Shown: piece after piece, positions 1 to 64,000 of the stretch | Numbering within the stretch: the first letter of the stretch is position 1 | Layout of the letters: each line of letters starts with the position of its first letter | From: Hyperoplus lanceolatus | Lineage: Eukaryota > Chordata > Actinopteri > Uranoscopiformes > Ammodytidae | DNA: 64,000 nucleotides | Reading direction: 5' to 3' | Assembly (NCBI GenBank): GCA_026929865.2 | Contig: CM049410.1 | Location: 19,182,001 to 19,246,000, forward strand | Made by a program: the position numbers and the translations under genes | The notes under the pieces: model-generated | The model's input: the letters and a program-made list of their open reading frames with translations, nothing else | Told to the model about the DNA's origin: nothing | The model's database searches: none

Positions 1-490
1 CCTTGCTCATGGGTACATCAACAAACTTTGGTGAGTGTGATAATGTCCTCAATAAAAAAATGTAATTCAAGCTCTCATCAGTATGAGAAACACTAGAGAA
101 AGATATATTTTTTTTGCCTTTATTCACACCATTTGTCAGAGGTTATAGAGGTAAGGGAAGTGTATTTTGATTGGCTAACTAACACTGACACCTAGTGGTT
201 ATTCAAGGCAAATGTATTACAAAAGACTTGTGAAGCACAAAAATTTCATCTGAATTAAATCTCAAATTTAGTTTCATTTTATTCATATTAGTTTTTATAA
301 AACAGCACACAGCAACAAAATGAGGTGGATTGTAAATGTTACTGGATGATGTTTAAGATATTGTGAAAACTAACCCCCTATAAATAATAATATAATAGCA
401 TGAATGATTAGAGATGGTAAGCAAATTTGAAGCATTTAAAAAAAACAGTTCATACGGAAGTGTTGTCAAGTGTTAGTGATGGTTAAGATC
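1..490. other. 3' flank of DHX58 copy A, related to the flank of copy B
   Basis: No gene is seen here. From about 159 to 310 the sequence matches 16147-16360: the same short tract reading TGATTGGCTAAC followed by ACTGACACCT occurs in both. Positions 1-158 show no such match, so one edge of the DHX58 tandem duplication probably falls near 159 (16147 in the other unit). In copy B this flank carries the likely poly(A) signal; in copy A it is cut off from the gene by the 491-5206 insertion. The limits come from reading by eye and not from an alignment. Confidence 0.55.
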
Positions 491-971
491 CAGGCCCGGT
501 TCTAGACAGTTAGATTAGGGTGGGCCTGTAGAAATTTTTGGTGGGCACACTGGGCAGAGAGACCGAAGATGCGAGCGCACGCAGAGATTTTTTGCCCTTT
601 TAAGATCTCTGCGTCTGCTTTTTGGCACATTTACTATGAATTGTGTAGAACACAATATGCAAATAAACAACATAATTATATACAACAAAATGTATATATT
701 TTTTTAATCGCAGTATTTACTGCAGTCCCTCCTTTGCAGAGGCAGTTAAAACACTACTGCTCCTCTGCAACTTTTTTGACCAACTTATGTGCGTTCTATG
801 TACTTTGCCTGTGGACAATAAGTGCATTGTTGAACCATAACTTGGATGAGTTCAGCCGAACTGCGGGATTGATCCCCAGCGGGGCTTGTTTTGAGCCTGG
901 GACTGGGAGTGGAAGCCGGATAACTATCCTAGCTCCGCTAAGCTAGGAGCTAGGATAACAGTAGGTGAAAG

Positions 972-2534
972 TTGCCCTGGACTGCCTTCTCAGAGCGGGA
1001 ACACTCTTTTACTAAGAGCCCGAATAATCTGGTCACATCCGTCCTGCAAGACTCTATCCCCGGCGTGGCCCGTCTTAAGCCATACAGCAAGCTAGCACCA
1101 GCTACCACCATGCTACAAACGTGTGAATGCAACCTTACCTTAGGCCTACTGAAGGAGAGGATCTCTGGTCTGCAAGCTGAACTCAGGGGTAAAAACGACA
1201 TCATCATGGAGCTATCCTCTGTTGCTTCCACTCAAATGAAGCACCTTGTCGCCCTAAGATCCTCTGGCTGCGGCTCCCATGATCCTACTCTCCCGTGGTC
1301 CGGCTCCGCCAGTGTGGGATCTTCTTCTCCTGTCACTGTGCCCGGGCCTGTGTTAGCCAAACCCAACGATCAGTGGAGTCTACTTGGTGCAAAACCTAAG
1401 CTGGCAGCGACTGTCAACAAAGGGGATGGACAATTCCCGCTGAGCTCGACCCCTGTTAAACCAATAAATTGGTTAACAGCCCGCAAAGGTAAACATTGTG
1501 GTCGTCCGCGGACTCCCCCAGCACCGCAGCGCCTGGAGCTTGGCACCAGATTCGAAGTTATGAGCCTACAGGAGTTTCCATCAATGGCAAATGGCTCTAG
1601 CTCTCCTCCCCGGTTCCAGCCACGTCCAGTTGGCCACGGTTCACCTGTGGACAAGGATACCACCACTGCCCTGGCACGCGCCACCTCGTCCTCCACCTCC
1701 GCTGTTCCGACGCCCGCTGCCTCTTCCGCCGCTGTCACTTCGCTGTCCGCCGCCGCTTCCTACGCCGCCGCTGTCTCCTCTCCACCTGTGGCCGGTGTTT
1801 CCCTGACGTCTCGTCGTTCCAACACGGGAGAGAACCGACGCAGGATGCTGTTGGATGCCATCATCAGACGTTCAGAAGGATCCACCAGACGCCCGGCTCA
1901 ACCTACGCAGCTTTGCCGCTCTGGACCGCGGGCATCAACACTGCAGGCTAATGATCCAGCCCGGCCTTCACATGGTTGCTCTGCAGCGCAGCAAGGCCAA
2001 ACAGTGGAACCCCAGTGCCTCCTCGTTGGCTCATCCATGGTCCGACAAGTTCTCCTGCCGAGGGCGGAGACCTTCTGCTATCCCGGTGCCCAGGTATCCC
2101 ACATCAACTCAGTGCTTCCACACATTATCCACAGTAATCCCGCTGCATCTATGGTCTTGACACATATCGGCTCAAATGACCTTAAGTCAGAAAAGTCAGA
2201 AAGTCTTAAAACTGATTTTAAAACCCTAATCAACTCCATCCTGACCGCTGGGAAACAATGTATCGTCTCAGGTACCATGCCTTCGCCTCGATTTGGTGAC
2301 GTCAAATTCAGCCGCGCACGCCAACTTCATATTTGGCTCAAACAATATTGTCTCTCCATAGGCATTCCCTTTGTTGACAATTTTAACGTTTTCTGGAACA
2401 GACCGACTTTTTTTGCCAGCGATGGTTTGCATTTAAACAAACAAGGGAAACATCTTCTGGCCAGCAACATGCTCTTAACAATAAAATCGGTTCCTAGCGT
2501 CACTCCTCTTGCAAACTCTGTCCAGCATGATTGA
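972..2534 (+). CDS. LINE ORF1 protein with SGNH-esterase domain
   Basis: This is an uninterrupted 520-residue ORF of a non-LTR retrotransposon. A leucine-rich, possibly coiled-coil stretch lies near residues 55-90 and a Pro/Ser/Ala-rich linker at about 90-320. The C-terminal 170 residues resemble the SGNH hydrolase/esterase found in ORF1 of CR1/L2-group LINEs. Visible blocks are VGSSMVR (catalytic Ser), HIGSNDL (Gly and Asn) and DGLHLN (Asp and His). ORF1 proteins of this class bind RNA; the role of the esterase is not settled. The methionine at 972 is taken as the start because the frame is open from there, but an upstream start cannot be excluded. ORF2 follows after 54 bp. Confidence 0.75.
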   Translation: MPWTAFSEREHSFTKSPNNLVTSVLQDSIPGVARLKPYSKLAPATTMLQTCECNLTLGLLKERISGLQAELRGKNDIIMELSSVASTQMKHLVALRSSGCGSHDPTLPWSGSASVGSSSPVTVPGPVLAKPNDQWSLLGAKPKLAATVNKGDGQFPLSSTPVKPINWLTARKGKHCGRPRTPPAPQRLELGTRFEVMSLQEFPSMANGSSSPPRFQPRPVGHGSPVDKDTTTALARATSSSTSAVPTPAASSAAVTSLSAAASYAAAVSSPPVAGVSLTSRRSNTGENRRRMLLDAIIRRSEGSTRRPAQPTQLCRSGPRASTLQANDPARPSHGCSAAQQGQTVEPQCLLVGSSMVRQVLLPRAETFCYPGAQVSHINSVLPHIIHSNPAASMVLTHIGSNDLKSEKSESLKTDFKTLINSILTAGKQCIVSGTMPSPRFGDVKFSRARQLHIWLKQYCLSIGIPFVDNFNVFWNRPTFFASDGLHLNKQGKHLLASNMLLTIKSVPSVTPLANSVQHD

Positions 2535-2588
2535 CTATCTCCACACCTGGTCAGTCAAGAGGTAGTTAGCTCACGTGACACAGCCTCC

Positions 2589-4892
2589 ATGACCACTAGT
2601 CCCCATGCATCTAGTGCCCCCTCCAGGCCTGGAACATCCATTACTATAAAAACTTACCCAATCCCTGTATGTCAGTCTGTCAGATCATCATTAATCCCTC
2701 CTCATAGATCATACAGGTCACGCCACAGACCACTTGGGATTACAAGTAACTTGAAAACTGTACCTATTATGTGTAATAGGTCAATTGTGTTGGACCACCC
2801 CGCTGTTGATAACCCGGTCATGAGCATATCAGAGCTAAACTCACCTAACATCCTCAAATCAAGAAAGGGTTTGGGTTTTCTTCACTTAAACATAAGAAGT
2901 TTGCTTCAGCACAATAAATTAGACCATGTTAATATCTTAGTAACTCAGGCTGACCCAGATGTCTTGGTTCTGACTGAATCATGGTTGAAGAGCAGTACAC
3001 ATGACTCTATGGTGGCAATAAATGATTATAGTTTATTCAGAATAGACAGGACCACACGGGGTGGGGGAGTGGCTGTCTATGTTAAATCACATTATTCTGT
3101 ATCATTACTACATGCTGTCTCTGTTCGAAGCTGCTTTGAATTTATTGCTTTGGAATTGTCTTTATCGTCCAATGATTGTGTTATTGTAATTGGTGTGTAC
3201 AGGCCCCCTTCAGCGGTAACTAGCTCCTTGAGTGAGCTAGCACATGTAATCTCTCCATAAATAGAGAGGTCATTATGATGGGTGATTTTAACATTGACTG
3301 GCTTTCTGGTGCCTCAGAACCTTTTAAAGAAATCTGTAGCAACCTAAATCTTACACAAATAATAACTGAGCCCACAATACCTAATCTAAAAAACCCAGCA
3401 AAATCAACTTTGATCGATTTAATATTATCAAATCAAAGCAATAAAATAGTTTCTGCTGGTGTCTTTGAGCTTGGAATCAGTGATCACTGCCCGGTGGCCT
3501 GTATCAGAAGTATTCATCTTAAAAAATCTCAACCCAAAATCATTATTAAGCGTAATTTTAAAGGTTTTAACGAGCAAGCATTTTTAAATGAACTCTATCA
3601 AAGTGACATTCATCTTACAAGTGAAATATCTGATGTGGCATTGGCCTTAGAATTTTTCACCAATACTTTCTCCTCCATTTTGAACAAGCATGCACCCCTA
3701 AAAAAGCACAGAGTAAAAAATAGATCAAACCCCTGGTTCACAAATGAATTGCCCGATATATTTGCAGAGAGAAATAAAGCATGGGCCCTAGCTAGACGCT
3801 GGTGAAAACTCTAAGTGGACTGCTTTCAGACAAATCAGAAATAGGTGCATATCCATGGTTAGGAAAGCTAAATCAGATTACTACCTCAAACTAATTTCCA
3901 ACTGCTACTCCAACCCTGCACTATTTTGGAAGGCTATGAATTACAATAAAAATAATTCTAGCACTGTTCCCAGTCAGTTAAAAATAAATGATCAGACTTT
4001 AAATGATCAGAAGGAAATTGGTTTAGCTTTCAATAAACACTTTATAGCTGCTGGTAAACTCTTTCACAATGGAGTATCTACGCCTTCCACCACCAGAAAT
4101 AAAAATAACATACCACCTGTCTCTAAAACTCCTCTTTTCAGCCTTGTTCAAGTTCCAACAAGTATTGTTGTAGATGCGCTTCTTGCCATCAACCCCAGGA
4201 AGTACATGGGAGAGGACAATTTGGACCCATTTTCAATACATCTCTCTGCACTTATCATATCAAAACAAATAACCCACATTTTTAATCTTTCCATCTCCTC
4301 TGGTATTGTTCCTAAAGTCTGGAAAAAAGCTCACGTCATTCCATTACATAAAGGGGGTGACAAAAGTGAGCTCAATAATTACAGGCCAATTTCCAAACTC
4401 CCATGCCTGGCAAAAATTCTAGAATCAGTCATTAATACTCAGTTGAAAACCTTTTTATCCAGTGCTTCCATTTTGAGTCCATTTCAATCTGGTTTTAGGG
4501 CAGGCCACTGTACCATATCTGCTGTCACTTTGGTCTTAGACAACATTGTTACAGCTATTGATAAAAAAATGCACTGTGCAGCACTTTTTGTTGATCTGTC
4601 AAAAGCTTTTAATACTTTAGATCACCATTTGCTTTTAGAGAGGCTGCATGAAATTGGTTTTGATTATTCTACATGTAGCTGGTTTAGGGACTATCTCTCT
4701 GATAGACAGCAGTCAGTAAAACTGGGAAGCTACCAAACTGAATTTTTAACAGTTACAAATGGTGTTCCGCAGGGCTCAATTTTAGGTCCAGTCCTATTCA
4801 CAATTTACATCAATAACATTGTTTCATCACTACAAAACTGCCATGCCCATTTGTATGCGGACGACACTGGGCCCTGGCAGTCGGGACCCTAA
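2589..4892 (+). pseudogene. LINE ORF2 (endonuclease + reverse transcriptase), broken
   Basis: ORF2 of a CR1/L2-group LINE. It reads in frame over 2589-3260, shifts to another frame over 3275-3805 (in-frame stop just before 3275) and returns to the first frame over 3855-4892, so at least two frame changes disrupt it. The APE-type endonuclease keeps TESWL, GDFNIDW and SDHCPV. The reverse transcriptase keeps NNYRPIS, FVDLSKAF, GVPQGSILGP and the catalytic YADD at about 4854-4865. Homology stops immediately after YADD, where unrelated hAT-like sequence begins. Loss of the 3' end is unusual for target-primed LINEs, which normally lose the 5' end, so a later deletion or rearrangement is likely. The element cannot move on its own. 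Confidence 0.85.
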
Positions 4893-5532
4893 GCAACCGC
4901 TCATTTCGCTTATGCCTCGGGCCGGCTCTGCTGACCAGTGACCACTATAAGCGGGTGGGTAACTTGGAGGCAGGTTGTCCTGTCCACCCAATAATACAAT
5001 TAGAAGCAATGTATGGTAATGGTATATTCTTTAGTATTAAGTAATTGTTTGAATTTTATTTGACATTTTCTTGGACAGCGAATGAACGGGTCCGTCTGAT
5101 AGTGGGTCTGGACTTCCACCTAAAAACAAATATATATATATATCTATATATATATATATGTTTTTGATTGGGTGGGCACAGCCCACCCTGGCTACCACCG
5201 GTCCTGTTAAGATCCATGATTCAGAATACAGTAGTTAATTGCGTGCTTTGTGTCAGTGCTTGGCTTGAGAAGTGGCAGAGGAAATACACGCAAATACATT
5301 CAAAAGCAGTTATGACCTTGGGCATAAACAAAGCTGTCATGCCAATTGCAAGCAGAATAGACACTCTGCTGCCTCAATGGCCGGGTAGCACAAATAACTA
5401 GCATGTGACGAAGTTCATATTTAAGCATGTGAAACAGTACAATGATGGTTTCTATAAATGGGAACAGACAAATCAACACCAATAAGCTGTAAGAACAAAA
5501 TAAAATAGATTGGAAGTGTTGGTGTCTCGATC

Positions 5533-8500
5533 TCAGAGGTCAGGGAAGTTGTCTTTGCAGTAATCTACAAAGTCGAAGTTCTCAGCAATGAAAGAGACAT
5601 CTTTCCACTTCTTCACAGTCCTTCGGCCCTCAGGAGTGTCCAGGGCAAAACTCTTAATGGCTATGTTGGGCAGCAGGGCGATCTTCTTGTACTTTATCTC
5701 AAATCCCCATTTCTGTAAGTATAAATAAAAATAAGACACACCCCGACATGAGCACCAGCGAGTTTTATTAAAATTTGGTTTACTGTACCATGTTGCAGCT
5801 GCCGTTATTGCAATTGATTGTACGCCCAGGCTCCCAGTCCTCAAAACTCTTCGGTAGCACCATCTGCCCGCCGACTTTGTAGTGTCTCCTGAGAGAAAAG
5901 ACGAGTCATGCTTAGACATTTTGTCTAGACTTCAACCTGAACGTGAAGGACAACTTTTGAACAACAAAGAGTTCAACTCACTTGAAGTCAGGATTGATGA
6001 TGACATGGTGCGCATCTTCAACAATTCTAATGTCACTGCCGGAGGCCACAGGCTTGAAACAGTTTCGACACAAGAGCTTGACACTGTCAGCAGTGTTGCG
6101 ACTGCTCTTCTCCCTTTGACGGCTCTCCGCAACTTTTCTGCAAATAACTGCCTCTTTTTGTAGTGCATTTATCTGGACAGATAGAAAAATAAAAGGTGAA
6201 GGCAGAAACACCAGGCAATGAGAATATGGGATAAAGATGAGAGTGCCACACGCTTACCTTTCTATCAAACTGCTGGAGACTCATTTCTTGCACCTTAGCA
6301 ATGGCCTTTCCAGTCAGCTCTTCCAAACATTCATTGATTAGCTCTCGACGCTCTTCCCGTCCACCTTTCTGCGCGACCACTGAATACTGGCTGTCCGCCG
6401 CTCGGGCACGCCCGGTTGCCTGCTGCTGGGCTATCTCATTTGTAAGCAGTCCATAGCGTACCACCAGGTTGCATTCAGGGATGTCGAGGCCTTCCTCTGC
6501 CACACTGGTGGAGATCAGGAGGTTGAGAGAACCATTGCGGAATTTTCGGATTGTGTCCGCCTGCTCGTTCTGCATGGGACGGAATGCAAATAAAAGCTTG
6601 TAAGTACAAAGTCATACAAAACAGAAGTGAAGTGGTTACTGAATTGGGATGATTTTAAGCCTGTGTAAACCCAAATCCACAAAATCATTCTTACTATATC
6701 ATTTGGGCAATTAGTTGCATGATAGTAAGCATCTTAAAAGAGTAAGGCATATTTATCAATCCAATTTAAGGACTATGTCATTCAAGTTTGATAGACTATA
6801 TAGAAATTCGGTTTAGATGAGGCGGGCTATGCTCAGGTTTGTATGGCATAAGTATTTTCAACCAATCACCACAGTTCTCAGCCTATAAAACAGTTATATA
6901 AAAACAATGTCTGTTGCTATGGAGACCGATTGATATGGCCACACCCACACAATCCTGTCAAATGGTCTACTCTAGAGTCTAGACAGTAAAAAAGCAGTTT
7001 TATGATATTTATGCAATTTTAGTTTCAATCGAGTGTTTGTTAGAGCTTATTGAGACACCCAACGTTTATATCATATATTGTTTTTTACTATTTTAGACTG
7101 GGTTTCCAGAGCTTTTAAGCTCATAAGTTTGGATTTTCAACACACCTGTGTCATGTAGTTGATACCATTGCCGGCCCCTGTGAGGATGGCTGCCTTGATG
7201 CCAGCGTCCTGTAATGCTTTATTATTGAGGACCCAGTCGTTAAGGCAGCGGGTGCTTTTACGGGTTTTACTGAAGAGGATTCCCCTTGATTGCACGCCTG
7301 GACCAAACTGTCTCAGCAAAGTGCTTTCTAGTTTGAACATCTTTGGGTTCTCATAGCGGGCATCCCCTGCCAGTTTCTTCAGCTCCCTCTGATTCTCTGT
7401 GGAAAAGTGATATTAATTATTTTTGCATTGTGAGAAATTGCACTATAGGCTTATCATAACTACAAATCATGCAGGCAAACATACAAATAGACAAGTAACT
7501 AGTATTTCTGGATACCTACCTTGGAAAAGTCCCACCAGGAAGACATCTGTTCCATCAATTTCTGTTTGGGACTTAGCGAGGTAGAACTCCTCAAGGGAGC
7601 TATACGCGTCACTCATTCGCAGCGTGTCATTGATGAGCAGTGCGTCGTTGTACTGTCTGAGGTGGAGTGCACATTGTGCTAGGAGTCTCTTGCCCTTTTT
7701 TACTCCTAAACCAAATATATGCACAATTATGTTTGAGCAATAACAAGCATGTGCTCTTCTTGCTCAAGGGAAGACCGTTAAAACGATGGTGTTCCATCAC
7801 AGGAGGATTTCAAAATGAACTGTGTTCTTACCTTCCTGCTCTAGTAACACCACATCGGCCTCATACTCTTGTGTGCCGCACTCTCTGAGTCTGAAGCCTG
7901 GAGGAATGATCATGTACTCATGGATCAGCTGCATCATCCACTTAAGATGATCCCCAAATGGATCCTAAAAGACAAAAAGTAGTATCTGTGTTGTCGACTA
8001 TCTGTAGGATTTTTTTGTTACAACAAAGTCACAAAGACAAGGTACAAGAGGGGAACAAAATCAGCTTACCTTAGGCCTTTTCTCCACAATGTCAAAAATC
8101 TTCATGGGTCTGGGTACTTTCTTCTTCAGCTCGGAGGTATAGTTTTTCGTTGAAACAATGGCTGAGTCCAGGTTGGCACAAATCTGATACAAAAAGAAAT
8201 ATATTAATTAAGATGACCAAAATAGCAGAGTTGTAGGAGATCAAACAGATCCACTCATATTTGTGACAAATTCAGTAAAAGCTCAAAACTTTTAAAACCC
8301 TGACCTGGAGTACGTGATCCACAGCCCTCTCCAAGATCTTTGCTCCCCCCGTCCCAGGTGATGCAGTGAGACCCAGGATCTGTGGTAACGGCCGTTCTCC
8401 TTTTAACTTTTTCTCAACGTAGCATCCCATTATCTTGTTGTAGACCCCTTCCTTGTGGGTGTGGTGACACTCATCAAATATCAGAAGAGTTATGTCTGTA

Positions 8501-9132
8501 AAGAACCATGAACTCATCAACCGGCCATCTGTATTTTTGGATCTGACTGTCTTACGGTTATAAAGGCAATAAGAAAAAAACTATCCGACATCAATTCTCG
8601 TTTTCTTCATTTAAATCATAATCAAGGATTGTAATGCTCACTATTACTGACCTGAGAGCTCAACATGCTTGTTTTCCTCCTTGTTCATCAGAGCATTATA
8701 CAAGATTTGCGCTGTGCAGATGACCACATCTGAGTCCTGCACCACTTTCCCGAAGAAGTCCTTTGTGTCACTCTCTCCACTGACTGGCACCAGCTTGTAG
8801 TTAGGGCCTAGGTGAGGCTTGAACTCTTTTTTGTAATGTTGGTCTACAAGGTGAACCTACAGTGCAGAAGAGATCAAAATCACGTTGTACCTGGCCTTCT
8901 TTAATATCCAGTTTTTTGTTATTTTGAAACTAACTCTGCCCCATGTTGTATGCATTCTATGTACCTTGTTTACCAGAACCACCACCTTGGCCTTGGATGT
9001 GTTCTCCAGGTGTTTCTTGGCCACATACACAGCAGCACGGGTCTTTCCGCCTCCAGTCGGCAGCCAAATGATTATGTTCTCTCTCTCAAGTGCCCTTTCT
9101 ACCACTTCCTCCTGGTATCCATAAAGTTCCAT
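5533..9132 (-). CDS. dhx58: DHX58 (LGP2) RIG-I-like receptor, tandem copy A
   Basis: LGP2 is a cytosolic DExD/H-box dsRNA-binding ATPase that modulates RIG-I and MDA5 antiviral signalling and lacks CARDs. Coding exons on the minus strand are 9132-8965, 8856-8652, 8495-8305, 8183-8070, 7964-7832, 7705-7520, 7396-7146, 6569-6258, 6172-5982, 5888-5789 and 5712-5533. All junctions are GT-AG and all phases agree. They give 676 residues, close to the family's roughly 680. Motif I is GGGKT (27-31), motif II DECH (132-135), motif III TAS (168-170) and motif [10 protein letters not shown] (466-473). The C-terminal domain keeps zinc-ligand pairs CRNC (555-558) and CNNGSC (610-615). The ATG at 9130-9132 follows an AG acceptor and starts MELYGYQ; it lacks the three codons after Met that copy B has. 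It ends in NFPDL. Exon choices are mine by inspection; the identity is secure. Confidence 0.93.
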
Positions 9133-9368
9133 CCTGTGCTTTTTGCTTGTTTGACAACACATCAGAATGACACAATGTAAGAAGTGGACACTAGGTCATA
9201 CCAGTACATCAAAACTGTCCTCATTAAGACCATATTGTCTTGTTAGATCTGGCTGAAGTTGCTGAGCATAAAACAAACAAGCACTTGCTGAGACAGGCTT
9301 TTTGTTTAATCATTACATCATTTATCCTGAAGCTGTAAGTAAGCAAGTAAACCTTCATTTGAACTCAC

Positions 9369-9420
9369 CGGTCAGCTGTGTGCTTCTGGAGCTTCTCCTT
9401 GTCCACTATGAGTTCACAGT
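9369..9420 (-). other. Likely 5'UTR exon of DHX58 copy A
   Basis: A GT donor lies on the minus strand at 9368-9367 (exon end reading CAGCTGACCG). It would splice to the AG immediately upstream of the start codon at 9132. The same exon-donor arrangement occurs in copy B at 22237. The upper limit is approximate and no transcript evidence is available. Confidence 0.45.
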
Positions 9421-9475
9421 GTAAGTTGAGGGGTTTTTAACCCCTACTGAGATCAGCTGTGTGACTCAGAGAAAT

Positions 9476-9487
9476 GGAAACGAAACC
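9476..9487 (+). promoter_or_regulatory. ISRE / IRF site upstream of DHX58 copy A
   Basis: GGAAACGAAACC is a near-ideal interferon-stimulated response element (GAAANNGAAA core), about 60-100 bp upstream of the inferred 5'UTR exon. ISREs bind ISGF3 and IRFs in either orientation, and DHX58 is a known interferon-stimulated gene. The position and match make regulation by interferon very likely, although this is an inference from motif and family. Confidence 0.7.
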
Positions 9488-9751
9488 AAAAGCCCTCTGA
9501 ACTAAAATTGGCCCCTACTAAGGGAGGCTGTGGAGGGACAATAAATAAGTTAATTATGCAGCGACAGAGCAGGTCTGAGCTACACTGGCATAAAACATTC
9601 ACTCACAATCGCCCTTTTTTATATGGAGCCATGTCTAAACATTTATTTATATTATATCTATAATTACTCTATTAATGGTTTACAGCTTACAGCTGAGGTG
9701 TTTTTGTAAAGAGCATTACATTTCCTGAGTGTTTGCATGGACCTTGGCTCC

Positions 9752-10082
9752 GGGCGACCGTGGCTCAGGTGGTTAAGGGGGTTGGCCAATGATCCAAGGG
9801 TTGGCGGTTCGATCCCCGCTCTGCCACCTGTGTCATGGTTGTTGTGTCCTTGGGCAAGACACTTCACCCACCTTGCCTCGTGTGAATGTGTATGACTGCT
9901 GTATGTTTGAGGTGGTGGTCGGAGGGGCCGTAGGCGCTGAATGGCAGCCACGCTTCCGTCAGTCTGCCCCAGGGCAGCTGTGGCTACTATGGTAGTTTAC
10001 CACCACCAGTATGACTGTGTGTGAATGAATGGAACCTGGAACCCTGTAAAGCGTCTTTGAGTGTCTTGAAAAGCGCTATATA
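9752..10082 (+). repeat. tRNA-derived SINE, 5' part (split by Tc1)
   Basis: The head looks like a tRNA gene: an A-box-like TGGCTCAGGTGG and a B-box-like GGTTCGATCCC about 35 bp later. A conserved body containing CCTTGGGCAAGACACTTC follows, then a 3' end reading AAAGCGCTATATA. That body is common in fish SINEs (V-SINE-like; exact family not certain). The tail continues after the Tc1 transposon, at 11707. Confidence 0.7.
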
Positions 10083-11706
10083 CACTCAACAAAAATATAA
10101 ACGCAACACTTTTGTTTTTGCTCCCATTTTTCATGAGATGGACTTAAAGATCTAAAATTCATTCCAGATACACAATATTACCATTTCTCTCAAACATTGT
10201 TCACAAATCTGTCTAAATGTGTGATAGTGAGCACTTCTGCTTTGCTGAGATAATCCATCCCATCTCACAGGTGTGCCACATCAAGATGCTGATCTGACAT
10301 CATGATTAGTGCACAGGTGTGCCTTAGACTGTCCACAATAAAAGGCCACTCTGAAATGTGCATTTTTTTGCCTTATTGGGGGACTCAGAACCAGTCAGTA
10401 TCTGGTGTGACCACCATTTGCCTCATGCAGTGCAACACATCTTCTCTGTATAGAGTTTATCAGATTGTCAATTGTGGCCTGTGGAATGTTGGTCCACTCC
10501 TCTTCAATGGCTGTGCGAAGTTGCTGGATATTAGTGGGAAGTGATGCACGCTGTCGTATACGCCGGTCAAGCACATCCCAAACATGCTCAATGGGTGATA
10601 TGTCCGGTGAGTATACTGGCCATGCAAGAACTGGAACATTTTCAGCTTCCAAGAATTGTGTACAGATTCTTGCAACATGGGGCCGTGCATTATCTTGCTG
10701 AAACGTGAGGTGATGTTCATGGATGTATGGCACAACAATGGGCCTCAGGATCTCATCACGGTATCTCTGTGCATTCAAAATGCCATCAATAAAATGCACC
10801 TGTGTTCGTCGTCCATAACAGATGCCTGCCCATACCATAACCCCACCACCACCATGGGCCACTCGATCCACAACATTGACATCAGCAAAGCGCTCACCCA
10901 CACGACGCCACACACGCTGTCTGCCATCTGTCCTGAACAATGTAAAACGAGATTCATCCGTGAAGAGAACACCTCTCCAACGTGCCAGACGCCATCGAAT
11001 GTGAGCATTTGCCCACTCAAGTCTGTTACGGCGACGAGCTGGAGTCAGGTCAAGACCCCGATGAGGACGACGAGCATGCAGTTGAGCTTCCCTGAGACGG
11101 TTTCTGACAGTTTGTGCAGAAATTGTTTGGTTATGCAAACCAATTGTTTCAGCAGCTGTCTCAGTGGCTGGTCTCAGACGATCTTGGAGGTGAACCTGCT
11201 GGATGTGGAGGTCCTGGGCTGGTGTGGTTACACGTGGTCTGCGGTTGTGAGGCCGGTTGGATGTACTGCCATATTCTCTGAAACGCCTTTGGAGACGGCT
11301 TATGGTGGATAAATGAACATTCAATGCACGAGCAACAGATCTGGTTGACATTCCTGCTGTCAGCATGCCAATTGCACGCTCCCTCAATGCTTGTGGGATC
11401 TGTGGCATTTTGCTGTGAGACAAAACTGCACATTTCAGGGTGGCCTTTTATTGTGGACAGTCTAAGGCACACCTGTGCACTAATCATGATGTCAGATCAG
11501 CATCTTGATGTGGCACACCTGTGAGGTGGGATGGATTATCTCAGCAAAGCAGAAGTGCTCACTATCACACATTTAGACAGATTTGTGAACAATGTTTGAG
11601 AGAAATGGTAATATTGTGTATCTGGAATGAATTTTAGATCTTTAAGTCCATCTCATGAAAAATGGGAGCAAAAACAAAAGTGTTGCGTTTATATTTTTGT
11701 TGAGTG
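10083..11706 (-). mobile_element. Full-length Tc1-like transposon with long inverted repeats
   Basis: The 1,624-bp element is flanked by TA at 10081-10082 and 11707-11708, the Tc1/mariner target duplication. It begins CACTCAACAAAAATATAAAC and ends with its exact inverse. The terminal inverted repeats run about 280 bp and differ at only a few positions by eye. It encloses an intact transposase gene on the minus strand. Near-identical repeats plus an open reading frame indicate a young, possibly active copy. It lies in the 3' tail of a SINE. Confidence 0.93.
10395..11423 (-). CDS. Tc1-like DD34E transposase, intact
   Basis: A 342-residue single-exon ORF, the usual length for Tc1 transposases, with no internal stop. 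The N-terminal region (about 1-55) is a helix-turn-helix type DNA-binding domain (ALNVHLSTISRLQRRF). An arginine-rich RRPR (GRPR-like) segment and the basic run PARRRNR follow, as in the bipartite paired-like domain and nuclear signal of Tc1 proteins. The catalytic triad is visible: Asp in LFTDESRF, Asp in FQQDNARPH and Glu in SPIEHVWD. Exactly 34 residues separate the second Asp from the Glu. The protein cuts and pastes DNA at TA sites. It lies inside the inverted repeats of the surrounding element. Confidence 0.92.
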   Translation of the reverse strand: MSHSKMPQIPQALRERAIGMLTAGMSTRSVARALNVHLSTISRLQRRFREYGSTSNRPHNRRPRVTTPAQDLHIQQVHLQDRLRPATETAAETIGLHNQTISAQTVRNRLREAQLHARRPHRGLDLTPARRRNRLEWANAHIRWRLARWRGVLFTDESRFTLFRTDGRQRVWRRVGERFADVNVVDRVAHGGGGVMVWAGICYGRRTQVHFIDGILNAQRYRDEILRPIVVPYIHEHHLTFQQDNARPHVARICTQFLEAENVPVLAWPVYSPDISPIEHVWDVLDRRIRQRASLPTNIQQLRTAIEEEWTNIPQATIDNLINSIQRRCVALHEANGGHTRY

Positions 11707-11740
11707 TAAATCCAATCCATTATTACTATTATTACCTCAT
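11707..11740 (+). repeat. 3' tail of the SINE interrupted by Tc1
   Basis: Joining 10082 to 11709 restores GCGCTATA followed by AATCCAATCCATTATTA, an AT-rich SINE tail. The Tc1 element therefore landed in a TA inside this tail. Confidence 0.55.
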
Positions 11741-11984
11741 ATGGGCCTTACCTGTTGTTCAGGAAATCCCCATAGCGATTTCATTGTGATCTTATGTAAC
11801 TTAATATTTTTCACCCTTCTAGTTATTCAGCAACTTTGTGATTTAATTTGCATTATTCATAGTTTTCAGTAAAGTTTAGGTTAGGGTCAGGCTAAACATT
11901 GAAATTAAATTGAAAAACTACTGATAATGCATAATAGTAGGCATTACATTACATGAATATTTTGACGTTATGAAAAATAAGTAT
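11741..11984. other. Intergenic, no feature recognised
   Basis: AT-rich sequence between the SINE tail and the next inverted-repeat element. No ORF, RNA gene or repeat family was recognised. Confidence 0.4.
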
Positions 11985-12934
11985 GGGAGAGTGGCCTAAG
12001 TTGTGCGGTTGGGGAAGTGTGCCATCCCTTGTTTCTAGAAAACCATAGAAGAAATTGCAAATGTGACCACATATTTAAGAAGAGCCATCCATTTGACTCA
12101 TCCAGTAAAGAAGGGAGAAACATGGAATAAGATATAAGCACATTTAAGCTCAAAAAACTGTTTTTTGCCTTTCAAAGTAAAATTTTCATGATCATGGTTT
12201 TTTGATTATTGTGTCTGAACAATTATAGACACGTTTGAAAACATTTGACACATGTTTTAGTGCTTTATATAGTTAGCACGATGTCAGCCCTAAACTCCTG
12301 CATCATGCCTATTATCCAAAATTCTGGGGTTGGGGTGATTTGTGCCAAAGGGCCTATGTGAGTTATAAGTAAGTAAGTAAGTAAAATATATTTATAAAAG
12401 CACATTTATGACAGTTTGCACTGTCCAAAGTGCTATACATAGTGCATTCAGTAGATAAACAATGAAGGTAAAATAACAATAACAAAAATAAAAGACATAA
12501 AGCCCATACATCCACAAATATAAACAAAGATAGTATTGCAGAGGTAAGATAGTTAATGGGGAGGAATAACCAGGGTGTAAAGATGGGTTTTGAGCCTTGA
12601 TTTAAAGGCAGAAATGGAGGGGGAATCACATTTGTCAGGTGGCAGTCACAAGCACGGAGCAACTAGTGCGAAGTACATTTCTGAGAGTTGTGCCAGTGGC
12701 ATGGCTGTATACGCTGGTCACCAAAAAGAAAGTGATTGTCTACAGTAGCTCAGAAGAGACTTACATCTCCATTCCACTTAACGACACCACTGATGAGAGT
12801 TCAGATGGCCAGAAAGATGATAATGGTGACTTTGTCATTGTGAGCTTTGCAGGCAAAACCACATAGATCTGCTAGGCCTTGTTTAAGAAAATTTACCTTC
12901 AATCTTTGTAAAATATTTACTTTATTTACTTTAA

Positions 12935-13536
12935 AGAGGACCTATTATGCTACTTTTCTGGTCTTAATTTCTTGTTTTACACTGCTATAGAGCAACCTGA
13001 CACGAATCACATCACAAAAAACTATGTAGATTTTCGGGAAGCTCTTTCTCTTATTTTGGCGATCCAGCACATCCTGTCAACACTTGAGTTTGTGTGCTTC
13101 GGCTCCCTCCGCCTGTGCTTCGGCCATCTCCGCTCCCCTCCCCCCCTCCTGCAAACCCCACTCCGTTGTGATTGGTTACCTTCCTTCCGGAACACTTTCA
13201 TTGGCGGGAAGCGCGAGCATGGACCTATAAGGGCGCGAGGCAGACGCGAACAGGGAAGTGACAGCATTACCATACATGGAAACATCCGCGTGGAGAAGTC
13301 ACAAAGTTTTATGCGACGTCACAAATTATGAAAGGGTAGACCGCTTTGAAGACGTGACTTCTCGACTGGCTAGAATAGTGTTTAGTGCTCTGCACAGACA
13401 CCCCAGACGGTCAGCAGGGAATATGTCGAAATGCATGTAAGTCATTATTTGATAATTTAGTATGGTTAAGCATGACTATGAATCATCATAACAACGTTTA
13501 TAGGTCATAAAAGTCAAAAAGCATCATAGGTCCTCT
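12935..13536. mobile_element. TTAA-type MITE, copy 1 (AGAGGACCTATTATGC ends)
   Basis: The 602-bp element is flanked by TTAA at 12931-12934 and 13537-13540. It begins AGAGGACCTATTATGC and ends with the inverse of AGAGGACCTATGATGC. TTAA target duplications are typical of piggyBac-like and Kolobok elements; no transposase is present. A second copy of the same family lies at 39510-41053. Confidence 0.75.
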
Positions 13537-13634
13537 TTAAATAAACCTTAAATAAGTAATTGTCTTATGGATTTGTCTTGCATTACAGTTTATGAGATAT
13601 ATATCAATGGCACAATTTACTCCATGGTATTCTC

Positions 13635-13682
13635 TCTTGTGGCACAACTTACACCACACCGGGGGCAAGTTGTGCCACAAGA
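13635..13682. repeat. 16-bp perfect hairpin
   Basis: TCTTGTGGCACAACTT (13635-13650) is the exact inverse of 13667-13682, with a 16-nt loop. It lies inside the 11985-13862 element, so it is probably an internal inverted repeat of that transposon. A Rho-independent terminator is excluded by the eukaryotic context. Confidence 0.7.
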
Positions 13683-13869
13683 CAACTTTTTTTCCGAAAG
13701 CTATATTTCTTAAACAGTTTATTCCAGATCCAAAGTTTTTATTGCCAGGGATGCACAACATCCTGAAATATATGTACATATTTGAGTTGGAGACATAACT
13801 GTCAAGGCCTCACTTTAAAATCACTTTGAGTAAAAAGTTGCACAACGTAGGCCACTCTCCCCTAATAAT

Positions 13870-14562
13870 AATAATACAATTAATTCCTCATGGCACTCCT
13901 TTGGATTTTAAATAAGGTAATAAAGGAACTTTTTTTGCATTCATTTGATTCCTAATCAAGATACACTGGTAAGGATTACTTTACCTTGTTAATATGGACT
14001 TAAAAACTGTTGTGAAATGCAAAATAATAGAATTATAAACAAATGTTAGAAATATGATTAATCACGATTAAACTAAATGAATCGTTGACAGCCCTAATTA
14101 CAATTCATTCTGGGTTTGTCTATACATGATACATCTAAAAATTCGAATTGCCGTCCCTGCGATATACCGTACAAAGATTGGTGAAATAAATATCAAAGGA
14201 TAATGGATGAAGTATAACATAAATATACAACATAAAATGCACTACTTATTATCTTTATCAGTTAATTTACAAGACCCATAAAAAATGTACCAATTATTAA
14301 AACACCTTATTCACCATAAACTGCCTTTTTAAATGGTATGCAATCACTTTGTGGTTGTAAATCCAGTTATAACGGTGTGTGACAGAGAAACGAAACAAAT
14401 TGTAAACCTCTGTGCACTTTGCCTGCTGGAGGGGCCAACTGAGGGAGGTTCCGGAGGGACAACAGTATTTATTATTCAGTGACGGGAAGAACGAAGCCTT
14501 ATACCTGACATAAAGTAAGTCTAACACAAACTTTATAATCTAGCCATGGTTTATATTGTATG
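13870..14562. repeat. Duplicated intergenic segment with an orphan ISRE promoter block
   Basis: This stretch is paralogous to 23205-23605. Shared landmarks include CCTTTGGATTT, TTGATTCCTAATCAAGA and GAGAAACGAAACAAA. Part of it also resembles the DHX58 promoter at 9460-9560 (ISRE, then CTGGAGGGGCCAACTGAGGG-like sequence). The GAAACGAAAC motif is at 14387-14396. No gene body follows on either strand. It looks like a relic promoter of an older DHX58 duplication, now part of the repeat unit. Confidence 0.55.
14387..14396 (+). promoter_or_regulatory. ISRE-like motif in orphan promoter block (unit A)
   Basis: GAAACGAAAC matches the ISRE core. The surrounding 150 bp resembles the DHX58 promoter, but no exon is attached. 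It might act as a distal interferon-responsive element. Confidence 0.45.
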
Positions 14563-16105
14563 CAGTGCCTATAAAGCCATCCTACCCTTTTTTTCTTACA
14601 GCCTGAAATGAAAATAAATAAAATCCATACATTTCCAGGTTTTATACATTTTGCCTTACAACATTAATTTGAAATTTAGTTTTTCCTACATTTCTGAAAC
14701 TTAAAGGTTCAGTAAGCGGAATGGTCAGTTTAGCTAACTTCCTGCAGTTTGCAGTCCTCTCCCTCGTCCCTACGTCACCACATTAATGCACTGTGGTCTT
14801 CAAGCAGTGAGTTATCTAGCATCATCTCAGATAAGTGTGTTAAAACATGATTAAAAACCATCAAAACAGACATTGGGAAGGATTTTTACCTGCTCCGCTA
14901 TTGTAGGCACATAAACATTCACCCATCTGTCGCAATGCGCGTGCACCGGCCGTGAGACGGGTGCCGGTGTGTAGCGTTCTCTCTTGTGATTGGATATCAG
15001 TTTCGGGATCCCCGAAAAGTTTATTTGCCGATTACATGCAGAGCAGATGACTGAGAGATCGGCTTTATGAAATGCACACACTAAGTTAGTGATCACTGTA
15101 TGAATAAAGAGCGATTTAACACTTATATTAACATAAATAAATCGATTACTTCACCTTTAATGAAAAATGAAAATTAGAATAGCAGGGTTGAAAAATTGAT
15201 CTGCCCCAGATGTGATACTTTGTTATATCTAATATGTTGTCTAACCTTCAGTCAAATTCGATGGAGGACTGCACTCTTCAAGTCCGTCACAGATTTTGTA
15301 TGGGGTTTAAGTAAGGGCTCTGACTAGGCATCTGTAGACCATTCACCTTCCTGTCCTTAAATTACTGGTTGTTTTTTGTGTTGTCATGTTGGAAGGTGAT
15401 CCATCTTCAGCTGTCTAGCAGAGGGAGAAGAATTTGGGTGTACAATTGACTAGTCCCTGTTTAAGAGAAACACCCCCACAACAAAATGCTGCTGCCACCA
15501 TGGTTTGCTGTAGATATGGTATTTTGGATTATGCCACATTGCATCAGAATCTCCAAAGAGACAGCCCGATCTAGGCAAGGTTTTGGTGGTGCCGTATGCC
15601 TTCCAATTCTTAACAATTATGGTATTCAGAAAGATAATTAAAGCCTTTCATATTTTTTCATATCCTTCTCTATAACTTGTGCCTATCCACAACTTTGTCC
15701 CAGAGGTCTTTTGAAAGCACATTAATGACCATGGTGAATTGTTTGTGTAACCATTCAATACTAGGAGTGGAATCCTTAAGGAACAGTTGACTTTATTCTG
15801 AAATTGTCAAAACCACTATTTGTCAGGTGGAGACAAATAAACGTATTTTATCCGGAAGGTGATTGCTTGTACCTAAGAATGTTTATGATGGTTATTATAA
15901 GGGACTGATCACTTTTCTTCCAACCCTGCAATTCTAGTTGTTTTTATAATGAATTTTCAGAATTTTTGGGGAACATTTTTCACTTGTATGTTGAAAAAAT
16001 CAAAATGTGTAAATAAAGCTGGAAAGATAATGATTGTATTTATTTCCATTTCAGGCTGTAGTACGAACACAGTGATTATTTCAAAAGGATATGATAAACA
16101 TTTCA
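14563..16105. mobile_element. Degenerate Tc1-like element with a nested MITE
   Basis: The left end (about 14570-14640, starting CAGTGCCTATAAAG, with CAGCCTGAAATGAAAATAAA at about 14600) is inverted near 16040-16080 (TATTTATTTCCATTTCAGGCTG-like). The sequence between has the look of a decayed fish Tc1 element (for example TGCTGCTGCCACCATGG near 15489), but no open transposase remains. A TTAA-type MITE is inserted at 14705-15156. Boundaries are approximate. Confidence 0.5.
14705..15156. mobile_element. TTAA-type MITE nested in Tc1 relic
   Basis: The 452-bp insert is flanked by TTAA at 14701-14704 and 15157-15160. Its ends, AGGTTCAGTAAGCGGA and the inverse of AGGTGAAGTAATCGAT, are imperfect inverted repeats. 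Confidence 0.6.
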
Positions 16106-16234
16106 TAAATAAAATAAAACTATTCCCAGTAAATACCAATTGAAAAAGTGTATCTTGACTTGATTGGCTAACCAGCACTGACACCTGGTGGTTAATCAAG
16201 GCAAAATAATTACAAAGGATTTGTCAGGCACTTT

Positions 16235-16240
16235 TTTATT
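16235..16240 (-). terminator. Poly(A) signal candidate, DHX58 copy B
   Basis: TTTATT on the plus strand is AATAAA on the gene strand, about 300 nt after the stop codon at 16541. It lies inside the flank shared with 159-310, but the copy A version no longer has the motif. Confidence 0.5.
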
Positions 16241-16540
16241 CGAGAGGGGATATGCGGAAAGACACATTTCAATGTAACCATTGACTTATAAAGTAACTTA
16301 ACTTAATTTGAATTTCATCTCAATTTTAGTTAAACGTTAAGTTCAGTTAAAAGTTAAAATACAATAAAAAACTGTAATATGACAGTAGGCCTAAACAAAC
16401 AAGAGAGACATACAACATGTCGCACACAGTTGGAGGAAGCAAAAAATAGGAACAGACATCCAACACCAATAGACTGGAATAACAAAAAAATAAATAGAAT
16501 TAAGAAGAAAACCCCCCACACAGATTCTTTTTTTGGTGTC

Positions 16541-19500
16541 TCAATCAAAGAGGTCAGGGAAGTTATCTTGGCAGTAAACTTCAAAACTGAAGCTCTCAGG
16601 AGTGAAAGGGACATCTTTCCACTGCTTTGCGGTTATCCGGCCCTCAGGGGTTTCCAGGGCAAAATTCTTAATGGCTATATTGGGCAGCAGGGCGATCTCC
16701 TTGTACTTCATCTCATATCCCCATTTCTGTAAATAGAAAAACGTATAAGACAAACCCCAACATGAGTGCGCAAGTTTTTAAATAATTTGTCAGATGGATT
16801 ACCGTACCGAGTTGCAGCTGCCATTATTGCAATTGATTGTACACCCAGCCTCCCAGTCCTTAAAACTCAAACTCATCTTCTGCTCACCGACTTTGTAGTG
16901 TCTCCTGAGAGAAAAGAAGAGCCATGTTTAGACATTTTGTTATGACATTGACTTAAGGCCACTACGAGTAACTTTGTCAGTTGGCGGCCCCTTTGGTCAA
17001 AAGCGGTAGTATTTTTACGACGCCAGCTGTCGTAAAGCTGTTTTCAAGCACGTACCAGCTGTGCAAATGTCAAATGATTAGGACGCAATATAGTGCATGT
17101 CTGTGTGTTGAAAGTGTGAGGGCACCGGACTCTTTTCGGCTCCATGAGAGTGGTTAGTGACTCTGCATCAACTAATGCCAGTCAGTGCCACACACACCTG
17201 ATTGCAATGAGTTGATGCAGGTTCACTAACCACTCGCACGGAGCTGAAATACTCTGTGTCCTCACAGAAAGCGAATGAACGAGAGACGGTAGTTAGTATG
17301 GATCACGATGAGGTAATGTGTTTATGTTGTTGTAAATAATGACTATTTCAGATGAATAATGGTCATCTGATGATGGTGAAGCAAAGTAAACTTTGTTTTA
17401 GTACCGCACCGCTCATTCATTTAGGAGTAAACACTGCAGTTCGCTCCCGTGAAATTGTGTACACGTTGCTTGGCAACGCTTTCCCCCGCCCGTCTATCAC
17501 TCTCCCTTTTAGCTTTTCTTTGTTGCATTTTCTTTTTTTTATTTGATGGTTCAGCCCCGTTATCAGTCATTATGACGACAAATAACTGTCTCAAACAAGG
17601 CTCCCGCTCCCCTTCCCTCACCTGGGTCCTCATTTATAAAGCTTTCTACGCACAAAAACCTTGCGTAGACGGCAGAAATGTGCGGTCAAATGTGCAGTGG
17701 CAAAACGGTGGTATTTATAAAAGAATTCTTTGGAGAAGTGTGCGTATTCCCACGCAAACTTTTGACCATACGTAGAGCTCACGCAAGGTTTTGCTGACTC
17801 GGGGAATCAGCGACACTCAATGGCAACACCACGAAATAAAGCTCTGTCATCGGAAAAACACACATATCCTTGGCACCCAATATATTTAATCAATTATATG
17901 TGCGTACCTATTGTTGCGAATATAGGCTACTGTTGTCTATGGCATGCAGTAATGATGTAGGTTGATTTACTTATCAAGTAGGTCTATACATATTTTGGTC
18001 ATATTTTTAAATTGAATCTTATAGTTCTACTCTATAATAATTTCATATACGTCGGGAGGTGTGTCCCTGTGGCCAGCGGGAGAGCAAATAGTCTATATTT
18101 TAGGCTGTGTGTAAAAAGTAGTTTTGTACAAAGTTAAGGCCAACCATATTAATTAAAACTATATATTTCGTTAGATAAAATCATGTTATGAATTTAGCAA
18201 ATTATTTTATGCATCTCTTTCCCATAACAACTAACCCTCGAAGTTTAAACTATAATCTGACGTTGGAAATGTGTGGATCTCACGGGAGGTAAACAATGCT
18301 TTGGAATATACTATAGGCTAAAGCATTATTTCACTTCTAACAACACATTTTATATAGGCCTACATATAGGCTAGTCCTACAGGTTCGCTAATACGTGATA
18401 TTTCATACAGTACAAAGTTGGGCAAAACAGTTTAACAAAGACTATAACGACTGTGCCAATCATGATATCTGATCAGCGCGTGTGTGTGTGTTTGTGTTTT
18501 AGTGGCAGTTACAGCGACGCATGGCACGGGCTTTCTTCCTTCCCAGTCGCTTTCTTTGTGGCCGGTTACCTCCCTTTTTTCCTCATATCAGTCAAAATGC
18601 TGTGCTTATTAAGTGCGTTATCATATTCAGGAGCTATTTAGCATTCGCCATGTATGGTAGATTGTGGGATGAAACTGGGAGGTGTAGTGGGATGACACCG
18701 GGCGGAGATCGTCCGCTCACAATTCACCGCAGGTGGGTAATTATAAAGGGAAGATTGCGTGCAACTGTGTGCAGCACAGTTTTATAAATCTCAACTTTTT
18801 TTTTGCGCAGCACATTCTTGGCTTTGTGCGAACGCAATGTTTTGGGAAGGTTTCTACGCACACCGTTATAAATGAGGCCCCTGGAGGGATAGGCTTCTCA
18901 AATCGCGTTGCTGCGCTACACTGAAATCTGCGACCAATACGAATATGTGACCATAGAGCCTGCATGCGCAAACCGAAAATCAGACTGGGTGTGCGACCAG
19001 ACCAAATGCAGTAATAAAAACTATATAAAAACGTCTTTCTTTGCACTGATGGTCTCGGTGCTGTTAAAGGTAATTTATGATTATCAGAGGAAACATGAGG
19101 CTGTTTAAAAGATATGTAAATGTTTCTCATAGTGGCTTTAAATTCCTTTGCACGGACAGTTCAACTCACTTGAAGTCAGGATTGATGATGACATGGTGCT
19201 GATTTTCAACAAGTCTAATGTCACTGCCGGAGGCCACATGCTTGAAACAGTTTCGACACAAGAGCTTGACACTGTCAGCAGTGTTGCGACTGCTCTTCTC
19301 CCCTTGGCGGCTCTCTGCAACTTTTCTGCAAATAACTGCCTCTTTTTGTAGTGCATTTATCTGGAGAGACAAGAATAAAAGGTGAAGGCAGAAACACCAG
19401 GCAATGAGAATATGGGATACAGATTAACTGAGATTCACATGCTTACCCTTTTGTCAAACTGCTGGAGGCTCATTTCTTGCACTTTAGCAATGGCCTTTCC

Positions 19501-22006
19501 AGTCAGCTCTTCCAGACATTCATTGATTAGCTCTCGACGCTCTTCCCGTCCACCTTTCTGCGCGACCACTGAATACTGGCTGTCCGCCGCTCGGGCACGC
19601 CCGGTTGCCTGCTGCTGGGCTATCTCATTTGTAAGCAGTCCATAGCGTACCACCAGGTTGCATTCAGGGATGTCGAGGCCTTCCTCTGCCACACTGGTGG
19701 AGATCAGGAGGTTGAGAGAACCTTGCCGAAAATTACGAATGGTGTCCACCTGCTCCTTCTGCACGGGGAAATGTGCAAAATAAAGCTTGTAAGTACTAAG
19801 TCATACGAAACAAACACGTCTATAGATGAGTGGTAACTGAATTGGAATGATTTAAAGCTCAGAGGTAATGATTGTCGGTCATCACACCTGTGTCATGTTG
19901 TTGATACCAGTGCCAGCCCCTGTGAGGATGGCTGCCTTGATGCCAGCGTCCTGTAAGGTTTTATTATTGAGGACCCAGTCGTTAAGGCGGCGGGTGCTTT
20001 TACGGGTTTTACTGAAGACGATTCCCCTTGATTGCACGCCTGGACCAAACTGTCTCAGCAAAGTGCTCTCAAGTTTGAACATCTTTGGGTTCTCATAGCG
20101 AGAATCCCCTGCCAGTTTCTTCAGCTCCATCTGATTCTCTGTGTAAAAGTGTTATTAATTATTTTTTGCATTGTGAGAAATTGCACCATAGACATACAAA
20201 TAGACAAGAAACTAGTATTTCTGGATACCTACCTTGGAAAAGTCCCACCAGGAAGACATCTGTTGCATCAATTTCTGTTTGGGACTTAGTGAGGTAGAAC
20301 TCCTCAAGGGAGCTATACGCGTCACTCATACGCAGCGTGTCATTGATGAGCAGTGCGTCGTTGTACTGTCTGAGGTGGAGTGCACATTGTGCTAGGAGTC
20401 TCTCGCCTTTTTTTACTCCTGAACCAAATATATACACAATTATGTTTGAACATTAACAGAAGCATGTGCTCTCCTTGCTCAAGGAGAGCACAACGATTGT
20501 GTTCCCTCACAGGATGATCAAAAAATGAACTGTGTTCTTACCTTCCTGCTCTAGTAACACCACATCGGCCTCATACTCTTGTGTGCCGCACTCTCTGAGT
20601 CTGAAGCCTGGAGGAATGATCATGTACTCATGGATCAGCTGCATCATCCACTTAAGATGATCCCCAAATGGATCCTAAAAGACAAAAAGTAGTATCTGTG
20701 TTGTCGTTATCATAGCCTCTTTAAAATTGTTTTGATAGCTTAATTTTCGTGTTTGTTACAACAAAGTAACACATACAAGGTACAAGAGAGGAATAAAATC
20801 AGCTTACCTCAGGCCTTTTCTCCACAATTTCAAAAATCTTCATGGGTCTGGGTACTTTCTCCTTCAGCTCGGAGGTATAGTTTTTCGTTGAAACAATGGC
20901 TGAGTCCAGGTTGGCACAAATCTGATACAAAGAGAAATATATTAATTAAGATGACCAAAATAGCAGAGTTGTAGGAGATCAAACAGATCCACTCATATTT
21001 GTGACAAATTCAGTAAAAGCTCAAAACTTTTAAAACCCTGACCTGGAGTACGTGATCCACAGCCCTCTCCAGGATCTTTGCTCCCCCCGTCCCAGGTGAT
21101 GCAGTGAGACCCAGGATCTGTGGTAACGGCCGTTCTCCTTTTAACTTTTTCTCAACGTAGCATCCCATTATCTTGTTATAGACCGCCTCCTTGTGGGTGT
21201 GGTGACACTCATCAATTATCAGAAGTGTAATGTCTGTAAGGAACCATGGACTTGTTAACGGTAAAACCTCAGAAGATTGTGGATCTTACTGTCTATATTA
21301 AGGGAATTAGAAAAAAAACTACCCCACATCAATTAATTTTGTCTTCACGACATCAAAATCATGGATTCAATTTCTCTATATATAAATCATAATCAAGGAT
21401 CTTTATGCTCACTATTACTGACCTGAGAGCTCAACATGTTGAGTTTCCTCCTTGTTCATCAGAGCATTGTACAAGATTTGCGCTGTGCAGATGACCACAT
21501 GTGAGTCCTGCAACACTTTCCCGAAGAAGTCCTTTGTGTCACTCTCTCCACTGACTGGCACCAGCTTGTAGTTAGGGCCTAGGTGAGGCTTGAACTCTTT
21601 GTTGTAATGTTGGTCTACAAGGTGAACCTACAGTACAGAAGAGATCAAAATCACATTGTACCTGGCCTTCTTTAATATCCAGTTTTTTGTTATTTTGAAA
21701 CTAACTCTGCCCCATGTTGTATGCATTCTATGTACCTTGTTTACCAGAACCACCACCTTCTTTAATATCTATTTTCTTATTATTATGAAACTGATTCCCC
21801 ATGTTGAGTGTTTTTTTTGCGTAGGCTACCTTGTTTACAAGAACCACCACCTTGGCCTTGGATGTGGTCTCCAGGTGTTTTTTGGCCACATACACAGCAG
21901 CACGGGTCTTTCCGCCTCCAGTCGGCAGCCAAATTATTATGTTCTCTCTCTGAAGTGCCCTTTCTACCACTTCCTCCTGGTATCCATAAAGTTCTAAATC
22001 CACCAT
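16541..22006 (-). CDS. dhx58: DHX58 (LGP2) RIG-I-like receptor, tandem copy B
   Basis: Second full-length LGP2 gene in the same orientation as copy A. Coding exons are 22006-21830, 21627-21423, 21233-21043, 20921-20808, 20674-20542, 20418-20233, 20138-19888, 19758-19447, 19360-19170, 16904-16808 and 16726-16541. The exon count equals copy A, and exons 2-9 have identical lengths. It encodes 680 residues, with [20 protein letters not shown] and the CRNC and CNNGSC zinc-ligand pairs all kept. It starts [10 protein letters not shown] and ends NFPDLFD. The last two exons are the most diverged from copy A (for example [17 protein letters not shown] against [18 protein letters not shown]). The intron between 19170 and 16904 is 2,265 bp against 93 bp in copy A because of a nested insertion. 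A partial duplication lies at the first donor site. No disabling change is visible, so it is probably a functional gene. Confidence 0.92.
17111..17266. repeat. Foldback (inverted repeat) of ~55-nt arms
   Basis: The arm at 17111-17172 (with GAGTGGTTAGTGA and GCATCAACT) is inverted at 17211-17266 (AGTTGATGC, TCACTAACCACTC), with mismatches. It sits within the 16957-19137 insertion. Confidence 0.6.
17623..18881. mobile_element. Harbinger-like MITE nested in the intron insertion
   Basis: The left end reads GGGTCCTCATTTATAA and the right end is the inverse of GGGGCCTCATTTATAA; both continue into TCTACGCAC-like sequence. It is about 1.26 kb and non-coding. The termini resemble PIF/Harbinger or Tourist-like elements of fish; the target duplication was not resolved. 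Confidence 0.6.
21656..21850. repeat. Partial duplication of exon 1 end and donor in DHX58-B
   Basis: On the gene strand the exon end GTGGTGGTTCTTGTAAACAAG and its GT donor (intron from 21829) are followed 94 bp downstream by a second, very similar GTGGTGGTTCTGGTAAACAAG-type segment and GT donor (intron from 21735). The intron start is repeated too (TTCTTTAATATC twice). Copy A has a single version. Use of the far donor would add 94 nt and shift the frame. Confidence 0.75.
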
Positions 22007-22236
22007 CCTGCGCTTTCCTCCTCCTGTTTGACAACACATCAGAATGACACAATGTAAGAAGTGGACATACCAGTACATCAAAACTGCCCTCATGAAGACC
22101 ATAATGTTTTGCTAGATCTGGCGGAAGTTGCTGAGCGAAAAAACAAACAAGCATTTGCCTGTCACGTGCTTGTTGAATCATTGTATCATTTATCCTGAAG
22201 CTGTTAGTAAGGAACCGAGCCTTTATGTGAACTCAC

Positions 22237-22290
22237 CGGTCAGCTGTGTGTTTCTGGAGCTTCTCCTTGTCCACTATGAGTTCACACTGT
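22237..22290 (-). other. Likely 5'UTR exon of DHX58 copy B
   Basis: Same CAGCTGACCG exon end and GT donor as copy A at 9369. The intron would run to the AG upstream of the ATG at 22006. The upper edge is approximate. Confidence 0.45.
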
Positions 22291-22340
22291 AAGTGGAGGG
22301 TGTTTTAGTCCTGTTGAGATCAGCTGTGACGCGAAGAAAT

Positions 22341-22352
22341 AGAGACGAAACC
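22341..22352 (+). promoter_or_regulatory. Diverged ISRE upstream of DHX58 copy B
   Basis: AGAGACGAAACC aligns with GGAAACGAAACC in copy A. The second half-site (GAAAC) is kept and the first (GAAA) is altered to GAGA, although GAAGAAATAGAGA just before it could supply another GAAA. Weaker or altered interferon response is possible. Confidence 0.5.
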
Positions 22353-22359
22353 AAATGCC

Positions 22360-23145
22360 CTCTGAACTAAAATTGGCCCTACTAAGGGGGGCTCTGGAGG
22401 TACGACAGATAGCTTCTTTATTCAGCGACAGTGCAGGCCTGAGTTGCACTGACATCAGACATGTATAATCCCCCCTTTAATTATATAGAGCCTGTATCCC
22501 GTTATCTTTAGTATCTAATTGGTGCCGTAATCAAAGCTATAGATTGGTCCAACAAAATGATGGAGTGGGTGATTTTTTTTTTGTTGGTCGGGCAATGTAG
22601 CCTACAATACACATTTTAAACATTTGTATCAATTAATTTTAGGACTGTCAGTTATAACGCATTAATTTCTTTAATTCGCGTGCTGCTAGGCCTATTTGTT
22701 TACCTTCGACGAACGTTAACGGTCTCTCCTCCGCTCGGAGCTGATAGGTTTCAATCGTGGGGGCATTCACTCTAGTCAAAGTGGGTGGGTGCTTCTTCCA
22801 CTAGCTCCGTTGCATCAGATACAAGGCTTGTTTTGCCGTGTGCCAAAGCATACATGCCATAAATAAAGCACAGAAAAGACGCTTGAGACAGGAAGTCAAA
22901 CACCGAAACAACATTGAACCATCCTGGTACATTTTCAGAATAAAACACTCCTTTTTGATTCCTGGTCGTATTTCACGCTACTACATCAACAAAACGTCAT
23001 AATATGGGAAGCCTGGAGTCAACAGCAGGTGAGGTTTTCAGATTCAGAACCAAGGACGACGAGTAGAAGCTCATCATTGACCCGAAAACCACGTAATTAT
23101 TTTACACACCGCATATCCTTTTTATAAAGTCAAAATGATAATGCA
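22360..23145. other. Upstream region of DHX58-B, repeat-like, no gene
   Basis: TTAGGACTGTCAGTTATAAC at 22641 resembles the common fish hAT terminus ending in GACAGCCCTA; a similar inverse end is seen near 14090 in unit A. No ORF of note. Confidence 0.35.
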
Positions 23146-23149
23146 TAAT

Positions 23150-23210
<61 letters not shown>
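23146..23210. repeat. (ATA)n microsatellite
   Basis: About 65 bp of ATA/AAT trinucleotide repeat between the DHX58-B promoter and the orphan promoter block. Confidence 0.95.
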
Positions 23211-23605
23211 CCAACTAATTCATTGTAGGCCTACTCCTTTGGATTTGAAATAAGTTAATAACTTTCTTTGCATGTAGGCGTATTTGATTCCTAATCAAGA
23301 CACAATGGGAAGATTGGTTAACATGATCAATATGGACTTTAAAACTGTTTTGAAATGCAAAACATAATTTTAAACATAGGACCTTTCATTACCTGTTAAC
23401 ATTATGAGCAATCACTATGTGGTTTTAAATCCGGTTATAATCACCTGCTGTGACAGAGAAACGAAACAAAACCTCTGTGCACCTTGCCTGCTGGAGGGGC
23501 CAACTGAGGGAGGTTGGGGAACAACAGTATAATGAAGCCTAATCACTGACAATAAGTCAGACAAACACAAACGGCATAATCTAGCCATGGGGTTATCTTG
23601 TATAT
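23205..23605. repeat. Orphan ISRE promoter block, unit B copy
   Basis: Paralogous to 13905-14562. It contains GAGAAACGAAAC (23456-23467), CTGGAGGGGCCAACTGAGGG and TCTAGCCATGG in the same order. Homology stops soon after 23605, which marks the likely upper edge of the duplication unit. Confidence 0.55.
23456..23467 (+). promoter_or_regulatory. ISRE-like motif in orphan promoter block (unit B)
   Basis: GAGAAACGAAAC, identical to the motif at 14385-14396. Confidence 0.45.
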
Positions 23606-24704
23606 ATCTAACTGTATATGTGTCTTATAGTTTAGGCGTTTGATTATTTTATTGAAAAATGTGTTGCTACTGCAAACAATAAAAACGCTTTTATGGTTTT
23701 AAAATAGGCTAGTCCACCTTAACTGGGCCCTGTCTGTTTGCTTATTGTTACATCAGGAAAATGAAACTTACTGCTGCACATTCATAAACAGACACAGACG
23801 TGCTGGTTACTAAAAATAGCATTTTACTCAAATGCACCATACAATGCACCTATTTGGCCATAGATGTTTTTTTTCAAAACTGGTTCAGGGATCCTTCTTA
23901 AATTGTTTCCGTTTTGGGTCAAAGGATGAGGGGTGCTGTATGCTGTGCAGATTGTGAAGTCTATTGATACAACAACAAATCAGATTAAGTGCAAGCAAAC
24001 TAGGTCCCATTTTTCTTACATGTTTGTCCTGTTGAATACTCCTTATCTGGTTTTGAAGATCATGTGACATGACATCCTGCAAGTCATGTTCCTTATTTAA
24101 CTGATGTTTCATCGGAGCTTGGAAAGCAGCTACACATTTAAAACATTTTCTTTTATAAAAAAAAGTTTTATTGTCATGAACAGTATTGAAGTTACAGTAA
24201 ATGGCATTTATACCATAACTAAAACAGTAGCTATCCTCAAACAGGGAAAGTTCACTCAGACTGACCTTTAAGAAAATCTGAAATGCAGCATAGGTAGATT
24301 GAAGGAGTAATACGCAAGTGACAACCCTGAATAATGCAACACTGACATATCACTTCAGTAATTCAAAACTAGTCATGATTCAAGTACAAAATAAACACAC
24401 ACTCACACAAACACACATACACAAGTCAATGGAACATTCAAAAGCAGGCTCAACCAGCATTGGACAGTTAACTTAATGCATCTTAGGAAGCACTCTGTTT
24501 GACACTGCCCGCTGAACAAAGAACTGTTTTCATTACAATGTCTGTAACATTGTAACAAACTGCAACAACAGTGGCTGAGAAGTTGGGATGTTTTTTTATG
24601 AATTCAACTTGTAAACTGTCCACCATGCATTAAACACCCACTACAGTTGTGTGTACATCTTGATAAATAATCTTATCTTCTTTTCAAAATCCCTTTGAGG
24701 ACTG
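23606..24704. other. Intergenic between DHX58-B and KAT2A, no gene seen
   Basis: A TTTATT at about 24166 (AATAAA on the minus strand) could be a distal KAT2A poly(A) signal. Nothing else was recognised. Confidence 0.35.
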
Positions 24705-24707
24705 CTG

Positions 24708-26072
24708 GGGGGTATACTACGAAACAAACTCAACAGAGCCCAGCTCTCTTTTTTTGATCTGGTTCAACATAACACATACCCTCGCTCAGAGCTAACCGGT
24801 ATCACGAAGGCAGTTATCAACCTCTTATGTTGAACGAGGGTTTCAGCTTCAGGCTCTGTGCGCGTCCCCATGAGAGGGGGAGTTTGGCCGTCATTTGACT
24901 CTGTTTCCGCACTGACTGGACTGATCTTGTGCCGCTAACTTTACACTAACGGACTGATTGCGAGCAGCTGACTTCGCTGACTTCACAAGAGTTTGTCAGT
25001 CTGAATTATCACAGAACAGCAGAAAACAGAGAGCCGAAAAAAACTCTTACTGCAAATAAGGAGAGAGTGGAATGTTGTCAGAAAATTGGGCTACTGAATT
25101 GATTAATTTATTTTACAGATCGTTCTCGCAGTGCGTAATGTGACATTATAAAGCAATTAAAGGTTGAACTCTGATTTAAACAGTACACCATTTAGCCTAG
25201 TTGAATGGTAATCCTACACTTAATAATCTGATTTAAGTCTGACACTGTCCCCTAATGAATAGCATAGCCTATGTGGAAAACCACTGTAGTTTTGGGCCAC
25301 ATCAAAATTAATACAATTTTGATTTTGATTTAGGCTAATAGCCCTTTATTTGCATCTTATAAATACCATTAAAATAAATAGCCTAGATACCTGTAGTCTG
25401 TATTTTCCGGACAAATATGAATCTACTGTGAGAAGCTTAACCTGCGAGTCTGCAGCGATGTCCGAACTGTGACAGCTGTCACCTGTCACGTCCCAACTGT
25501 AATCACTACTGATGAAAAGAAAGAAGCCTATAAAATAATGTTGCAACCTGTGATTTTATAGAACGCTTCATTAAGAGCCAGTGTGTGTAGATCGCCAGGT
25601 AAAATCATTTGAGGTGAGAGCATAGAGTGGCGCTGCATACAGTAGGTCTAGGCTATTTTAAATTTTCTGCATCAATAACTATGCATGTGGCAAAAAGCCG
25701 CAGCGCGATGTTACAATTCACTCTAATGTAAGCCTTATGCCACGGCCTCGTTTTGTTCATTATATTACTGATCAATAAGTTTACTGATTTAACTAGTTTA
25801 CTCAGTGAGAAGTATCGCTCAGACAATATAGTCTGGTCCGCGGGATTTCAAAATGTGTAGTTTCCTTAAAGGTCAGCGCAGAGCCGAATTTAAACTCAAA
25901 CTCTGCAACAAAAACTGGTCTGGGCAGGTTAGCCGTGCAGCCTCTGTTACCACGGTGATCTAGCCAGGTAAAAAGAGAGCCACCTTTCGTGATACTGAAA
26001 ATGCTGGCTTTAGACCGCTTTAGACTCAACAGACCTCGCTCAGCCCTTAATCTCGCTTCGTAGTATACCCCC
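24708..26072. mobile_element. PIF/Harbinger-like non-autonomous transposon
   Basis: The 1,365-bp element is flanked by CTG at 24705-24707 and 26073-26075 (3-bp target duplication). The ends are GGGGGTATACTACGAA and its inverse. A 3-bp duplication and G-rich termini fit PIF/Harbinger. It has no transposase. It lies downstream of KAT2A, possibly in a long 3'UTR. Confidence 0.75.
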
Positions 26073-26075
26073 CTG

Positions 26076-27291
26076 GTTAGCTTAACCCATGCCATGTTTA
26101 GGTCTCGACAACATAAACATCAGTAAATCTGTGACCACTACTTGTGGAAGTGACAACTACAGATTCAAGCAACCGGAAAAATCAATGCCAACAACTACAG
26201 TATGAGTATGGTAAAATCTATCCTAACGTGTGACCTCATCCTAAATGGTTTGGAATAAATCCTTGCCAGTGAAAAATGGTGTAAACAGTATGCTTCATGT
26301 TTACTGTACAAATAGGTATGTAATGTTGTTGTCAAGGCAACGATTGGGGGAGTTAATTAGTTTAGCAAAGAAGTGCCAAGGAGTCTCAGCTAGCAAACAC
26401 TCAAACTACTCACGAGTAGAGCTTCAACAAACGATTGTTTTAATTAAGGGTATTTTTTCTCATTTGTTGAAAATAATGTTCCTAAAGACCAAACGATCAA
26501 TGCATTTTTTCTGAACCTAGTCAAAATATATATTCAAATATATAAAAAATGCACTGGCATGAAAAGAAAAAAGCAGCAGATCCTCACTTTTAAAAGACTC
26601 AAAACCTAACAAATGTTTGGTATTTGCACTTTTTAACAGTCCAACATTTGTATTATATTCATCGTCAACCAATCAATTGTTTCACGTCTACTTTCAAGCG
26701 TTTTATGGACACCCCTCAAAGAATGTCTATCTTAAAATCCATGAAAATGGCTGGGATGTTCAAGTGTCTGTCAGTAACGGAAGGCAACGTGGCTTTAGGT
26801 CCCGAGGTCCAGTTTTCTGTGAAAATAAGTTGGAATTCTACATGTACATCTGCTCCAGTGATGACATGAGTTTTACACAAACCGGAATGAACAAATGCAA
26901 AAAAAAAAAGAACAGGTGAATCATACTAGACATTACGGAAGTGTGGCATTGTTATAACTCGGACCTACAACTTTGGTACACTTAATGAAACGCGTATACG
27001 CAGATCTTTAACCCACTGAGTACTGGAGAAGAGGAAATGACAGGAAAGAACTTAACGATTTTGACACTTTGTCATGCTCAACTGGCTCTGATATTTCCAA
27101 ACAACCCTTTTTTTGTTGCACTCCCATCAATTGCCTTGTAAAATGTGTCCGTCGTGCACATACCCTTTTATTAACTCAGATATGACAATAACAAGCAGTG
27201 TTTTCATGGTGATCTGCTCCTTCGAGCTGTGTGGCAGCTGTGAAAGTCGCTCCTAGTCCGTTGAGAACTCTGTAAATATTCTGTGGCGAGT
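26076..27291 (-). other. 3' flank / probable 3'UTR of KAT2A
   Basis: No ORF of note. AATAAA on the minus strand at 27172-27167 lies about 120 nt after the KAT2A stop and would give a short 3'UTR; longer forms may run further. Confidence 0.45.
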
Positions 27292-38477
<11,186 letters not shown>

Positions 38478-38600
38478 GTCCACGCTGCTCTGACTCTTCC
38501 TCTGCTCCCGTTCAGTTTATACGTTGCATTCAAGTGCTGTCGACCAAATTGGATTTTGTTTAAAAGAAGAAAGTATATTTTCTGATTTTGCCATTTAAAC
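38478..38600 (-). promoter_or_regulatory. KAT2A 5'UTR / promoter region
   Basis: ATTGG at 38548-38552 is a CCAAT box on the gene strand, about 71 bp upstream of the ATG. The first exon is GC-rich with many CpG, and no TATA box is obvious. The transcription start was not determined. Confidence 0.4.
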
Positions 38601-39505
38601 TAAACACAACACCAATGAAGGATATGAAGAGCCAAAACAAGTGGTTTAACTCTCACAGAATACTTTTAAACCCAATATCAACTTTTCAAAACAGAAACAT
38701 AACAGAAGGATCTCTAGCTCGCTTGCTTTGACACCCCGAAATGATTTCATGACAACCACCAAGACAAGAGGTATGATTGTTACATCTACTTTCAGCTTAA
38801 TTACCTTTATACATCCTTATTTCCGTTGTCACTACTACATCTACACTTCTGGCTATCTTTAATGTCTTTATTCTGAATTTCTGGACCGGAAGTTGTATAA
38901 TAAGTTATTTCTTCTGCCTTCATGCTTGTGTGTAGATGGTTGTAGCATTCGCCGGTGTCCACCGCCCTCACGTGGTCGCATTGCGTAACTACACTTCTTG
39001 CTCTATCAAACTATGATTAAAACGTGTTTACTATTCGGATTGGCCCTATGTCTCAGTCCATGTGCCCTCCAGTGGCCACGGTCACGAGCTGCAACACATT
39101 AAATTCGTCAAAGTAGCGTCGATGTAAACATAATACTGTCATTTCCGGTTTTAACTTTTCAAAAAAAATCAATTTGAAGCTCTCGAAATACATACTGTCA
39201 AAAGATTATACATTTATCGAGATCTTTTTTTAAGAGGTTACTTTTGGGGACTACATCTTTATGTGCGAATTATACCGATATTAATTTCGATTAATGACAT
39301 TCTTATGATAGTCAGAGGAACACGCTTAGAAAGTACACTTGAAAGCATCACACCTGTCTGAGGTGATGTCTATGGGTAATGTAGTTTGTGTACAGAAGTA
39401 TTTTAAATCCGATACATTTACAAATGACGTTCTCTGTTTCACTCTGTTTTTTTAGAATGATTTATTTCAGATAGGCCTTTTACGTAAAGGTGCTACGAGG
39501 AACAT
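38601..39505. other. Intergenic between KAT2A and RAB5C, no feature seen
   Basis: No ORF of note and no repeat with clear ends. Confidence 0.35.
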
Positions 39506-39509
39506 TTAA

Positions 39510-41053
39510 AGATCTCCTATTATAATACTTTTCTGGTCTTGGGCCCTGTTCTCACGGTGAAAACGTGACAGTTTCCCCGTTTTTGTTTTTTTTAAACCCC
39601 GTTCAGACACAATTTATCTGACATCTTCACCCTTGCACATGTTTTCAGAGGAAACAGGACGAAATCGATGTAGTAAGCATGCCAGGCCAGCAGTTGGCGG
39701 TACAAGGTAGTAGTAGATAGCTTTTCCGGTACAATTTGATGCATAAAACCTTACTGAAACCGAAAATTAATGCCACTAACGTTCATAAAGCGGTTGGTGT
39801 ATGCTTGGGGTTACAATTATTGTAAATGACAAGCTTTCTGTCCTCTTATTTCACCGCATTGAACACGTGAAAACAGAAGACATGCTGATAGTGAAGGGGC
39901 TTTGTGAGCGGCTACTTTTGTGAGCGGCTACTTTTCCTGTTAGGCGTACTTCAAAATAAAAGTCAACTCACGTTTGTCCGGTGAAATGCTGTTAATGTTT
40001 AGCCAGTGAAATGCTTTTACTGTGAAGCCGTAGACTTAATGCTCCTTTTGTTGAACAGTAACTTAACCGCTGCGCGCTGAACTATGGATAGTGTTTTTAA
40101 TGTAGAGAGAGCCGTGTACACAAGTTTATTTTGCTAGAAAAAGCGGCAGAGCACAAATTTTTCCCCAGACAAAGTGGCGGGTGCATGGTATCAATAACTT
40201 ACTAATAGACTACAGACTAAATTGGCGAGTGTTATAGGCCTATTTAAGCCATGCACGTTATATTGTCTTCTAACTTTATAACTCGCGTGTGGGTATTGAC
40301 AGCAAATGTTATAGACTATGCATACGTGAAGTGGAGCCGTGACGTCAGCGTTACCAGGGGAAATGGTTTCGGTGTTCACACAAAACCAAAACCGTTGTGT
40401 TTTCCAAAAAATCCTCCCTGGGAGTAGATCTCTAAAACTTGCGGTTTCATGCCTGCGTTTGTTGTTTTCATGTACATGATATAGTGCAACCGTGGGAATT
40501 TTTCCGCGTTTGCACCGTTTCGTGTTGCCGTGAGAACAGGGCCTTAATTTCTTGTTAAAAACTGCTATAGAGCAACCTGACACGAATCACATCACAAAAA
40601 ACCATGTAGATTTTCGGGACACTCTTCCTCTCACCCTAGCGAGCACAGCAGTCTGTTCCACACACTACTTTGAGCTTCTCCGCCCCTCCCCCCCTCCTGC
40701 AAACCCCACTCCATTGTGATTGGTTACCTTCCTTCTTTAACATGTCCAGCAGCGCGCGGGGAGATTTCTAGAGAAGGAAGGTGGGGGCATGGCCGGAGCT
40801 TGCCTGAGCAGCATTACCATACATGGAAACATCCGGGTATGTGACTCACGATACCCGGAAATTTGAACAAGTGAATTCTCGACCGGCTGCCCTAGTGTTT
40901 AGTGCTCTGCATAGCCACCCCAGACGGTAAGCAGGGAATACGTCTAAATGCATGTACGTAATTATTTGATACGCTAGTATGGTTAAACATGACTATAAAT
41001 CATTATAACAACGTTTATAGGTCATAAAAGTCGAAAAGTATCATAGGTCCTCT
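39510..41053. mobile_element. TTAA-type MITE, copy 2, with a nested Harbinger-like element
   Basis: Same family as 12935-13536, flanked by TTAA at 39506-39509 and 41054-41057. Both copies share the outer sequence (for example CTGCTATAGAGCAACCTGAC). Here the family is interrupted at 39539-40546 by a second transposon, which gives a ready-made empty site for comparison. Confidence 0.8.
39542..40543. mobile_element. PIF/Harbinger-like element nested in MITE
   Basis: 1,002 bp starting GGCCCTGTTCTCACGG and ending with its exact inverse. The flanks are TTG (39539-39541) and TTA (40544-40546). The uninterrupted copy at 12935-13536 has a single TTA at the same point, so TTA was duplicated and one copy later changed. 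A TWA target duplication is the Harbinger signature. No transposase. Confidence 0.8.
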
Positions 41054-41399
41054 TTAAATATTTCTGAAACGGTCCAATTTTTCCTCTGATGTTCATAAAT
41101 GACATGTAACAGCAAACGAGACCATCAGTGCACTGCAAAGAATGCTATTTTTATATTGTTTTTCTTAATGCCTTTGTCATGGATACGCTCACTCAGTAAC
41201 AACAGCATGCTTAAGCTTTTGTCCAAAGGGGATGCAAGAATAAGCACAAACTGAATGTTCCTCCCAGCGCCTTAAAAAATAAATCTTTAGAATACAAGAT
41301 CAAAAGCCAATTTTCTTCTGGCAGTTTTCACTAGTTATAACATTGATTGAGTCAGTTGAAATGATTTAACAGCCATACAGCAATGATACCTTCCTCTTG

Positions 41400-41405
41400 T
41401 TTATT
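41400..41405 (-). terminator. Poly(A) signal candidate for RAB5C
   Basis: TTTATT on the plus strand (AATAAA on the gene strand), about 1.4 kb after the RAB5C stop codon; would give a long 3'UTR. Not confirmed. Confidence 0.35.
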
Positions 41406-42805
41406 GGTAAAATTGCAATTATTTTTCATCTTTCTCTGCCCATGACCCCACCCTCCCCGTTATCCCCCACCTAGCAGCAGTGGCTGCTGTGCAGGTACTG
41501 TTGTGCTAGTTGTTGATGCCATAACATGACGACAACACTGTTGAAAGAAATCCCTCCCTGATATGAAGAGTAAAAACAAAGAGAAAAGAAAAAATGAAAA
41601 AGGAGGTTGACGATAACATCTCAGTTCACAAAGATGATGAGAGAGAACCAGTGCATTTAATACCATAGATCTTCAGGAAGAAGAAAAAATTGAGACAAAA
41701 AAAACATCACAAAATAATTAAGTTTAACAAAGCATTGTGTAGAGATTGGGAAGATATTGTCTTGACAAGAACTACTGATTGATTATAAACTTGAAAAGTC
41801 GGATACAAATACAGCAATGTTGTCAATACACAGTTGTGATTTTGGTCGAGAAATAAAATCTTGCTCCATGTATTTGCCATCGTACATTTCAAAAACATTA
41901 CATTAATGCTAAAATGACTTATGGGTGACAATGTTAATAAAGTAGAATTAACCCTTTGTGGTTTGATAACATAGATTTGATGATTGTAAAACCTCATAGT
42001 TGAGGCTTTAATAATCATACTGAACAGCCTGTGTCAAAAGATGTCGAAGTTTTAATAATAGTGATACAATAACATAACAATGTAATAATTCAATCTACAA
42101 TCTCTATCAAGAAGGAAAAACTCTGTCCATCCACATTCTCCTGTTACGAACCTTCCCCCCTTCATCGTTTCCAGGAAGCTCACCAGGAACAAGACAGAAA
42201 AGTGAAAAACTGTTGCATGCACCTGCACTGGAGTTTAACAGTGTCATGATAAGAACATGATGGAAATACTTTAGAAATGAAAAGGTGCACAGGGGGGAAG
42301 CAGGGGGTAGAAGAGGAAGGACAGGGCCAATCAGCCTGTTTATATTCCTTGCAGTTAATATTTTTTCCTCTACACAAATTCAGAAACAAAGGGTGAAAGA
42401 GACTGCCCTATTTTAAGTGCCATTGATAATGACTGATCTTTTTCTTTTCTTCTTCTTCCATGAATGGGAGTTCCCCCCCCCCCCCAGGTGACGTCAAGTG
42501 TCCATCATCAATAGAGAGGTCATGGATTGGCAAATCCTCGGATTAAAACATGATTGTGTGTTGAGGCCTGTGTATTTGATTTCTTGGTCTGTAGGTTGGT
42601 TCCTCAGCTGGAACCGTCAGTTTACTGGCCAGCGGACTCATATGCCAAACAGTGTATTGGTGCAGTGTTGCTCAAAGGGGTAGTTGGTGCCACCATGGCT
42701 TTGGTTTGACCAATGGGACGTTGTTTGACAGCTGGGTAATATCTGGCCTGGTTGATCAAAGCTGTGGATTGGTTGGATCAGCTGACGTGTGTGTGTGTGT
42801 GCGTG

Positions 42806-47981
<5,176 letters not shown>

Positions 47982-48140
47982 GGCGTAGTGTGTTGAAGGA
48001 GAGGAACCCGGAGAGAAGAGGGAACGAGTGTGCTTGACTTTAGGTTAAGGCTCGGTGCAGGGGGCTGGTTAAGTGATGGGTGAGAGTTGGGATCAGGTTG
48101 GTAGAAGAGCCAGAGGAAGAGAAGACCTCACCAGTGGGAG
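47982..48140 (-). other. 5'UTR part of the first RAB5C coding exon
   Basis: A good acceptor (TGTTGTTTTCCAG) ends at 48141, so the exon runs 48140-47816 with 159 nt of 5'UTR before the ATG at 47979-47981. Inferred from splice signals only. Confidence 0.6.
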
Positions 48141-48427
48141 CTGGAAAACAACACATTCAGTATTTTAAAACGTCATGCAAAAAGTAAAACAGGCCATGCA
48201 TTAAAAACAACCAAGTTATTTGTTGGAAAAACCTGAAGTGGGGTGTTTAATTATTATTATTAATTATTATTATATATATATATTTTTTTAAATCCAAGGT
48301 TAATTCCTTGTTCCTGTTGGCAGGTACCAATAACAGTAATGACTAAAGCATCACATTGGGGCTGGGCCGTCAGATAAAGAGTTTATTATTGAACCATGTT
48401 TGGTATAAACAACTGCGGGAGGAGGAG

Positions 48428-48428
<1 letters not shown>

Positions 48429-48482
<54 letters not shown>

Positions 48483-48532
48483 GTTATTTGAAACTGTGTC
48501 CTCTGTCATGCTCCCACAGGAGGTTGTCCTAA

Positions 48533-48584
<52 letters not shown>
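48429..48584. repeat. (AC)26 ... (GT)25 inverted microsatellite pair
   Basis: (AC)26 at 48429-48480 and (GT)25 at 48535-48584 are complementary and separated by 54 bp, so the pre-mRNA or single-stranded DNA can form a hairpin of about 50 bp. Confidence 0.9.
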
Positions 48585-48587
<3 letters not shown>

Positions 48588-49945
48588 TGTACATAGTGCA
48601 CTTTACACCATAGAATTTAATTCTTACTTATGAATTATTTTACCATAACTGCTTAAACGCAAACATATCATATTACATATTCAAATACATAAAATATTTA
48701 GAGTATACAAAAGCACAGTTATAATGCACAAATACAATTGTGTGGAGAATGTATAGTGCAACTAATTGTACAGAGGTATGTAAAACTACAATTGAAGAAA
48801 TGATATATATTTGTAGCATTAAATGAACACAAGGCTTTGCTCAAACACCCTCACCAAGCAAGTTCAACACATTTGTTCCTGCGAGTCATCTCTTAACAGA
48901 TATCTGGCCGCAGTTTCACTCCATCTCTATATAGTAAGATGGTCTTTGAGGCGGTTTTCCTCAAGCGAACCCAAAACCAGACAATGAACCAGATATCACA
49001 CTGACATTAATCAGCAAGTCAAAAGTTACATTTGTAACTATATTTTAGCTCGGCATCGTTGTGGAATACAGGGAACTGTACAATCGGACAGACATTTGAA
49101 AGAATAAAATGCATGCAGCCTTATCAGGCTAAACACCCTTTCTTGATAACAGCATTATACGAAGGCACCAGATGAGTGCCCTACTCTCTGTATCTGGAAC
49201 CTTGCCTTATCTCTTCTTCAGTTGGGCGATATGCATAAGGTCAGCCCGCTTCTGCTTGGTCAAAGGACAGGAAACACAACTCAGCTCAAAGCAGGAAGTG
49301 GAAGATTGCAAAAGACATATTTACTGCTGAGCACATTGAAACGTTGGGACAACCTCAGCCTTCGTCACTTCATACCAAAACAGTGTGTGTACTGATGTAG
49401 AAAGAGGTGTTTTAACTGTTCCTGAGTGACAAGGGAGATGTAAAGAATGTGTAAAACTGAAGTTAAAGGTGTCACCCCAGAGTTTGGTTGTGCTAGGCTT
49501 TTTCTCAGCTCATGGTTGAGCTGGATTTAAGCTCCAGCATGTGACCAGAGATCACGGCTCTGTTCATAAAATATTCACAACTGCCGTGTTTCATTCGACA
49601 GCGTACAGACCATGTGGCATATGTTCCATTATATGAACCCATTGCTGTTGTACAGCTTTATGTCTACCGCTCTGCTTTGCAGCATTAGATTCATTTTAGA
49701 AATCACTAAGCATCATGGGAAATGACAACCTACCAGTTCTTTTAATGTTTTCTCCTTGTACTAAAACGTTAAAATAAGTTGGCTGTGTTTATGGTTAAAG
49801 AAAGTCTTCAACTTAGGCATACTAGCAAATTTGTTTACTTTTGATATTGAATCCAAGAAGGGTGCAGAGAAGTATACCTGTATCCAACAATAACAGCCTC
49901 CGTCAACAGTGCACTACCGGTCTCACTGGTCTCTTTGAATAGAGA

Positions 49946-49983
<38 letters not shown>

Positions 49984-51078
49984 CCTGAAAGAGCAGAGGG
50001 AATCCTTCACAGTGGCAGCACAGTAGGAGACAGAATAAAGGCATTCTGTGTTTGACTGGGTCACCCTGAGAAGCAAAGCCAAAAATCTGGTTTGATTGCT
50101 TTTCTTGAACAGATTCCCTTGAACAGACGATGTGCAGTAGAGTTCAATTATAGACAAAATATAAAAAGTCGGGCATGCTTGCTTAATTGAACATAGACAA
50201 TTTAAAAAAGTCAAGCTGGTTTGGAAGGTTTGGATAAGACAGGTTGGTAACATTCCTATAGCCAGAACGAGACCTCAGAAAAGGTTTTGTTATATTGCAC
50301 AGTAACTTTATTTGCATCATCTATTTTGGCCAGCACAAATATACTGTGCTGCAGCAATTCACAAGAGGAATACAGGGAAGGAAGGTTATAAAAAGCATAA
50401 AGAGAAGCCATTAGGAACCAAAACATATAATGTGTCCTGGTCTGAAATTATAATTTTTGCTACCGACAGATACTTGTAAAATACAGCTATTCGCAAGGAG
50501 GAAATATACAATTATCATATCAAATTACACACACACACACACAGTTCTGATTGATAATGGCAGAAGTGGCTGTCTAGCTTTAGTAGCCTGCTATCAGAGG
50601 CTCTTTGTTACACTGAGACACAGCCCTGCTCACATCTCAAGCAGCCAGAGTTGGATGCTTTGATGGCATCCCAAATGGGCTCTGAGGAAGTGGGTCAGAG
50701 AGAGAGAGACAGACAGACAGTGAGACAGACAGAGAGACAGTGAGACATGGGTCAGAAAAGAGGGGGGAGAAGAGGCAGGAAGAGGAAGCAAACTAGAGGG
50801 CGCGCCAGTGAAATATTCATCAAGGCCTCCTGCCAGTATGATTTCCAGACAGGCACTTCACAGGGATTGTATTGCATTGAACACTTTACATTTTTTTTTC
50901 CAATCAAATCATAATTAATATCCAATTATACCTATATGGATTCAAGACCTGCCCCCAAAAACTGAAAAAACTTACAGATGATATTATTATGAACAATGGC
51001 CTCCCAACAATCAAAATATGTCTTTCTTCTCTGTGTTGCATTGTTGTTACATGATTATACTTCTCCAAACTGAGAATA
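48585..51078 (-). other. RAB5C 5' intron, no gene seen
   Basis: It contains a CA microsatellite at 49951-49981, a short CA run at 50526-50541 and a GAGACAGA-rich tract at about 50697-50750. No ORF or RNA gene was recognised. Confidence 0.45.
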
Positions 51079-51080
51079 TA

Positions 51081-51712
51081 CACTCACCGGCCACTTTATT
51101 AGGTACAGCGGTTCATTTTCTTGTTAACACATAACTAATCAGCCAATCACATGTCAGCAACTCAATGCATTTAGGCATGTAGACCTGGACGGGACAACTT
51201 ATTGAGGTTGAAACCGAGCAACAGAATGGGGAAGAAATGGGTTTTAAGTGACTTTGAACATGGCAAAGTTGAGGGTGCCAGGAGGGCTGGTATGAGTATT
51301 TCAGAAACTGCCCATCTACTGGGATTTTCACTCTAAACCATCTCTAGGGTTTACAGAGAATGGTCCGAAGAAGAAAAAAATATCCAGTGAGTGGCATTTG
51401 TGTGGACATAAAATGCCTTGTTGAAGTCAGAGGTCAGTGGAGGATGGGCATACTGGTTCGAGATTATAGAAAGGCAACAGTAACTCAAATAACCACTCGT
51501 TACAACCGGGGTATGCAGAATACCATCTCTGAATGCAAAACACGACCAACCTTGAAGCAGATGGGCTACCGCTACAGCAACAGAAGACCCCACCGGGTGC
51601 CACTCCTGTCAGCTAAAAACAGGAAAACGAGGCTACAATTCTCACAGGATCACCAATATTGGACAATAGAAGATTGAAAAATCATGCCAGGTCTGATGAG
51701 TGACAACCAGTT
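51081..51712 (+). mobile_element. Tc1-like element, 5' half only
   Basis: Starts after TA (51079-51080) with CACTCACCGGCCACTTTATT, the terminus of a widespread fish Tc1 family distinct from the one at 10083. The remnant transposase reading (SDFEHGK, then SISETAHLLGFS) is broken by small indels and stops. The best open part is 51360-51677, with the end of the DNA-binding domain. Homology stops at TCTGATGAGTG, i.e. around the first catalytic Asp, so the catalytic half is missing. Confidence 0.75.
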
Positions 51713-53700
51713 TTCAAAGGAAATGAGCAGCATGTCATAAATAGTTTATTATTGTATAATGCCTTCTTTGATATAATTTGTGGTTTGCCTTGGGGGAAAA
51801 GTGTCAGGCTTGTGGCACAAACATTAAGACAAAACATGGAAGTTTAATTTCCTCAGATGGCGCTAGTTTAGAGGCCTCATTCTTGTATAAAATACGTTAA
51901 ATTTATTTGCAGTTCATGCAATTTACAAAGAACGTGCTATTGATTGCAGAAGCATGCGATTACTGTTTCAGAAATCCGAACTCTGTCTCACTTTCCCTTT
52001 TAGTAGTAGTCCAACAACCTTTGCAGTCACCATACCAGTTACATTCAAACAGGCAGGGACATGTGCCGCTCAATTCATGCAAAAGGGTGGGGTCCATGGA
52101 AGAACTGGTGGTGTCTGATATGAGGGGATGCATCACCATCCTCCTTTTGTCTAGTTTACCAATAGGCTAGACTCTCACCCGGAAGTAGAACATTTCCATG
52201 TTGGAACCATGTATTAAAGACAAAACGCCGTTATTTGTGATGCAACAAAGCAGAACAATCCTTAAGATCACTATTGAAAGTGGAAAAGCTCTTGGTCCAG
52301 GAGGTAAAGGCCCTCCTACAGTCAGGTTTCTAATAAAGAATGGCTTTGGAAACACTGACAGCCAGGGAAACTGGTGACATAACTCAGGAAAGCAAACAGG
52401 ATACCTATCACTAGCAGTTATAGCCCGGGCCTTTAGGAAATCACAAGCACATCCTTTTCTCGTGACTTCTGTTTGAAAGGCTCACTACCCAAAGTGAAAT
52501 GTTATCCGTAGGGCTGACCCAAAACTGCACCTCCCTCATCACAGTAATACATATTCAAAATGATCTTATTCTTTTAAAAAACATTTTTCAACTGAAATGT
52601 AAGTGACCAACCGTTGTTGTTCCGGTACCATGTTGCATAACTTGCTCACCACCACTTGAGATTGCTCTTGCAGTATATACTGAGTCTTGCACAGTTTTTC
52701 CTATGTCTAAACATGGCATGGCACAAAAAAAGGAAGGCCTTCTCTTACAAATTCTTCTTTTCTGCATGTAATCTGTGCACAAATACCTATTTTCAACAAT
52801 AATATCACAATAATATATTTTCTTTGCCTCCCTCATCAAGTCCATAAAACACCCTTAGTCCCTGTAATGTTAATCCTCCTTGCTGCAGATGCAAAGAAAA
52901 TAACGTAAATTAGGGAAGGGCATAGTTGATATTAAGGTCAGAATACCCATTCAAAACATGATACTATCCAAGTTGTTCAACAGTACTGACCTACCACTTT
53001 AGAGAGTAACGCATCATAGCCTGTGTAAGAAAAGTGTGAGGTTACCTTAATACACCCAAGCACAAATATTATGACGTATTCAGAAAGGGCGAAAACTTAA
53101 CAGCCCTTCTATCTGATTGGTCAAGATGTGTCACCACTTTAGAAGGACAAGGTCCACACACCATAAACATAACAAGAGCTAAGGCAAGTAACACTAAATC
53201 CCTCCTCCGTCCCAAAGTTCAGTGCTCTCTTCCCCTTATTAAGCCATAAACTGGAGCTATGAAGATGCATGCCTGTGTGAATATACTTGCTGTTAAACGT
53301 AAGGACATACACGTGGATAAATAACAACCTTAACTATGTAATTGGGATGAATTACACCACAAATGCTGTCAGCAGTAATGACACTTTTATGACACTGCTG
53401 AAAGTACAATCTCTTTTGGCATTTAGTGAAAATAGAGTGAGAAACGCTACCATTCGCTACCTCAGATGAGTAGTTAAGTTAAAGCTCCAAGGCAAAAATG
53501 CATCTAACATTATAACATAGAAGAAATAGCCTACTAAGTACCTTCTTTGAGTGCAGCTATTTGATTGAAACAAGAGGCTTGGCAGTTGCATTTCAATATG
53601 TGACATGGGGCACAAAGTCAGAAAGGCAAATTAGTTGGAACAAACTAGTCCATGCTACCAATGTTATTAATTGAACTTAGTCTAAAAGATAGTAACTTAC
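51713..53700 (-). other. RAB5C 5' intron, no gene seen
   Basis: Unique-looking AT-rich intron; no exon, RNA gene or clear repeat recognised. Confidence 0.4.
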
Positions 53701-53760
53701 TGCTCATTTGTTCTGCTGTCTGGTTGCGACTGCCATTAGCTGAATGAAACGCTGACTTAG
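53701..53760 (-). other. Candidate 5'UTR exon of RAB5C with a uORF
   Basis: A 60-nt segment on the gene strand is framed by a TTTTAG acceptor and a strong GTAAGTT donor. It carries a complete short upstream ORF of 10 codons (MAVATRQQNK) ending in TGA. Candidate alternative or second noncoding exon; it could also be chance. Confidence 0.4.
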
Positions 53761-53838
53761 CTAAAACATAGTAGACAGAATGTAAATAATGTATCAATAA
53801 CCGTACTAATATACCATAACGTACCCCCCAAAATATTT

Positions 53839-53844
<6 letters not shown>

Positions 53845-53886
<42 letters not shown>
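53845..53886. repeat. (TA)n microsatellite
   Basis: About 42 bp of TA repeat in the RAB5C 5' intron. Confidence 0.95.
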
Positions 53887-53887
<1 letters not shown>

Positions 53888-54517
53888 TTTACTTCATTGG
53901 CTGAGGGTAACATATAGTAAACTATGATAGCATAGGTAGCATAACATTGTCTAGCTAATAGTTGTGCCAAGCAGTTTGCCAACGCACTAACATTCGTCGA
54001 CTAGCTAACGTCAACTATTGCTATCATTATTAACCTAGCATTAGCACTGTTTGCTATCGCCCTTCGTCGAGTAATTACCTTGTGTCTAGCTTTGGTAAAG
54101 ACAAACTTATATCTGATAGCGTTAGCTCGGTTAGCAGCTACAGCCAAGTGTCGACAGACGTCAACAGACAACTTTCATTTTTCTCGGCCCCACGTCGTCG
54201 TCAGCTGTTTGACATTAGACAAGACTCGGGGACTGATATGTTTTATTGTTTCTACTGCTGGCGGAAACATAGGCTATGTCATATTCTTCACAGCAATGTA
54301 GATGCCAAAGCTTTTTTGGACATTTAATGTAGCCGCAGTGTATCGCGATCCAGTCAGATGGACATTTCGGCTGAACCCGGACTTGTCTGATCGGGGAACA
54401 CAAATTTGACAAATATTGACTAGATACAGTTAACAGCTCGTCGACAGACAGGTCCAACATGCGTTCAGTTTTACTGTTCACACCCCATCGTCTATCAGTT
54501 CAAGTTGTTAGACTTAC

Positions 54518-54700
54518 ATGACTTTTTCTTCTCTCGCTGGTTTCATCGGCGTCGGCTGTCTTCCTCTGCTGGGTCTCTGGCCTTCCCTTCCGGTTAGAGA
54601 TTTTTCCGGGAACGTCCCACTTTTTGTCGGCGGCTGTCTGACCAATGACAGCGGCAGTCTGCTCCAGACAACGCTGACAGGGCGGACAGGTGTGATCAAT
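54518..54700 (-). promoter_or_regulatory. Candidate RAB5C first exon and promoter
   Basis: A GC-rich segment ends on the gene strand at a GTAAGTC donor (54517-54511). ACCAATGACAGCGG at 54639-54652 gives an inverted CCAAT box just upstream, and no TATA box is evident. It lies at the right place for a housekeeping-type RAB5C promoter. Limits and start site are inferred. Confidence 0.45.
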
Positions 54701-57531
54701 GACGACAACTTTATACATAACAAACTGGACATGTTATACAAATTATGCCCGAAGAGATTTTAACTAACATTAAATGTGTTCACATTGAAAAAGCTATAAA
54801 AGGAAAAAAGAAATCACAATCATAAAGCAAGTCCCTCCCATATAGGCCTACATACAAGAGGTCCCTCCCAAATCCCAACCATCAATATTTTTCTTATTTA
54901 ATTCAACATGTAGGCTACATGGACACTTTTACCCTTATGAGATACAGAAAGAGTGAACGTGCACTGTGACTGTAATATTCATAAATATTTTTATTCTTTA
55001 TTTTTATTTTACTATGGAAAAGGGGTAGGATTAAATAAGTATATACTTCTTCCTGCTCCTTTTCAGGCATATCTCAGCAATACAGATAATTTGTTTTCTT
55101 TTATTTTTATTTTATTTTTAATTTATTTTGCGAAAACATAATTTGTTTACTGTATTTCCATGCTTTTCATTTTGTTTTGTATGTCTGATATGTCTGAAAT
55201 AAATTGAATCAAATCAAATCAAACTGTCACATGCTGAATAATTACTTTCTGTAGCCACTGAGATGTATGGATATATGTATTGACCTAATAGGCTATATGT
55301 TATGATTTGTCTATTATGTCGAAAATCTTTTTTATTTTCATATCTAAGTTAATATATTTGTTTATCGTGTTTAATGGATGTTGAATTTCATTTGGGCAAC
55401 ACAACATTGATTTGAATGTCCATTTTATGAACAAGCTGAATGAAAAAAAGGTGTGACCAATGACATCAGCATACTACTGTAGACACCACTGACAGGGCAC
55501 AGAAGAGGGCAGTGTGCACTTTGAGTCAGTCTAGTTTTCAAATGTACAAAATGCATTGATCCACTTACTTCATTTTACCATATAAATCTGATCTATGCGT
55601 ATAAGTATTTTTTTTTTATTGCACATAAGTTATAACAGACCAGTAAAAATTTTTCGAGTCACATGTGGCCTACAGTAGCCTATAGTGTTTGGGAGGTTAA
55701 AAATGGAAAATTAACAAATAGGCCTAAAAGAAACCTTGACGGGTGGCCCTCCTTATGTAAGACATTCAACATGGAGACAAACCATTTTAAGAAAGTCACA
55801 ATTATGGAAAATACATAGTTAATCAGGTATTAGAATATGAATGGTTGATCAATTTTGATATTGCATTGCTTAACCAGACCAACAAAAAAGGATGGTTTGC
55901 TTCTTGAATTAATTTAGACTTGTGCAATTTCTAACATGTCTCAATAAACTGCTCCAACAATAAACCTCGGAATTTAATGGAAAATGAATAAAAGGTTGTC
56001 CTGAAGAAAGTCTGATGAAGATTATTGACTGATCTTGTGTTGTAATGATAGATATGAAATACATTTTGCAAAAAAAAACTGCACACTTCAAATTGTTTTC
56101 TTTTTCAAAAGCCACATACATTTTAAGTTGTTGTCATGTCTCCCATATATAACCTACTTTTCTTCATTAAAGTAATATTTGTCATTCCTAGGTGAACTCA
56201 CCTTATATTTGTGGTGTGTCTGGTTGTTGTTTGTTCCTAATAATCAGTACTAATAATTTTTTTTTAAATTTACTAAAAAAAGTACTAAAAAAAGATCATA
56301 CTTAAGAAGGGATTTATAATACATTTTAATTAATATTTTACTGAAGAAAAACATCACAAATAAGAACTAGACAGTCTAAGCCATGATTTGAGTCCAAAAA
56401 CATTCACAATGGCAACATTACAAACTGAAGCATGCAGCCTATAAAACAATGACAATGTAGGGACTCAGGATTTTTGTTTATCATCATGAATATTCATATG
56501 TATGAGTTGTAAGAGCTAATCAAAAGAGGTTGTGGGAGGTTCAGTAATGCCTGTTTAATGCAGGACAATCATTTGCTGCATAACCATTTTGGAAGGATTT
56601 CTTATTGGAGAGGTTTTATATGTTTACGCACTATGATATAATATTCTGGAGGAGAACTGACATGCAAAGGGAGTTTTCATTTCCTGTACAAAAAGTTTCT
56701 CAAAATGTTTCCATTTCTGAGGAGGGATATAAGAATGATGACGACAAAGTTATTGGGAAGGACATTGAAATACTGGATGTTTATTTTGTAAGGGTTTCTT
56801 CCACAATGAATTTTCTTCTTAAACTCGAAAAATCAATTAAATCAAATTCACATAACATTGTCAGTGTCTATAATGGAACCCTGTTCTGATGAGTGATCCT
56901 CAATTTTAAAATATATATAGGGGGGGAAAAAAGGTTACACAAATTCTGTTTAAATATTTCGATTTACATCAACTGTAAGGCTGTATGTATTTTCTCTTTT
57001 TGTTCATTAAACTGTAATTTAAATATCTAGGTGAACAATGAGTAGCATATAATTTTCAGGGTTTTCTTTCAGATTTATGTTTTCATAACTACTTGTCACC
57101 ACTGAGTGGCGCTGCATACCCGCAGCTCACAACTTGCATCTTAAGCCTTCATCACACCTAACTGGTATAATTTCAGAAAATATAATGAATCTACTTTTGC
57201 TTTGCAGGGTACCTGATAACAAAACTGCTTCTTTTTATAAAAACCCAAATGATCGATCATATTAAATGCTAAAGAGAGTGTGTGGTGCATGTCTTGGAGG
57301 ATATTACAGTACATTACATAATGCATTGGCCTTATAACAGTCTCTGTAGACATGTGTGGCACCATCCAGTTTAACAATTAATGCCATCATCATATGACAA
57401 AACAATATTCTTTACAACACGCTTTGTGTATATGTGGCAGTAGGGGTTTAGCAGAAATGGATGGGAACTTCACAACAATTTTTTTTACATACAATGAACC
57501 GATCACTGTCATAGCCTAACAGGATATCGAG
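54701..57531. other. RAB5C-KCNH4 intergenic region, no gene seen
   Basis: AT-rich sequence without a convincing ORF or RNA gene. Its upper part should hold the KCNH4 3'UTR. Confidence 0.4.
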
Positions 57532-60500
57532 CTAGTCAGTTTGAGGTTGCATTTCCTCTGTGTCCATGAGCGGCGGCTGTACTATGGTTGGGGTGCTGCC
57601 ACTCATACCCTGAAATTCCTTATTGTGTGTCCTCTCTTGAAACAGTGAAGCTTTGCGGGCTCGGTCTGTTTCCTGGCCTAACATGGAACACGTGAGGTCC
57701 TGTGTGTGAGGGACAGGGCTGGATCCAACTGGGTAATTCGGCCTAGAGCCCTGCTGTAAGCCCTGGTTGTTCCCTGGGCATATTGAAGTGTGGACTAGTG
57801 GAGGGGTACAAGAGTTGAAGGTAGTGTGAAACTGTGACTGGTAGTTGGTTTTAAGACCTGTGGGATCTGAGATGGTTTGGACACTCTGTGATGTTTTGGA
57901 GTAGGTAGAATTAACTGGGGAACACAGAGGGTGAGAGTTGCTCATCGTGGGAATAGAGGCATTGTAGGTCACCGATGGGGCCTGACTAATTCCTGGGTAG
58001 CTACTGAAGGCAGAACCGAGTGTCAGGAGGGACGGGCCTTCCTGGGCAGGCGGGTGCGTCATGTAGGGAGATTTGAGAGGTGTTCCGGAGGTTCCGAAGG
58101 GGCCACACTGGCTCTGTAACATGTGCACTGTGGCCCCTTCTCTGTTAGAGCAGCACGGGTGTAAACAGGATGACATAGGGCTAGAATAGTGTAGCAAAGT
58201 GGGACTCCTGCCCTGAGAGGACATCCTACTGCAACCACACACGTTTCTGGTAGCATGGCTAATTGCTTCGTGGTGGAGGTGCGGCCCGGTGGCAATATTT
58301 AAAGGGACGTGGGGCTGCTGCCAGTTGCTGGTTGCAGCCACACCGGCACTGGGGGCCATAGCTATGCCACAGGAATAGGAGGAGACTGGAGAGGGATAAT
58401 GGAGCATGCACATATGAGACTGGAGGAAATGCATCATGTCGTGGAGTTCCTTAGCCAGGTTGGACACCTCTTGGTTCAAGTTGTTCACCTGAGAAGGAAA
58501 ACAAAAGTGTGCTGTAGGGCATATCTAACTTTTTACAATTTTGTATAACTCCCCCAATGACAATAATCAGTGGCATACCTGGAGGAAAATTATGAGACAT
58601 TTTGATGACTAGGCCTACTGTTAAAATCGGACTATGTTCACTTTTTACACTACAATTAACAATTTAACACTGTCTCTCACATTATGAAACCCAAAATTGA
58701 ATGCACTTTTTTCTGATTTCATATAAGTGGGTTGAGTATTAAATTGACCATACCTCTTTGCTCAGTTTGCTGATGTTCTGTCTCACTTCTTCTGTCTCCA
58801 GAAGCAGGTTAGCGCTCACCTGCAACCGGTCTGAAAAACATAGGGAAATAGTGTAATACTGAGAAGAGATCACCCTCCTCACTAATGACTCTCTCTATAT
58901 ATAGGAAATCCACACCTAAATGTATATGATTATATTGTTCTGGTTGAATAGGAGAAACAAAATGAGCCTCAAAGTGTTCTGAAAACAAAATCTGAGTATG
59001 TACATTTATACCCTGCTTAATTTAGAGTAAAGCATTTTTAATGAAAATTTGTGATGCACCCAATCCAATACAGTTAATTTTTCATCTATGTTGCAGCTTT
59101 CAGGGTCTTTACCTGTAAAAGGAGACTTTGTATCTCTCTGCTCTACATTAAATTGAAATGCTTGGCTGTTGTCCTCAATTCCATCCACGACCCTGGGAGA
59201 GAAACACATCAGTGTAACATCATTTATAAACAGACGCAATCTTATTACTGAATCACATTTGGGTAAAGCATGTTAATAGACAGCATGTTACCTGGGGCTA
59301 AGATTCAGTGGACTAACACAAGGCAAGGAGGATGGCATGAGTAGCTTGGCTGGCCGATGGTTGAAATTCCGGCCACCGGTTTGACTGGGCAGAGGAGACG
59401 GAGAGAGCTCCTCATTGGTCAATGGCTGAGGGGAGGGGCTGCCGCCTCTATCGCCCTGAAGAGGGGAGCGACAGATACGCAGTGCGTTGATGTGGCGGAG
59501 CTCTTCCCCCAACAGGTTGCCGAGGCAGGGTTGGCGAACAGCGCTGCTGCCTATTCGTTGTAACAGAGGCAGTTCCCTCTGCCGACAGTGTCTCATGTCA
59601 TCTCCGTGTGCTGCTTCGTCTGCCTCGACGATATAGGGCAGTTTATGGTGCATAGAAGCGTGAGCCTGAGGAGCCAATAGATGGAAAATGACATGTTTTT
59701 CATTGAAGTTTGGAAACTAATTGAAGCAGCAATAGTCTTAAAGCTGCAGAAAGTAGAAATAAAATTAAAAAAAAACAATTCTGGTGTCACATATGATTAA
59801 ATAACCATTTATTTTCATGTCAAGTGCTATATCAATATGTAAAAGTGTTATGATCCTGCTTGGGCCTCAAGCCCTTGTGTTGTTTTTCCCTTTTACCCTT
59901 GTCTATGTGCTGGTCTATTGCAGGGTTGGAGTCAGGTGTGCTGGAGTCAATCACCAGCATTCACAGCTGCCATCAATCATCAATCAACTGCTCTTTATAT
60001 ACCCGGCCCTACCTGCCAGACACTGCCAGATTGTAGATTCTGTTTCCACACACTCTCCCGGCCTGACTCCAGCCACCAGCTCCAGCCCTCGCCCGCCAGC
60101 ACTTCCTCCCGGACCCCTCTGCCTGCTCTAGCCTGCTCACACTCAGCTCCCTGGACTTGCCCCGTTGCTCTCTCCCTGGAGCCCCATGACAGCCAGCTTC
60201 CCCCCCGGATCACGGTCCTAACCCCCTGCTGGCTACTTCCAAAATAAATCTTCTTAAAACTGTTACTGTCTCCACGCCTGTGTCCTCCTGATCCAGCCGT
60301 TACAAAAAGTAAACTCTAAGCCTTTCTCCAATGCAATAGATCAAAAACCAGGAATAGATACAGTCTTGTTACATTAGTGGGTGAACTTTGGAGATGATTG
60401 CTACTTCTCCTTTGGGTAAGCACTCAAAGCTGGCCAGAAAGGTCAGCGTTTGTGAAAACAATCTTTTCTCAGGCGAATATTACCCTCTGCATGACTAAGA

Positions 60501-63500
60501 GTGCACACAAACTGGAATTAACTAATGCAGCAGGGATTTCTTCGCCTCCTTTTTTAAACTGATGTTGGCAGTATCATACATGTGACATTGTTTAGTTGAC
60601 ATACATGTGACATTGTTTAGTGCATGTGTTATTGAAGGTGATTTGTGGTAACATTTAGGAAAAATCTGTAAATAAAAATGATTCTCTGCAAAACCTCTAA
60701 TAAAATTCCTTTTTATGTAATGATTTTGCACTTTATTTCAGTTAGGATATTTAACTTTGGTTTGGCAGCAGCTGTTGCCTGTATTTTGACCGCATTTCTT
60801 TTACATTGAGTAACTGATTGCCAGACTAATTATTAGAGGCACACATACCTGAGATATTCTGTAAGACCAATAATACTTTGTACCCTAGAGATATTAAAGT
60901 CAAAATGAACAAGGGATTACGCACACATTCTATTTTTGCGAGGCAAAGTATAGGTATGTTCTTACTAAAGCAGGGGCAAATGATTTAAATACAGGTCCAT
61001 TGGAATGTCCTGTCCGTCTCTGCGGTGTTCTGAATTGTCCAGATGTTAACACTAATGTCTTACTTCAGCCTCACTGCCCTCTCTCAAGTTGTAGGTGAGG
61101 TTATGATGGATGTCGGAGCTGAAGCGGCTGCTGTACTCTGGATACAGCACCAGCACCTCCCTCAGAGCCCTAACACTGATGTACTGCAGGTCACAGTAGG
61201 TCAGCGCCTTCACATCTGCATTGGTCTTGATCACCTGGTCATGTTCAGGCAGGTCAGCCCCAATGAGGTCACCTTTTCCTGTATTGTCAGTTAAAACAGA
61301 GGAGTTAAAGGTGGAGTTAGCGGTTCTTGTTGTCACTGTCAGAATCACTTTTTGTCAAAATGAGTGAATATCTCTTCATGATCTGCTACCTTTCGGTAAC
61401 TGTGTTAATACACAGCCTAGGCTCTGTAAAAACAGGAATGTTGCTAGCTACAGTGGAACCCCTTGATTGATATAAACTTTGTTTACATACCATATCACAG
61501 AGGCTAGCCTGTGTATTAACACACACACAGCACGGACAGGTAGTGTAGTGGATCGGGAGGTGATATTCACTGATATTGACAGAAAGTGATTTTGACAACA
61601 GGCATTCTCCAGAATCTCTGACTCCACCTTTCTAAACAGAGGGGGTTAACAACAAAGTAAAAAATGAGTTATAGGTAATGTTTTACACTGACCCAGGATG
61701 GCCAGGACCACGCTGTCTTTGAGAACCTCCAGGGAACCCGAGCAGACAAAGTAGTTTGCTTGTAGGGCATCTCCATGGCGGATGAGATATTCCCCTGGCG
61801 CACAGAAAGAGGTCTTGATGTGGAGAGAAAGGGAGCGCAGACACCCTCTGCTGGCTCTCTCAAACACAGGCAGCTGTAGGATGTCTTTGTTCAGATGCAT
61901 GGCGATGTCCGCTCGTAGCTCATCTGGGAAGTCGTGCAGCAGCTAAGAGGACAGGGCAGATTACACTTTTTTAACGTTTTGAATTCAATACCAATATTCC
62001 CATCAATTATTATTGTTTATTTATTTATATATGTTTGTATTTTTTATTTGATGAGTTTGGTATCAATTTTATGTTGTCTTAATATTTGTTTTTCGTTGAT
62101 TTAGGTCGGTTGAGGCTTGAAATAAGCCCTGCACTCTATTCATTTGTTATCTTTGTCATTCTGTACATTTTAAATGTGCAAATAATAAAAAAAACTTTGA
62201 AAAACTTTGATGCAAATTTCAGAGTCTAATGCAATTCCTAGTGTTTCAGGAGATACAACATACCCCCACCTCTCTTATTCATCTAATGTTTGTGTTGTGT
62301 GCTTCACTACACTACTCACTGACTACATGCTTTGACATAAAATGACATGATTCCAGCACGTATGGTGAATAAACCCAAGGGCCAAGGTCAGGTCTCCGAC
62401 TATCATCCCCAGGGCCAAAGCCAGCATTCTGGCTACTATTCAGGATATACGTCTTCCTGCAACTGTTAGAAGCACTTCTAATGAGCATTATTGCTCAAAG
62501 GGGCACAATTGTTGTTTCTCATTTTGTTTTTAAACTCATTAGGGCCCAATCCGCCCAAATAGCAAAGAGAAATTAAAACTTCTTGTCCAAATGTATATCT
62601 TTTGAGAAAAGGTTGCACCGGAGGCTCTTTGAATCTAGCAAGCTAAAGACCCAGATGAGTTGAAAGGAGCCAAGTCAAAACTAAACTACAATGATATATT
62701 CATAATGTTCTATTTCAGACCTCCTTTCTTAAAGGTCCCTCCTTTAGAATACTTAAAAAACAGGACATTTTCACACTACACCTTGGAAAAGGATATTTCT
62801 CTCTTGGGCTACTGGTTCTTCAAGCATTCGAAGCATTTTAATATGCTTGTGCTAAAAATACAAGAACAAGAAAAAAGAAAAAACACAGATTGTGATTTTA
62901 AAAGTTGCTTAACTCCGATGTCGTGCCAAGCTGCCCAGTAAAAACAGACATGAGGTGTTAGAGCCAGCACGTTCGCAGAAACCAGTGACTCTGTCTGTTA
63001 CCTTCAACAGTGAATTAATTATATACAGATGGTGATGTTAATGAGTATTCTCTTTATTTCAACGCCTACCCTTGTAATTATAGAAAGCTTCTCCAAGATT
63101 GTGCGATGTTACTGAAGCTCTATTTGCAACAAAGTGCTGTCTACTTAATGAAATGGGATACGATTACGGAGAGTTCGAGGTGATCCACATTCAAAGGATG
63201 ACATTTTCTGAATCTAGAATCTAGCACCCACACAAAAATCATCTTTTTATTAATGAAATGTGATGCCTTCAGCCCACTTATTTAACAGTTTGCACACTGT
63301 GGTTTTATTTTTTGAAAAAATAGTACCATTAAAAAATGTGTTATAAGGATTTTAGTGTTCTGAGATATCGCAGTTATAATGTTTACTTTAGCCATGTGCA
63401 CCCCGAGAACACAGCTTATTTGCAAATTGTAACCTTTTATTGAGTTTGATGTCTTAGTATATGCTATATGTTTTTTTCATTTTTTTTAACATATCTTGTT

Positions 63501-64000
63501 TCATGATGTATTGTGTCTATACATGTTTTACACTGTTACCTGTATTAAGCACTTTGTGACTCAATGCTCTTGACAAATGCTATATAAATAAAGTTACTTA
63601 GCCTACTCATTTGTGTTTTTTCACTCTTTTTTTCACCCACCTCATTGGCATTTATGCCATTGTTGACTGACCAGGTGGCCTGAAAATACTCCAGCATCCT
63701 CTGCTTCACCTGTTGAGGTAGCCGATGCACGCGGATGAAGTCTTTGAGATCCTTCATTCGGGTGTGGTAGAGAGAGCGCCGGGAGTACATGCGCTGGATG
63801 ATGGCTGTTACATTACCGAAGACAACTGCGTGCATCAGAGCTGAAGGTGGGAGAAGGAGAAACAATTAGATAATCCAATATATATTTACCATCATTTTAG
63901 GGATTTTTTCTTTTCTTTCGTGCTATACAGTGAACTCACCCCCCATGAGCATAATGCAGATGGAGAAGATTTTCTCGGCGTCCGTGTTGGCACACACGTT
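57532..64000 (-). CDS. kcnh4: KCNH4 (Elk-type voltage-gated K+ channel), 3' part
   Basis: Ether-a-go-go family, Elk subfamily; a neuronal plasma-membrane K+ channel subunit. The window has the last eight exons: 64000-63940 (continues outside), 63840-63641, 61942-61693, 61278-61064, 59665-59292, 59192-59113, 58830-58754 and 58488-57532. All phases agree and encode 738 codons including the stop. Seen in order: start of S6 ([17 protein letters not shown]), C-linker ([20 protein letters not shown]), cyclic-nucleotide-binding homology domain ([20 protein letters not shown]), a Pro/Ser-rich tail, a heptad-like segment ([19 protein letters not shown]) and a long Ser/Pro-rich final exon ending QPQTD. 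Elk paralogues are similar in the core; the KAT2A-RAB5C-KCNH4 order favours KCNH4 over KCNH8 and KCNH3. The N-terminal PAS domain and S1-S5 lie outside. Confidence 0.93.
59846..60304 (+). mobile_element. Solo LTR in KCNH4 intron
   Basis: 459 bp beginning TGTTATGATCC and ending CAGCCGTTACA (TG...CA ends). It is flanked by the 5-bp direct repeat AAAAG at 59841-59845 and 60305-60309. AATAAA (about 60242) lies near the 3' end, as expected for an LTR poly(A) signal, and TTTATATA (about 59995) may be a TATA box. No internal retroelement sequence is present, so it is a recombination remnant. Family unknown (Gypsy-like is a guess). Confidence 0.75.
60578..60622. repeat. Short tandem duplication
   Basis: TACATGTGACATTGTTTAG occurs twice in direct order with a short spacer (about 60579 and 60604). 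Confidence 0.8.
61307..61634. mobile_element. Foldback MITE, copy 2 (KCNH4 intron)
   Basis: The ends are AAAGGTGGAGT and its inverse. The arms pair around a centre near 61450: AGCCTAGGCTCTGTAAA and GTTTACATAC...AGAGGCTAGCC, then TGTGTTAATACACA-like sequence. It is related to 47405-47722. It ends about 28 bp from the acceptor of KCNH4 exon 61278-61064. Confidence 0.7.
61943..63640 (-). other. KCNH4 intron, no recognised feature
   Basis: 1.7 kb of AT-rich intron between C-linker and cNBHD exons. No long ORF or clear repeat. Confidence 0.4.

What the first reader, a model, noticed from the sequence alone, without database searches (positions are those of the whole stretch)
5533..22006. Tandem duplication of the antiviral sensor gene DHX58 (LGP2)
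Seen: two complete 11-coding-exon genes in the same orientation, 676 and 680 codons, each with compatible splice phases and all helicase and zinc-binding motifs. Known: vertebrates normally carry one DHX58 beside KAT2A, and LGP2 tunes RIG-I and MDA5 signalling. Inferred: this lineage has two working LGP2 proteins, which could split positive and negative regulation.
Basis: partly seen in the sequence, partly recalled or inferred. Interest (0 to 1): 0.9.

Follow-up and report, generated by a model that had tools for sequence, protein, structure and literature searches.

The report
Twin LGP2 genes swapping helicase sequence
This fish carries two intact neighbouring copies of the antiviral RNA sensor LGP2 whose engine halves have been copied over each other while their RNA-recognising tails drifted apart, a pattern that also shows in cichlid fishes and could let a fish widen what its sensor recognises.

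Summary
Two minus-strand dhx58/LGP2 genes lie head to tail beside kat2a: B (22006-16541, 680 codons) and A (9132-5533, 676 codons), each with 11 coding exons, identical phases, helicase motifs and four zinc cysteines. An artefact is unlikely: the window lies inside a 30.6-Mb contig without gaps, the copies carry different insertions, and unconverted introns differ by 23%. Exons 1-9 are 94% identical in protein, exons 10-11 (C-terminal RNA-recognition domain) 73%; introns 1 and 3 are 98-99% identical, introns 2 and 10 76-77%. B's intron 1 still holds its old sequence beside an A-identical copy. This is gene conversion on an older duplication. Public proteins show a similar split in cichlids and, weakly, in Scomber and Centropristis, so duplicate LGP2 is not unique to this fish. 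B has changes at two RNA-contact positions and a damaged proximal interferon element. Family searches found one MDA5 and no third RLR. I favour divergence of RNA recognition and induction over a shared ATPase core; function is untested. Closest precedent: mammalian IFIT1/IFIT1B.

The parts
5533..9132 (-). dhx58/LGP2 copy A, start codon to stop, 676 codons. Coding exons: 9132-8965, 8856-8652, 8495-8305, 8183-8070, 7964-7832, 7705-7520, 7396-7146, 6569-6258, 6172-5982, 5888-5789, 5712-5533
   Evidence: families
16541..22006 (-). dhx58/LGP2 copy B, start codon to stop, 680 codons. Coding exons: 22006-21830, 21627-21423, 21233-21043, 20921-20808, 20674-20542, 20418-20233, 20138-19888, 19758-19447, 19360-19170, 16904-16808, 16726-16541
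   Evidence: families
21628..21858 (-). Gene-conversion fossil in B: the old, diverged exon 1 end and intron 1 start, followed at 21758 by a second copy that matches A without a difference for about 100 bases and in 129 of 131 overall. It brings a second splice donor (exon end 21736), 94 nt downstream, which would shift the frame and stop after 108 codons
7812..7997 (-). Likely conversion tract in A: 186 identical columns crossing intron 4, exon 5 and intron 5
8195..8333 (-). Likely conversion tract in A: 139 identical columns crossing exon 3 and intron 3; one mismatch in the 121-base intron
6327..6533 (-). Likely conversion tract in A: 207 identical columns inside exon 8, whose first 57 bases are diverged (10 of 57 against 6 of 255 mismatches; border chosen after seeing the alignment)
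5533..5888 (-). [quoted passage not shown]
16541..16904 (-). Exons 10-11 of B; Ala at the position of human P606 and Gln at that of human K651
16905..19169 (-). Intron 9 of B, 2265 bases against 93 in A: a long non-homologous block between the homogenised and the diverged part
9369..9600 (-). Promoter and putative non-coding first exon of A (conserved donor, no transcript evidence), with an intact IRF core GTTTCCATTTC beginning at 9481
   Evidence: motif recalled
22237..22480 (-). Promoter and putative non-coding first exon of B; the same element reads GTCTCTATTTC beginning at 22346, one mismatch in the core
   Evidence: motif recalled
13863..14561 (-). Upstream block of the A unit, 75-77% identical in two stretches (14561-14340, 14041-13863) to the block upstream of B; part resembles the dhx58 promoter
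23198..23603 (-). Matching upstream block of the B unit
27295..38000 (-). kat2a exons: bromodomain at the low end, PCAF_N at 36714-37713 (outer bounds approximate)
43760..48044 (-). Ras-family gene, rab5c by its place and sequence (name recalled)

Best explanation
A tandem duplication beside kat2a gave this percomorph fish two LGP2 genes. SHOWN: both reading frames are intact, and much of exons 1-9 with several introns carries near-identical tracts between older, diverged stretches, as gene conversion leaves them (most simply with at least one A-to-B event), while exons 10-11 do not. INFERRED: both genes are expressed. They share one maintained ATPase/helicase core but carry C-terminal domains and promoters that have drifted apart, so the two LGP2s bind RNA ends differently, are induced differently, and cooperate differently with MDA5. 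B is the likelier RNA-binding-altered, less interferon-responsive form. The 2.2-kb block in B's intron 9 probably helps stop conversion tracts before exon 10.
For: Mosaic: introns 1+3 differ at 3 of 229 sites, introns 2+10 at 53 of 226 (p 1e-14; these introns were picked from the two ends of the range of nine, and heterogeneity over all nine is chi-square 86, 8 d.f.); longest identity run among 977 intron columns 116, reached in 0 of 5000 shuffles (for intron 1 the A-like copy of B was the one aligned). Tracts cross exon-intron borders. Old and A-like sequences lie side by side in B intron 1. The ratio of C-terminal to helicase-side divergence is 4.66 for A-B; 0 of 2080 pairs among 65 other fish proteins reach it. 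Helicase domain 1, given the C-terminal divergence: 0 of 773 pairs as low. Cichlids: exons 10-11 unite second-copy proteins of three species (97/86), exons 1-9 reject that (AU p 0.003) and join the two Archocentrus copies (100/99). Constraint: Ka/Ks 0.44. B has Ala where 71 of 71 other fish proteins have Pro and Gln where 64 of 70 have Lys; both positions (human P606, K651 by the alignment) are among five changed in an RNA-binding-defective human LGP2 mutant (PMC10501626, one passage). Promoter difference.
Against: No expression data were available. In exons 10-11 the test does not reject A and B as sisters (AU p 0.153), nor the two Archocentrus copies as sisters (AU p 0.306), so the conflict of trees is carried by exons 1-9 and the window duplication need not predate the family. 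The cichlid groups were named after seeing the tree. The Scomber copies show no conflict: S. japonicus copy 2 groups with S. scombrus in exons 1-9 (100/99). The nonsynonymous:synonymous contrast between exons 10-11 and 1-9 is not significant (30:11 against 35:29, p 0.066), so faster C-terminal change may be only the absence of conversion. In residues 361-480 the window pair is matched by 2 of 773 pairs. Gln at the K651 position also occurs in 4 of 70 other fish proteins. IRF-like matches are common: 13 with at most one mismatch in the window, and a perfect one lies 1.76 kb upstream of B.
Confidence: 0.72

Rival explanations
1. A recent simple tandem duplication with uneven selective constraint and no gene conversion.
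For: Nucleotide identity is 95-100% in each of exons 1-9, and the typical fish pair also has a more divergent C-terminus (median ratio 1.37 over 2080 pairs).
Against: Introns are not expected to be constrained, yet introns 1 and 3 are 98-99% and introns 2 and 10 76-77% identical. Exon 8 goes from 10 of 57 to 6 of 255 mismatches inside one exon. Two versions of one segment sit in B.
Confidence: 0.07
2. Assembly artefact: two haplotypes of one gene laid end to end.
For: Tandem near-copies are a known failure of assemblies (recalled), and a mosaic could come from misjoined reads.
Against: 53 of 226 sites of introns 2 and 10 differ, far beyond usual allelic difference. Insertions differ (intron 7: 576 against 129; intron 9: 93 against 2265). 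No N in the window; the contig is 30.6 Mb.
Confidence: 0.04
3. Neutral dosage: both copies are intact and redundant, conversion is a by-product of tandem arrangement, and C-terminal divergence is drift with no functional split.
For: Conversion needs no selection. The C-terminal Ka/Ks is about 0.62 (my sum of the counts), not above 1. Several low-identity introns are those that differ in length (2, 4, 7, 9), as expected if heterologous blocks simply stop tracts.
Against: The C-terminal side is the diverged side in cichlids too, and Scomber and Centropristis lean that way (1 of 965 and 7 of 745 reference pairs as low in helicase domain 1). Changed sites include RNA-contact positions.
Confidence: 0.3
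4. One reading: one copy has become the positive, the other the negative regulator of MDA5 signalling.
For: A C-terminally shorter trout LGP2b inhibits LGP2a (PMC7582293, passages), and zebrafish LGP2 acts in both directions depending on the dose of poly(I:C) and of LGP2 (PMC9428467, passages).
Against: Nothing I saw in the sequence marks either copy as inhibitory; both keep the full domain set.
Confidence: 0.15

Closest known systems
DHX58/LGP2 of RIG-I-like receptors
   Same: Domain set, length 676-680, no CARD found, zinc cysteines, place beside kat2a; closest listed protein Siniperca chuatsi DHX58, 82%
   Different: Two adjacent intact genes with a homogenised helicase part and diverged C-terminal domains
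IFIT1 / IFIT1B pair of mammals (Daugherty et al. 2016, PMC4887208; passages read)
   Same: Antiviral paralogues in one locus; recurrent conversion homogenises the 5' two thirds, the 3' part diverges, and the C-terminus was proposed and tested as the source of different specificity
   Different: Another protein family and another vertebrate class; here introns and a retained old copy document conversion, while function is untested
Duplicate DHX58 of cichlids (Archocentrus, Pelmatolapia, Oreochromis protein records)
   Different: The duplication looks ancestral to these cichlids and separate from the window's (trees); gene order, distance and introns unknown here
Adaptive change of RLR C-terminal domains after duplication (PMC5101713; passages read)
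   Different: That is the ancient RIG-I/MDA5/LGP2 split, and other domains adapted later; here the same domain diverges within a younger LGP2 pair, without proof of positive selection
Trout LGP2a/LGP2b splice forms (PMC7582293; passages read)
   Same: Two LGP2 forms differing at the C-terminus with different activity
   Different: Made by splicing of one gene, not by two genes

Membership tests
LGP2 (DHX58) | Helicase domains, RIG-I_C and RIG-I_C-RD, no CARD | tested here: met
   both proteins over Pfam cut-offs for DEAD, Helicase_C, RIG-I_C and RIG-I_C-RD; no CARD listed
LGP2 (DHX58) | Closest relatives are DHX58, not MDA5 or RIG-I | tested here: met
   among the 120 hits listed of 3119, those with a specific name are DHX58 or LGP2 (the rest are called RNA helicase, hypothetical, uncharacterized or unnamed, or have no name); LGP2 structures rank before MDA5 and RIG-I
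LGP2 (DHX58) | Four zinc-binding cysteines and DECH box | tested here: met
   both copies
LGP2 (DHX58) | Neighbour of kat2a | tested here: met
   bromodomain and PCAF_N exons between 27 and 38 kb, same strand
LGP2 (DHX58) | Binds dsRNA and modulates MDA5/RIG-I signalling | not testable with these tools
   needs protein and cell assays
Tandem paralogues under gene conversion (IFIT1/IFIT1B type) | Neutral sites alternate between near-identity and old divergence | tested here: met
Tandem paralogues under gene conversion (IFIT1/IFIT1B type) | Converted and unconverted parts give conflicting trees | tested here: inconclusive
   window pair: A+B not rejected in exons 10-11 (AU p 0.153); cichlids: exons 1-9 reject the group seen in exons 10-11 (AU p 0.003), but exons 10-11 do not reject the group seen in exons 1-9 (AU p 0.306)
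Tandem paralogues under gene conversion (IFIT1/IFIT1B type) | Unconverted part carries different specificity | not testable with these tools
   only sequence hints: P606 and K651 positions
Pseudogene or haplotype duplicate | Broken frame, or only allelic divergence | tested here: not met
   both frames intact; 23% divergence in introns 2 and 10

The most novel reading that the evidence does not exclude
In several percomorph lineages that rely on MDA5, LGP2 has repeatedly been duplicated in tandem and is kept as a modular pair: gene conversion maintains one common ATPase engine while it spares the C-terminal RNA reader, so the locus acts as a small diversification cassette for viral RNA-end recognition, an RLR counterpart of IFIT1/IFIT1B.
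Probability: 0.35. Interest if true: 0.8.

Novelty: new variant of a known kind. Interest (0 to 1): 0.62.

Why it matters
LGP2's dual role is an old puzzle. A fish with two natural LGP2s that share a helicase but differ in the C-terminal domain is a ready-made domain swap: comparing them separates what the ATPase core does from what the RNA-end reader does, in a genome where my searches found one MDA5 and no RIG-I. The mosaic also warns that trees of whole LGP2 proteins can mislead orthology in fish, as happened for IFIT1 (PMC4887208, passages). I saw no report of duplicated LGP2 genes in percomorphs, or of gene conversion between them, in the listings of the held library; most listed papers were not opened, and papers outside the library were not searched.

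Tried and rejected
Rejected: recent duplication without conversion (introns disagree); haplotype artefact; further LGP2 coding fragments in the window (tblastn gave only hits with E above 6 outside A and B); a charge difference of the C-terminal domains as an explanation (A +3, B -1; 70 others -7 to +4). The promoter-like blocks at 14.4 and 23.5 kb were first taken for remnants of further genes; they match each other and fit as the upstream part of the duplicated unit.

No structure prediction was asked for, because a spliced protein is not read letter for letter from the DNA.

Rows dropped: the trees used 71 proteins with species names out of those listed, plus A and B; the others (without a name, near-duplicate, or simply not picked) were left out before any count. 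One search dropped seven more (one partial, one near-duplicate, five long-branched); one search used 30 rows picked by name; searches used 65 rows as reference, leaving out the second copies, the Oreochromis row, one partial and one near-duplicate row. Species with two proteins were found in listings of 120 of 3119, 85 of 85 and 120 of 126 hits, so more may exist.
Full report
1. The observation. Six-frame translation put the reading frames on the minus strand. I aligned the two stretches and rebuilt both genes: A 9132-5533, 676 codons; B 22006-16541, 680 codons; 11 coding exons each, same phases, GT-AG at the introns between them. Each protein has the helicase domains, the RIG-I_C domain and the C-terminal RIG-I_C-RD; the best solved relative of A is LGP2; motifs and zinc cysteines are present in both. 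Upstream on the same strand lie kat2a exons and a Ras-family gene. The olive flounder LGP2 paper also reports LGP2 next to KAT2A in humans and several teleosts (PMC3519686, passages). The duplicated unit reaches from just behind the stop codon through the promoter to a block upstream, 14561-13863 for A and 23603-23198 for B.

2. Not an artefact. The window has no N and lies at 19.18-19.25 Mb of a 30.6-Mb contig. Introns 2 and 10 differ at 53 of 226 sites, and some intron lengths differ widely (intron 7, 576 against 129; intron 9, 93 against 2265). Own-genome searches with PF18119 and PF11648 hit only these two genes and one locus on C11, whose RIG-I_C stretch matches MDA5 structures best; CARD_2 is found at that C11 locus and at one place on C14 that I did not identify. 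No third receptor with these domains was seen. Loss of RIG-I is recalled as common in such fish; the searches score only the best candidates, so absence is not proved.

3. The mosaic. Identity between the copies is not even. Per exon it is 95-100% in exons 1-9 and 84-86% in exons 10-11; per intron it runs from 120/121 (intron 3) and 106/108 (intron 1) through 87-96% (introns 4, 5, 6, 8) down to 116/152 (intron 2), 57/74 (intron 10) and 83/120 (intron 7, alignment poor); intron 9 could not be compared. Heterogeneity among the nine introns: chi-square 86, 8 d.f.. Identical runs of 186 and 139 columns cross exon-intron borders; the longest, 207, lies in exon 8, whose first 57 bases have 10 mismatches and the other 255 only 6 (border chosen by eye). 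Selection on protein does not explain this; copying of tracts between genes does. In B's intron 1 the old, diverged end of exon 1 and start of intron 1 survive, followed by a second version that agrees with A in 129 of 131 positions. There the donor was most simply A. The event left B with two splice donors; the second would shift the frame and stop after 108 codons, a possible brake on B. Introns 2 and 10 give a corrected distance of 0.28, introns 1 and 3 of 0.013. With recalled fish rates of a few changes per site per billion years the duplication is some tens of millions of years old and the last conversions are recent; this is rough.

4. The C-terminal domain escapes. A and B share 549 of 583 residues in exons 1-9 but 67 of 92 in exons 10-11. 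The ratio of the two divergences is 4.66; among 2080 pairs of 65 other fish proteins the median is 1.37 and the maximum 2.69. In exons 10-11 A is closer to Siniperca (71 of 93) and B to Chaetodon (71 of 94) than to each other, but a tree with A and B as sisters is not rejected (p 0.153). Synonymous differences are also fewer in exons 1-9 (29 of 388 against about 11 of 52 sites, p 0.0035), as conversion predicts. Ka/Ks, summed by me from the counts, is about 0.33 in exons 1-9 and 0.62 in exons 10-11; the contrast of counts is not significant (p 0.066). I therefore claim escape from homogenisation, not positive selection.

5. Other fish. Two distinct DHX58 proteins with the same listed contig length appear for Archocentrus centrarchus and Scomber japonicus, Pelmatolapia mariae and Centropristis striata. 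In cichlids exons 10-11 unite the second-copy proteins of Archocentrus, Pelmatolapia and Oreochromis (97/86), while exons 1-9 reject that group (p 0.003), also reject Archocentrus 1 with Pelmatolapia 1 (p 0.00002), and join the two Archocentrus copies (100/99). In exons 10-11 the two Archocentrus copies as sisters are not rejected (p 0.306), and the groups were named after seeing a tree. Along the protein the two Archocentrus copies are 100% identical over residues 1-180, 75-87% over 181-360, 97-100% over 361-480 and 70-86% after that. In Scomber, S. japonicus copy 2 groups with the S. scombrus protein in exons 1-9 (100/99), so no conflict is seen there. Given their C-terminal divergence, helicase domain 1 is as similar in 0 of 773 (window), 0 of 192 (Archocentrus), 0 of 872 (Pelmatolapia), 1 of 965 (Scomber) and 7 of 745 (Centropristis) reference pairs; for residues 361-480 the figures are 2, 0, 98, 475 and 74, and for all of exons 1-9 they are 0, 2, 0, 22 and 8. 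Scomber and Centropristis are weak cases. The reference pairs share rows and are not independent.

6. How it may work. The conserved engine (ATPase motifs, RNA backbone grip) is common property of both genes. The tail that reads RNA ends differs. In B, the Pro at human position 606 is Ala (71 of 71 other fish proteins have Pro) and the Lys at 651 is Gln (64 of 70 have Lys, 4 have Gln, 2 Arg) (numbering by the alignment). Both sites belong to five changed together in a human mutant that no longer binds RNA (PMC10501626, one passage); the single effects and these exact replacements were not tested there as far as I saw. The promoter element about 350 bp upstream of the start codon is an intact IRF core in A and has one mismatch in B; LGP2 of olive flounder is IRF3-driven (PMC3519686, passages). 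So A looks like the standard inducible LGP2 and B like a variant in RNA binding and induction. Expression, binding and signalling are untested.

7. Place among known things. Both genes are LGP2 by every feature I could test. The evolutionary mode is that of IFIT1/IFIT1B, where conversion homogenised the 5' two thirds and the C-terminus was linked to specificity (PMC4887208, passages). On the earliest branches after the ancient RLR duplications, adaptation was inferred only in the C-terminal domain (PMC5101713, passages). What seems new here is that this mode operates in an RLR, with a conversion fossil to show it, and probably also in cichlids. I saw no report of it in the listings of the held library.

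Noticed in passing
21736-21858: B carries a second exon-1 splice donor, 94 nt downstream of the productive one, brought in by the conversion tract; its use would give a 108-codon truncated product or decay of the message.
   Followed up: partly
14340-14561 and 23408-23603: Blocks about 62-65% similar to the dhx58 promoter, each with a GTTTCGTTTC stretch, one upstream of each gene: an older promoter duplication or alternative promoter.
   Followed up: partly
10078-11711 and 32734-33612: Mobile element with inverted ends of about 290 bases; the 33-kb copy has a frame that reads like the helix-turn-helix part of a Tc1-type transposase (label recalled).
   Followed up: no
2000-4900: Remains of a LINE-type retroelement with endonuclease-like and reverse-transcriptase-like stretches just downstream of copy A (label from reading the sequence).
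   Followed up: no
G000:C11:16858153-16868904: MDA5 locus of this genome, the only other RLR locus found.
   Followed up: partly
G000:C14:26278883-26279095: CARD_2 match with two stops inside, perhaps MAVS read across an intron or a relic; not identified.
   Followed up: no
residues 575-576 of A: Both copies have His at the second of these places (position of human H576, another RNA-contact site), where 59 of 71 other fish proteins have Tyr, 8 Phe and 4 His.
   Followed up: no
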